Assembly (NCBI GenBank): GCA_958510875.1
Contig: OY294067.1
Span: 105,196,010 to 105,260,009 of the forward strand
Direction: 5' to 3'
DNA length: 64,000 bases
From: Endomychus coccineus
Lineage: Eukaryota > Arthropoda > Insecta > Coleoptera > Endomychidae
Shown: positions 1 through 64,000 of the stretch, piece after piece
How the letters are laid out: each line of letters begins with the position of its first letter
Numbering within the stretch: position 1 is the stretch's first letter
Position numbers and translations under genes: made by a program
The notes under the pieces: generated by a model
Database searches by the model: none
What the model saw: the letters and a program-made list of their open reading frames with translations, nothing else
What the model was told of the DNA's origin: nothing

Positions 1-657
1 AGCTCCTAAAATGGGTCAGAATTGACTTCCACTGCTTTTTGAGATTGGTAGTCCATCTATATTAACATTCATTAATAATCGTTTGGGAGGATTTTCAGGA
101 TAATATATTCCAACAGATGTTAATAATACCGCTTTTACACCGAAATGAACATAGCTTCCTGGTGACATATCTATAATTGGTACCTCCCTTGGGGTTTCAA
201 GAATGGTTCGTGTGTCCTTGGGAACTTGTAAACCATGGCTATTAAGAATAACCAATAAATTATTTGCTTGAATTTTGGAAATATTTGACTCAACCAACCA
301 TTCTCGCAAATCTTGCTGAATGGTTCGTTGAGGATTGAGATGATTTTTATCTGATGAATAATCACTAGATTCACTGATGGACTCATCACTGGACAGATCT
401 CTTGAATTAAAAAAAGTGTTTGATTTTCGTTGCTAGGTGCTTCGTCATATTCCTGTGAATCAATATAATTGCAATTGTCAATAACATTAACACTATCCAA
501 ACTATCCGACCTCATTATTACTTTATTCCAGGAGGTGCATCAGTACAAGCATTATTAATATTATTATCCGATTTGCTTTGAATGCCCATCATGGTTATTC
601 GGCGCCTTTTTTGCCTATTGCTAAGGTATCTAACAGGCTTATATCCAGCTGAAATAC
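1..657 (-). pseudogene. TNP2-like (CACTA/EnSpm-like) transposase fragment
   Basis: The clearest block reads 309 down to 16, with motifs KDTRTILETPR, GSYVHFG and NVNIDGLPISKSSGSQF. The same order (a glycine/histidine block, then N-I-D-G-L-P-I-S-K-S) recurs in the second copy at 31580-32350, so this is one dispersed family. I recognise it as a common insect transposase-like family resembling TNP2 of CACTA elements; that family name is from memory. The frame stops at a TGA just after S-Q-F, where the family normally has Trp followed by P-I-L, so Trp to stop is likely. Upstream coding can be followed through a serine-rich stretch (about 310-400), a frame change near the T-run at 407-417, an acidic stretch to about 515, and a basic K-R-R-R block to about 657. 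It is decayed and continues beyond base 1. Confidence 0.55.
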
Positions 658-1067
658 TTCTTATATTACTTCGCTAAATAATAGATATATGAAATAAGGT
701 ATACTTATCTTTCGATGTGATAATAAATATTCTCACACATCAATCAAAACAGGGGAACTTAATTGATGGAATGATTATATGAATATGAATGAATTTCTTT
801 TTGGCGGTTGCCGACTACCATTGGGTTAACCTAAAATGGCTGGAACGAGTTCACATTACCGCTGTCGGATCATCAGTTAGGTCTACACAACAGAAATACC
901 CTCCGTAAAACGAGAACATGGAAAAAAAACATCACTTATCTTCTCTACACACTTTTTAACAGATAACATACGAACAATTAAGTATGCAACGATCAACAGG
1001 AACTATAAGGATAAGGGCCTTCCGCGAGACGAGAACTTCAATAAAGAGTAAAGAAAGACTACTATCA

Positions 1068-4000
1068 CTATACTAGCTATGCTATAACCAAAGAGTTCTA
1101 TATATAGAGATGACAAGTCGGATTTATACCGTATTTTGGGAGTCTCCCTTTTTTCGTTCTTTACGCATGATCGAGGCAGGCGACTATTCATTTATGACGC
1201 TATTGCAGCAGAATAAAGTTTATTTCGTTTTGTTTATATTATTGGTTTTGAGTGATTTTTTTAAATAAATTAAACATGGGTTACAAATGTAAATTTTGTA
1301 AAAAGCAGAAAACACCTCAACAACCAAGAAGTTTTTTCCAGTAAGTTTTTTTATTCTTTGTAAAATAAATGATAATAAATAAAAAGAAAATCTAACCTCA
1401 ATTTGTTTGTTATGTATGTATTATTATATTATTATCTATTTATTTTACAGCTTTCCTGAAAATCTTGAACGACGGAAATTGTGGTGTGAAACAATGTTGC
1501 TTCACCCAAGTTCACTTGCAAAAACTAGTCGACTCTGTAGCGATCATTTTAATGCCAAATACCATCGATATGCTGGAAACAAATTGTTATTGAAACCTGA
1601 TGCTATACCTTATAGGTAATAATTTCAATTATCATTTTTTTAAGTAAATAATTTGATTATAAAAATGCTTATATCTCCATTATATTATTATTTTAAAGGC
1701 TTGATGATCAAAATATGAATGCGAGAGATGATAGCCAGTCAAGTGGTGTAAATGTTATTGACAGTGCTGTACCTTCTCCGATTAGTGATATGGAGTGTGA
1801 TATGGCTGTGATTAATCAATCGACAAGAAGAGTATCTGTTAATACACCTCAAACTGTTAGACGAATTTATCACCAACATGATTTTACATCTGAAGATGCA
1901 TTCAACGACTATCAAAAATATGACAATTATCGAAAGAAACAAGTTAATGTTTTTAACAGTCGATTGAATAGGAGAAATGAACTTGTTTTGAAATTGAGAA
2001 AGGAAAATGCTTGCCTGAAGGATAAATTACAAAAATTAAAATCAATTAACACACAGGTAAATAAAGAAAGGTTAACTTGTAAAAGCTGAACTTTTTAAAT
2101 TGTTGATGGTATAATTTGAAATATATTTTCATATATTTTGTTATACCTTGGAATCAATAATTTATGAAGTGACTGCTTAAATTTACATGTGTAAAAATTG
2201 AAAAATAACAAAATAATGCTTTGTTTTCTTTGAAGAATTTTCGAAATGGAACTTTTTGGTTTTTTTATTCGTATTAAGCATTGTGTTTCTTCATTTTATT
2301 TTAGAATATGCTAGATAGTTTTTTAATCAAGTCATTGCTCGTTGTAATGATACAGCCAATGACACCATAAAAACTTCAACTAAGAGTTATTCGCCAGAAA
2401 TTATGGATTTTTCATCTTCGTTGCATTTTCAATCGCCTGCTGCTTATGATTATGTTAGAAAACAATTTCTCAATGCTCTTCCATGTTCAAGAACTCTTGA
2501 TCGTTGGACCACAGATGATACTTTCTCTACTGGCATCGATGTAACCATGCTCCAGACAATCCAACAGCAGACTCAAAGTAAAAATTATGTTTATAATATT
2601 ACATTCGATGAAATGTTCATTCGATCAATGGATTCTAATAACTGGAATCCTCAATCTCGACTGTGGGAAGGTGTAGTAGATACAGGAGAAGATAGTGATA
2701 GTACCAATTTAAAAATAGCCAAAAAAACACTAGTTTTTATGTTAGTTTGTTTAAATTCCAACTTCAAAGCTCCTATAGCATATTATATAATTGATCGTAT
2801 TACAGTGGGTGATAAATTCAAATATTTGAATCAAATTTTAACAGAATGCCATAATTATGATATTTTAGTAAAAAGTATTAGTTTTGATGGTGACAGTACT
2901 CATATTGGAGCTTGTAAATCATTTGGGGCAAATTTAAATGTACATGATGAAAATTTCAATCCAACTTTTGTTCATCCAATTAGCAAACATACTATTTATA
3001 TTTTTTATGACCCCTGTCATATGATCAAGTTAATTAGAAATTATTTGCATAAAACTAAAATATATTTTAATAATGATGTTATTGAGTGGAAATATATCAG
3101 AAAATTGCATGAAGTGCAGGTCTCCGAGGGTATGCATTTAGCATGCAAAATTAATGAAAGGCATGTGGATTTTGAAAATGAGAAAATGAAAGTTTTTCTT
3201 GCTACTCAAACTTTGAGTAGAAGTGTCTCCGTAGCAATGAATATTTTAAGAGAAGAAAAACGAGAAGCTTTCTCATTTTCGAAACCTACAGAAGATTTTT
3301 GCCTCAATATGAATAATTCATTCGATCTTTTAAATGTTGTGAATAAGTTTGAACAAAATACTGGCTGCTCCCGTAGACCTGTTACTTCATCCAATTTTAA
3401 TAATATTTTTATTGAATGTTCAGATTATATAGATTATATTAAGAAATTGTATATTGATGTTGATACATCTAAATCTTATTCCGATATAGAGAAAATACAT
3501 GCCAAAGAAATCGTTATGGAAAAAAATAAAAAAGGAGATGTAAAATACATTGTTAAAGGTGAAATGAAAAGATTATCCGCAACAATCCATTTCTCCACAA
3601 AGACTGGATTTTGTGGTATGGTTATATGTCTAACTAATTTAATGTATATGGCTCATGAGCTTTTAACCAAGAATATTTCTTGTCTTACAAAATCTCTCAA
3701 GATCATGTTGAGCTTTTTTTCTCAATTAGTCGTCGCCAAAATGGCAATGCTGTAAATCCGATTTCGGTACAATTGAAAAAATGCATGAAAAAATTAAAAT
3801 TTAACGCATTATCTGTTGCTGCATCAAAACATGCAAATTGTTCTGCTTTAGATAAAACGAATCTGTTACGTATTGCCAAAAAAAAACAAAAAACCAAGAA
3901 GTTGAAGGCATATAACGCCAAAGAACTATTATGTAAAAATGTAGTATTTAATTTTGATGTACAAGAACATTCTTGGAATATCTCCAATTATAGTAAAATC

Positions 4001-4772
4001 ATTGTTAAGCATATAGGAGGTAGTGTTGTACAAGCAATATGCAAGCCATTTTATAAAAAAAAAAGTCCAAGAAAAACCAATTGTACATTTTGTATAGATT
4101 TAGTTAAATCTAAATCAATATTATCAATGTCTGTATTAAGTAAAATAAAAAATTGGGGAGGATTTTGTAATCCTACCGATGAAGTTAAATATATATGTTA
4201 CATTGCGGAAGAAGTATTTTTAGCACATGAAAAAAATATATTTAAATATGATATTTTCAATTTTTTGGTTATCGAAGCATTAAGAAAAATACCAAATAAT
4301 ATATTTGATAAAAATTGTACCATTTCACATGATTCTAGTCATAAATTTAAATTAATTGAGTCTGTTTTAGAAATTTATTTTAATGCGAGATTGAAATATA
4401 AATCGCAAACTATGTGTAAGAAAAATAATTTCAAGAATACCAATGTACGACAACATAATACAAGATTAACTTGTTTTTATGGAAGATAGAAAATTTTTTT
4501 TACAATAAATTATAATATATTTTAAAAAAATCTGTTATTATTGAAAATGTATTCCCTTTTTTCCTTATATATATATATATATTTTTTTAAAGCGGCGCGC
4601 CTTTTGTATTTCGTTTGGTTTGAGAAAGGGAAAAAACAAGCCTCCTCGATCGCTTGGGACGCGGAGAGAGGGTAACCGCGCTGGACTCCCAAAATACGTT
4701 CTCTTTATATACAAACGATACAACTTGTCATCTCTATATATAGAACTCTTTGGCTATAACTAAACTAGCTTA
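1068..4772 (+). mobile_element. P-element-like DNA transposon
   Basis: A THAP-domain transposase gene is flanked by inverted sequence. The left arm (about 1068-1170) contains AAAGAGTTCTATATATAGAG followed by ATGACAAG; the right arm (about 4684-4772) contains the reverse complement. Near the inner ends both arms hold an inverted copy of TATTTTGGGAGTC. The outermost bases align only imperfectly (for example GCTATGCTATAACC against the complement of GGCTATAACTAAACTAGC), so the exact ends and the expected 8-bp target duplication are not resolved. The length of about 3.7 kb is normal for a full P-type element. The gene has at least two frameshifts, so this copy is probably immobile without help. 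Confidence 0.75.
1276..4489 (+). pseudogene. P-element-type transposase with THAP domain (frameshifted)
   Basis: Exon 1 (1276-1340) starts MGYKCKFCKK and exon 2 (1451-1615) continues FHFPENLERRKLW to SRLCSDHF, together the C2-C-H THAP DNA-binding domain. Exon 3 (1699-2056) holds a linker and a Leu/Lys-rich coiled coil. GT/AG junctions keep the frame across all three. The main exon (about 2305-4489) carries the RNase-H-like core: YNITFDEMF, SFDGDSTHIGA, YDPCHMIKLIRN, and QDHVELFFS, which corresponds to the region with the last acidic residues in Drosophila P transposase. Two frameshifts break it: one in the T-run near 2318-2326 after the exon 4 acceptor, and one near 3670-3685 just before QDHVELFF. 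The C-terminal part then stays open to 4489. The order matches P/THAP9 transposases. It is inactive as read unless the shifts are assembly errors. Confidence 0.8.
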
Positions 4773-4810
4773 GATGCTTAGAATAATTGACACCGAGCTG
4801 GCTTTTTGTC

Positions 4811-4947
4811 GTACACTCGGGGTAACACTGTTCTTCTCGGACCTCTCATTCTCTGTTTGTCGTATTTCAACATTTACTCTTCGTACTCGCATCTACAAGG
4901 TGGAGAGAATGTGAGGTCCGAGAAGAAAAGCGCTACCCCGAGTGTAC
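4811..4947. repeat. Foldback repeat with 44-base arms
   Basis: Bases 4811-4854 (starting GTACACTCGGGGTA) and 4904-4947 (ending TACCCCGAGTGTAC) are near-complete reverse complements around a 49-base loop. It lies just outside the right arm of the P-like element and may be a separate small insertion or a remnant of another element end. No coding content is supported. Confidence 0.8.
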
Positions 4948-5479
4948 TGCTCTTAAACATCGCGTATTATTTTGTAGCTTCGTTAGTCGTTACAGTTGTT
5001 CTATGTTGGTTACTCTAGCTATGTAGAACTCTTACCATCACCAGGACTCACGATCACGATCTGTCTCTCTTTGTATCATACTTTATTTCATTTATTGAAA
5101 AGTTATGACTTCACAAGTGCAATGATGTATCACACTCAACAATAATGTTTTGTTCAGAGCTTTTCCATAAGACTTGATCACGGTCGTATGCACGAGGTAG
5201 CATAATAATAAATATTTAATTACTCAATCCCCATCTTGTTAATAGTAGATTTTGAATAAAAATACCAAGATACAAAAAACCTAATGATTGAGTTTTTAAG
5301 ACACTAACTCGTGCAGAATTTTTATGAAGACCATTGTATTTCGAATGTTGAAATGTGGGGACTGGTGAAAAATGAGTTATAATAAGAATATCGAGAAGGG
5401 TAGACTGAAGTATTGATATCGAGGGCGAACGTGTGAATGAGAATGAATCTTTGGTTCCAACTCTTATTCTCTTATAAAC
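4948..5479. other. Stretch without a supported gene
   Basis: AT-rich sequence. Short open frames exist on both strands but show no recognisable domain, motif or codon pattern. Confidence 0.6.
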
Positions 5480-5790
5480 TATGAAAGAGTTCACACTGTG
5501 GATTTATTGTAACACTATAAGTAAGAAATAATCACCCTTATTCACTAAAAACACTAATAAAGTACTGAGGACCTTTCAGCTACCAAGTAGCCATCATCAG
5601 AGTAAACTAAATTAACAACCAAAATGTGCCTGCTTAAATACTAGTTGGGGATAATAATATAAACAAAGGGTTACCCTCAGCTGGAGGTAAATCGAAATTT
5701 AGTAAATTGCTTTTTCGTTTATATTTTAAATATAAATGTATTTTTAGTGGATAAGGGTGATTATTTGATGATAGTCTTATTCTCTTAAGG
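5480..5790. repeat. Dispersed foldback repeat, copy 1
   Basis: Shares CACACTGTGGAT, CACTAAAAACACT, CTTTCAGCTACC and AGTAGCCATCATCAGA with the copy at 38948-39115, in the same order. The arms AATCACCCTTATTCACTAAA (about 5531-5550) and TTTAGTGGATAAGGGTGATT (about 5743-5762) are inverted relative to each other. This copy has a longer centre than copy 2. The class is unassigned; it could be a MITE, a SINE or the end of a larger element. Confidence 0.65.
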
Positions 5791-6310
5791 CCAATTTCTC
5801 AAGTAGGTAGTGGGACAACAATAAAAATAACATCTTGTCGAACTAACAGGGTGAGATTAAGAAATGGATTTTCAGAAATAGTCTGTTGACCCTTCTCGGT
5901 ATTCTAAATTCGTAACTTGCCTATCATAAATTATATTGAGAGCAGTTTTTATGAGTAGGTAGGTACCAATTTGAACAAGTATTGTTACCCTGCGTCTAAC
6001 GGTCTTACAACTAATAGAAAAACTAATATTACAATTGTTGGGTTTCACAACACAATTGATAATTATCCAAATTTGGTTTTAGTTAAATGTTATTCAGAAT
6101 AAAATTGAATAAGCTATATATATATGTTATATTCTATCGTGCAGCTCATTGGATATAGAACATAATGTAACATAATAATGTAATGTAATATTGTTTAATA
6201 TTGTTTGGTAATCTATTAAATTTATTATTATATTATATGTATATATTCCAGTTTTCAATCCAAAATTTTAATAGGTATAGTTTATTATATGTGTGCTCTA
6301 AATTAATGTT

Positions 6311-6560
6311 CTCAGTTTAAATTACTTTCAAGACAACTTTAGGAACTCGCAAACTGAATTTCGTGTTCAGATTACGTTCGGGATAACTTTAGGAACTCGC
6401 AGTAAGAATTTCTTATTCTGGTTATATTCGGAATAACTTTAGGAACACGCAATAAGAATTTCTTGTTCAGGTTACGTCTGAGATAACTTGAGGAGTTCGC
6501 AGTAAGAATTTCTTGTTCTGGTTACATTCGGGATAACTTTAGGAACACGCAATAAGAATG
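6311..6560. repeat. 50-bp tandem repeat, five copies
   Basis: AGGAACTCGC or a close variant recurs at 6341, 6391, 6441, 6491 and 6541, a spacing of exactly 50. Each unit also carries TTCTTGTTC(A/T)GGTTACGT-like and GGATAACTTT blocks. The copies differ by several substitutions, so the array is not recent. Confidence 0.85.
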
Positions 6561-6693
6561 ACACTGGCGAATGGAATGTGAGGTCTTCAAGATTTCTCCT
6601 GTGGACAACAGTGAGAATTTCACTTAATTACAGCACATAGATATCACTGAGACCTCGCAAAAGGAGTTCGCATAAGATCCTAATTATAACCTC

Positions 6694-8232
6694 TCAGAGA
6701 TCTCGCGGAGAAGTTTGTGTTACTTGGGTACCCATCGATATCTTCGTCAATGTTGTCATCTCCTTAAGATTTGCAAGCTTTTTTGCAGCGATCATCTTAC
6801 CATTGGGCCATAGCGTACTCATTAAAAAAGTCATCCATTTCGATTTTCGTGCTGTTCCTTCGGTCCTTTTTTTTATATCAATCTTGTGTACAGGTGCGTC
6901 AAATGAATAGTGCTGAACAGTGAGCTGAAACGGTTTATCTTTTTTTAATATAATCGATCTTATTTTTAGCCAGTTTATTTTTTGTCCGTCGATGCTTGTT
7001 TTTCTGTTGACGATTTTTGTTTCAATCATATTGACACTCAAAAAATCACAGGTGTTCATTTCCGTTACCACAAAAGGTTTTTTTTTCGACATTGTTTCAT
7101 TACCTTCACTTATTCGGAGGGCAAATACAATCTTTGCTGGTGTTTTAATGCAGACTCAATTTGAGTAAAATCAGAGTCATTGGGTAAAAAACTGTGGCCT
7201 GAACATAAAAATTTTAAAGTAATATCAGTCAAAGTAGGGGATTCATGTAAGATAGCTTTTAACATAAGAGTTAGTTTAATATTCCGGTTTTGTCCACCGC
7301 ATGAATCACTCCAGAGAATGAGATGTTCGACGCTTTTTTCTATGTGAGCATTTATGTGCTTAAGAAGGCAGGAACCTACCTCTTGAGCCCCTCTTCCTGC
7401 AACGCTTTCAGCCCAAACGTAACAGAATCCCTGATCTTGCTTTCCGTTATGAATACCACAGTTGTATACCCAGAGCTGCCTTTTATAGAATACAATGTTT
7501 GTCGGTATTCTTGGTAAAGGTAATGTTTTTTCTAAATCAAATGTAAGGCACTCATATTTTTCATTTTCTTTAGCCAACTGAAAGTCACATCTTCTTAAAT
7601 TTTGAGCAATTTCTGCGTCTTTTAGGTGATTGGTATAATCTTTTTGAATTTTCTCTCTTTTCCGGGTAAATTTCGTTATCAATTTGTATCTTCAATCTAT
7701 CGCACCTATTACAGGTATCTTTTTTGAGTGTCTTAAATTTCAAATTAAATCGTTGGTAAAATATTTTTTTATAGGATGGCATTCTTACAGGTATTTCAAT
7801 TTCTTGGCTATACTTCTCGTACATTTTCTGTATTGTCATTTCCGGGGGCAAAAATTCAGCGCTTGTTTGTTCTCTACGATAGTGAGATTTATATTTTGGA
7901 ATTTTTTTAATTTGTTCAATTACCTCCTGAATTTCGGCTTCTGGAAGTTTATTTTGCCCTACTTGTCTAATACCTCTTTGGTCAGTTAAAGAAATTTCAC
8001 CTCTGAATTTCTTTAAGACGGTATTAACTTTAAATGTTAATACCTCTTTGGTCAGTTAAAGAAATTTCACCTCTGAATTTCTTTATGGCGGTATTAACTT
8101 TAAATGTTGTGATGTTAAACGTTCTAATATACATTTCACGGCATACCACTTTGTCTTGTATTTTATACAACATATATGTTCGGCTGGTTAGCATGTGTGC
8201 AAACTTGCTGTCAATAAATTGGAAATTACTAT
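6694..8232 (-). pseudogene. DUF7869-like, probable transposon-encoded protein, 3' part
   Basis: On the minus strand, from 8220 down, the protein reads CREMYIRTFNITTFKV, then a spacer, then DTCNRCDRLKIQI (Cys pair), then RRCDFQLAKENEKYECLTFDLEK, YNCGIHNGKQDQGFCYVW, LILWSDSCGGQNRN, LCSGHSFLPNDSDFTQIE and a C-terminal block to 6694. This is a very common insect repeat protein that I recall being filed as DUF7869. The spaced acidic residues (FDLEK, WSDSCGGQN, PNDSDF..IE) look like an RNase-H-fold active site, so a DDE-type transposase is a reasonable inference. Frame changes occur near 7095 and 7675, and a 70-bp tandem duplication breaks the frame at 7971-8110. The 5' part lies at 13130-14031, beyond an inserted retrotransposon. 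Confidence 0.65.
7971..8110. repeat. 70-bp tandem duplication inside coding sequence
   Basis: 7971-8040 and 8041-8110 are almost identical; the visible differences are CTTTAAGACG against CTTTATGGCG and the last bases. Seventy is not a multiple of three, so the duplication itself breaks the DUF7869-like frame. Confidence 0.9.
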
Positions 8233-8453
8233 AACATTGGGTACTTTGTTTATCCCAAAACTGTGCTCAAAGTGTAATAACAATATATTAAACAAACTTC
8301 TAAAATAATCGCAGTGAAAGAAGTACTAACTAACAAGATATTACTAATAATTGGAACAATTTCACTTCATTTTATAAAGTGCTCTGAAAACTAAAAATAT
8401 GTGATTAATTGAATTAGTAACATCTGCTGAAGAGCAAAAACTTCTGGAATAGA

Positions 8454-10016
8454 ATGAATTGTTATCAGTGCAAACAAGTAAGTGAACAAAAAAGTATCTA
8501 TAAATGTGATTCCTGTATGTCATCTTTTTGTAAAAAATGTAGCTTATTATCTGCAACGGAAATAAGATGCATGGAACTTAGTAATAAATTATTAAAATTT
8601 TATTGCCCCAATTGTTTATCAACAAATCAAAATGTAGATATTGAAAATATCATGGCTGCAAACAAGAAATTGAGAAATGAAATAAACCAACTGAGAGAAA
8701 TAAATTACAATAATGTAGGCAGTGCTTCATATAACAGGAAAAAGTCACTATCAGATAATGATTGTGAAATCAAAGAATTAGAAAATCTGAACTCTAAATT
8801 GCAAATACAACAAGAAAAGGGTCAACAAGCAGAAGAAATAATAAATAAACTGCTTAATGAAAATGAGGATCTTAAGAATCAAAATAAAATATTGAAAATT
8901 GAAAACGCTAATATAAAAAATATTAATGAAACTCAATACGAAGAAATTGAAAAACTAAAACATAAAACTGCTGCTAAAAATAAATATACTGATATCACAC
9001 AAATTTATGAACACATATGTTCTGACTTCTCAACTAAAATTGAACAACTGAAAAATGAAATGATGCTAGAACTAAATGCTATAAAAGTGATTGCGACAAA
9101 GAAATCCGACACGAGAAGTTACGCTGACTTTCTGAAAAATAATCAAACTACTAATGGAAAAACCGGAAACACCAAATTAATCGAACTCAATAATGAATTT
9201 GGGAACACCCAAAATACAGATGTTTCTGACTTGCAGATGCAAAAATCGAATAAGATAAAACCAGTGAAAATCAATACTAGTATTGTAATAAAGCCAAAAA
9301 ATAAGCAAGACCACGCTCAAAGCAAGAGTGACTTACATAAATTTGTAAGACCTCAAGATCTGAAAGTAGCCATATCAAGTGTTAATAACACTAGACAAGG
9401 AGGTTTGTTAATAACATGTGAAAATAGTACAGATCGTGAAAAAATGAAACGTGAAACCGAGCTAAAATTGGGAGACAAATATAATGTAACCATTCCAAAA
9501 GGAAAAAAGCCATTGATTAAAATTGTTGGTCTTGAGCAGGAATTAAATGAAGCAGACCTAGTAGAAGCAATGATGAACCAAAATAAATTTATAAAAGAAA
9601 CTGCAGACATAAAGCTTATAACCACCAAGAAAATGAAAACTAGATGGTATGCCATTATTGAATGTGATGGAAATACCTACAAGAGTATCCTTGAAAATGG
9701 AGCTTCATGTATTCGGTTTGGAGCATGTTCTGTCTATGAATATTTTAGTATCTATAGGTGCTATAACTGCTCAGGTTTTGGTCATAGTGCTAAAGACTGT
9801 AAAATAGAAAGTGTTTGTTTGAAATGTGGCAATCATGGTCACTCTGGTAATAATTGTGATAGTGAATCAAACAGATGTCCCAACTGTGTAGAAGCAAATG
9901 ACAAATTCTCTTTAAAATTGAATTCGAATCATTCCCCATTCGATTATAACTGTCCAGTATTAGTTCAAAAAATTAACAATGAGAAACGAAAATTAGAAAT
10001 GGAAACAAATCAATAG
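8454..10016 (+). CDS. Retrotransposon ORF1: zinc-finger, coiled-coil, CCHC RNA-binding protein
   Basis: A 520-residue open frame. Residues about 3-54 form a PHD-like cysteine cluster (CYQCKQ, CDSCMSSFCKKC, FYCPNC). Residues about 65-220 are charged and heptad-like, a probable coiled coil for multimerisation. A middle globular region (about 285-440) could be an RRM-type fold. The C-terminal region has two CCHC knuckles, CYNCSGFGHSAKDC and CLKCGNHGHSGNNC, then CPNC. This order fits ORF1 proteins of Jockey/CR1-group elements, which bind element RNA and form ribonucleoprotein particles. It ends 33 bases before the ORF2 start. Confidence 0.85.
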   Translation: MNCYQCKQVSEQKSIYKCDSCMSSFCKKCSLLSATEIRCMELSNKLLKFYCPNCLSTNQNVDIENIMAANKKLRNEINQLREINYNNVGSASYNRKKSLSDNDCEIKELENLNSKLQIQQEKGQQAEEIINKLLNENEDLKNQNKILKIENANIKNINETQYEEIEKLKHKTAAKNKYTDITQIYEHICSDFSTKIEQLKNEMMLELNAIKVIATKKSDTRSYADFLKNNQTTNGKTGNTKLIELNNEFGNTQNTDVSDLQMQKSNKIKPVKINTSIVIKPKNKQDHAQSKSDLHKFVRPQDLKVAISSVNNTRQGGLLITCENSTDREKMKRETELKLGDKYNVTIPKGKKPLIKIVGLEQELNEADLVEAMMNQNKFIKETADIKLITTKKMKTRWYAIIECDGNTYKSILENGASCIRFGACSVYEYFSIYRCYNCSGFGHSAKDCKIESVCLKCGNHGHSGNNCDSESNRCPNCVEANDKFSLKLNSNHSPFDYNCPVLVQKINNEKRKLEMETNQ

Positions 10017-10049
10017 CAATTACCTAATAACAAACTCGATACCTCTAAA

Positions 10050-12840
10050 ATGTCAAACTTCTCTAAAATTTTACACTATAACATTCAATGTCTAAGAAAC
10101 AAAACTTCAGAACTAGAAGCTTTTTTAATAGGTAAAAGTTATGATATACTTTGTATAAATGATCATTGGTTGGGATCTGACGAATTAAACACTCTGAACA
10201 TAAGTGGTTTTGTAAATCTCTCAGCTTTTTGCAGAACAACGCATAAACATGGAGGAGTGGGTATTTTTTCAAGTAATATCATAGAAGCAATTCCGTTAGA
10301 TTTTGATACACAAGAAATATCTGATGAAATACATTTTGAAATAGCAGGTATAATGTACAACAATATACAGGTACTGACAATCTATCGCTCACCTCTTGGG
10401 GATTTTGACATATTTTTAAATAAATTAGATGCAACACTTAATAAGCTATCATTACACAAAGGTACTATAATAACTGGGGACTTTAACGTACATTTCCATT
10501 CAGATAGTAAAGAATCTCAGTCACTATGTAATATGTTTGAATCCTACGGACTACATAAAACTGTTCATAACTATACTAGAAACGAAGCAACTCTTGATAA
10601 CATATTTACCAATTTTAACAGCAATTGTTATGTTGCAACAGTAACAGATCCCAATTTATCTGATCATCTTGCTATATCATTTAATTTTGAAGTGGGAAAC
10701 AAAACATCATTAAATAATAAAATCAGAATAACCTACAGACCAATAACAGAACAAGGCCTCTTTAAACTTTATAATTATGTAGATAAAGTGGATTGGTCAT
10801 TTGTAAACAATTCTCAAATAAATGTAAATAACAAATTTGATCATTTCTTAAATCTGATAATAGATGGCTGTGATTCTAGCTTTCCAATAAAAACAAAATT
10901 TATAAAACAAAACGAACCTAACATACCTAAAATACATTGGTTTAATAACAACTTAAGACAAAGTAGAGAAAAATTGCAGTTATTAAGCAGTTTAAATAAA
11001 ACTAATCCACAAATTATTTCCAAGGAATCACTTAATAAATTTAAAAAAAGGTATCGTGAGGACATTAATAAAAGTAAAAAAGGAGCTAACGATAAATACA
11101 TTAACAATTCAAAAAATATGCAAAAGGCATTGTGGGATATCATCAAATACAAAAATCCGATTAAAAGAACTTCTCAACCTAAATGCCACTGATTTAAATA
11201 TTTTTTTTACAAATATAGCAGAATCCTTAGTCAAGAATCTTCCACCTTCACAAAATAATCCTATTGATTATATTAAAAAAATTAATTTAGTCTTCCATTC
11301 AGAATTTAAATTCATAGAAGTTACATTCAATGAAATGAGAGATATAATTTCAAATTTAAATAATAGTCCCAGCAAGGACACTTATAATATAAATGTTAAA
11401 ATAGTAAAAACTATTCTAAATTTGATCATTTTTCCTCTATGTAAAATTATAAACCAATGTATCACCTCTAACAGTTTTCCTGATTCCCTCAAAATATCTA
11501 AAGTAGTTCCGATTTACAAAAAAGGCTCATGCGATGATGTTAATAACTATAGGCCAATATCAATTACACCCATTTTTGGCAAAATTTTCGAGACTGTGCT
11601 GAAACGGCAAATAACATACTATTTTGAGGCAAATAATTTGTTTAATAAATGTCAATTTGGATTTCGTAGCAATGTTTCTACTACAGCTGCTATAAACAAA
11701 CTTACTAGCTATGTTCGAGAATGTTTTGAGGAAAAGAAGTTCATGCAAGCCTCCTTCTTTGACCTTACCAAGGCTTTTGACTGTGTGTCCCATGATCTGT
11801 TGATGCAAAAGCTCAAAGAATACAACTTTGATAGCAATAGTATAAATCTTATTAAATCATACTTAACTAATCGTATGCAATATGTATCATACAACAATGA
11901 AAAGTCGACAAGTAAAATAATCACATTTGGTGTTCCACAAGGATCTGTCTTGGGGCCAACCTTATTTTTAATATACTTTAATGACATTAGCAATTCTCTG
12001 TTAAATAAGAACAACATTATTTTATTTGCCGACGACACAACAACACATGATAGTGCTGACAGCTTGGAGCAATTGAGTCAACAGGCCTTGGAAACACGAA
12101 CCAGTATTTGTAATTGGTTCCTTGCTAATAACCTTAGCATTAATGATAGCAAAACACAAACTTTACATTTTTCACTTAGACCAGTTAATTTAAATATTGA
12201 AACCAACATAGTTAAATTCCTCGGCGTTTATCTCGATGCAAGATTGACATGGGAGCATCATATTGCACAACTATCAAAAAAACTCAACAAAGTCATTTTC
12301 GTTATACGAAATCTAAAAAATACAGTATCAGAGAATGTATTGATGAATGCATACTATGGTTATTTCCATTCACATATGACATATGCAATACTATGTTGGG
12401 GTCATTCAGCGCAGGCCTCAAGGATTTTTGCAATTCAGAGAAGGTGCATAAGAGTGTTAGCAAACCTAAAATATAGAGCGTGTTGTAAACAAAAATTCAA
12501 ATCCTTGAAGATGCTCACTTTTCCAAGTGTTTTTATATTAAATTGTATAACACATGTTAAAAAAAATCTGGTTGCTTATGTTAAACACTCCAAATATCAT
12601 GAATATAACACCAGGGGAAAAGACAATCTTGTTGTCAACTTCAATAGAATCAATAAAGCTAGAGATGGACAAGGCCACTATGGCATAAAATTATACAATG
12701 TTCTACCAGAATCTATTAAAAATTTAAATATCAGAAATTTTGAACACAAAATGAAAACTTTTTTACAAAATGAAGCATTCTATAGTATAGATGAGTATCT
12801 AGGTTTTAATTTTGAAGACATTGAAAGTAGTCCTATGTAA
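10050..12840 (+). pseudogene. Retrotransposon ORF2: endonuclease and reverse transcriptase (one frameshift)
   Basis: The N-terminal part (10050 to about 11180) is an APE-type endonuclease: HYNIQCLRNK, YRSP, TGDFNVH and LSDHLAI are present. At the usual catalytic Glu position (E-T-W-L in relatives) the sequence reads NDHWLGSD, so that Glu is not obvious. From about 11170 the frame moves by one and continues to 12840 with the reverse transcriptase: NNYRPISITPIFGK, FDLTKAFDCVSHDLL, GVPQGSVLGPTLFLIYFND and the catalytic LFADD near 12025. A C-terminal region with H-Y-G-I-K-L-Y-N-V-L-P follows. No RNase H domain is seen, as expected for CR1/Jockey. A single shift near 11175-11185 separates the two parts; it could be a mutation or an assembly error. 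Confidence 0.85.
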
Positions 12841-13106
12841 TCTACTATGGTGTTTTATTATGATGTATCGAAAATTTTATCATATAATTAGTTGTATTTA
12901 TTGCAATTTATTATCATTTATGAAAATCTTAATGTAAATTTTATTATTATTTATTATAAAAATTATTCAATTTAACAAGTGATTCTCTAACTGTGATACA
13001 TCTGATTTATTAATGTCAAATACTATAAATTTTAAATACCATCCTTAATAAATTCTTTTGCATTGACTTGTGTAATACTATGTTCTGTAATTTAGCACCA
13101 ATAAAT

Positions 13107-13130
13107 TTCTTTCTTTCTTCTTTCTTTCTT
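13107..13130 (+). repeat. (TTTC)n-type microsatellite tail of the retrotransposon
   Basis: Runs of TTTC and TTCT directly after AATAAA, where the element stops and interrupted coding sequence resumes. Simple-sequence 3' tails are usual in CR1/Jockey-group elements. Confidence 0.7.
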
Positions 13131-14031
13131 TATAGCGCCTTGAAAATTTTCTTCTTTCTGGATTTCTACCATAAAGTCGTTTTTTCGGAAGCTGCTGTAC
13201 TCCCGCTGCGATAAAATTTACCTGGCAATCATATGAGCCTAATGACCAAAATCTTTCAAACTCAAACTTTCGTATTTCGACAGGTACCTGTTCGGCACAT
13301 TTTAAAGTGCAATTACAATCGTAATTTATAAATTCTTTTGGTCTAATTCCTCTCCCTTTATAGTTGTAGTATTTTTCATTGCTATTCCTTTTCTTTTTCC
13401 TTTCTGTCCTGTTTTGATTTTCGAATTTTCTTTTTCGTCCTTTTTTTCTAAGAGGGTTTCTGTTGAATCGCTATCAGCAACGACATGATCGCTATCACCA
13501 ACGACATGTTTTGAAGACGTTGGTTCATAATCTGAGCTAGAAGATTCACCACTTGAAGCTTCGTAATTGGGGTCGCGAATAGAGTCATCGTCATCCTCCG
13601 ATTGGTTATCTTTGAGCTCATGACCACTGGAACAGGTTATTTCCAAATGGTGAACATCTAAAATGAAAAATAAAACAGCAATCATCAATCACATAAAAGA
13701 AACATGTAATTATTTTCGTACCATGAACCGTTTGAGTCAATGCTTTCTCTTCCTCCCTGATAAAAGCTTTGTTAATAGTCCACACTCTTTAATAATTAAT
13801 TGCTTGTCTTTTGTTATTGTTATTTCCTTACATGGAATTTGATTATTTTTAATAGTATCACCTACTTTTTCATTTGTTTGAGAGGAGTAGTACTTTTTCC
13901 GTTCCTATTTCATGAAAACAACAGAAAATTTATTATTAATTTTTACTTTAACAAATATTGCTGAAAATTTACCTCTCTCTTGTTCTTTTTGTTGAAGCAG
14001 ATTAAAAATTTTACTAGTACGGGAACTAAAC
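13130..14031 (-). pseudogene. DUF7869-like protein, 5' part, cut off by a retrotransposon
   Basis: The first exon reads MFSSRTSKIFNLLQQKEQERG from 14031 and ends at a GTAAAT donor. A second exon follows (about 13915-13720; ERKKYYSSQTNEKVG to KLLSG). The next exon begins near 13657 and carries a long acidic, serine-rich stretch to about 13330. It then runs into DCNCTLKCAEQVPVEIRKFE, the cysteine block that starts the conserved region in this family. Frame changes occur near 13326, and an in-frame stop follows K-T-T-L-W near 13170. At about 13130 the sequence jumps into the tail of the retrotransposon; the rest of the gene is at 6694-8232. Confidence 0.55.
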
Positions 14032-14569
14032 ATGTTGTATCACAAAACAACACACTTTTTACTTACAAAATATCATTGAAACACTTGAAATGTTGCTAAG
14101 ATCACGAGCCAAAATACACAAAACAACAATATAATTTTGAGATTATGTGAAGATTCCATAATGCACAAAACTACCAACCCACGCAGTGGCGTCAACAATT
14201 TTCTTGCATTTAACAGATTTGTATTGACGCAGAAGGCAACCAACCCACTTGGTCGCATTAAATCACTATTGAAACCAACCAAGTGGATTGGTATTTTTCT
14301 GAAAAAACCGAAATCTTGGAAGGTTAAGAAAATGAGTTGGTTAATACAATAACAGTTATTAATTTCAGTTGGTAGGTTTCTGCAGTTTAAACTATTTGAC
14401 ATATAGATACATTTTATGTGTTTAATACGAATTTAAGCCTATTGCGGGTGGTAGCATTCTGCATAACTACGTCCATTTGATAAAAGAAATCCTGGGATTT
14501 TGCATTGTTGCCTTGTTTCATCCTGCAATTGGCCAATCACTGAAATAATCCTGAAGTACATCTTTTAAG

Positions 14570-15800
14570 GCTACAGTTCCTGGCTAAATTATTAGACTCG
14601 CTTCCGAAATCTAAGTTTTTGTTGATTTTAATATTATTATTAACATAACATGTTAGTAATAAACAGTTGTGCTGCAAAATATTTATTAAAGAAAATGTGA
14701 GCAAATATTAATTAGAAAAGAAATAAATTAATATTTTGTTAAGCCACCCTTTGCAGCAATTAGAGCAGCAACTCTTCGTGGCATACTCTCAAAACAGTTT
14801 AAAGCAATTTCTTTCAACTTTTCGTTATGGTTCCAATGAAGAATAATTCTTTCTATTAGTTGAACCTTTGTAGTTATGTTTTCTTTTGCCAGTTCCCTTT
14901 TCAAACACTTCCAAACTTTCTTTATTGGATTTATGTCTGGGGAGTTGCCCGGCCAAGGCAAAAGTGGTATAGACATCTTCTAAGAATTTTTTGATTGATT
15001 TTGCAGTATGGCAAGGTGCTCCATTCTGCATGAACACTTTTTCTACCATTCCTCCATCTATGGAAGCAATCTTGTTTCCAAAACTTCCTTATATTGGTCT
15101 TGCCGCATGGTTCCCTCGACCACATACAAACGTCCTAGGCCCTTTCCACTTATTACAGACCATATCATGACAGACACAGGATGTTTAACAGCTTTTATGA
15201 CACAGTCATGATGGAATTTTTCGTTTTTGCGACGCCTCTTCTGTACAATTTTTGGTGTTAATCTTGGCTTTCTAACGGGTCTACGGCATTTGAGACCAAG
15301 ATCATACAGGTTTCGCCTTACGGTGCGAGCAGACACATTGTACCCTGCTTCTACAAATTTGTTTTTAATGTCTGCATGACTAGCCCGAAATTTCTCGATA
15401 ATGTTTCGAAGTCTTTGTCCCCTGGGAGTGAGAACACGTTTTCTACCATACCGACCTCTCCAAGCAGCGTCTAAAGGCTTTTGGAGTTAATTTTTTTGTT
15501 TATTCGTCGTACTGAAGCTTGTGATATTCCACATCTTGCTGCAATCTGTCGTTGGCTATACTCTGTATTCTTCAATAGAGCTATTACGGACGATTTTTGT
15601 TCATGACTAAGTTCTCTATGCTTCCCCATCTAAAAAGAATTCACCCAAATATTAATTGCCAAGTTTTCAATTTGTGTCGCTTTAAAAACAACAATATAAA
15701 TAAATATATACTTCAAGCCATTAATTACTTACAACAAAAGTTGTCGCTAGAATTGGATAAATCGTACTTTTCACTCAACGTCACCTTGCACGAAGAATCC
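14570..15800 (-). mobile_element. Tc1-like transposon remnant
   Basis: The left end carries TACAGTTCCTGGCTAAATTA at about 14570, which looks like a Tc1-type inverted-repeat end next to TA. A matching right end was not found by eye, so the element may be truncated or the end lost. The enclosed gene is a Tc1-type transposase pseudogene. Confidence 0.6.
14728..15629 (-). pseudogene. Tc1-like transposase (frameshifted)
   Basis: Starts MGKHRELSHEQKSSVIALLK at 15629, with a helix-turn-helix (SQRQIAARCGISQASVRRI). A frameshift near 15490 leads to the second DNA-binding part (SARTVRRNLYDLGLKCRRPV), then HPVSVMIWSVISGKGLG with the second-strand region. After another frame change near 15060 the read is VFMQNGAPCHTAKSIKKFL (second catalytic Asp replaced by Asn: MQNGAPCH instead of the usual Q-D-N/G) and PLLPWPGNSPDINPIKKVW. 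Further on it reads NCFESMPRRVAALIAAKGG, ending at 14728. Normal length for the family is about 340 residues, and all blocks are present in order. At least three frame changes make it inactive. Confidence 0.85.
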
Positions 15801-15865
15801 TAACCCAAGTAATATTTGATAATAAAGATTCTTGACCCAGTATGAATTATAATAACGTAAATGTA

Positions 15866-18773
15866 CCAGTACCTGACACCTTAAGGGTCAGATAAATTCG
15901 GTTTCCCCTATATAAAAATGAAACATAAAATATTCAGGCAACTCGTCTCAGGAATGACTTGTTAATATAATGAATTTATGTTTTAGTGAACAAAATATTC
16001 TAAAATTGAAAAAATTTGGAATTTTGGTAATTTTTTAATTTCGTCTTATTATCAACCAGTAGCTCACACCCAAGTTTTGTGCTTAGCCCTAAGCCTGACT
16101 TTGTGTGCACCTGTGCCTGATTTTTTATTTAATTCGAAACAATACAAAAGATATAGATGTAAAATGAACAAAAGCTTTTATTTGAGATGAATAAATGTCA
16201 ATTCATGGAGAATACAATGCCATGTCACGAACAAAATAACTTCCTCTGGTATTAATCAATTTCGGACTCTCAATTTTGCATATCACTTCATCCACTGCAT
16301 ACCATAAAATATCCTTTGTTTCTGGCCACTTGTAATTTAAACCACTCTTTTCCATCGCTTTAACCAAGTATGTATTTTCATGAATATTTATTTGTTTTAT
16401 CTGTCCTGGGTAGTATTTGCCATCGTATATAACAATAACAAAATCTTCTTTCAAGTTGTCTTCACTAGAAGTGTGGTCCTCACTATCTAAAGACTGTTCA
16501 TCCCAGTTCTCACCTTCTTCTGATTCAAGAGTTATTTCGAACGATGAATCGGACGAATAATCTGTGATATTTTTCTTAGACTTTGCTTTGGCTTTCTTTG
16601 CGTTTTCTTTTTCTCTATTCTCAGCACTTTCAGCTTTCTTATTTTCTTTTTCTCGTTCTCTGTTCAATTTATTTTCCTCTCTCTTCCGTTTTCTTTCAGC
16701 TTTCTCTTGCTCTTTTCTTGTACGTTCTTCTTCTTTCTTTTTAAAATATAGTTTTCCCTTCTCACCAGAAACTACCGATGGCAAAAGTTCTTTTACTAAA
16801 CGCTTCTTAACGCTTTTCAGCTTAGTTTGGGGCAACATGAATGAACCTCTGAAAGGACTTGGCATGTCATCTGCAATTGTGTATGAACTTACAATGTGAC
16901 TGGGACTTTCTATAATTTCTTGGTTTAAATTTCCTTCAGGAACACGCCCAACATTCGCAATACCTTATATTCTGTTCTCTACATGTTGGGCTTCTATAGG
17001 TTTTGTTTCCTCAACTGCAGACTGTTCGTTATGGGAAGTACCTTCATCTTCGAATTTGCCAATTTCTTGTTCATCATTTGAAATGGTTTCATCACCAACT
17101 TCAACTGGTTGAGTCTGTAATTCTATTATTTCTGTTTCACTTACTGTTTCTGTAACGTTTTCTGCGGTAGTGTTGGTTTCAAACTTACAGTTTGTTTTAA
17201 TTCCCTTCCATAAAAGGTATAAGGATTGAACCATTGTGTCGACATCGTTTTCTTCAAATTTTTTAATTTTCTCATTGCCTATTTCAGACTGAAAAACTTT
17301 AAAGTGATAACGTAACGTTTCCACAGGAACAGCCGAAGCAACTTGAATATTTCTATTTACAGTTTCCTTAAAATATTTGCTATAGTCTACAGCATTTTCA
17401 TCAAAGGGAAAAATTCCGCAACGACGAAAACCATTAACAAATGATTCAGGTTTCAACTGTTGCAATACTGTCTTAAGAAGAGGTGCAAAATTCTCTCGTT
17501 TTAGTTTTTTTCCAGAATTTTTTATTTTGAAAGATTGCACCGCTTGCTTCCAGAATTGCTTCAATGGTTTGAAAATTGCAACATCCATAGGCTGGATAAT
17601 ATGTGTTGAATTGGGATGGAGGGCAACCAATATTATGCCATGTTCGCTACAAAATTCGCTCAATGAGAAGGTCAAATGACTTGAATGTCCATCAACAAAA
17701 AGGACTATTGGCATTTTGACATTTTCCTTTACCAACCATGGATAGAAAATATTTGAAATATACTCAAAAATGTCCCACTGGTCATCCAACCTGTTTCCGA
17801 TTTTCCAAAAGCCCAGTCATCAGGTAATTCGTTTATGATTACCGATGGTATACGTTCGTATTAGAACACTATCATTGGAGGCATAAGTTTGCCCAAGGCG
17901 TTAGATCCCAAAAGGCAAGTGAGACATTCTTTGTCGTCGTTACTAGTAAATGAATATACTGACTTATCTCCTCTTCTAACCAAAGCCTTTTCTCCTTTTG
18001 GGGCCAAAAATATCGCAGTTTCATCAGTATTGAATATTCTTGTGCCACCCTCTAAGACATAAGAATTATTACTCAAGTTAGCTTTTACTTCTTGAAACCA
18101 ATTTCTCAAATGTACTTCTGTTACAGAGGACCTAGCTCTACTCAAATTTTGAGTCATACGAGCTGAAACTTCAGGATGTCGTTTCATGAATAGTTTGAAC
18201 CACTTTATTCCAGGTTGTCCATCTTTGAACGGGGTTTCTCGGGATACCCTTTTCAAAAACATCTGAATTGAATCTATCAACTGCTATTTGGTAACAGGAA
18301 ACCCTTCATCAGCACTTTTGAACATCCAGTTTACTATATTTCGCTCTTCTTCTTCCGAAAGGTTTGTTTTCGGACCCATTTGACGCTTTTCAAGATACTT
18401 TCCCTTAACTTTGTAGTACAGAGTGGTCTTTGGTACTTCAAAATATTTTGATGCAGCCTTAACAGTCATGTTGTTATCTTTTACTGCTGACAGGGCTCGC
18501 TGCATTTGCTCGTGATCATACTCCAGTATCTTTGACATGATAATCTGGAAAACAAAGTAACACAGTAGCTGACCCTAAATATTCCAATAGCTTAACCGTG
18601 GGTCAGGCATTGGAAGCACTACATATATAAGGGTGGTAATTTTAATGGATAATGTTCTTTAATATACCATCGAATAGAGCAGAGTTTTGAACGATTTCAT
18701 GAAAACCCTATAGCTGACACAGGTGTCAGACATTGGCTTAACCGATTTTGTTTACGAGCCAGTACCTGACACC
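15866..18773 (-). mobile_element. Pogo-like transposon, decayed
   Basis: The 15-base string CCAGTACCTGACACC occurs at 15866-15880 and again at 18759-18773 in the same orientation. Related inverted strings (GGTGTCAGACATTGG near 18722 and GGGTCAGGCATTGG near 18591) lie inside the right end. The whole transposase gene lies between them. The ends are thus rich in short TGACACC repeats, but a clean inverted pair with TA duplication could not be shown. Confidence 0.6.
16203..18538 (-). pseudogene. Pogo/Tigger-type transposase (stops and a frameshift)
   Basis: Reads 18538 down. It has an N-terminal psq-type helix-turn-helix (YDHEQMQRALSAVKDNN to VPKTTLYYKVKGK). A CENP-B-type DNA-binding block follows (GIKWFKLFMKRHPEVSARMTQ). 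The DDE core has IFNTDETAIF, IVLFVDGHSSH and HPNSTHIIQPMDVAIFKPLK, so all three acidic residues are visible. A long charged C-terminal tail (KKEEERTRKEQEKAERK) precedes a small folded end domain (KYYPGQIKQINIHENTYLVK to GSYFVRDM). In-frame stops occur at about 18281, 17862 and 16963, and a frameshift lies near 17780, after GKSETGWM. The C-terminal domain resembles that of the deleted copy at 32891-33966. Confidence 0.85.
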
Positions 18774-18834
18774 CCATTCTAAAAACACAAAATACATTTC
18801 AATTCAAAATTCTCTACTAAAACGACATGTATAG

Positions 18835-20290
18835 GGTAATGAGGGGGAATGGCGTTCACTTAAGGAAAACATGGTGAATTTTTTTAAAATTATTTATTAT
18901 AAATCAAAATTAAGAAAATTTACAAAGTTTTCAATTATCAAGTAATCAACAATTTAACAACAAAAGCATATATCTTTGACCTACTAATAGTAGGAAAACA
19001 TTATTAAAAAAACATGTTTGAGCGGCATTGCCCCTGACTTTGGGTAATGATGCTCAAATATGTTTTTTGGAATATAACAAGTAAAATACATTTCAATTAA
19101 AGAAATATTAATGAGATCAACCATATGCAATAAAAGTAAAGTCTACAATCACAAATTAGCATCGCTTATCCTCATTTGTACGTAAGATCAGCCTTTTTCA
19201 ATTTAACAAATATAGTAGTCTTCGATGTCAAATCAACTTCAATTATTATAATATAATATAAAATTATTATCATTATTAGAGGTGATCCAATTTAGAAATA
19301 GAAATATTTTGTTTTTGAACACATGAATCACAGATGTATCCATCTGGCGAATCACACCCTGAACATATAGCATGAGCCCACAGACCACAGATGGTGCAGC
19401 GATACCACAAGTCGTTAGTTTTTCCAAATTCTTCGCAAATAATACATTTGTTATAATTTTCATCATCCACATTCATTTCGTCATCACTATCATCGTCGCA
19501 AAGCTCTCTTCATCTTCACTCTCTGAAGAACTTTCTTGTAAAATTTTTCTTTTGTAAGATTTTTGTTTCATATGTTTGTTCTTCTTTTCTTTGACAACTT
19601 TTTTTGGTCTTGATTTATCATCTTTTCCAGTCTTATTGAGTTTCGCTATTTTTTTCTTTTCTTTATCCTCTAAAATAATTTTCATAGGAGTCGCAGTTAA
19701 TATGGTAGCATGTTGTTTTCGCTTTCTTTGACCTGGCTCAGAATATGGTGCAATAGTTGGTGTCGTTGCTATAGCAGCAAAGGATACCGGAGTTCTTTGC
19801 TCATCAACAAGTTCTTGGTTACAAGCAACTGCCAAAACAGATTCAGAGCATTGATCCTTATTTGATGGTCCTGCCAAAGGATATGTATGTCCTGAAATTA
19901 TGGTCATACCATCAGACTGCGCATCTTGAAAATTCTGGACATTTGGGTTCTGTTTTTCAGCGATTTGTTCCGATTCTTGTGCCATCAGCGACGCTGCCAG
20001 AAAATCTTGATCAGTGAAAACATTTGGGTTCAATGGGTAAATTCCCGTAGCTCGAAATCCAGATTCTGCTTTACTTATATTCGCAACTTGTACGTATGCT
20101 TTATTGAAAAGACCTGCAACATCGTATGGAGTTATTTTAGACATTAAATGTGTCTTCATGTGTTGCATTCATGTCTATAAGCAGCTTTCAGCAGCCCATA
20201 AAAAAGACACATCCAGCGGCCAGTAATTTACTATTGTCATGTCCACCAGATGATGAAATAATCGTACCATTTTTTAGTACGCATTCCTAA
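18835..20290 (-). pseudogene. Truncated pogo-like transposase with C-terminal PHD-like finger
   Basis: Only the end of a pogo-type gene is present. Near 20170-20230 a broken read contains W-P-L-D-V-S-F, matching the Q-P-L-D-V region of related transposases. From 20168 the frame reads SKITPYDVAGLFNKAYVQVA and SGFRATGIYPLNPNVFTDQD, a typical post-catalytic block, then a low-complexity linker and a Lys-rich stretch. After a frame change near 19475 it ends at 19276 with CIICEEFGKTNDLWYRCTIC, WAHAICSG and YICDSC, a PHD-like zinc finger seen at the C-terminus of this pogo subfamily. A G-rich end-like sequence (GGGTAATGAGGGGGAATGG) at about 18836 may be its terminus. Confidence 0.65.
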
Positions 20291-20500
20291 GCGGTCCATA
20301 GACCGTCAATATTATTGTGCAATATGGATTGAACAATATTTTGACGGCTGCCCATAGACGCTCAATATTATTGCACAAACCCAATTATTGAATAGTATGG
20401 AAGCGATATTGATGGTCCCGAAAAATTTGGCACAATCACGAGCACAGACGTAAATATACTTGGCAATAGATTGTCAGTACCTGCCGGTATATGTCGGAAG

Positions 20501-20918
20501 CATGGTCGTATACACAGGTCTGGAAACTCTATGGTTGACTTGAGTCTCTTACGGGTCGCCCAACTCGTAGTCCCTCGCTCAGCCACCAGCTAGCACTTGG
20601 ATCACGAAGTGGTAAAACGATTTCTATCCGAAATCGTAAGCATCCACTTTTTTCGCATTTCCGCATCTTTCAGCACTTTAAAAACAGAAGTTTCTTGCTT
20701 TATACTTTTGTACCACGTTTTGCATTTCGGCACAATGCACGATTTCGTAATTTGTTTCTAAAAACGCAGGTATTCCTTGTGTTGACAAGTCAACTGACAG
20801 TTGTAAGAAAATTCTCCTACGCGACGACTTTTGGTACTACGATCCAGTCGACGCTTAGCGGACTCACTGCTCACATAGGAAACAACCTCGAGTTTCCAGA
20901 CCTGTGTATACGACCGTG
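20501..20918. mobile_element. MITE-like inverted-repeat element, 418 bp
   Basis: Begins CATGGTCGTATACACAGG and ends with the reverse complement of CACGGTCGTATACACAGG; the arms extend about 29 bases through TCTGGAAACTC. It is flanked on both sides by GTCGGAAG (20493-20500 and 20919-20926), a perfect 8-bp target duplication. CA-starting ends with an 8-bp duplication fit a non-autonomous hAT- or P-type element. No transposase is encoded. Confidence 0.8.
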
Positions 20919-20926
20919 GTCGGAAG

Positions 20927-21051
20927 TCATGTTAAGTGACACTGAACTCTGTTGTATGGTAGTTGCTGTGGGCGAAAGTGCGAAAAAGAAAAAGAAAACA
21001 CGAAAACGAAGGAAATGGACCAAGCAGAGGTTTATTGATAGGGAGAAGTAG
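20927..21051 (+). pseudogene. Lys/Arg-rich coding-like fragment
   Basis: An open stretch reads MVVAVGESAKKKKKTRKRRK then WTKQRFIDREK and stops at 21051. The basic patch followed by W-T-K-x-(W/R) resembles the N-terminus of Harbinger-like transposon proteins, but it is too short to assign. The small element at 20501-20918 inserted just upstream. Confidence 0.25.
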
Positions 21052-22041
21052 GGGAGAGGCTGGTACAGGGGCCACGTTTAAAGTAAATTTATGATACATT
21101 AATAAAAATCAATATATCTGACTGAGTATCCGCCCAAGCAAGGTTGAAGAGATTGTTAACTTCTTAATGTACACTATAACACCAAAAACCACATAGATTA
21201 TGCAAAAGTTACTAATTTTAGTGTTGCACTGGCAGTGGCCACTGTACTCAACCAACTGGTACAATACCCAGCAAACACAGTTACATATTGTATACATATA
21301 TGCTACATATATCTTGACATTTAAGTCATATTTGTTATGTAGCACACTATAATATAAATTGTACTTGTATGGCTCTATGTCCGCCACAAGTTGATGTATC
21401 AGATACATAGATGATACTTCTGAAAGTAAATAACATGTACTGCAAATTCACGTAACAATCATGTATAAACATACATTCAATTGAAGCACAGAAATATGTA
21501 GTAGGCACTGTATATTTAGATTACAATATATGAAATATAATGTAATATGTGCCTTACTCAAATACAATTAGTAATATGAATATGCATTACAGATACTGCA
21601 TTTAGAATCAAATTCAACGTAGCTCATAATATACGTATAATGTAAAACCACGAGAAATTTTGTAATCTAAATAAGCTTTTCCGCAGCTATGCTACCATCT
21701 TCAATAGACCTGAAACAAATGAAAAATTTGCTAACTAAAATCTTTCGGATATTGTCCAAAATCTAGCTACCTTTCATCAGTGTCTCTTTTTTATAATTGA
21801 AAGATTTTTCGCGCAACAGCTTCGATAAGCATCTCTCAATACCCCTAACGTGGCTTGTCAGATGAGACGGATAAACGTAATTGAGTGAAGTACTAAATAT
21901 GTGAACCGTTTTATGATTAATGCGAATTTTGAATTTTTTACACTGTCCGTTATTGAGTTTGCACAAACCATAAATGACGTATCTTGTTATACATACATCT
22001 TTTGAGAATGCCAGGATAATATTTCACATTTAGTTTACCAT
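21052..22041. other. Stretch without a supported gene
   Basis: AT-rich sequence with several ACATAT/ATGTAT-type short palindromes and CCCAGCAAACACA near 21267, which resembles a transposon end. No matching partner end was found, and the small open frames show no recognisable motifs. Confidence 0.5.
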
Positions 22042-23022
22042 TCATGCAAATCGTTTCCCAAATTTTCAATTTCGAAAATACCTTCTAGATAATTACAGCT
22101 TTTATATGAGAGCTTTACGGGTCTATCAGTAGTGATATTTTTGGAATTGAAGGGTAAAATTTCAGATGTGTTTTCGGGACTCGGAAGATTCAAAAATGTT
22201 TCAGGGATCTGTGCATTTTCTGGAGATATGTTTGGAACATCATTGGATGGCGAAAATTCAGACCCACGAGAAGATGCTCCAACAATAGAATTTTTTCTCT
22301 CACCATACGTGGTGTTTCGAACATTTGAGACGATAAATTTACCTTGCTCTCATACGTCATACATGTTACTGGGAAATCGTTATTTTTTTCATCCAAACAA
22401 ATAATACTTTCATTCAAACACCCCAGATCTTTTGTTCGAATGACAAGTTGTTTACTTCCGTTTAAGTTCTCTGAAATATTATATTGCCCATTTTTCTTTG
22501 GTGTTGAACAATATTCAATGAAATTGTCGTTGAAAGAATTTTCTTCCATTATCAGTAATGTTTTATTTTTTTCCGAAATCATTGAATTTTTCAGTAATCT
22601 CCAAGAGTAATTGATCCGTTTTCTATTCTTTAGTGAATTTTTCATGCTGAATTCTCTACAAAGTCTAGCATAAACAGAAACATCGCTTCGGTAAGATTTG
22701 CATATTTCTGACGGATTTATATCAATTGTTATCAAAGCGTTTTTTAAATTACGTACATTCAAACGATCATTTCTCGATGTGGGAACCAATGGTTTCATAT
22801 GATTTTCCATGAAATATCGCCTAAAGTTGGCATTTCTGTTGACAATTCGTTCGACTCTACTACAGAAGCCGAATGAAGTCCCTTTCATAGAATTAGCGAT
22901 CTGTTGACACGTATCTTCATCAACTACAAGATCTAACTCATATGAATAAGACGTTTTTTCCTTCAAATACAACGATATGGCTTCGTAAGCTTTTTCAACA
23001 GAGAGTTGTCTTTTTTTCATGA
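22042..23022 (-). CDS. Unrecognised protein, possibly frameshifted
   Basis: Translation from about 23022 (MKKRQLSVEKAYEAISLYLK) gives some 230 residues of normal-looking composition. It has Lys/Arg-rich helices (about residues 30-150), a cluster N-R-N-A-N-F-R-R-Y-F, and Asn/Ser-rich linkers, with no membrane segment or zinc-finger pattern. The open frame runs upstream to 23224, but that part is hydrophobic and intron-like, so I prefer the 23022 start. Near 22330 the coding look shifts to another frame (TTYGERKNSIVGASSRG to ENLGNDLHEW), ending about 22042. The AAG|GTAAAT donor-like string at the switch could instead mark a splice site. I know no family for it. It could be a host gene, a domesticated element gene or an accessory element gene. 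Confidence 0.4.
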
Positions 23023-23440
23023 TTTCCAAATAGTTACTTGGAAAAACAAAAACAAATACTTTATAATACCCAACTTGATTCTCAAAAACAGGTGAAGTAA
23101 AAATACAAATTCGTATTAAATAAAGAAAGGGAACAAAATCCACAAATAACTGAAATATATTTTCGACCCAAAGCGAATAATGTAACTGCAGAAAAGGTAA
23201 ATATGAAACAGCGCTATCCGTCACTTGCTAACTCCATGCACAGTCGGAAGATATCGCGAGTACATACTTACTACTGAGGTGGAAAACGCGATTATACAGC
23301 GAAAGTAAACCGTTCATAACTTTGTTATCATGCATGTGACAACAAAAAACCTATTCAGCAAAGTTGCCTGGAATTTAATGCTGTACAACCTTTGCACGAA
23401 AATTTTTTTTTCTATACTTTCGAATTCATTCAATTTTTTC

Positions 23441-23860
23441 GACCCCTCCGACGTCCCGTCAGTGACCCATCTTTTTTTGTATGCTACTCAATGACAACTT
23501 GATTTTTATGTCTAAAAATAAAAGTGACAGGTCATGTCCTTCTTCGATGTTCGATTTTTTTTTAAATTCATTCAGTTATTTCAACCCCTCTGACGTCCCG
23601 TCACTGACCCATCTTTTTTTCGTATGCTACTCAATGACGACTTGATTTTTCAAAAATAAAATTGACAGGTCATGTCCTTCTTCGATTTCCGATTTTTTCT
23701 TGAATTAATTCAGTTATTTTGACCCCTCTGACGGCCCGTCACTGAACCATCTTTTTTTTGTATGCCACTCGATGACGACTTGAATTTTATGTACAAAAAT
23801 GGAGGTGACAGGTCGTGTCCTTCTTGAATTGACTGGATGTCAGATTGGGGATAATTTCCA
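23441..23860. repeat. Tandem repeat of about 140 bp, three copies
   Basis: GACCCCTCCGACGTCCCGTC at 23441 recurs with small changes at about 23583 and 23721. Each copy is followed by CCATCTTTTTTTGTATGC, TCAATGACGACTTGA and GACAGGTCATGTCCTTCTT blocks. Confidence 0.85.
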
Positions 23861-24903
23861 TAAGATTCTACGATGTTGGCTATTTGTTTTCCATCAGTTT
23901 CAAGTCTACTGAAATAGGTAGCAATAATGGTTCATTTACATTATATTCAACTTGGCTATGTTCCACAGGTAGGTAGGACCTGTAGACTTGAATAAGGTTG
24001 TTTTCCAAATAAATACACCAATTTCCATGTACTTAGATGTGTATTAGTTCAATTAAACGTGAAAACATTACACAACTGACAAGAACTTAACTTTTAGTAG
24101 ACGGCCATTTTAATACACTCAACCATCCTCCTCGAACATTAAACCTTGACATATTAAAAAAATACCCTACTAGATATGCAACACACAATACAACGTGTTA
24201 ACAGAGTTGCCTATCTGTACATAATAAAGTGACTATACTAGAACCATAATAAATGATTGGAGAATTGAATAACAAACACCAATATTGAAAAGATAAATAA
24301 CTGCAATTCTTTCAGAAAAAAAGATGTGCATTTCTATAGTAGGGCTAAAGGAACCAATATTTGACTGCTACACAAGCTTTATTAATTATGCTTCAATAAA
24401 ATTGACATAAACTCATGTTGGGTGTGCTGTATGGGAATATTGTTCAAGTCAAATGCTGGTAAAACCTGCAATCATAAGCATTAGTGAATTTCCAGTTATA
24501 ACAGAGTATTGTTATATACAAATAATTATCAAATATATTTGGATACGTTTAAAAGTGACAAAACAAATTGAATTGAATTCTTATAGGGGATCTAATTCTA
24601 ATTATTCATATTTATATACCTATATAAATGTAAAATAATGAATGCTTTTAACAGTGTAATTCTAAAATGCCATGACATTTGAATCTGGGAATAATACAAA
24701 TTTGTGAAGAAAAAATTTATTTGTTCCATAAAAATATGTATCTTATAAAGTATTTTTTCTTCAGCTCCCTCTCGTGTATGCAACTTGTCTAATCGAAACC
24801 ATTCACTCACGGCTGTTTCAAAATCAGTTTCCTTCAAACATTGTGACAAACATCCTAGACATAAAAAACTATTAAAATTGAAGTTGAGAAATTATCAATT
24901 ATT
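23861..24903. other. Stretch without a supported gene
   Basis: AT-rich. A small minus-strand open frame (24598-24849) has no recognisable motif and an implausible hydrophobic second half. Confidence 0.5.
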
Positions 24904-25390
24904 AGGGGAACGTGGGGAGGGTTGATATCCATTTTTTGAAACACATTTTGTATATGAAAATAATGCATTGAAAATTTAAAAAAAATTTGTTGTAATACAT
25001 TTCAATTAACGTTGCCGAACTTTGTGAAGTCTATGGGAAAACTTAACTTGCGGTTGACTCTTGCAGTACCTCCTACACTGCACGGATGAGGTAATTTCAC
25101 AGCATCATCAGCAGGTACTATTGAAACATCTTCAACGGCTGGGAAAACGAAATGGTAACCAGGTTGTGTACGCCTCATGAAGTTAACAACGTAGTCTCCA
25201 TTCGGTTCAATAACCCGGACGCGTAAATTCTATGTTTACCACGGTGCAGTACAAGCCTGCCCTGTACCGCAGTAAAGAATTTAATAACCATACGCGCGTT
25301 TCTATACTCCTAGGTTTACCACGATACAGAAAGTAGGTGGCACTGCAACATAGTAAGAATTACACGCGCTCATGCAGAATATTAAATTTA

Positions 25391-26063
25391 ACAACATTAC
25401 TCGGGTGTAGTTCACCCAGTCCTAGTTCCGTGCAGTGAATTAATTCAAGTAGCATAAATCAATTACTAATAATTTTTCAAAACGTACGTATATTCTATGA
25501 ATAATTATTGAAGAAGCAATGTAGTTTCAAATAATTTATTTAATTGGGCGCTATGTCTAAGGCTCTAGCGCCCTTTTTGGTTTTTTGGAATGAATTTGGC
25601 TAGCTGGGGGCGCTAGGACTCAATACAAAAACAACAATCTTACTCTTAAAATTTAGTGATAATATTCGTATACGGGTGTTGATGAAATAAATACTCTGCC
25701 AAACTTTTTAATGTCCTAATACTTTTCAGTATCCTATATTTAATCAAAAACATTTTTTTTTTGAAAAACAAAACGCCTTGTATCTGGAAAACGATAGGTT
25801 TCCGGATCCATAATTATAATTTTTTTTTTGTTATTTTACGACGTAGAATACGCTATTAAAGCTTGTCAGAGTATTTCATTAAAACCCTGTATATGTATGT
25901 GGTATACATTGGATTATTAATGTGATTTAGCATTAGGTTTATCATTTTTCACATTTTTCTTGAGCGAGTGCTTACGTTTTTCACATTTTGATGATCTCCC
26001 GGCTTGAATCCCTGAACTACTCCCTGAGCATATTTTCCGTCTTGCAATTGAGGTTGGCTGTAC
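25391..26063. other. MULE 3' non-coding region
   Basis: Contains a short GC-rich hairpin (GGGCGCTA...TAGCGCCC near 25546-25573) and an AT-rich stretch ending ACCCTGTATA near 25884-25893, a string common at the edges of insect dispersed repeats and also present in the Polinton-like inverted repeats. No gene is supported. Confidence 0.4.
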
Positions 26064-28669
26064 TCAAATTTTTTTACCACCCCGCTTAGAGGCAAACGAA
26101 TGTAACGTAGCAATTAGATCGGATGGTGTGGTGACGTTATTTAAAATTTTATTTATTCTAACCAAAGCATTGGACATTTCGCAGCTTCTACAATTTTCGG
26201 CAATATGAATCATTCGATTTAAATTGGTTTTCCACTCATCCAGTTCGCGGCCGTTGTGCAAATTATTGTCATTCTCCATGTTGTTGAAGAATGCGACACC
26301 ATTGGAGTTTTCGTTCTCGGTCCTCAAGATTGGAGAGTTTTGCGTACAAATATTTTCTGTGCAATTTGTCGAAACATCCATTTCATTAAAAATCTACTGG
26401 AATATTCTCACCCAAAGCTATCTTTGCCAAATCTGTTTTATCATCATGTGTTAGTTCAGGATTTGAAGGTACAATTATATTCATTTGTGCTTGAATAGCA
26501 GCTAAGTGTTTACAGAAACGGCCTCCTTGTCCACTAATGCAGTCACAAAATCCAATGTCACTGTACGCAGTGTAATACTTCTCGCCTGTCGTAGTTACTT
26601 TAGATGAATTTTCACAAATTTGTTCAATGGACACATTTTTTGATTTTACCAGTAATTCGTTATTAATAGTCTTGCGTCGTCTATAACTTGCAAATGCTAA
26701 TAAACGTCTTCTATGGTATGATTCAAGCACCTTCGTAATAAAATCGAGTAGCGCGCAGGAATTGAACGCTTTGCACCTTTGCAGAACTAAATCTTTAAAT
26801 ATGCGAATTGATGACTCAACTATATTATTCGTGTGATTTCCACGAGTTAGTAAATTTATACGGTAACATAAAGCCTACTCCAGTTTTCTATTCCACAACA
26901 TCTCTACGTGCTTGATAAGGTGTTCATACAAAATATTGTGTTCATCTTGTACAAACATTATATACTTGCTTTGGGCCTCGCCTTCAGAAGTGGAATAAAC
27001 AATAGCTCGAAACTGCTTCATTATGGATTGCCGATGATATTCAGAAATTTCATTCTTACTATTCCACAGCCATCTCCAAAATGCTTGCAGTAAATGAAAA
27101 ACACACAGCAACAGTCGTGATTCTGGGAAAATATACTTCAGCGCATTTCTTTCTGCTGCGGAGTCATCAGTCATTATTATTTGTGGGTATCCACAACCAT
27201 TAAAGCCATCGTTAAGTCTCGCGCAGCAACTTGAAGGACAAAGTATAATTTGATTCGCTTTGTTCATTATGCAAAATGCAAGCTAAAGGAACTGCACCAA
27301 TTTTTGATGCGCAAAATACAAACGTCACATACATGTTACTTTGATCACACGAGCCACTTGAATCTATAAAAACGGTATCATGGGAAAAACTAAGGGTATG
27401 TGCTCTTAACATAATAGGTGTCAAAATTAGTATTATCAGTGGTTTTTCTTTTACAACTACTTTCACTCCGATTTGTTCATATGATAAAGTTTTTTCTTTA
27501 GAACTTTAAGTATGTCCTCTTCGCTCCTTGTGCCAAAATTACTTTGTCTGAAAATAAAAATGGTTGTTAAAGGTAGACATTTTTCCAATGAAATTAACCT
27601 TCATATTTTTTTTATTTTTACGTAGGTAGAACAAAGTTTTTAACAATACTTGCTGCTATTAATGTCGTATCTACAAGTTCAATTCAATTTTTTTTCTAAA
27701 CTTAAATAACTTTATAACGTGGTGATCTATTTGTTGGAAAGCAAGTTAATATATATTTTAAAATAATTCTGATGAGTACCTACCTCCATTTGTCGTATAA
27801 ATAATTTACTTGTCGTTCTCTAGGATTAACTTGTGCATTCGCAAAGTAAAAATATATATAATTTTTGTCATATACATTTTCAAGCATTACCTCATGGTAA
27901 TTTCGAGCAACAGCAGGAGTCATACCATCTTCAAAGTATTGCAGAAATAACTTTTTCGGCTCTTCAGCCATTCGTAAGTAGCTAAAAGCTTCTGCCACTA
28001 CCACGTTGTGATTCTGCTCAAAATTGATCTGAATATAACAATAAAATAGTGTAAGTGCTAAAAGAACTTCGTAGATCGAAAAGACATACAGTTTTTCGCT
28101 TTGTTTGCATGCTTTTGTATAACGCATTTGAAAAACGTTTTTTTTTAGAGTAGTAGTATTTTTAGAGTTAACCTCTGTTCAGCGACACATCACAAAATTG
28201 GGCAAAAAACAAAATGAATATGGAATAAACATAGATAAGTACTTGCCTCAACTTTTATATTCAATCCACTTTTCAAATGTACATCATTTTTTAGGGTGCC
28301 TTTATTCATTTTCTTGAATAAAATATAAATACTGGCCTTGCGGTCTTTATCTCGATTTCGACTACTTGTCAGCTTTCTGCTTCTGATTTTATCAAAACTA
28401 TGATGCTGACACTTAAAAACTTTACGATGAAGATATTTTTGTGCGTTAGGATAGGTGTATCTAACAATCCAGTTTGTATAAAACTTTACACTGAACTTTT
28501 TAATCCAAGAGTCACACCAGTCAGTGTAATTCATTCCTTGTTCTCTATCGTTATCGTTGTAAATTTTGCTTCGGATTACAGCCGAGAATTTATTGTCGCC
28601 AATAACATTAACATGTTCCACCACATCCTCTCGCTCACAAATTTGTTTTAAATTATCTAAAATAGCCAT
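26064..28669 (-). pseudogene. Mutator-like transposase with SWIM zinc finger
   Basis: An N-terminal exon (28669 to about 28246; MAILDNLKQICEREDVVEHV) has a WRKY/FLYWCH-like cysteine-histidine region (FKCQHHSF). After an intron, an exon (about 28027-27785) carries FEQNHNVVVAEAFSYLRMAE. The core (about 27547-26740) has FIDSSGSCD, VTFVFCASKIGAVPLACILH, QIIMTDDSAAERNALK and LLLCVFHLLQAFWRWLW, the layout of MULE DDE domains. A SWIM finger follows: GFCDCISGQGGRFCKHLAAI (CxC..CxH). The tail ends at 26064. Defects visible: a frame change near 27235, a TAG at 26872 in place of a likely Trp, and a one-base shift at 26385 in a T-run. Confidence 0.8.
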
Positions 28670-31579
28670 TATGTACAGATATTTTCGAGGTAATACAGAC
28701 TACTTATGCGAGTCAAAGTTGACTGAGATATACCACTTTTAGGTTAGGTTTTTATTTACTAAGTATGTTATTTCAACCGGCGAAATCTGCACCGCAGTAA
28801 TGTTTGTAATTCAATATAGTGCTTGAGCGCATTTAATCCTTACTACGTTGCAGTACCACCTACTTTCTGTATCGTGGTAAACTTAGGGGTATAGAATTGA
28901 GCGTATGGTTATTACATTCTTTACTGCGGTACAGGGCAGGCTTGTACTGCACCGTGGTAAATATAGGATTTACGCGTCCCGGACCTGCCCAACGTAATAT
29001 TTATGGGATTTCTTTGTTAAAAATTTCACTCTTACAACCATTCCATTGGCAAAACTTTCTTCAGCTAGGTCTTCTGTAAATTTGGTTTCTATATCGGTTA
29101 ATTCGGAAGAGCCTGTAGATGAAACCGTTGGGAAACATTCCGAATCAGAATCATTATTTGAACACAATTTTTCCTTTTTTTTATTGACGTTTTTTTTACG
29201 GTTGAGAAAACCCTTTTCTTGGCGGTTTTTGCATCTTTTTTTTACATCTTTTCGCACAATCTTCTTTTATTTCTTCCATGTTTGGCGTGTCCGTAAGAAT
29301 TTTTGTTTTGACAGGTTTTCGTTTACCTTTTGTTTTTCGAGGTGAAGCGCTTGGATACGGACGTACTTCCTCTGGAGTCTTCAAAGAAGTGACAGCATTT
29401 CTTGGCGGGGTAGAGTTGGTTGCTTCTTTTATATTTGTCCTATATGAAGTGGAAGGTCCAGCGATATCTTCGTCTCCGTTACCGGGGACATTGTTTACAG
29501 CTTCTGATCTTAATTGCATATTTTGGGTCTGTCAGTCACAGATGCAGAAGCAAAGTCAGCATCGGAAAATATGTTCGGATTGTAAGGATAAATACCCGTA
29601 TGTTCAAATCCCTTCGTAATGTTTAAAGGAGTGAAAGCCCTTTGATGAGCTCGACCTGCAAGTGTTGGTATATTTTTCAAATTTATTGTCTTTCCAGGAT
29701 TATTAACCATAAATGAGTCAGACTCCTGATTGAAATAGGTCTTGAACGGTCCATACACAGACACATCCAGCGGTTGTAGCTTATGGTTGGTGTGTGGTGG
29801 CAAAGTAAGGAGAATTATTCCATTATTCTTGCAAATGTCAAGCCCATTCGGAGACATATGACTTTTATGACATCCAACCACTGGCATGTCCTACAGCTAA
29901 AGATCCTGGGGGCACCTACAGTCATATAATCCTGAACATTTTGCCTAGAAAAGATGAAAAAAGGCGGCACTGAATTGCCCGTAGCATTGACAGCACAACA
30001 AATAGTGACAGTAGTTCCTCGCTCTGCTGAAGTAACTTTCACTACTTGTTTTTGCCCCTTTTTCGCAATTATTTTCCGTCGTTTGTGAGATGTTTGAACA
30101 CCCGTTTCATCACAGTTGTAAATTGCAGAAGGTTCGAAGATGTGGCGGACCATTACTTCACAAAGCAACTTGAAAAACTCTGCCACTGTGTGTTTGTTGA
30201 ATGCGGTGGACCGGCTTAAACTTGTCGCTTCTGGAGTTCTCAATGACAAAGAATTATTACGGGCCATGAAACCTCGCAACCAATCACGCGAGGCAGCTTT
30301 TTTATTCGCCCAAGCTGCAGGTGACACTCCATTTGCTAATGCAAAGGAGTAGGCAAGGTCGCGGGTTTCTTTCGTAGTTAGTCCATAATTCATATTTGCC
30401 GCTGTGAGCAAATATTCTCCGAGTAACTTCTCCTGTTCTTTATTAAAAATTTGTGCAGTGTTGTAATTTGGCTGGTATGATTCGGATTCCCCATTCCTTT
30501 TGAATCTTTCCACATATCTCTTTAAAGTCATCTTATCAATTCCGTATGTTTTTGCAGTTGTTCGTAGCCTAATACCATCGACAACCTCCCTAACTGCTAG
30601 TTTCATCCGTTCAGGTGACACGGGAACTCTTTCAGTCTTTCTTTTCCACTTGAAAGGCATTTTCTGTAAAAAAACTCACCTTTAGGAATTGTTCACGAAC
30701 GAATCAAAACTTGTGAGGGGGCGTGGGAGCGTTGATACATGTATCAACCCTCCCAAATTAAAATGTATCAAGCCTCCCTTGATTACACATTTGGAGAAAC
30801 TGACCGACACCGAACACATAACCTAACATTCCAATACTTTGAATACGTGAATATACAGAAGAATCAGTACTCTTTTCATCACCCAACTCAATTTTCAAAA
30901 CATATCATTACAGTTTTTAAGAAATGTTTTGCCATACCTTGCTTAATTTACAATAAATCTCTTGAAAACAGTAAATTAATTTTCTCTCACATACAAACCA
31001 CCATTCACGGAATATTTTTTGATTTAAAAGATAGCTGACATGCTGTGTTGCACTATCTTGCGCATGGCTGATGTCATACATACTAAGGCGGTAATTTCAA
31101 CTATGTATCAACCCTCCCCACGTTCCCCGACACTTTCGATATCTGAAAATTACTCTCATGTGAAAATATTAAAACATATTTCATATGAAACAATATAGGA
31201 ACAAAATAACGTGATTTCAGTAATATCTTTAGTATTTTTACTTCAGCTCCATTGATTTGTAAAAATTCATTTATAGGCATAGATACAACTCTACATGGAT
31301 AATAGGGAACATGATTACGGTTCATTGAAAGCCTTTGACTGCATTTCCATTATTCAAGAAAAGTAAAACATTTTTCATATATATAATATTGTAATTATTT
31401 TACATTTATAGTGAAAAACATATAATGCAGACAAATTTTTCAAGTTAGTCAGTAGGGCAATTTTTCATAAATTGTGAACAAATTGAAATACTTGAATTAT
31501 TGATTTCAACATTATGATTTTCTTGGCATACCCAGGAAAAAAATGAATCAACAAAACAAAATCTATGAAATTCAACTTC

Positions 31580-32350
31580 AGGTTAAAACGCTATAATCTG
31601 GAATCATTTCTACTTACGCCTCATCAAAGCTACTATTTTCAGATCACATATTCTGAAATTATTACGTTGCCCCAACCAGGAACATTTTGTAGCAACTTTA
31701 TTAGAAAATATCCTCTTCAGGATTCTAAACACTTTATCCTCTAGGTGTCGCCCACCAATAGATTTGACAAACAAGCACTGGAAAAAACAATTGTCCTGTA
31801 TATATACGAATATTCCATACTCTTTTTCATTTTAACGCTGTAGCAGCATTTAATTCTGGAAAAGTTACTCAGTTCTCTATGAAAACCCCTTCCTGAATAC
31901 ATTTCGAACAGCCAAAATATCCGGAATGACACTTTCACCACAAATGAAAGCTTTTGCAGGGGCATCACAAATTATAGCAGTAATTGATAGTGTAATCATT
32001 CTACCTTCAATACCTATTCCTGACTGCAATATGTCAATAAACTCATTGACAAAAGGTTCTAAGAATACATTTGCATTTTCTGGTTTACTCATGCCATGAT
32101 AAATTCCAATTAGAAATGGCTTTGTATAAGGATCTGCTACGATTGCCTCTAAAATTGGCCAATACTTGCTACCTCTAAACTTTTTGAAATCGGTAGGCCA
32201 TCAATATTAATATTAATTTTGATCTCTGAAGGATGTTTCTTGAAGTTTTTTTTTATAGAGTTAAGCAGCCCCAAAGGTAAACCAATATGTGCATACTTTC
32301 CACTATTTATCATAGAAATTAGATGATGGTTTACGGTTGGTTTTCATGAA
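31580..32350 (-). pseudogene. TNP2-like transposase fragment, second copy
   Basis: Reads down from 32345: NSGKYAHIGLPLGLLNSIKK, then NININIDGLPISKS, a frameshift, then FRGSKYWPILEAIVADPYTK, PFLIGIYHGMSKPENANVFL and ITAIICDAPAKAFICG. A further frame change gives CHSGYFGCSKCIQEGVFI and FPELNAATALK before decay near 31580. The start matches the copy at 16-309 (GSYVHFG..., N-I-D-G-L-P-I-S-K-S). The W-P-I-L...F-L-E-P...C-D-A-P-A-K...C..C order matches TNP2-like transposases. At least three frame changes plus internal stops. Confidence 0.6.
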
Positions 32351-32614
32351 TGATCTAGCATCTGCTGTGACCATTTTTCTTTAACAGTAATAACAACCGT
32401 GATCAAAACGATACACTGAGATATTTCATGATATTACTTAAGCACTTAGCACATATTTAATTTAATTAATAACATAATTTAACATTATAATTGTCTATTA
32501 TATATGTACAATTCTACTGCGAAGTCTGATATGTATCAGATACCATACATGAGAGTTTATATTTGGTCTACTTCCTTTAACCCATAGGTACGTCTTATGC
32601 AATGACATGGAGTA

Positions 32615-34564
32615 GGGTAAACGTGGCAGTAATAGACACCCTGGAGAGTTGTTTAGCTTTGGATTAGCTTAAAAGGAACGCAACTTAAAACATTTGCAAA
32701 TGTAATAACATTTAAAGAATGCCTGCTTATTAAACTTTTTGATAATGTATGAAAAATATAACTATTTTATATAATTATTTATTTATTAAATGAATAAATA
32801 ATTATCGCCAATTGTGTCAATAATGGACATATTTGTATAGGTAATGGATACACTTTGAGTGAGTAATGGACACCTCTTAAAAATGAAGCTTTATTCATAA
32901 TTCACCATTTCAGGAACACTGTAGTGTCCTCTGTTATTCTTTACTTTAGGTATCTGAATTTTACAAACTATATCATTTTGAAAATAATAGAGAATATCCC
33001 TATTTGATGGCCACTTCCAAGCACCGATGCCTGCAGAAACCATCGAACTCACTTCTGCTCCCTCACTATCTGCCTTCAAAATGATTTCTAAAATAGAAAA
33101 TAAGTGTTATTTTGATATAAGTGCAGATAAAGTGATATGTATATGTTTACCTGGATAGTATTCTCCTCATATCGTACTATTACATGTTCTCCTCCCTTTA
33201 GATTAAGTTTATCGGTATCACTAATGTCAATGGCATCGTCATTTAAAGGTACACTGCTATCCGTTTCGGAACTTTCGTCTTCAGGAATTATATCTCTTTC
33301 CTTTTCCGGAACTAAATTTGGCTGGCATTTCCGCTTGGGGTTGATTTCTTCTTTTGTTCATTTTCGTATAACGTTCTGTATTTATCACTCGAAACCACAC
33401 AAGGATAAATAGTGATTCTTCGTTTTGGTGTATTTTTTTCTGGCGTCTTTGGAAATGGCAGACATTTCTTAAAAGGTGTTGGAACTAAAACTTCATCAAA
33501 CCACTGATAAATTCGGTATTGGGTTACAGCAGCGCTGGCTTTGCTCAGAGATTCAGCTTGTTTCTCCTTTATTATCGGGTGCCTTCTAAGGAATCCTTCA
33601 AACCATGTTCTTCTCGAAGTCAACGATTTGTTAAGGTAACGAACATTTTTTCCACTTTCCATTAGATATTTTCTCACGGACTGGAATAAGTTTGCTCTAT
33701 GAACCGGGAACCCTTTACTCGCCATTGCAAGAATCCAATCTACTAATATATTTTCTTCTGTCTCAGAAAGCTCAGCGGGAGGTCCCATTTTTATGTAGAA
33801 GAGGCGCACGCCCTGAGAGTTTCCTCACGAGTGTACTACGAGGAACACCAAATTCATTTGCTGCATTCTTCTTGCTCATACCATTTTTCACGGCTTCTAT
33901 GGCCTTGCCCATATCTTCCTCGGAGTATGAAAAGAAGTTTCTCACCTTTCGCTCCGTTTTTGACATGACTGTAAGAAATCAATAAAATTACTTACATATT
34001 ATACGTTCACACACCAGGGACACATCCACACATACCCCCTTTTATGCACACACGAACGCACGAACACTTACTCATTTTTATAAAATTGTAAACGGTAACC
34101 ATTACTGCAAATAGCGTGTTTAGTAATGGCCACCCTCGTGACCATTACTAGTGCATGTTAAAAGATCTCATATCAGTAATGGTCACCCCTTAAAATTTCA
34201 CAAAAAATCGAAATACATGGTTCGTCAAAAAAAAAGTTAATTTTCAACTTACCGTAATATTTAGTGAACGCAAACCCAGTTAGTGTATAAATTCAGCACT
34301 TCAAACAAATCTGAAATTGTTAAACCTCAAACAACTGGAGACACACTTTATTCCGCACTTTTAACGGCAATCATGTTCGAAATGTTCCACAGTTGACAGA
34401 ATACTTACATTGGCGGCTTAAAATTGACAGACGCTATGACATATGAACTACTGCATAGACATTGCAAAATAATGAGTTTCTATTGATTAGTTTTGAAATT
34501 TACCCTTGTGTAAGAGCAAAGATGTCCATTACTGGAGCAGTGTCCATCACTGCAGCGTTCACCC
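32615..34564 (-). mobile_element. Pogo-like element with internal deletion
   Basis: Begins GGGTAAACGTGGCAGTAATA at 32615 and ends, as reverse complement, GGGTGAACGCTGCAGTGATG at 34564. A TA dinucleotide sits directly outside each end (32613-32614 and 34565-34566), the expected pogo/Tc1 target duplication. At 1,950 bp it is shorter than a full pogo-type element; the missing part is the catalytic core. Confidence 0.85.
32891..33966 (-). pseudogene. Pogo-derived DNA-binding protein lacking the DDE core
   Basis: Starts MSKTERKVRNFFSYSEEDMG at 33966 with a psq helix-turn-helix (EFGVPRSTLVRKLSGR). One frame change occurs near 33790. Then follow PPAELSETEENILVDWILAM, RRTWFEGFLRRHPIIKEKQA and YRIYQWFDEV, the CENP-B-type DNA-binding half. 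The read goes straight to a basic linker (TPEKNTPKRRITIY). After a further frame change it reaches KLNLKGGEHVIVRY and the small C-terminal domain (WKWPSNRDILYYFQND, NNRGHYSVPEM), with an intron likely near 33080-33150. No D-E-T, D-G-H or Q-P-x-D catalytic motif exists. The C-terminal domain resembles that of the pogo copy at 16203. Confidence 0.7.
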
Positions 34565-34619
34565 TATAATATGTATCGTGTTCACAAAAATGTTACATAG
34601 CTTCCCACATAGCACAGAG

Positions 34620-34870
34620 ATGTCTTAAAGATGTCGTGATAAGATATTCGATACGTCTCAAAGATGTCTTGTGAATGCTTTGGGACGTCTTTAAGACATC
34701 TTTACGACGTCGTTTTGTGAACAATCGAGACATCTTTTGAAGTCCTTTATAAGGTATTTTAAGACGGCTTTTGAAGTGCTTCATAAGGTCTTTTAAGACG
34801 GCTTTTGAAGTCCTTTATAAGGACTTTTCAGACGTCGTTTGAAGTCCTTTATAAGGTCTTATAAGACGTG
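34620..34870. repeat. Subterminal repeats of the candidate element
   Basis: At least four copies of a unit containing GAAGTCCTTTATAAGG and TTTTAAGACG(G/T)C, spaced about 40 bases, preceded by GATGTCTTAAAGATGTC-type palindromic strings. Related strings lie at 40550-40686 at the other end. Such arrays are often transposase-binding sites; that role is inferred. Confidence 0.7.
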
Positions 34871-34979
34871 AAAAGGGTAATCTTTCTTCAGTGCAAAAAC
34901 TGATATTTTGGAATGGGTTACTTTTTTCTTAACAAGAAAAAAACTTACAAAAATATCAGTTTATTTTACAATAATAACT

Positions 34980-37900
34980 CTAATTATGCTTCTTTATTTG
35001 CCTGTTGGACGCCCTTCGCAACCAGGTCGCCACCGCGACTTCCACCTCTGACTGGCTCTGTTCCACTGATGCATTCTCAGCAGCCGCTAAAAATAAATAT
35101 TACTTAGTGAATATTAATATAATATTGTCGAGGAAGGGACTAACAAACTTATAGTTGGATATGCAACAACATGATGAGTTATACACATATATACATTTTG
35201 TTGTACCCGACAATTTCATTAACCTACAACTGTATTAAAAATGACACATACAATTATTGAACTTGAGTTATAAAATTAATACTTTCAAACTTGTTGAAGG
35301 TTTTCAATGTATAATTTAATTTCAAGTTGCTCGCAGTGAAGTGATGAAAGATAGATATTAATGAATAAAAGACTCACAGTCTATATGAGTCTATTATTCA
35401 TCAATCAATTCTCGATGTTCAAAATGCTTCCAAATATTATGTTTCCATTAAAAACCAATGATGAAATGCTTACCTATAATAACTTTCAACATTTTAGTTT
35501 TACTAAATGATTTTTTTTTCTTCCGTCCTAAAAAGCTGAATTGCAGCGCAACATCGTTAGTAATTAGGGTGGCCATGGTCCTTTTCACAAAATTATATGT
35601 TGTAGAGCCCCCTAGCTTGGCCATCTCCTTCACCTATGTATTAATATAAAAAGGCTTTACTTTTTTATTTATAAATTAGTTTCAAAGATTTATATTTTTG
35701 TTCAATTTTAATTTTATTATTCCGGCTAGCTTTTTATTTTGATTTAAATTTTTAATTTTTACTTTGATTTGAATGATTTGAATAATTGATTTATATTATA
35801 TGTTATATGGAATTAAATAAAACCTTATTTAAAATGTTAAAATTTAAAAGTTTTATATTTCAATTTATAATGACCCTGTATTATTTTTACAAAATTATTC
35901 AAGTTAACTTTATGTTTCTATGTTGACAATAGTTCTTTGTAATTTAAAATTCTCTATGTTTCTATTATAACCTCAAAATTACTTAAATTAATACATGTTT
36001 ACAAATGATAATCTTACATTCAGAGACAACAATACAATGATTAAATTGTAAATAGACTTACTTTTAGATATATCCAATAATATTAGAAAAGAATGTTGGC
36101 AATGTTCAGTTGATTTTATATTTCTTCTTATTTATTTGATTATGCACTTTAAAATACTATATAACACTCACAGGTAAACACGTTGATTTTCTTTATAATC
36201 CAGGAACTCGCTGATAATTTGTGGTTAATTGTTTTATTCTTCTATAATAAACTTGAACTGCTATCGAAGATTGAATATTCTACGATGCTACTTAAATAAC
36301 TTTACTTAAATAACTTTGGTTATTTTAACCTTAAAACGTTGATACGAAGACTCATGAACACTATTTGCTTCGTAGGAATTATAAATTGGCTTCGGTTATT
36401 TAAACTTGTCCAAGCTACAGAGACTGTTTCAGTTCTCCGATGTTACCAAAAACGTAGGTTATGGAAATTAACTGGAGCTGTAGGAGACACATTCAGTCTC
36501 AGATGTTAATGCAAACTAACTAGCTTCCTTTCACTTTTCCTTTTATAGGACCCACAAAAGGACGCTAGTTCAATCTATAGTTGACCAATCAGGTACTTCC
36601 TTTCAATATCTAGGATGCTATTCCCATTGTTGGAACTGACAGTTCTTTCTCATTGTTAAGCTTTGTAATATCCAAATTTGTATCGACCAATGAGAATAGA
36701 GTATTCTTAAAATTTTGATATATTGAAGATTTTCAAATTAATTGAAGTGATTGTGCAATCTGCTATTTAAATTCAAATTACCAACATTTTTTCCCATATT
36801 TTGATATATAATAACCTATGATTAGGTTCCTATCAACTTGATAATTCTAATTCTTATGTCTATTTTGACATTTGTCATTGCTTAAATCTAATACATAATT
36901 TAAAATATAAATAACATCTATTTAACTTTGTAGAAAATTTCTTAATACTATATTAACTCTATAACTTATTTTACTAGTTTGTGCTATCTTCTGATAGTCT
37001 TTGAATCATTTTAATTATGATTTTCCTCTTTCGTATCACTGTACGTTTATCCACTTTCACCGTTTCTTCTTTACACTTCTTATTCTATTTTACATTTTGA
37101 TTTCTGTTATTATACAATGTTTAATATCTTATACTATTTATAATTTAACTTTAAATAATGTTTTTAATTCCATATTTTATATACTTTTCAATCTTTTCTA
37201 TTTTTAATGTTTCGGTAAATTCAAGTTCTATCATTTTATTTTATCTAGAAAATGAAATCATAACAGTATATATATGTATATAAGCTTTGTTAGTTTTTTT
37301 GGATTTGTAGTTCTTTATTACTTTGATGATGAAATAATAACGAGTGTTTCAATGTAATTTGGAAAAAATATAACTTCAATTTTTGATAAAGACAAAAATA
37401 AATCGTCGTAACGACAAATATTAGTTTTTAATGGAGTGAATAAGCTATTATGATTTCCAACTGTAAACGAATTGTTAAATGTCATGAAAATTGGAAAACC
37501 AATTTCTCAGAAGTTGGAATATAACTAAATATCTACTAACTTATCTGACTGCAGTTTGTTTCATCTTCTATTACCTGAAGTTTTCTGTTTTCTTTGTCTT
37601 GCTCTTGCCTTAAAATATCAAGAATATGGCTTATAAAAGAAATATTTCCAGGAATGAATAGATATTAGGTAACCTTAATTCTGTCATAAAAAAATAGACA
37701 GAATAGCACCGTTTCATTGTAGTTTTTCATTTAAAATATGACCAAAAAAGTTTTCATATTTGGAGCTGCATGCTTGTTATTCTACTACAGTGCTCAATTG
37801 TTGATGATACAATAAAATGAAGACATCTCTATAACAGACTCTATCGCCCTGATGATGGTACGGAACATTGTCGGGATTTGAATAAAATAACATAAAAAAA

Positions 37901-38426
37901 TTCGATTCAATCCAAAAATGGATAACTTACTGCCAATTTTAAGGTCCTTTAATACAGATGGTATTGGAAGAGAAATATCACCACTTTTAGCCAAGTTACT
38001 CTCGCTTGATGAAAGCACTCTTTGAATTCTCTTTCTTTTGCCTTTTCTATCATCGTTTTCATCATAATAAGCATCATCACTGGCCAGGTCACTCGTCACC
38101 TCAGCAATATGTGCCTTTTGACGGGCCTTACCATTATCATCTAAAAAATAGAAGAAACTTAGTCAAAACGAAAAATATATTGTCCAAAATGATTTTGGAA
38201 GGACAAAAAATCTCCACTACTTACCAAATGTTTCATTTCTAAAAATCTGTACATGATGACTTGGCCAACACGTATTCAAAGGTTCGCTTTTTCTAATTGC
38301 GTTGTATAGCTTGGGTTTTGCAAAAGAATGCCAATGGCGTAAATCTCCTTGGACCCAAGTTGATGGTACAGCCTCCACTGTGGAATCGTCTATGAATTGT
38401 ACAATGGTCCATGTCTTTTCATCCAA
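34980..38426 (-). CDS. DUF4806-domain protein (spliced)
   Basis: Exons by conserved GT/AG sites: 38426-38225 (MDEKTWTIVQFIDDSTVEAV to HHVQIFRNETF), 38140-37931 (DDNGKARQKAHIAEV to SVLKDLKIG), about 37625-37578 (ILRQEQDKENRKLQ, coiled), about 35637-35474 and 35086-34980 (AAAENASVEQSQSEVEVAVA to a TAG). The fourth exon, KEMAKLGGSTTYNFVKRTMA with FLGRKKKKSFSKTKM, is the DUF4806 domain as I remember it from insect proteins. The N-terminal W-x-I-V-Q-F...V-P-S-x-W is the usual start of the same proteins. About 240 residues. No stop or frameshift interrupts any exon, unlike nearly every other coding region here, so it may still be expressed. Its function is unknown; this gene family is repeated and element-associated in insects. 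Confidence 0.6.
35640..37575. other. Long AT-rich intron of the DUF4806-type gene
   Basis: Very AT-rich (many TTTATATT-type strings), with no open frame of coding character on either strand. It separates the small coiled exon from the DUF4806 exon. Confidence 0.5.
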
Positions 38427-38522
38427 GTCGTTGTTCTTTGAAAGTTTTGGTCTGCTCCATTAATTTATTAAATTGGTGTAACCCAAGTGTGAGTTCATTA
38501 AAAAAAAAATTTGATTAATAAA

Positions 38523-38710
38523 ATGATTCTCACAATTCATTTATTCACAACATGTTTTGGAGTCCACTGGTACACTGCATTATCAAGTATATATAAAAGG
38601 ATTCATTATCCTAGTAAAAATGAATCCTTTTATATATACTTGATAAAGGAGTGTACCGGTGGACTTCGAAAAATGTAGTAAATATCGAATAGATGGATTG
38701 TGAGAATCAT
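38523..38710. repeat. Foldback repeat, 188 bp
   Basis: Outer arms ATGATTCTCACAAT and ATTGTGAGAATCAT, inner arms AAGTATATATAAAAGGATTC and GAATCCTTTTATATATACTT, plus GTCCACTGGTACACT against AGTGTACCGGTGGAC. Nearly the whole element can fold on itself. It is probably a small non-autonomous foldback element. Confidence 0.85.
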
Positions 38711-38947
38711 ACTTCCATTAATAAAAAAAATTTCTCCATTAATTCATTCTATGATGGAATTAGGGATGGCATATTATTAAAATAGACTGTTCATTAGGCT
38801 CGATTTTCCCTGTCCGGTGGTTTCTGTAGATAGGATTGTTTGTAAATTCTAAAAATTCAATATTATCGATTGTCCCTCGTATATAAATAAAGTTACACCT
38901 GTCAGCATTTTTATACGAAGCAATACAAATAAGCAAGTGGTTCAATA

Positions 38948-39115
38948 AACTATAAAGAGTCCACACTGTGGATACACTAAACACTAAAATAAGAAAACAA
39001 ACACCATTACCCACTAAAATACTGTTCATATACTGAGAACCTTTCAGCTACCGAGTAGCCATCATCAGACTGCAACAGTATTTTAGTGGATATGGGTGAT
39101 TGTTATCTTATTCAA
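38948..39115. repeat. Dispersed foldback repeat, copy 2
   Basis: Matches copy 1 at 5480-5790 in order and spacing of its conserved strings. Here the arms CACTAAAATACTGTT and AACAGTATTTTAGTG are more perfect and the centre is shorter. Confidence 0.65.
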
Positions 39116-39722
39116 GCAAGTGGTTTGTTCACATGTCCAAGTCGATATTTCAGACTTTATCATGATAAAGCCCAAAATATATCTATACCCTGTAGAACTA
39201 GTAATTATGATGTGTGTAGTAAGCAAATAAAAATCAGATTTTTGTCCAGTTCTAATTTAAAAAATTTATGGGTTATATTGCCAACATCAAATAAAGACAA
39301 TGGTCCCAAATTTTCACTGTTCGACTGATAAATATTCAGGAGAGATGGTATAAAAATGACCTAACTGCAAATATTTGCGATTAAGAATCTTAAATTTGTC
39401 ATCATTTAATTTTAATATATGAAGAGTCCACGGAAGAAAGGCGAAATGTCACATTTTTATTATTTTCGAGCTAAATACGGCAACGTGTAGGTTATAGTAC
39501 TATATTTACATGCCGTAATCAAAAAAGGAAAAAACGAGATGCATCACACCTTAAACGTCGTTTGAAAATATCCCCTACAGCGAAGAAACGCGAAATGTCC
39601 ATGCGAAAAGTCGAGAAAGGCGAAATGTCCACATTATCAACAAGAATCGACTTGTTTTTCTGAAACGTTTAGTTTACGTTTGACTTGACACTTGTTGCAC
39701 GTGTCTGCACACGTGGTAAATA

Positions 39723-40010
39723 ATGTCGGATAGTGGAAGTGATAATGTGGATATTCGTCAAAGAACATCTAAGAAAAGGAAAACCACTGGCCGAACCAGT
39801 GAAGTAATGAAACGAATGAGACAACAGAGCCACAAAATAGGGGAAGACTGTCGCTGCAAAACGATTGAAGTGTTTTTCCGTCGTAGATGAAGAAAACCGA
39901 TCAAATATTATTAGACATTTCAACACTTTGGTTTATAATGAGCAAAATAATTACTTGGCAGGACTTATTTCTGATATCTTGATAATATTGTTAGGGTTTG
40001 AGTTAAAGCC
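39723..40010 (+). pseudogene. DUF7869-like N-terminal fragment
   Basis: Starts MSDSGSDNVDIRQRTSKKRK with a basic region (MKRMRQQSHKIGEDCRCK). A one- or two-base shift near 39860 leads to KCFSVVDEENRSNIIRHFNT and NEQNNYLAGLI, after which no further coding is seen. The C-R-C-K...K-C-F...R..I..F...Q..YL..LI layout is the conserved start of the same family as the gene at 13130-14031. It is a truncated second copy, on the opposite strand to the DUF4806-type gene in which it sits. Confidence 0.5.
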
Positions 40011-40822
40011 TATTGTATGGGACTCCTGGATGTTTCTTTCACTATTGTGAGGGTGATGAGCCCTTTTAGCTGGCATGTATAATTTCCTTAGTTCTTTATT
40101 ATCCATGATGAATGAAATAATGCGTATTTTATATAGATAATAAGTTACCACTGAATTTATAAAATCGAACCACGCTATTTACAAATGAATTAAGTCTAAG
40201 GACTGGTTTTTTGGAGTGAATATTTTATAATTGTTCTATGGTGAATATTTTCTTTACAATGTGACGTGTACGGTCACACCCGTGAGACTTTAGGCGGACT
40301 AGTTGATCTTCTGCGAGCAAAAAGATGTTTTGACAACCGGAGTAGTGAGTACCGCGTTCATAAAAATCCCTACATATGAAAAATATACCTAAAATTCGAA
40401 TAAATAATTTTCAAAATGTTGATTTTTAAAAATAAGAATCCAATTGGGTTCCGGGTTTGCATTTCCTTGAATATTCATTCTGTAGGTTTTCTTCATTATT
40501 AAAAATAATAATGTTATTTCAAAATATTGCCTATCATTAAGACAGACGTACATAAGACGTCTATTCTGTGTCGTGTTAGGACGTTCGTTAAAATGTCGTA
40601 GTGAAGATGTCTTAAAGACATATTCCTTATGTCTTCAGACGTTCAGACATAAAAACGACTTAAGACAGACATCTTAAAGACGTCTAGTGCTATCTGGGTT
40701 TGTACTTTACAAGAGATAGTTCCTGATACCTCTCATATGTAAATGATATAGCGCAATGTAAAACAAATATATGTAACATGTAAGGTACACGTCTCATGAA
40801 ATGATATGATGTATAATATGTA

Positions 40823-41640
40823 GGGGAGGCCGGGGTTCGAAGTTCCGATTTTTGGGTAGGACGCAATATGAATGTAATAGAAAAATTTATAATCCATAAT
40901 TCCTGTATAAATATATGCAGATTTTATCCTAGTTTCAAATTTTATAGTCAAATTCATTGAAATAATAATACATTTTGGGTCAGGATATTTTTTCTGTAGC
41001 AAGTCGACAAGGAACAACTCACCCCACAAAGGGGCTGGTTGTTCCTCAGTTGAGGTAAGTTGTTCCGCTGTCAACTCCAATCATTAATAAGGTAATATTA
41101 GTTGGAAAGGTATGTATAAAATAAATAAGGCACATTTACTGAATATTTATGAAAGTTTCATTTACAATATGAATAAAGTAAAGTACAAAATTTTAATGTT
41201 TTTGAAATATATTCAACAAACAGGTTTTAATGAAAACAAAATAGTAGCAAGCATTATTATTATTGCCTTTTTCTTTCCAACTCTTTTTTTAATTTTCTTC
41301 TCCTTTATTTTACTTTTGCTCTTTCCTCTTCTTGCTTTTTCTTCAGCCGTTGTCTTAGCTTTCTTGACTCTATTCTGCCTTGCTATTCATTGTGCTGTTT
41401 TCACTTCTATTCTTTTTTGAATTGGTATATCAGTCAGAACTTCAGTAGTCTTCTTCTTTTTTTGTTTTTTTAATGGCATCGAGGTCGATTTAGGGTATGG
41501 TTGCTGTAACTCAGGAGAAATGAATCGTTTTGCTGTTGTTTCCTTGAAAATTGCTACTGTTTCACAAGAAACATTTTTTTTTGAGTAATTGAAAATACAT
41601 TTGGTATTCTCGTTGCTAAATGGAGAATATTAGAAACACC
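40823..41640 (-). pseudogene. Pogo-like C-terminal fragment
   Basis: Minus-strand reading from 41640 contains ETVAIFKETTAKRFISPELQ, PYPKSTSMPLKKQKKKK and TTEVLTDIPIQKRIEV, then a Lys-rich stretch. The S-P..Q-P-Y-P-K-S...(I/V)-L-T-D-(T/I)-P signature is shared with the pogo-like gene at 25002-30660 (KTKILTDTP). A G-rich string at 40825 (GGAGGCCGGGGTTCGAAG) resembles a pogo-type end. No catalytic part and no right-hand end were found. Confidence 0.5.
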
Positions 41641-43059
41641 AATTATAGCAAATATTGAAATGAGTATTCTCAACGAGCTAGTGCTATGCGGAACTCATTT
41701 GCAAATTATTTCGTTAATGTAGATCCAATTGCATCACAATTGTTAAAATACGTTTTACTTACTGTGCATTACAATATATAATGAAATTCAAAATTTGTTC
41801 TTTCAAATTTTTTAATGAAACTGAACTGCAGGTTATGTTATAATGAAAAAAAATATATGAATTACTATTCGTCGCAATGTTCAGCATGTAACAAATACAC
41901 TTCGTTCAACATTTCAATTTCGACTTGCATCCTAATTCTGGTTGGAAATTTTTACAAAACTTACTGGATAGTGAGAATCACAGGAGAAGTGCAGGTTATG
42001 GTAGTGGCTCGTTTAAAATTCTAAAAAGAAGTTCATCATTTTTGAGCACTGGTGACATTAGATCCACTGGTGAGATTGTTGTGCTCTCTTTACTACAACC
42101 TACATGTGAGCAGGTTGCTCTTGGACCAGTTTTTCAGCCATAAACATTAGATGTTCATAATATTTCCATTTTTTTTCGTCTCTCCCTGTTCGTGTATATG
42201 TTCTACAAAATGGAACATGTTGTAAAGAATAACACATGTGAAATAAACCTAAGCTACAAATAACATAACTTGCCTACCTCAAATGTTTTACAAATGTATC
42301 TTTTAGATTTTTCCATTTTTTATTCAAGTGTTCCAAAGGAAGTGCTCTATTCAGGCCGAGCCTGCACTGATCCTAGTAATCTTAGGTTCACACAATCTGA
42401 TTCCTTCAGATCTGCAGGCATTTGAACGGTTACAGACTGAAAAATCAATTATTATGTTATTTATATTGCAACGGGCTGGGGGTGTTACCACAGTCACTGC
42501 ATTGAAAATAATACTAAAAATAAATTTAGTTAAGTTACTTCTAACCAAAATATGTAAATTTACAAATATATGATGATGAGGTTATCTTCTTCTTCTCTAG
42601 TACTTTGATCCCTCAGCGCATGCTCGAGCCATTAATTTTCGCGAATGTTTGAAAAATATTGAAACTGTCTCAAGATTCCCGCTCCCAGATTTCAAATCTT
42701 GCAAATTCGCAAGAAATTGGACAATCGCAAGAAATTGGACAATCCGCCATTAAAAAAAATTAAAATTGACCAATGAGAACATGATTCGCAATTCGCGTCT
42801 CTATGAAGTAACCTTTAAACTACACTTCCGACTAGTGTAGAGTTGCATTCGCTAACGTAATGACCCTTTCTTAGACAGTACACAGTTAAGTCGAGTCGAT
42901 TTAGCAAAAAAGCTCGGAATTGAAGCCGAACAGACCAATCAATTTTTTTTTTTGCAAATCATTCCTGGACGCATACTGAACTATATTGAACTGATTGCTC
43001 GGCCATTTTTCAATTGTTAAACTGGAAATTGGCCAATTCATTGGAAAATCATTGAAACA
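41641..43059. other. Stretch without a supported gene
   Basis: AT-rich up to about 42590, then mixed. Small open frames on both strands lack motifs. Confidence 0.5.
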
Positions 43060-43460
43060 TTTGCAAATTTGGTAAGTATTGCCAAAATTGGCTGAAAAAC
43101 TCCACTCGGTGGTTTTCGAGGTCGCTGATCACGTTTCTGAAATTAGATTTACCATTTCCGACCACATTAGCTAGAAATTGGCCAATTTTATGTGAGAAAA
43201 ATGGCCAAATCAGATAATTTCGCAATTTTTGATGAAAATGGCTAGATAATTCAACTCGGGGGTTTCGAGGTCGCTGATTACGATTCTGAGATAGATTTAC
43301 CATTTTCGACCACATTAGCTAGAAATTGGCCAACTTTATGTCAGAAAAATGGTCAAATTAGCGAATTTATCAAATATTGATGAAATGGATAGAAAATTCA
43401 TTTCACGGGTTTTCGAGGTCACTGAGCACAATTATTGAATTAATTTTGTAATAAGTTCGA
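43060..43460. repeat. Tandem repeat of about 149 bp, three copies
   Basis: TTTCGAGGTCGCTGATCACG and variants recur at about 43113, 43263 and 43411. Each unit also holds GACCACATTAGCTAGAAATT and GAGAAAAATGGCCAAAT-type strings. The third copy is partly degraded. Confidence 0.8.
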
Positions 43461-43592
43461 AAATATTCAGTAATACATTGAAAAATTGGAAGTTAAAGAG
43501 AATAACATGATTTTATAAATAAATTTCAATCTGAATTTCTTATATTTCCTTTTTTCTTGTTACTTACGTTTACATAATCATTTTATTTTTAC

Positions 43593-43958
43593 TTATTGAC
43601 TATTATTTACATTACAATCTAAAAAAATTTCTAAATTAAAAAATATTCTACATTTTAGTATCAATACAAAAATAAATTCTACGTTTTGATCGTTTATATC
43701 TATATTATCAATATTTTCATCATTTTCATCCACTCTGACCGTATCGCAATTATCACAATCGTTACCTTGACATTGTTCACATGCTGGAGAACAATGTAAA
43801 CCCGCTTTTCTACAACCAAAAAATTTCCCGCATCCTTTCGTGCAGGAACAGAAAATCATCTTCAATAATGAATCTGGAGCTGGTTTCTGAGTTATACTAA
43901 TTGGTACATAATTATCATTTCTTTCGTGAAAAATACTCGAACTAGTTTCGTTTTTCAT
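43593..43958 (-). pseudogene. Cysteine-rich (CXC-like) protein fragment
   Basis: Reads MKNETSSSIFHERNDNYVPI, then a cysteine cluster FCSCTKGCGKFFGCRKAGLH and CSPACEQCQGNDCDNC, then an acidic tail. The spacing resembles Tesmin/TSO1-like CXC motifs that recur in insect element-associated genes. There are no partner exons here, so its origin is uncertain. Confidence 0.35.
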
Positions 43959-44147
43959 TTGTATATAACATAATAGAGATGAAGGATTCCAAGAATTGAA
44001 CCGTTAATTCAATTTTTGCACCCCGAAATGTCGATTTTGAATGCGATTGTCATCATCATCATCATAAGAGGGGAGGAGGCTAAACCCCCTGATGCACTTA
44101 GGCCACTTAGTTGGACCCATTGTGCGCTTCGTAGTCAGAAGCCTATT

Positions 44148-45002
44148 CTATTCTAGCAGGTTCGTGGTCCGCCAGAAACTCAGAATATTGCCAGTGCTGG
44201 CTTTCATAAGTTCTTCTGGGACCAGTTTTAATTCTCCGAAGTGTCGGTGCCCGAGGGTTGCTAATGCTGGGGATCCCAACAGGATGTGAGAGGCAGTTTC
44301 TTCCACCTCTCTGCATTTCTTACATATTGGGTCATCTGTGATGCCCATAGTGTGGAAATGTTTGCTAAGACGACAGTGTCCGGTTAGGATTCCAGTCATC
44401 TCTCGGATGTCCCTTCTGTTCAGAGAAAGGAGCTTCTTTGAGAGCCTAGGCACAGGCTCTTTGTTGAAGAGCTTGGCCTGTCTCATGCGTGGTGATTCTC
44501 GCCACAGTTTAGACCATTCTTTATTCAGTTGGCCCAAAAGGACGAGACCACCTACGCAGTTTGATAAAGCGACCATTGGCTCCGGCCCGATAGGGGCGCT
44601 AGACGACCCTCGTCTGCCCAGAGAGTCGGCCATTTCGTTCCCTACAACTCTGCTGTGTCCGGGGACCCAGATGAGTTGAACTTTATTTCTCATAGATAGT
44701 TCAGCCAGTGTATCCCTACATTCTTTGACGAGCCTTGATGTGACTCTGGGTGATTTGAGAGCTCCCAGAGCCGACCGGCTCTCTGTGCAAATATAGATGC
44801 GCCTATTTACATAGTTTCTTCTAAGGTTTTCCATGACACAAGTCAGTATTGCGTACACCTCCGCCTGAAAAACCGTGCAGTAAGTGCCTAGAGTCACTGA
44901 GATAGTGATCATTGGCCTTTTTACGTACACTCCCGCCCCAGAACTATGACCTACCTTGGACCCATCTGTCAACCATACGAGCCCGTTTGGTGACAGTAGG
45001 GT
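44148..45002 (-). pseudogene. R1-like retrotransposon ORF2, RNase H and C-terminal part
   Basis: Reads from about 44995 (L-V-W) into LTDGSKVGHSSGAGVYVKRP, QAEVYAILTCVMEN, ICTESRSALGALKS and IWVPGHSRVVGNEMADSLG, the RNase H order. The third acidic position reads Glu in T-E-S-R-S-A-L where relatives have Asp (S-D-S-Q). The C-terminal region carries a Cys-His finger (GHCRLSKHFHTMGITDDPIC followed by KKCREVEETASHIL). It is GC-richer than its surroundings, like the R1-like parts at 49726-50908 and 60449-62233, and points the same way. A second retrotransposon tail abuts it at 45003. The middle of the reverse transcriptase (F-A-D-D region) is missing from the window. Confidence 0.7.
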
Positions 45003-45008
45003 GAGGGT

Positions 45009-45040
<32 letters not shown>

Positions 45041-45077
45041 TTGCTCATTTATTTATTTATTTATTTATTTATTTATT
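45003..45077 (-). repeat. A-rich and (AAAT)n tail of the second retrotransposon
   Basis: On the minus strand this is an (AAAT)n run followed by A-rich sequence. It marks the 3' end of the element and the junction with R1-like sequence. Confidence 0.75.
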
Positions 45078-45339
45078 CAGTAAACAGATACATTAGATCA
45101 GAATGTTACAGAACCACAGGAAGATCCTAAAACGGTTCTAACTAATATATTAAATCTCCTCTAACTAATAACATAATATAATCCATTCATAAAGTTGAAT
45201 TTAAACAACAAAAAATACAATTAAAATTTAAAATTTACAAAAGAAAATCATAAAGTGTGAATTATTATTCATATTTTCTACCCATTTAAAAACATAATAA
45301 TTTTAATTCATTTGCAGAATAGACAAAAATTCCAATTAG

Positions 45340-48155
45340 CTAGGTGGTCTTAAAATTTTTTAAGCTAATGCCGAACATATCTCGGTCACTTTGATTAAAT
45401 ATTTTGCATGCCCGAGAGATTGGTGAAGCAAGCACAGTTGGGTTGGATAGGTAGAACAAATTAAATCTTCTAACACTATTAGATCGAGGCAGAATGTTAA
45501 TATAACTCAACAAATCTGGGCTATCAATGACACCATTGCAGATTTTATATAAAGTTGTTAACAAGCATTGATTTCTCCTATCCTCCAACGTACTTACTCC
45601 AGCCAAATCTCTCAAACGCTGTGTGGGAAAATCCCTTGGGCAAGAAAACCTATTCTTTTTATAATAAAAGTAACGCAAAAAATTATTTTGCATAACCTCA
45701 ATCTTTTTACAATATTTTTTATTTAAAGGGTTCCAAATGAGTGAGCAATACTCGATTTTACTTCTGATAAATGAAAAATAAAGAATTAAGATTCCTTTCG
45801 GATCTTTAAAGAATTTAGTCGACCTTTTTATTAATCCCATCATTTTATAACACGAAGTTATTACATCATCAATATGATCGTGAAAGTTGAACTTATTATT
45901 CATAATAACACCAAGATCATGGATTTGCCTCACTGATTTCAGTTCTGAATGCCCAATAAAATATTTGGACAACCTTTCTGATTTCTTTCTACTTATGGAC
46001 ATAACATAGCACTTATTAATATTTAAAGTAAGCTCATTCAAAACACACCAATCATTAAATCTATACAAATCACTCTGAAGAATAATGGCATCACTGACGT
46101 CATTAATTCTACGGTATAATTTCACATCATCCGCAAATAAAAGACAAAAAGACTGAAATATTTCTGGCAAATCATTAATAAAAATTAGAAAAAATAGGGG
46201 ACCCAGTTTTGAGCCTTGAGGAATTCCTGAATTGGGAATAAAAAGAGAAGATGTAAACTTGAGAAAAGAAACACAACATTCCCTGTTCTGAAGATAAGAG
46301 GCAAAAAAACGGATAGCCCCATCAGTCGCACCCAATTTACTAAGTTTTTTAAGTAATATATCATGAGAAACCATATCAAAAGCTTTACTGAAATCAGTAT
46401 AAATTACATCTATTTCACCTCTGTCCTCCATAACTCTAGAAACATATTCAGAAAAAACTAATAGATTTGATTCAGTGGATCTCCCTTTATAAAACCCATG
46501 CTGATTAGGTGAAATATACTGTTTTACACTGTTATAAAGAATCTTGTAAATGACATTTTCAAATACTTTGCCTGGACCATTTAAAATCGAAATAGGTCTA
46601 TAATTCGATATCTCAACCTCATTACCTTTTTTAAAAACTGGTGTAATTTTTACTAATTTCCATTTCATGGGAAACACTCCTTGTTGAAAACATAAATTAA
46701 AAATATGCAGCATCTTATCAGCTAATTCATATTTTAGTTCTTTAAAGAAGAAGGTTGGAATACCATCCAGACCACTACTTTTTTTGGATTTTAATTCATC
46801 AAAAGCTCCCAATACATCATTTAGATTTATCATACCAAAATGTAAATTTAGAAAATTATCATTATCTTGAACTACAGACTCTAAACTATAGCACGATTTT
46901 TTGGCACTGTAGACTGAATTAAAATAATCAGCAAAAGCATTTGAAATATCTTTACCTTTGAAAACCTGCCCATTCCATTCCATCCTGTCAAGCAATTTTG
47001 ATTTAGATCTTAATGAATTAATATATGTCCAAAACTGTTTGGAGTCATTCACTACAGATTGTTCAACAGATTTAATATAAACAATATAAGCATTTTGAAT
47101 ACGATCTTTAAGATTCTTACGGACATCTTTAAACCTTGACTCAAAGTAGGGTGAGACCCTCTTTTTCTTAGCCAGCATATTTTTCTCTCTACACAACTTT
47201 TTAATTTCATCAGTAAACCAAAGGGGATATTTATCATCACGTTTAATCAGTTTTTTGGGAACAAATTTATTTATCGCCTCATAAATAATATCATACAATA
47301 GATCCACTAATGGATCTACAGATTCCATTAGCAAAAAATTACTCCAATTATACTCACTCAAAAATTTCTTAATATTTCTCATATTGGCTTTGTGATACTG
47401 AAAATATTCAACATTATTATTTTGATTATTTACATCTGATACCGAATAAGGATTACTGGGAATCGTAAACTGAAGAGTTAGCGCCGGGTGATACCTATCT
47501 TCCACAACAAACGGACAGTTTTCGTGGTTCACAGTACTATTCTCAATATTAGTTAAAGCCAAATCTAAAGTTCTACCATAACAATTCAAAACATTATTGA
47601 TAGACTCCAAATTCAGAAGAGACATTAAATTTGAAATTATATTAGTTTTACAATTACCATCAACCGCATGATTAATTACATTATATATATTCTGCAAGTT
47701 AAAATCGCCTACTATAACAACACGACAGTTATTTTTCCATAATGCAATTAAGTCAATAAAGATTTGCACAAAATTCTCATAATTCTTACTATTACTACTA
47801 GGCCGAAAATAAACAGTACATATAAAAAAATAACCCCTGATTTATAAAAACTACAAATAATACACTCAAAATCAGGTTCGGATACTTTTTTAACTAATCT
47901 AGGTCTCAAATCAGATAAGATAGCTAAAAGTACCCCACCCCCTCTTTCCAACTAAACTCTATCGGATCTAAACACATCATACCTATTATCAAAAATTTCA
48001 TTATTCAAAATTGAAGAATTTAACCATGTCTCAGAGAGCGCAATTATATTAAAATTATTTTGCAAAACTGATAACAAAAATTCATTTGTTTTTGTCCTCA
48101 GTCCCCTTACATTCTGATAATATAAATCAAACTCGTTCTTATTATCTATAATCAC
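45340..48155 (-). pseudogene. Retrotransposon ORF2: endonuclease and reverse transcriptase
   Basis: The endonuclease begins at 48155 (LYYQNVRGLRTKTNEFLLSV) with ALSETWLNSS. A stop near 47952 and a frame change near 47830 break the middle. The frame reopens with VVIVGDFNLQNIYN and runs unbroken for 809 residues. That stretch includes the linker, SSGLDGIPTFFFKEL, SNYRPISILNGPGKVFE, IYTDFSKAFDMVSHDILLKK and GIPQGSKLGPLFFLIFINDL, the catalytic LLFADDVKLYRR near 46130, and a C-terminal domain ending at 45340. No RNase H follows. The long unbroken frame suggests a recent insertion with damage restricted to the endonuclease. Confidence 0.85.
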
Positions 48156-48313
48156 TAATAATATTATTAAACATCAAAACAACTGTTGATAAAACAAAAA
48201 TGAAACAAAAACTCTTTCTTCTCATTTCAAAAGAAAAATTACTTAAAAATATGAAATAAAAATAATATTATTATGTATTATGTACATTATTAATTCTAAG
48301 AGAACCATAAAAC

Positions 48314-49369
48314 TTATTGTTTAACACCTGCAAGAAAAGTGTCAAACTGAGCTTTTGTCGAAAACGAAAAAACTCTACTTCCATCAGTTTTTCTTAAATA
48401 GATCTTACCATTATTTACCCAAACAAATTTCCAATTTTCTTGAACTTTAAATTTACGCGCCATTGATAATAGTTTCTTTCTAACAGGTGTCAAAGCTTCA
48501 TTAACATAAATAGGTGAACTTTGTTGCATTCCTAAGTGAGTAGTGTTAAGATCCCTCCTCACCTTTCTACACTTAAGAAACTCATTTTTATCATTATTTC
48601 TTAAAAACTTTAATAATATTGTAGGATATTCAATACCAGGAATCTTCCGAAGTTGAAAACAAGAATCAATCGCATCCCAGTTTAACTTGAAACCAATTGC
48701 AGTAGAAAGGTTCGTAACAGCGGCAGACAAGGTTTCTCCTTGCCTCACTGGTAAACCATATACCTCAACAACATTAGAACGATTTTCTTGCTGAGATAAA
48801 TCAACTTCTTCCTTCAAAAACTGAATGTCCTTTTTTAAAACCTCGTTTTCACCTAATAGCTTTGTAATAATGTCCTGCTGAGTTTGTATAATTTTATTTT
48901 GTGTTTCAATGAGATTCTTATTATCCCCGATTTTGTCATGACAGGAATTCAGTGAGACATTGATATTTTTCTCTAGATTTGCTTGACTCACAGCAATGTC
49001 GCTTATTTGTTTTCTTAAATCAACAAGCAACTCATGAATATCTTGTGTCTGGCTAGAAGTTCCAGACTGAGACTGTTGACTGCCGCTGTCTGATTTAATA
49101 GGTTTGGAATTTTTTTTTTAATCACCTGCCATACTAATGTCAGAATCAGAGAAAGTTCTGCTTTGACGTCTTAATTGCAAACAGTTTCCACAATTCCACT
49201 TTTCTCCCAAAATTTCAAATTCTACTTCGGAAATGTTCACACATTGCCAATGAAAAAAACCAGAGCAATTACAACACTGAATCTTTTCCAAGGAATGCCT
49301 AGAGATAACTACTTCACAAATTGTACATGAACTCATAGGTATTTCATCTAAATTACACTTGGAAATCAA
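48314..49369 (-). pseudogene. Retrotransposon ORF1: PHD finger, coiled coil, FP-like domain (one in-frame stop)
   Basis: Starts at 49369 (MISKCNLDEIPMSSCTICEV) with a PHD-like finger CTICEV...CCNCSGFFHWQCVN...WNCGNC. A TAA in an A-run at about 49118-49120 (after S-M-A-G-D) interrupts the frame. The same frame continues through a Ser/Gln linker to a coiled coil (LRKQISDIAVSQANLEKNIN to LKKDIQFLKEEVDL) and an FP25/L1-ORF1-like domain (NVVEVYGLPVRQGETLSAAV to FLAGVKQ), ending at 48314. PHD plus coiled coil plus FP-like domain is a known insect retrotransposon ORF1 build. The stop is one base change or an A-run length change away from open. Confidence 0.8.
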
Positions 49370-49725
49370 GAATTATATGCCAGAATTAGTGATAGGTAAT
49401 TTAAATAAAAATATTTCACCATAAAAAGAAAAGAAACTAGACTTTTAAAAACTATTAAAATCATTTATAAGACTGCATAACTTTATGAATGTATTAGACA
49501 ATACGTCAACACTATAGACTGACCTTGAGCACATCTGCACAGTACGGAGTTCAGAACTATACTCGTTGTTCCAATCTCCTCTACCCGGGATGAGGATTTT
49601 GGGAGAAGTGAGACATATAGCAGGAATCATGCTATCTTGCTTCATTTCTGGTATGGGACATTTTGAGATTGTCTCACTTAGAATTGATGAGTGTCCACGA
49701 GAGTGGGCTCTCGTCGGAGCCGACC

Positions 49726-50908
49726 TTATGCCGCTAAGTATGCCTGATGCAAGGCAGTTTCAGTCGAGAGGCCAGCCTGGTAGGCGTGTTGACGAAAGTG
49801 TAAGGGATGGGCCTTTAGTGGGCCATCTCTCAAGTATCGGTCAATCAGTCTCTCCATTGCCTTTAATAGGAATGAGGTTAGACTAATAGGGCGGAATGCC
49901 TTAGCTTGGGTATGATCAGTTTTACCCGCCTTTGGAATAAACACGACTTTCACTGCCCGCCATAGCTTTGGAATAAAGCCAGTGGCTATGCAAAATCGGA
50001 AGATTTTCACCTATAGCTTGATGATAATTTCCTGTCCCTCTTGTAGGAGAGCCGGGAAGATTCCATCTTCGCCTGGTGATTTGTACGGTGCGAACCCGGA
50101 TATGGCCCACTTCACCTTAACATAATTGACTATGTCGGAGGACAAACGAAAGTCACCGTTATGACGGTCACTCTGTCCATCGTCTCTTTCAGTAGTCAGA
50201 TCTCTGTCTCCAGAGTCAGGAAAATGGACCGACACTAGGTGTCTCAGTGTCTCTTCCAGAGTCGTGGTGTACTCACCACTCGGAAGAATCACTGATCCAA
50301 TTCAGGCTCTGTTGTCTTCTGAGATAACTTTGCAGAGTCTTGCTGCAGAGGGTAACTTGTTGATATCCCCGCAGAAAGTCCGCCAGTGTCTCGTTTTGAC
50401 GTTCTCAACGCTTTTTTATAGTCTCTTTGGACCGCTTTATAGCTGTCCCAATTCACGACTACTTGAGATCTCTTAGCATTATTAAAGAGTTTTCTTACCG
50501 TTTTCCGGTGTTCCTCCACTTTTGTGGTCCACCATGGCGTTGTTCCTCCAGCGTTCCTCTGCCTAAGGTCACAGCTGGCTTCGTACGCAGAGATGATGGC
50601 GGAGCTAAAACCCGAAACTGTAGCCTCTGTCTCCGCCCTTCCTTCTCCGTGATAAGTCGGAAGCATCAGCAGCCTACCACATAGATCCTCCTTAGAGGCC
50701 CCAGTTGGAGGTCCTTGGATCCCTGTAACTTTGAAGCTCATTTGTGATAGATTCAACATCAAATAGAATGTGTCTATGATCCGATAAGGACACTTCAGAA
50801 GACACTTTCCATTTCGAAACCTGAGTCTCTATTGCCCTAGAGCAAAGGGTCAGATCAATAACATCCTGCCTTCTAGGGGTGAAATAAGTTGATATTGACC
50901 CTCTATTG
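49726..50908 (-). pseudogene. R1-like retrotransposon ORF2: end of endonuclease and start of reverse transcriptase
   Basis: Immediately outside the Polinton-like element (50908 down) the frame reads N-R-G-S-I-S-T, DVIDLTLCSRAIETQVSKWK and SSEVSLSDHRHILFD, the C-terminal half of an APE-type endonuclease including the S-D-H motif. A frame change near 50690 leads to the linker (TPWWTTKVEEHRKTVRKLFN) and another near 50380 to WAISGFAPYKSPGEDGIFPA. Then come VFIPKAGKTDHTQAKAFRPI, SLTSFLLKAMERLIDRYL and HAYQAGLSTETALHQ, the first reverse transcriptase blocks. Homology ends near 49740, before the catalytic F-A-D-D. Confidence 0.8.
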
Positions 50909-50914
50909 AGGATC
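50909..50914. repeat. Target-site duplication, left copy
   Basis: AGGATC directly outside the left AG end of the Polinton-like element. The identical AGGATC lies directly outside the right end (60443-60448). Confidence 0.9.
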
Positions 50915-51108
50915 AGTAGATGAACAGGACGAGTTCGGCCTCAGGATATCCGGTCTCCACTTCCGGTCTAGCTGTCGATGTGCATCCGGTGTGAGCTTGT
51001 CCTTATCAGTTTTGAAAGGATGTAGGTGATAAGGATTTTATTTGTAAAGAGTATACAGGGTGTGTATAAAAAGTGTGTCACATGTACAGAGTCACGTGAC
51101 TAACACAT

Positions 51109-51610
51109 GACAGCATGGCGGCCCTAAGGTACAGCTGTCATGGCGACCATAAGGACCAGCTGTCATGGCGGCTATAAGGTACAGCTGTCATGGCGACCAT
51201 AAGGTCCAACTGTCATGGCGACCATAAGGACCAGCTGTCATGGCGAACCTAAGGTACAGCTGTCATGGCGACCATAAGGTCCAGCTGTCATGGCGATCAT
51301 AAGGTACAGCTGCCATGGCGCCCATAAGGTACAGCTGTCATGGCGACCATAAGGTCCAGCTGTCATGGCGATCATAAGGTACAGCTGTCATGGCGCCCAT
51401 AAGGTACAGCTGTCATGGCGACCATAAGGTCCAGCTGTCATGGCGACCATAAGGTCCAGCTGTCATGGCGACCATAAGATCCAGCTGTCATGGCAACCAT
51501 AAGGTCCAGCTGTCATGGCGACCATAAGGACCAGCTGTCATGGCGACCATAAGGTCCAGCTGTCAAGGCGACCATAAGGTACAGCTGTCATGGCGGACCC
51601 AAGGTACAGA
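51109..51610. repeat. 25-bp minisatellite in the left inverted repeat
   Basis: About 20 units of CAGCTGTCATGGCGACCATA + AGGTC, with variants GACC/GATC/GCCC. Each unit contains the CAGCTG E-box palindrome. The right inverted repeat has about 12 units in inverted orientation. Confidence 0.9.
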
Positions 51611-52726
51611 CTGCTTCGTGGAGGGGGGCTCCGCCACCTCTAGGAAGCAATCTGTACCTTTGGTCCAAAGGTACAGGCTGCTTCATGGAGATGTCACCAC
51701 CACGTGACAGCTGTCATCGAAGGTGAAGAATGCTTCGTGGAGATGGCGCCACCAAGTGACAGCTGTCATGGCGGACCTAAGGTACAGATTGCTTCGTGAA
51801 GATGTCACCACCACGTGACAGCTGTCATGGCAACCCTTGGGTACAGGCTGCTTCATGGAGATGTCGCCACCACATGACAGCTGTCATGGCGGACTAAAGG
51901 TACAGGTTGCTTCGTGTAGGTGTCACCACCACGTGACAGCTGTCATGGTGAGCTAAAGGTACAGGCTGCTTCATGGAGATGTCGCCACCACATGACAGCT
52001 GTCATGGCGAACCAAAGGTACAGGTTGCTTCGTGTAGGTGTCACCACCACGTGACAGCTGTCATGGTGAGCTAAAGGCACAGGCTTCTTCGTGTAGGTGT
52101 CACGTGACAGATGTCATGGCGGATCGAAGGTACAGGCTGCTTCGTGAAGGTGTCACCACCACGTGACAGAGACTGCTTCGTGGAGGTGTCGCCACCAGTT
52201 CGACTCGTCCGACTCATGCGACTTATACGGTTTTGAAATCACATGATCTGTCACGCGGTGAGATATGGTGTCTGTCACTTCGACGGAGTGTCTGTCACAA
52301 GGTGTCATGGTGGCCATCACGTACCATAGAGCTGAAGGTTACAGAGCTAACCCAACTCAAAACCATAGAGCATCATGGTGGTGGAAAGAGTTGTCATGAT
52401 GTCTGTCACGTGAGGTCTTCATCGAGGTGTCATGTCGCGTCTTGGAGGGTGTGACGTGGTGGATCCATGAAGCATCTGTCACGCGAACTGTCAAGACGGA
52501 TCTATGAATGTCAACCATAGCTTTATAGGTATCAAATGAAAAGTCTTGATATGCAGAATGTTAATTTTATTGAATTGAAGATCCTACGATCATAGTTTAC
52601 CAACGGTGATGACGTCACGGGAGGCATTCATTGTTTCAATCCGGCGACCATAGTTTACGAACGATGATGACGTCACTGCTTCGAACCGATGACAGTAACT
52701 GATTCAACCCGGCGACCATAGTTTAC

Positions 52727-52752
52727 GAACGATGATGACGTCATCATCGTTC
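52727..52752. repeat. Perfect 26-bp palindrome with TGACGTCA core, left
   Basis: GAACGATGATGACG + TCATCATCGTTC reads identically on both strands and contains TGACGTCA, the classical CRE/ATF site. It lies at the inner edge of the left inverted repeat. A half-version (ACCATAGTTTACGAACGATG followed by ATGACGTCA) occurs twice just outside it. Confidence 0.9.
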
Positions 52753-52917
52753 ACGAACTATGATCGTCAGATGAGGAATGAAATGCGAGTAATAATAATG
52801 ATACTCTATGTGTAAATGTGAATAGTTGGAGGTTATGATAAAGATATCCAGTAAGTTTGTAAATGTGTCATTATGCATATATCTTTTGAAGAATACACAC
52901 GTATACTTTGAAAATTT

Positions 52918-53524
52918 GTGGAGAAAGTTCATGAACTAAGAAGAGACTTGAATTTTCACGAAGATAAAATAAAAGTTATAAGACTGTTGAATACATTTAC
53001 AAGTGCAAAAAGTGAAGTTAATGATGGGAGTGGGGATGTTAAAAAAAAATTTCGTGATTCTAACCACAAATCTGAATGGTATTCTATACGCGAACGTTCC
53101 CCAACACGTTGAGCGCATTTATATTTGTCTGAAGGATGTTGCAACCGATGGTGGTGGGGGGTGTAACCGTACCGAATGGATTCCGATGAATTTTAGAAAA
53201 ATCAACGATAATCAATTAGAGGTATTCGCATTCAACATTCCTCAAGATAATCGTACCACCATACATTATAAACTTAAACTTTTATTCTTTGATCGGAGTG
53301 AGGGAGATATGGCTGAATGGCAATTGCTCCAACAATCATCATGTTTACCACATGTCATACAAAAGACAATATCAACACCATCCACACGTACATCATCCTC
53401 ACTAGACGAAGAAATTTCTAAAATTTTCGCAATTTTGTATGCAATTTTATCTTCTTTATCAGTACTAATGTTGAAAATGTTTGTTAAATATGTAAAGAAG
53501 GCTATTTACCATGTAAATAAATGA
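52918..53524 (+). CDS. Unknown Polinton-like element protein with C-terminal hydrophobic segment
   Basis: The only gene of the element on the plus strand. The clear part starts around 53003 and reads ILTTNLNGILYANVPQHVER, WIPMNFRKINDNQLEVFAFN and RTTIHYKLKLLFFDRSEGDM. It ends with a Ser/Thr stretch and a hydrophobic segment IFAILYAILSSLSVLMLKMF (about residues 140-162), likely a membrane anchor or membrane-active helix. Another frame (MEKVHELRRDLNFHEDKIKV) is open from 52918 to 53112 and overlaps across an A-run (AAAAAAAAA near 53041-53049), so the true N-terminus may involve a shift or splice there. I do not recognise the family. A membrane-associated virion protein is possible but only inferred. 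Confidence 0.45.
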
Positions 53525-53569
53525 TTGTATGAAGATATAAGTGTTTTAATAAAACAAAAGGAATGATAA

Positions 53570-54567
53570 TTATAATAATATATTGACATTATCATTTGCT
53601 AGTTCATAAGCTTTATTTTTGTGATTGATAACACATTCTATCAATGACTCGATGTTGATATCACTAATCAATTGTTCACCCCCCTCTTCTTCTGCGGCAT
53701 GAATAATATTTCCTCTTGCATACCATTTCAAATCGCGGCGGAAATTCTGTTTCACTTCGTTACCAATATCGATAGCATGAGATATGTTAGACCATTTACG
53801 TATTAATCGCATTCCTCGATTTTGTAATTTTCTGTCGGCATCACGCCAACCATCCTCCTGTCGACGCATTAGGTACCATTCTGGTCTCATATCATTCGAT
53901 GTTCGATATAATCCAAAATAATATATATTATATAAATTTTATTATAAAAAACAAAGTAATTACCTAAATTTCGTCTCTTTCCGAAATTTATAGGAGGTGG
54001 AACAATATTTGGTGCAATGTTATTCCGTAAGGTGATAACATTCATTTGAATTTGTTGAGATAAGCGTTGAGATCGTTCTTTCGCAAGACATTCATGTTCC
54101 TCAGCTCTTTGACGTTCTTGTGGTTCATAGAATTTCTCGTACTCACAATATTTCATCATAATAAATTTCATTAACGAAAACAGTTCACGTAACTCGATGA
54201 CTTTAGGAGTTCGCATTTGCATCAATAATGATTCGAAATCAATAGCATCTAGAACATAATATTTCTTTCGTGCATCAGTCTTATCATAAATTCCTAAATG
54301 GTGTATATGCGGGTTTTTCCTCAACAATTTTGTTATAACACCCTTTTTAGCATGATATTTTTTGCCGCGATAACCTAACCAATCCAATAGATCTTCATTC
54401 ATCAGAACGCGTTGGTTTAGTTGAATATTCCAAAATAAATAGTTTCTTTTATCGTTTCTTATATCGATCCCAAATTTTAGACACACTTCATTAACTGTTA
54501 ACTTAATAAAATTGTTGGTGGACCATGTAGCCACATTTGAATCACGAACGCACGCTGCTAAGTTCAT
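53570..54567 (-). CDS. MSV199-like protein, possibly one spliced gene
   Basis: The upstream frame (54567-53887) starts MNLAACVRDSNVATWSTNNF. It contains RVLMNEDLLDWLGYRGKKYH and GVITKLLRKNPHIHHLGIYD, resembling the MSV199 domain of large insect DNA viruses and related elements. A charged helix follows (RQRAEEHECLAKERSQRLSQ). The second frame (53890-53570) reads WYLMRRQEDGWRDADRKLQN and WSNISHAIDIGNEVKQNFRR, which I recall as the usual C-terminal domain of the same protein family. The frames overlap by ATGA at 53887-53890. However, a GTAATT donor after R-R-N-L (near 53963) and an AG near 53882 could splice out the AT-rich end and join them. I favour one protein of about 300 residues; the splice is inferred. 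Confidence 0.5.
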
Positions 54568-54903
54568 TTTTATAACTGAACATTTTCTGAAATGATTCTC
54601 TCTTACATACGTGAGAACGTGAACGTGAATAGTGAGGGTGGGGGGTAACTCTCCGTTTCGATGTCATTGCAAACGTTGATAACTGACTGATAACGTCACT
54701 AGTTGTTTCAATTTGTTTCATTTCCAGCAACCGACTACCATAGTTTACAAACTATGATCGTCGGATGTTTACATCACCACCTACCGTTTGAAAAATAAAA
54801 TATCAAATATAATAATAATAATAACATTTATTGGGAAAGATACATTTTGATAGTACATCATTTAGAACTAAAATTATAACATTATGATTCATCACCTGGT
54901 TCT

Positions 54904-56115
54904 TCACACCAAATTCCGAACTGATCCTGTAATCGGAGAATACTCCATTATACGATCGTTAATGATGATGCAATAAGCCCTGGTGTTTTTGGGGAAATTC
55001 AGGAAACTTTCCATCTCTAGTTTGACGTCAACTGTTGATGACTTTATAGCATCGTTTTGTTTTGAACAGTCAATCACAAAAATTGCTCTATTCTTGAATG
55101 CTATATAATCTAACATGGGCTCACTTATTATTTTATTTGAAAATGATTTCTGGAAATCATAGTACATCTGGTATGCTTCCACGTATTGCTGGTCGGTGAA
55201 ATTCAATTTCATTGCTTCATATGGATAACACTCTGAATTCAAGTATAATTTTACATTTAGCAAGTTTATATGATCGAAATATGCACTGTGCTTAACAGGA
55301 TTATTTTTTCGATCAGTTTGGAAAGCTAGAATCACATATCTAGGACGTTCCAAATTCATTGATGTTTTAACAGCCCAAATGTCACGAGTGCTCTCCTTCA
55401 TCAACGGATTTTCATGCAGATCCGAACTACGGAATGGAATCAAAATAGGCTTCTCAGCACTCAAATTCCCCAACATTTGAAATTTAACTTGATCACTTGG
55501 AAACACATGTCGCACTTTTAATGCTATCGTCTTCACATTTATTTTAGCCGTTTTCGTGCCTGTGCTATTAGTATAGCAATCGTTATCGGTTCGAGACCTT
55601 ATCAAGCGCAGCTTATGTTTTCCACTCAAAACTTTGTTATAGTCAATGAATAGGCCTAGTAGAAAATTCAACGGTATCCATAAATTGATTTTATTATTGT
55701 AGACTGAACTCAATACATCCTTAAATGACCATCCAGAAATAGCTAGAGGTATAGATTCATGTTTGGCATATGTTAGATAAGCTCTGATGGTGCTGACAAT
55801 ACCAGGATCACGTACTTTGTCTATCTCTTTTCCATTCAATTCATAACTGATATATTCGAAGAGAAACGCTCCGAAATTATTCGTTAGTTTACATTCACCA
55901 TCACCACTTGCTTCTGGCTGGAATTCTGCCTCGATGAATAAAGCAGACGATGCCAAATCTACCAACACGTCTTGTTGATTGATTAATATCTCAATTTCAT
56001 CGCTGTTGCCAAAAGATGTTGTGTGGGGATAGTAGATATGAGTTTCTTCTCGGATGATGTCTTCATTGAAGTCTGGCTCGTTGAATATTTGAAGTTTTTC
56101 CGACATTGTAACCAA
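54904..56115 (-). CDS. Major capsid protein candidate (double jelly-roll type)
   Basis: A 403-residue unbroken frame beginning MVTMSEKLQIFNEPDFNEDI. Features include EIEILINQQDVLVDLASSAL near residue 45, FLFEYISYELNGKEIDKVRD near 85-105, NLWIPLNFLLGLFIDYNKVL near 140-160, and RYVILAFQTDRKNNP with YVEAYQMYYDF further on. The N-Q-Q-D..L...S-x-L-(F/Y)-I-E and Y-E-L-N-G-x-E-I-D-(R/K) strings are hallmarks of a capsid-like protein repeated across arthropod genomes in Polinton/adintovirus-type elements. Double jelly-roll assignment is from recalled family knowledge, not computed here. It lies between the penton-like gene and the MSV199-like gene on the same strand. No membrane segment. Confidence 0.65.
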   Translation of the reverse strand: MVTMSEKLQIFNEPDFNEDIIREETHIYYPHTTSFGNSDEIEILINQQDVLVDLASSALFIEAEFQPEASGDGECKLTNNFGAFLFEYISYELNGKEIDKVRDPGIVSTIRAYLTYAKHESIPLAISGWSFKDVLSSVYNNKINLWIPLNFLLGLFIDYNKVLSGKHKLRLIRSRTDNDCYTNSTGTKTAKINVKTIALKVRHVFPSDQVKFQMLGNLSAEKPILIPFRSSDLHENPLMKESTRDIWAVKTSMNLERPRYVILAFQTDRKNNPVKHSAYFDHINLLNVKLYLNSECYPYEAMKLNFTDQQYVEAYQMYYDFQKSFSNKIISEPMLDYIAFKNRAIFVIDCSKQNDAIKSSTVDVKLEMESFLNFPKNTRAYCIIINDRIMEYSPITGSVRNLV

Positions 56116-56328
56116 GGGACTTCAAAAAATTGGTATTTTCCAATGATAGTGATGCAGAAGCAACCTTCTCCCTTGAACTCGTTGTAGATAATGACTGATG
56201 ACCACTATGGGTATGTCTTTTATTGCTGAAATCCAAACCCATGTTCTCAAGTGATGGCTACTGCAACAACAACCTTCTCAGATGAATTCTTTTCATATAA
56301 TGAGTGGTGGTGAGTATTGGATTATTAT

Positions 56329-57096
56329 TTATTGTTGGAAGCCATAATCCCTAGCGGTCTTTTTCAACTCCAACCGTATAATAATTTCTTCTCCACGAAA
56401 ATTTACCCGTTTCCAATTCTGATCTAAAATATTCAGTGTGATGTTATCGAAGGACGTCTTGTTGATGACCGGTAGATAAATAAGATTCTTCGGCTCTATA
56501 TCAATGGAAAACCCAGGTGATACAAGAGGTGAGAACTCATATATCGTATGAGCTATCTTATTGTTATAATATGCTCCTGCGGTTAAGTTACACTCGACAC
56601 GTATAGTTTGAACTTTGATTATGTTTATAGGTCGATCAGATACGTGTAGTTCACGAGATGTCAATTTCTTTTTGCTGAATCCCAACAGTTCGCTTATACT
56701 ATCTTTAGGAATAAAATTCACTTCAAAATCACTCTTCAGCTCTGTGTGTAGAGTGTTGTTGTTAGATTTTATTGATAATTTCCGGTCACGTTCTTCTTGC
56801 TTCACTCCTATCCCACAAACTGTACTTTGTATGAAATCCTCGATGTCTGTCAACTCGTAGGACCCCGTAGGTATAGCTACTACTTCTTCCTCACCCTTCA
56901 CATTTTTATAATAAAATTTATTAAAACCTTCTTCAATGTTCGGAATGCTATTGTACGTATGCAAGCCAACAAGTGCGATAGAATAATATGAATGAGGATC
57001 TAGTTCTATAGGTGGGTGGAAATCTACAGATAAGCGGGAGCTCTTACCCGTGATAGTGAACGTCTGAGACATGATTGATGAAAACTTTACCAACAA
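56329..57096 (-). CDS. Minor capsid (penton-like) protein candidate
   Basis: A 255-residue open frame; an internal Met (MSQTFTITGKSSRLSVDFHP) eight codons in is a likely start, at about 57072. The N-terminal F-x-P-P-I-E-L-D-P...Y-x-I-A-L-V-G-L, then YNSIPNIEEGFNKFYYKN, IPTGSYELTDIEDFIQ and a C-terminal beta-rich region, match a small protein that usually sits beside the capsid gene in arthropod Polinton-type elements. By position and size it would be the single jelly-roll vertex protein, which is an inference. No stops. Confidence 0.5.
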   Translation of the reverse strand: MLVKFSSIMSQTFTITGKSSRLSVDFHPPIELDPHSYYSIALVGLHTYNSIPNIEEGFNKFYYKNVKGEEEVVAIPTGSYELTDIEDFIQSTVCGIGVKQEERDRKLSIKSNNNTLHTELKSDFEVNFIPKDSISELLGFSKKKLTSRELHVSDRPINIIKVQTIRVECNLTAGAYYNNKIAHTIYEFSPLVSPGFSIDIEPKNLIYLPVINKTSFDNITLNILDQNWKRVNFRGEEIIIRLELKKTARDYGFQQ

Positions 57097-57123
57097 TCTG
57101 TTTATATACTAATACATGCAGGG

Positions 57124-58132
57124 TTAGTCGAGCACAACTGAAGAGTTAGAGAGGAAATCTAAACATAACTGACCACAATTATAAGTGTTATATTGTTGAA
57201 AATTATCGTGATTGAATAATATCTTACACTTTTTGAAATAATCCACTAGTTCGCGAGGGGGGCGTAAATTCTCGTTATATTCAAGCATATCATTTTTGAT
57301 ATATGCACTTCCAGTGTATGTTTTGGCTCTGGGTTTTTTCATGGAATTAATCAAAGGTTTCAGTACATTTTTGTATTTTACAATGTTTCTTATTCGATCA
57401 GCTGGATCGTTATTACGTCTATGGGCACTAGTCATTTCCATCATTTGACTGTAATTTTTCCCATCTTCCACAGTGTAAGTATCAGGTAGAACATCTCTGT
57501 AAAATATCAAATTATACAGTCCTGTGGTACCCTTGAACGGAGTACCCTTGATAATTATATTACTCTCACTATCAATTTCTATAGGTTGATTACCCATGAA
57601 CCATTTGTCTAAAGTTGTATTATATTGCAATCCCATTCTATCATCGTATTTCTTGACATCATCATCCAATAGGAATCCTTCCAAGTAATAACGTGCTAAT
57701 GTGGGATATTGTTGCAGAAACTCCTCTGTAGCCTCTGCATTATCTTTCTTATGTTTTCTGAATTCTTCACGAATCTGATCGATAGTAGGTTCGAGGGTAA
57801 ACACATCCTCCTCAGTATTTTGGGGGTTATATACGAACTCTTCCCCTTCAGTTACAATATTTGGGATTGGTATGTTCTCCATTTGTGTTGCTGTAGAAAC
57901 AATACTTTTAGGTTTAACCAACGAATTTTATTTGATTATTTCAGCATTTCTCGCAATTTCCTCCAGAGGTTTAGATACATTCCCGAACATATTATCTAGA
58001 ATCTCATCATTTTCAGCTTTACCCAATTTCACAGCCATATATTTTTTCCTCACAACGTTTGCTAACTCCCAAATTTTTTTCTTCTATTGTTGTTTTTCCT
58101 TTAGCATGTTACTCACACCCACGTCCATGCTG
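57124..58132 (-). pseudogene. Element protein with protease-like C-terminus and two N-terminal stops
   Basis: From 58132 the frame reads M-D-V-G-V-S, then KKIWELANVVRKKYMAVKLG and FGNVSKPLEEIARNAEIIK, with in-frame stops near 58088 and 57932. From about 57921 it is open for 265 residues: TIDQIREEFRKHKKDNAEAT, LARYYLEGFLLDDDVKKYDD, SAHRRNNDPADRIRNIVKYK and TYTGSAYIKNDM. The end abruptly resembles an adenain/Polinton-type cysteine protease tail: LRPPRELVDYFKKC and YNTYNCGQLCLDFL, with the presumed catalytic Cys near residue 249. The His and Asp/Glu parts of such a protease are absent. A deletion fusing two neighbouring genes is the simplest reading. A shorter protein from an internal Met remains possible. 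Confidence 0.5.
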
Positions 58133-58170
58133 AGCGGGTTGTCTATTTCAAATGAAAGTATATATACATG

Positions 58171-58896
58171 TTAGATGTATATATAACTATCAAAACCTTT
58201 GCGATAACGTCCTTTGTTCATATCACAGTCTTTGTTTATCATAAGGTATCCATATTTATCTTTCCAACATACGCTACATATCTCTTTGAATTTTTCGAGT
58301 GACATGTCGGTACTTACATGATCGGTGAATATATGTTTCAAATTGAGCTCATCCTGTTTGAAAATAATCAAGCAATTGGCATTGTCGCGCAATCCATGTT
58401 TTGGACATTTAGCAAAAGACTGGCAAAGATAGAAACTATCAATTGAGTTGTGTCTCCCTCTTGAAAAATAAGCACGAATTTTCTCCTGTTTCTCAAACAT
58501 CACGTCATCGAATATTATGATTGAATTAGGCCTCGCTTCTGTGGGGTCTATGACCTCATCACTTTCGGTACAAGGAAAATATCCAAGCCCCTCAATTTTC
58601 TTCAATGTCTCCTTTAGTAACTGATATTTTGGTTGGTGTAAAGACTTTGAATATATGTACACGTTTTCAAATTTCAGACCGTTTGCATCTAACAATAGAG
58701 ATAACATCACATTTGTTTTCCCACAATTATTTGGACCACAGATTATTGTTCGTAGAGTATTAGGCAGCAAAGAGCTGTGAAGTTGTGGTTGTTCAACATT
58801 CTCATTGCTTGACCCTAAGTTCATAATACTCAACGAGTCTTTTTGCTTAACAATCTTCATCATCCCTGAAGGCGAATCGAAATCATACTGGAACAT
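58171..58896 (-). CDS. A32-like genome-packaging ATPase
   Basis: A 241-residue unbroken frame. Walker A is GPNNCGKT at residues 54-61 and Walker B is IIIFDDV at about 126-132. FSRGRHNSIDSFYLCQS (about 144-160) follows, as in FtsK/HerA-type packaging ATPases of Polintons, virophages and poxvirus A32. Length is normal for this group. It is the first minus-strand gene, and its 5' side faces the CACGTG tandem repeat at 59020-59240, which could contain its promoter. In a virion-forming element it would drive DNA into the capsid. Confidence 0.75.
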   Translation of the reverse strand: MFQYDFDSPSGMMKIVKQKDSLSIMNLGSSNENVEQPQLHSSLLPNTLRTIICGPNNCGKTNVMLSLLLDANGLKFENVYIYSKSLHQPKYQLLKETLKKIEGLGYFPCTESDEVIDPTEARPNSIIIFDDVMFEKQEKIRAYFSRGRHNSIDSFYLCQSFAKCPKHGLRDNANCLIIFKQDELNLKHIFTDHVSTDMSLEKFKEICSVCWKDKYGYLMINKDCDMNKGRYRKGFDSYIYI

Positions 58897-59019
58897 ATGT
58901 TAATAAGCATTTGTTTATATACTAGATGATGATGTTATATTGTGTATGTCTGATCACGCGGTTAGGTGCTTCTACGCTTCTGTCAAAATCAGGTATCAAA
59001 TACATGTTAAATAGGTATG

Positions 59020-59240
59020 AATGCTGAAACACGTGTTTGAATGCTGAAACACGTGTCTGAATGTTGAAACACGTGTCTGAAACACGTGTCTGAAACACGT
59101 GTCTGAATGCTGAAACAAGTGTATGAATGCTGAAACACGTGTCTGGATGCTGAAACACGTGTCTGAAACACTTGTCTGAATGCTGAAACACGTGTCTGAA
59201 TGTTGAAACACGTGTCTGAATGTTGAAACACGTGTTGAAT
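59020..59240. repeat. 20-bp tandem repeat with CACGTG cores
   Basis: Units of TGAATGCTGAAACACGTGTC, some shortened to a 10-base TGAAACACGTG(T)C form. About a dozen CACGTG (palindromic E-box) copies lie upstream of the ATPase gene. Open frames through it in all three minus-strand frames are just the repeat translated (HVFQHSDTCF repeats). Confidence 0.9.
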
Positions 59241-59284
59241 CATGCGAAAAACATGTGCATGAATGTATTACAATCATTATGATT

Positions 59285-60442
59285 ATTCACATTTTATTCC
59301 TCATTAGCCAATCATAGTTCGTGAACGATGATGACGTCATCATCGTTCGTAAACTATGGTCGCCGGGTTGAATCAGTTACTGTCATTGGCTTGAAGCAGT
59401 GACGTCATCATCGTTCGTAAACTATGGTCGCCGGGTTGAATCAGTTTGATTTCAAAACCGAGTCGCATGAGTCGGACGAGTCGAACTGGTGGCGACACCT
59501 CCACGAAGCAGTCTCTGTCACGTGGTGGTGACACCTACACGAAGCAGCCTCTACCTTCGGTCCGCCATGACATCTGTCACGTGACACCTACACGAAGCAG
59601 CCTGTGCCTTTAGCTCACCATGACAGCTGTCACGTGGTGGTGACACCTACACGAAGCAACCTGTACCTTTGGTTCGCCATGACAGCTGTCATGTGGTGGC
59701 GACATCTCCATGAAGCAGCCTGTACCTTTAGCTCACCATGACAGCTGTCACGTGGTGGTGACACCTACACGAAGCAACCTGTACCTTTAGTCCATGAAGC
59801 AATCTGTACCTCAGGTACTGCCATGACAGCTGTCACTTGATGGCGACATCTCTACAAAGCAATCTGTACCTTAAGTCCGCCATGACAGCTGTCACTTGAT
59901 GGCGACATCTCTACGAAGCAATCTGTACCTTAGGTCCGCCATGACAGCTGGTCCTTATGGCCGCCATGACAGCTGGTCCTTATGGTCGCCATGACAGCTG
60001 GACCTTATGGTCGCCATGACAGCTGGTTCTTATGGCCGCCATGACAGCTGGTCCTTATGGTCGCCATGACAGCTGGTCCTTATGATCGCCACGACAGCTG
60101 GACCTTATGGTCGCCATGACAGCTGGTTCTTATGGCCGCCATGACAGCTGATCCTTATGGTCGCCATGACAGCTGGTCCTTCTGGTCGCCATGACAGCTG
60201 GACCTTATGGTCGCCATGACAGTTGGACCTTAGGGCCGCCATGCTGTCATGTGTTAGTCACGTGACTCTGTACATGTGACACACTTTTTATACACACCCT
60301 GTATACTCTTTACAAATAAAATCCTTATCACCTACATCCTTTCAAAACTGATAAGGACAAGCTCACACCGGATGCACATCGACAGCTAGACCGGAAGTGG
60401 AGACCGGATATCCTGAGGCCGAACTCGTCCTGTTCATCTACT
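59285..60442. repeat. Right terminal inverted repeat of the Polinton-like element
   Basis: Reverse complement of the left repeat: the GACGTC palindrome near 59323-59348, GTTCGTAAACTATGGTCGCC repeats, CACGTG/GCTTCGTG blocks, minisatellite (about 59935-60250), then the about 190-base outer part ending GTTCATCTACT. Shorter than the left copy because of fewer repeat units. Confidence 0.85.
59323..59348. repeat. Perfect 26-bp palindrome with TGACGTCA core, right
   Basis: Identical to the palindrome at 52727-52752, at the inner edge of the right inverted repeat. Confidence 0.9.
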
Positions 60443-60448
60443 AGGATC
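60443..60448. repeat. Target-site duplication, right copy
   Basis: AGGATC, identical to 50909-50914. Removing the element and one copy gives a continuous R1-like frame reading Q-L-E-I-L-N-R-G-S. Confidence 0.9.
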
Positions 60449-60954
60449 TCAAGCTGTGTGGAGCTAAGGAACTCCAGCAATGCCTCCCCCTTAGGATTGA
60501 CACCACTGCTGCCCCACATTGTGTGGTGGGCATTGGCGTCGCACCCGAGGAGAAGCGGAATCCCCTGCTCCTCACAGTATCGACTTAATTTCGCCACCTC
60601 GACTGGAGGAGCATGTTGGGACTCGTAAGGGAAATAGGCAGAACATACTACCATCTCCCTCTCCACGTTCCCAGATTTATACCTCAGCCTGACCGCTGCC
60701 AAGTCTCTGGAAAGAAATCCTGGCATGGGGGTCACATTCACGTCTTTGGTGAATATGCAGGCCCTAGGACGTTCTACAGTTGTAAAATAATGTAATGTAC
60801 TCTTGGTTTGGGTCATGCCCCTGACTTGACCTTGGTAGACCCATGGTTCCTAAATCAGCGACACATTAATTTTTTGCTCAATGAGCTTTTCACACAGCAC
60901 AGCAGTTGAAGACTTACCGTGCTGGAGGTTGATTTGTAGAAATTTTACTGTCAT
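60449..60954 (-). pseudogene. R1-like retrotransposon ORF2: start of endonuclease
   Basis: Begins MTVKFLQINLQHGKSSTAVL at 60954 (catalytic-site Asn in I-N-L-Q). An in-frame TAG follows at about 60855, directly before the E-P-W-V-Y block where relatives have Gln. Then come VTPMPGFLSRDLAAVRLRY, VVCSAYFPYESQHAPP and LLLGCDANAHHTMWGSS, ending FLSSTQLEIL at the Polinton junction. The frame continues on the far side of the insertion at 50908. Single Gln-to-stop damage in this piece. Confidence 0.8.
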
Positions 60955-60996
60955 AGTGGCAGCAAAACATCTACAAATCTTAATTTAGTAGCAGTC

Positions 60997-62233
60997 TCAT
61001 AGGACCTCGCTAGGTAGCCCCATTTCGACTGCCGCCTCCTCCAGCGGACCGGCGTTTGGTGAGCCATCTTCCTGTCCGCCTTGTTTTTCTCCAGGAGCCA
61101 GAAGGGTTATCTGAGCCCTGGTAGCCTTGATGTAAGGCTGGAAGTCCATCTCCTTGAGAAGGTTGACGGACCGCTCATCCAGCCATACTACAAGTCTCAG
61201 ACCCAGAGGTTCCTCCTTCTGTTCGAGTACTCCCTACTTGGGAGAGGAAAGCCCTGGGTTCTGTTTTTCCAGGCCATTGAGGATGGCCTGGTTTGGAAGA
61301 TGCCTTTTCCCAGGCACCCATAGCATGGCCTTTCTCCGTTCAGGTAGAGCTGAGGGCTCTACTGCGCGGAGACTGACCGCATCCCCCCAGGGTTTCAAGG
61401 CGACCACGGTTTTCTGCAGCCACTCTTTGGAGGCGGCATCCGCCGCTGTTGTCAGAGCAGACACCGGTTCCAAACCCTGGTGGAATGAAAATGTGGAGGG
61501 GCAATCCCCTCCGGAAGGGAGAAGATCCCCCACCGCATCATTGTACTCCATGATCTCGGCTGGAGTAAACCCTTTTTCCAGGTTGCCCTCTCTAAAAACG
61601 ACAACCTGCAGTGCCCTCTCCACCGAGGTCGAAGCTACTTGTGCGTAGCTACTAGCCCCAGTACTTGAGGGGTTGGGGCTTTTGCATCCGCACCTGCGGT
61701 GTAGAGCCGGAGGATGCGGGTGCGTTTTGAGGCTCCCGCCTCTCCGGATCCACCCGGCTGAACCTTGTTTGGTGCAGAGGCACCAAGGACCCTCTGGGAG
61801 GGCCCGAGGACCCCTGTCCCTGAGGCGGTTCAGGGAGACCCGTCTTCGGCAATGAAGCCACGGAGACCGTAGCCGCCGCAGCCTCCTACTTTTGACGTGT
61901 CCTCCTGCGCTGCTTCTTTTCCGACCCACACTTGTTGGGCCGATTAACTTTCACCCTATTCATTAGGGTGGTCAGTTCCTCGGTCTCGGGACAGGATACA
62001 GATGGCCACCTGTAGGGAGGTTTTGGGAGAAGAGGAAGGTCCCTGTAAGGAGCCCTCCTGTGAGGAGGGGAATACTGGGGACTCTTGTTAGGAGCCCTTA
62101 GATGGAAGGAGGGGATGTGAGGACTCCTGTAAGGAGCCATCTGGTTGGGAAAAGGGAGAAGAGGAAGAGGGGAATAGGACCCCTGGTAGGAGCCCTCTTG
62201 GATTTTTGGTTTTTTAGGTGTTTTGGTTTCCAT
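60997..62233 (-). pseudogene. R1-like retrotransposon ORF1 (gag-like)
   Basis: Starts METKTPKKPKIQEGSYQGSY at 62233 with a Pro/Tyr/Ser-rich region made of imperfect repeats (P-Y-R-S-P-H...A-P-Y-R-D-L-P). A frame change near 61890 follows, then a stretch with SSYAQVASTSVERALQVVVF and EEAAVEMGLP. A DUF4780-like part (RKAMLWVPGKRHLPNQAILN then PAYIKATRAQITLLAPGEKQ) ends at a stop at 60997-60999, 42 bases before the ORF2 start. DUF4780 is, from recall, a common gag-like domain in insect R1-group elements. GC content is clearly above neighbouring sequence. Confidence 0.65.
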
Positions 62234-62996
62234 AGGATTCCTACGAGTATTGGGGAAAGTCAGTCGCTATCCGCAGAGCCCCATATGGATTTTTTTTTGG
62301 GATTGTACCTTGAATCACAAATTCCTTCGCCATGTTGAAGTATCCATGTCGAATTTTTTAATTTTGCCAACAAATCATAATTCGTAACTCTAAAAATCCA
62401 CAAATATGAATTTTAAACAAAATCATGAAATGAATCACAAAATTCTTCATTCATCTTGAATTTTTGGATTTGCGACAAAAGTTTTTTATTGGCATCCCAA
62501 ACATCACCGGATATCGAATATCAACGGAATCAAACCATGAACCACAAAAATCTTCCACCATCTTGATTTTCGTACATATTTTATATCAATCAGGTGGTAT
62601 TGTCACCCAAATCGTATACACAGATATGTCAATCAGATACGTAGAAGTTGATCAAAATTTATCTGTAATTTTCGAAATATTCATACGAACTAACCAACTA
62701 ATACACTAACAGGTAAAATTAAAAGCTTGTAAAAAATGGCACCTTTTTCCTATTGATACTGAGAAACCCCAAAAGATACCCCCGGATACTGTTTTTGAGC
62801 AAAATCATTTCAATTTGGAAAAATTTTGGCGCCACACTGGAAGCGAGCCAATATTGAATCACCACCATTGATAATTCACCTTCTGTGATTTGGAAAATAC
62901 ATAACGTTTGTAGTCTGCAACGTTCAATACCCCCGTATACTGGTTGTTATGTGTGTTGGTATATTTGTATCGCTGTACCACTTCTTTGAAGGACCA
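62234..62996. other. Stretch without a supported gene
   Basis: Possible R1-like leader to about 62340. It is followed by degenerate repeats with AATCACAAA and TTCTTC(A/C)(A/C)CATCTTGA-type strings recurring at about 62310, 62436 and 62540. No coding signal. Confidence 0.4.
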
Positions 62997-63353
62997 GTGT
63001 GAATTCGAGGGGTCACACAACCTTTTATTAATTAAACTCACAATTTCAAAACGTTTCTGTTCAATCAATAATAATGTATATCTTACAATATCTGCCGACT
63101 AACTGACTGAAACCTAATTACTACCTCTACTTATATCCTAACTATTTACAACTCTCTTAATAGATAGATAAGATGTTTAAAATGTGAAAATCAATGTTGG
63201 AAGAACTATCGACCGCTGGAAATTCCGGGGTAGGAACCCCGTCACAAGTACATAGAAATAACAAAGGAATAAACATTTGTTACCAGCGATCGGCTATTGC
63301 CATCTTATTAGAGTAATAACTACGATGACTAATATTTAACAGAATTCTCAACA
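62997..63353 (-). repeat. Probable BEL/Pao long terminal repeat (3')
   Basis: On the minus strand it starts TGTTGAGAATTCTG right after a purine-rich tract (AAAAAAGGGCGGCATGTGGA, 63354-63380) that follows the end of Pol, the normal place for the 3' LTR. It contains an AATAAAA signal near 63028. The other boundary is uncertain; CACAC at 62997-63001 is a guess. Confidence 0.45.
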
Positions 63354-63444
63354 TCCTCCACATGCCGCCCTTTTTTAGAGATTCATCTTTCAGAATCTTC
63401 AAAAAATGCTTCACATCATATAATAATTATTATGGTTTAGTAAG

Positions 63445-64000
63445 TTATATTGGTAGTACACAAATTGTAGCAACAGCACACTTTAAAAAGTTTCCGTTCG
63501 ATAATTTCACTGTCACCACTCTCACTACATCGTCGGGACCTGAATACAATTCAGTCACTCCCTAATTTCCATTCCAATGGGGTTAAATTGTCTTCCTTCA
63601 TCAATACGAGTACCCCCACTTGGAGCATGTTGTCATGGTGCTGCTTCCATTTGGTTCTCACTTGTAATTCGCTCACGTATTCCTTGGACCACCTTTTCCA
63701 GAAATGTTGAATAAGTCGTTGGATGTGCTGATATTTGGTGAGCCTATTATTGCTGATCTCCATCAGGTCTTGATCGGGTGCCGCAGTTAGTTTTCGTCCA
63801 ATTAGAAAATGCGATGGTGTTAACGGGTCAAAATCCAAAGGATCAGAGCAAATGGGACTTAAAGAACGGGAATTTAGAACTGCCTCAATTTGTGTTAGGT
63901 AAGTGTAAAATTCCTCATAATTGAAAATGCAATTGCCAATAACTCGTTTTAAATGCGCCTTTACATATATCACCCCCGCTTCCCATAATCCACCAGAACG
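63445..64000 (-). pseudogene. BEL/Pao Pol, C-terminal end (integrase tail), truncated by the window
   Basis: Reads MIYVKAHLKRVIGNCIFNYE, FYTYLTQIEAVLNSRSLSPI, LTPSHFLIGRKLTAAPDQDL, LIQHFWKRWSKEYVSELQVR and GVLVLMKEDNLTPLEWKLG. This is the conserved end of BEL/Pao integrase plus the DUF5641-type tail. A small frameshift near 63560 separates VTELYSGPDDVVRVVTVKLS, after which the gene stops at 63445. The rest of the element lies beyond base 64000. One frameshift suggests moderate decay. Confidence 0.75.

Follow-up and report, generated by a model that had tools for sequence, protein, structure and literature searches.

An internally deleted Polinton copy in the beetle Endomychus coccineus and its family, which shows no polymerase and may borrow one from partners with similar ends

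In a 64,000-nt stretch of the genome of the beetle Endomychus coccineus, which we call the window, a Polinton-type element sits inside an older retrotransposon. The element is an internally deleted copy of a longer, high-copy family, here named W. Polintons are usually called self-synthesizing because they carry a polymerase of their own. The reading that we favor, to which we give a probability of roughly 0.6, is that W makes its own capsid and integrase, and borrows a polymerase through ends that it has in common with a second kind of Polinton in the same genome, the partner.

The integrated element and its insertion site

The element is 9,528 bp long and occupies positions 50915..60442, as delimited by its ends and by empty sites. 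It is flanked by a base-exact duplication of the target AGGATC, at 50909..50914 on the left and at 60443..60448 on the right. The element sequence starts with AGTAGATGAACAGG and finishes with CCTGTTCATCTACT, that is, with AG...CT termini. A previous reading of this DNA by its letters alone (the sequence-only reading) had described a perfect duplication and these termini, and both are exact to the base.

The ends form long inverted repeats, the left one at 50915..52802 (+ strand) and its counterpart on the right at 59273..60442 (− strand). Their outer 216 bp are the same. Since the first mismatch, reading inward, comes only at base 217, the comparison of 60300-60442 with the reverse complement of 50915-51060 that had been proposed as a check gives 100% identity. 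Inward of the outer 216 bp the repeats extend to ~1.2 kb (right) and ~1.9 kb (left) and can be aligned with gaps; over 1,250 aligned bases they differ by 66 substitutions (94.7% identity, a value to which a few poorly aligned positions at the inner end contribute). The main difference between left and right is the copy number of two tandem repeats. The array of 25 bp has about 19 copies on the left (51114..51595) and about 13 on the right (59928-60243), and the array of 59 bp is found at 51665..52169 on the left and 59515-59950 on the right.

The insertion splits a retrotransposon endonuclease into an N-terminal half at 60449..60849 and a C-terminal half at 50692..50908, both on the − strand. 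The halves fit adjacent parts of PF14529, positions 2-72 (over the cut-off) and 68-116 (just under it), and it is at the level of this endonuclease-RT domain that the host element, called R1-like in the sequence-only reading, is identified. When the flanks are joined with a single AGGATC, as the sequence-only reading had anticipated, the result is an open frame of 207 aa containing STQLEILNRGSIS. Uninterrupted genomic copies align with all 207 residues across the junction, with 86% (L031) and 92% (L034) identity. The search for empty sites that it had suggested gave a clear answer as well: the 119-nt joined site, uninterrupted, is matched at all 40 places scored in the same assembly (from 272 first-look candidates), with 89-96% identity. 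We regard the integration, with its ends, its 6-bp duplication, and its empty site, as established.

Genes of the window copy and an internal deletion

The assignment to Polintons made in the sequence-only reading also stands. As in Polintons/Mavericks, we find a 6-bp duplication, AG...CT ends, long inverted repeats, a double-jelly-roll capsid, and a packaging ATPase. The major capsid protein (400 aa, 54904..56106, −) matches PF21738 with an E-value of 1.2e-87, and its structure model (pLDDT 87.5) matches the capsids of Sputnik and mavirus. By sequence, the capsid protein has no credible match in the PDB, and a search of viral contigs with the protein and with its alignment found no relative. 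The ATPase (241 aa, 58171..58896, −) matches Pox_A32 (PF04665, E-value 5.3e-5) just over the cut-off. Adjoining the capsid gene there is a 247-aa ORF (56329..57072, −) with no family match, which is a candidate minor capsid protein solely by its position. Folded alone, its model has a pLDDT of 34 and is unusable, and in comparison with its positional counterpart in another Polinton family of this genome (family A, discussed below) it reaches a BLASTP E-value of 0.063 only.

Three more ORFs complete the inventory. A 226-aa ORF (53887..54567, −) has an MSV199 domain (PF10553, E-value 1.4e-5 for the stop-to-stop ORF), and is followed by a 106-aa ORF (53570..53890, −) whose own ATG overlaps its stop. 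We had considered a copy-specific frameshift that would have split this pair, and dropped the idea because the same adjoining pair of ORFs is present in 5 of the 6 related copies compared. The third, a 167-aa ORF (53021..53524, +) present in 7 of 8 related copies, has by eye a C-terminal hydrophobic stretch, and no Pfam match. A tRNA and Rfam search of the window gave no match, and a PHROGs search nothing useful.

The sequence-only reading took the element to be complete, which holds for both ends but not for the interior. At 57269..57270, a junction with 2 bp of microhomology, 3,074 bp that are present in the related copies L013 and L014 are missing. The integrase went with this segment, as did the genes for a phospholipase-like and a coiled-coil protein and 82 of the 130 codons of a protease ORF. 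What remains of the adenovirus-type protease ORF is its C-terminal part (57124..57270, −; ~48 of 130 codons). Next to it is the remnant of a conserved 305-368-aa ORF (57270..58038, −). The deletion cuts this ORF, as does an in-frame stop that lies between an ORF ending at 57928 and one starting at 57927; at this stop the ORF is open in L010, L013, L048, and L050. The window copy has no integrase and no DNA polymerase, either as an ORF or as a family match. Both ends, the duplication, and the capsid genes are all there as in a complete autonomous Polinton, but that reading is already refuted by the 3,074 bp absent relative to L013/L014, by the gene content with neither an integrase nor a polymerase ORF, and by the interrupted reading frame.

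The W family

A search of the genome for other copies, another of the proposed checks, brought out the high-copy family W. The capsid gene is present in at least 104 copies, that of the window included, at ~99% identity in the 906-Mb assembly, a count obtained by scoring the best 104 of 4,475 candidates. Of the capsid matches, 54 tie at one top score, suggesting intact capsid genes in the copies from which they arose. Pairwise comparisons of seven capsid genes give 0-8 silent and 8-18 replacing changes; silent changes do not dominate, as expected of copies decaying after insertion. An exact 6-bp duplication flanks 10 of 12 end pairs of the element family (the pair at C5:83.10 Mb was left out of this count). 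The two exceptions are C1:133.45 Mb, with no duplication, and C1:195.02 Mb, where the flanks are mutually inverted copies. Related capsid genes occur in other beetle assemblies, and six database contigs of 7.9-14.1 kb, equated across searches by their lengths, appear to combine capsid and integrase.

We read eight relatives of 11.9-17.6 kb, and all eight of these W-type end pairs have integrase, capsid, ATPase, and protease sequence. Two of them, at C1:122.88 and C5:31.91 Mb, came from the 54 best-scoring capsid copies, and are the two of the 104 scored capsid matches that were read besides the window. The W integrase (in L013) matches Pfam rve over the cut-off (E-value 5.1e-15), and has a match to the chromodomain PF00385 under the cut-off. 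The 130-aa protease ORF in L009 and L014 matches PF00770 under the cut-off (E-value 0.023), and a manual reading places its H, D, and C as in the adenovirus protease. Seven polymerase queries compared by tblastn with the eight W copies found a match in none of them. Very probably W is without a polymerase as a rule; with only 104 of the 4,475 candidates scored, the capsid search may have passed over elements that combine a W-type capsid with a polymerase.

Polymerase-bearing partners with similar ends

Two longer end pairs, found by means of the end sequence of the window element, carry pieces of a polymerase-B ORF. One is at C1:178.89 Mb (23.7 kb, duplication AGAAAC), and the other at C2:103.76 Mb (21.1 kb, duplication TGAAAC). 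The polymerase pieces match PF03175 with E-values of 6.7e-7 in L040 (over the cut-off) and 6.6e-5 in L041 (under the cut-off). Both partners are broken by retrotransposon genes, with the polymerase split among several frames, and an intact polymerase-bearing partner was not seen among these two. At C2:103.76 Mb, no match was found for the ATPase, the phospholipase-like gene, the protease, or the 247-aa ORF.

How similar are the ends? The outer 150 bp of W and partner are 89-96% identical for W copies chosen by their ends, and 79-89% for two copies chosen by their capsid. Within W, the corresponding values are 90-99% and 76-92%. End divergence between W and partner is thus no greater than among W members, and the two capsid-chosen copies correct our earlier reading, in which the ends were equally alike between and within types at 89-96%. 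The similarity of the partner ends is in part an effect of choice, because the partners were found by the window's end sequence.

The other region held in common is the integrase. In a tree of 123 tips, the W and partner integrases are sisters (support 1.0) at a distance of 0.2, the next being at 0.74; they are 82-83% identical, and 83-84% at the nucleotide level (L013/L014). In the capsid tree of 183 tips, the partner belongs to a 16-tip clade (support 1.0) that does not include W, at a distance of 1.8 from it; the deep node that unites the two capsids has a support of 0.50 only, and protein identity is only 33-42%. When L013/L014 are compared with the partner in nucleotides, the ends stand out (92-94% over 180-467 bp), as does the integrase; elsewhere there are short matches only, of 71% over 254 bp and 65% over 423 bp.

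How W may be copied

According to the reading that we favor, W would supply its own capsid protein, packaging ATPase, protease, phospholipase-like protein, and integrase, the polymerase being the component not found. Its DNA would be replicated in trans, by means of the protein-primed polymerase that the longer Polintons with similar ends carry, packaged in W's own capsid, and inserted by the integrase type common to both, which would produce the 6-bp duplication. If the deletion preceded the insertion, the window copy, having lost its integrase too, would depend on others for both polymerase and integrase. From the sequences, we give copying of W in trans by the end-sharing partner an even chance, and the making of W virions is somewhat less likely than not. 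In the W copies read there are capsid genes of their own and no polymerase was found, a combination that is one of two criteria for a satellite virus; for the other, a named helper needed for replication, the observations are the similar ends and the sister integrase. A tentative extension is that the two form a satellite-helper pair of Polintons in one genome, in which polymerase-less W lives off Polintons of another capsid clade by adopting or exchanging ends and integrase; shortened copies such as that of the window have lost the integrase as well.

An unlikely alternative is that W lost its polymerase in descending from autonomous elements with the same capsid that we have not sampled, the end-sharing partner being uninvolved. 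That the W copies read are eight, and that the searches score the best candidates only, leaves some room for it, but a polymerase match in none of the eight speaks against it, as does the fact that the end-sharing elements with a polymerase differ from W in capsid clade and have an integrase that is sister to its own. Comparably unlikely is that the ends and sister integrases go back to one old recombination, and that W spreads without virions by its integrase and host DNA synthesis. W is known from sequence, integrase sequence is retained in all eight copies, and the ends of the capsid-chosen copies (79-89%) are no closer to those of the partners than are the integrase genes (83-84%), all of which agrees with an old recombination. 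However, some W ends are 93-96% like those of the partners, a similarity above that of the integrase genes and a hint that ends were exchanged later, and the 54 capsid matches at one top score, with the intact source genes that they suggest, also weigh against it.

The copier could also be one of two further Polinton families in this genome, both polymerase-bearing and with ends different from those of W: family A, which has an integrase besides its polymerase, or family B. Both have 6-bp duplications (GCCATG and GACAAC) and tips that start with AGTAG. We find this improbable: past AGTAG the ends of family A are unlike those of W (every one of 2,000 shuffles reaches at least the same score), and the one weak stretch between W and family B, which was noticed before testing, is equaled by 45 of 2,000 shuffles, for which reason we set aside an end relation between the two. 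A division of labor between W and family B had been considered, and was dropped once polymerase-bearing elements with W-like ends appeared.

Relation to known systems

Internally deleted non-autonomous DNA transposons keep their ends, have lost part of their core, and are copied and inserted in trans. W differs in that it still codes for most of a morphogenesis module. The longer W copies further resemble Polintons/Mavericks by their adenovirus-type protease ORF and rve integrase; the differences are the polymerase, not found in the window or in any of the eight W relatives, and, in the window copy, the loss of the integrase together with the larger part of the protease ORF. Intact vertebrate Mavericks are recognized by TIRs, 6-bp duplications, and eight core genes, and have the end motifs (AG)3 or (AGT)2 (PMC8097293).

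Adintoviruses (Eupolintoviridae) are similar to W as animal-genome elements with a capsid, ATPase, protease, and an integrase, that of W having a weak chromodomain match. Their definition rests on a PolB that carries an N-terminal OTU-like domain, and on a recognizable hexon (PMC11071296), whereas no PolB was found in the W copies read. Their rve integrase with a C-terminal chromodomain is absent in the window, and in L013 the chromodomain is under the cut-off. Unlike the Meldviruses that lack PolB and integrase, W retains the integrase, occurs in many copies on the chromosomes, and shares its genome with a polymerase-bearing partner whose ends are similar. Virophages such as mavirus and Sputnik are, like W, small double-jelly-roll elements that require a helper, the helper of W being proposed from sequence. 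They differ in being parasites of the giant viruses of protists, whereas the helper proposed for W is itself a Polinton, in the genome of an animal; and mavirus carries its own pPolB (PMC11071308). A literature search, largely of papers outside subscription, found in the texts available no description of a Polinton that has an integrase, lacks a polymerase, and shares its ends with a partner.

A recently active lineage with capsid genes and an integrase, no polymerase found, and ends resembling those of a polymerase-bearing one would allow two questions to be addressed in a living animal: do Polintons still assemble particles, and are they themselves parasitized? Given how many copies are nearly identical, the W burst may be young enough for a search for free DNA, RNA, and particles.

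Element boundaries and insertion site

The boundaries proposed by the sequence-only reading, for an element at 50909..60448 inside a retrotransposon endonuclease frame, are borne out to the base. The 6-bp duplication AGGATC is found at 50909-50914 and 60443-60448, and the element between (the window copy) occupies 50915-60442, or 9,528 bp. When the two termini are compared reading inward, 216 bp are identical. The inverted repeats extend to 1.2 kb on the right and 1.9 kb on the left, and include 25-bp and 59-bp tandem arrays with copy numbers that are unequal between the two ends. Joining the flanks with one AGGATC restores an open 207-aa frame, as had been claimed, which aligns over its full length and across the junction to uninterrupted copies in the same genome with 86% (L031) and 92% (L034) identity. 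The 119-nt joined site was found, with 89-96% identity, at all 40 scored places in the same genome (272 candidates). This agreement between boundaries and empty sites is far beyond chance.

Beyond the interrupted endonuclease, in the stretch 44151-50300, lie an RNase H (44151-45020) and a long reverse transcriptase ORF with a trace of endonuclease (45343-47841); a second non-LTR retrotransposon may be nested in the first. The window also has a P-element-like transposase ORF at 2319-3752 (PF21788, PF21787, PF12017), and, at 10017-12837, a further non-LTR retrotransposon encoding an endonuclease and a reverse transcriptase.

Genes and deletion in the window copy

The minus strand of the element encodes a packaging ATPase (58171-58896; PF04665, E 5.3e-5), a conserved ORF that is cut short, what is left of a protease, an ORF of 247 aa, the major capsid protein (54904-56106; PF21738, E 1.2e-87), and a pair of adjoining ORFs, the first with an MSV199 domain (E 1.4e-5). 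A 167-aa ORF is on the plus strand. No polymerase or integrase is seen among these genes. The capsid model (pLDDT 87.5), when compared to solved structures, matches the double-jelly-roll capsids of PBCV-1, Sputnik and mavirus (best E 6e-15). Against viral models, the first match listed is an uncharacterised bracovirus protein with a TM of only 0.39; proteins of virophages, adomaviruses, MELD viruses and giant viruses come next. The MSV199 ORF ends in a stop that overlaps the ATG of the next ORF (53887-53890), and the two adjoin likewise in 5 of 6 related copies; the arrangement hints at coupled translation.

The element had also been called complete, and that description does not hold. The window copy is an ordinary deletion derivative that lacks 3,074 bp relative to the copy at C1:195.02 Mb (C1-C5 are contigs of the same-genome assembly), with a 2-bp microhomology at 57269/57270. 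Within the missing stretch are a coiled-coil ORF, a 360-aa ORF that matches rve integrase (E 5.1e-15) and, weakly, the chromodomain, a 270-aa ORF whose domain is phospholipase A2-like (PF08398, E 7.2e-9), as well as 82 of the 130 codons of the protease ORF. The conserved ORF that precedes the deletion carries an in-frame stop here; this stop is not present in four other genome pieces (L010, L013, L048, L050).

A high-copy family without a detected polymerase

The window copy belongs to a high-copy family, W. We searched the same-genome assembly (906 Mb, 129 contigs, with the window at C1:105196010-105260009), where the outer 146 bp have at least 40 scored matches among 1,335 candidates, and the capsid protein at least 104, window included, among 4,475; both counts are lower bounds. 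The scored capsid matches are at least 99% identical over 400 residues with no inside stops, and 54 copies tie at the next-best score of 891 bits.

Eight W copies, all fetched as separate pieces, were read: six end pairs found by the window's end sequence, and two from among the 54 capsid copies tied at 891 bits. All eight contain sequence of the integrase, capsid, ATPase, protease, coiled-coil and phospholipase-like genes (the phospholipase-like gene only 19% covered in the C4 copy), and seven polymerase queries have no match in any of them. Several genes of the six copies found by their ends have stops. The two capsid-picked copies (C1:122.88 Mb and C5:31.91 Mb) measure 12.3 kb each; their duplications are CAGGGG and CAGTAT.

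An exact 6-bp duplication flanks 10 of the 12 end pairs examined. One of the other two pairs has no duplication; at the second, the W copy at C1:195021814-195034616, the flanks are inverted copies of each other in place of a 6-bp duplication. In the C3:96.46 Mb pair, the ATPase and upstream-ORF sequences are present twice. At C3:108.34 Mb the W right end is doubled, about 1.3 kb apart, with the same flank after each. At C1:122.88 Mb the left end of the copy agrees with the right one at only 84% over 150 bp; the duplication is exact and the copy otherwise well kept.

Seven capsid genes, window included, differ by 0.8-2.1% in DNA, and in no pair are replacing changes rarer than silent ones, a pattern that is expected after insertion. 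Between the inverted repeats of the window copy, 0 of the 216 outermost bases differ, 4 of 333 in an inner segment, and 13 of 171 in the innermost. At an insect rate of about 3e-9 per site per year, these differences suggest an age on the order of one to a few million years, a loose date because the innermost segment disagrees.

Partners with similar ends

Two longer elements, at C1:178.89 Mb and at C2:103.76 Mb, are each flanked by a 6-bp duplication of their own and contain pieces of polymerase B (matches to PF03175 and Endonuclease_7). Retrotransposon genes interrupt both elements, and the polymerase is spread over several frames. Over the outer 150 bp, W copies picked by their ends are 89-96% identical to the partners and the two capsid-picked copies 79-89%; the values within W are 90-99% and 76-92%, so W's own ends are more variable than the first, end-picked sample showed. 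The partner ends thus fall inside the range of W.

The partner integrase is 82-83% identical to that of W. For C1:178.89 Mb, identities are 54% for the ATPase, 55% for the phospholipase-like protein, 54% for the protease, 41-46% for the 247-aa protein and 33-42% for the capsid. The C2:103.76 Mb capsid is 38-42% identical, and the search of this element gave no ATPase, phospholipase-like, protease or 247-aa match. At the nucleotide level beyond the ends, only the integrase stands out between the C1:195.02 Mb copy and the partners (83-84%), with two more short stretches at 65-71%.

In the integrase tree, which has 123 tips and retains all 120 homologues listed (the best 120 of 4,180), W and partner are sisters with support 1.0. 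In the capsid tree (183 tips; 180 of 217 homologues kept) they are not: the partner falls in a 16-tip clade without W (support 1.0), and support for the node that unites them is 0.50. The partner tips are the C1:178.89 Mb integrase and the C2:103.76 Mb capsid; each element also has the other gene. Thus, the integrases share a recent history whereas the capsid genes do not. In two lists of capsid homologues, each limited to the best 120 and with most entries bearing no name, the named owners are beetles, so that the host is probably a beetle; among those listed, the sequences closest to the partner capsid are from the leaf beetles Phaedon, Callosobruchus, Diabrotica and Diorhabda.

Proposed copying in trans

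Protein-primed polymerases start at specific ends, as established for adenoviruses and related systems. Since no polymerase is seen in W, and its ends are like those of polymerase-bearing elements, the simplest reading is that W is copied in trans by an end-sharing partner, to which, from sequence comparison, we give a probability of about 0.5. The partner's protein-primed polymerase would copy W via the similar ends, and insertion with a 6-bp duplication fits the integrase type common to both. The window copy would be a further step of dependence if its deletion came before its insertion.

A related observation has already been published: genomes with adenovirus-class virion proteins and no recognisable PolB or integrase have been mentioned (PMC11071296). 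Recent Maverick expansions are described in Curculio weevils (PMC13419823, where the words "capsid" and "polymerase" are absent from the main text). In the literature searched we found no report of a Polinton that, like W, has an integrase but no polymerase and shares its ends with a partner.

Other Polinton families

A polymerase search of the genome scored the best 76 of 1,489 candidates. Family A is represented at C1:238.65 Mb by an element of about 13 kb with the duplication GCCATG. It has a polymerase, and is 39% identical to W in integrase, 33% in ATPase and 23% in capsid protein (PF21738, E 9.6e-26). Its protease-like ORF, with no Pfam match, was recognised by eye. Family B, an 18-kb element at C3:75.69 Mb with the duplication GACAAC, encodes a polymerase of about 1,270 aa together with a matrixin metalloprotease; neither the ORF lists nor tblastn with W genes show an integrase or a capsid gene in it. 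A second, unlinked copy at C5:68.71 Mb is 99-99.9% identical over long aligned stretches. Family B also has fragments that match the polymerase of the W partner at 83-88% identity over 80-81 residues. The tips of both families have AGTAG in common with W and little else. The C3 copy of family B adjoins histone genes.
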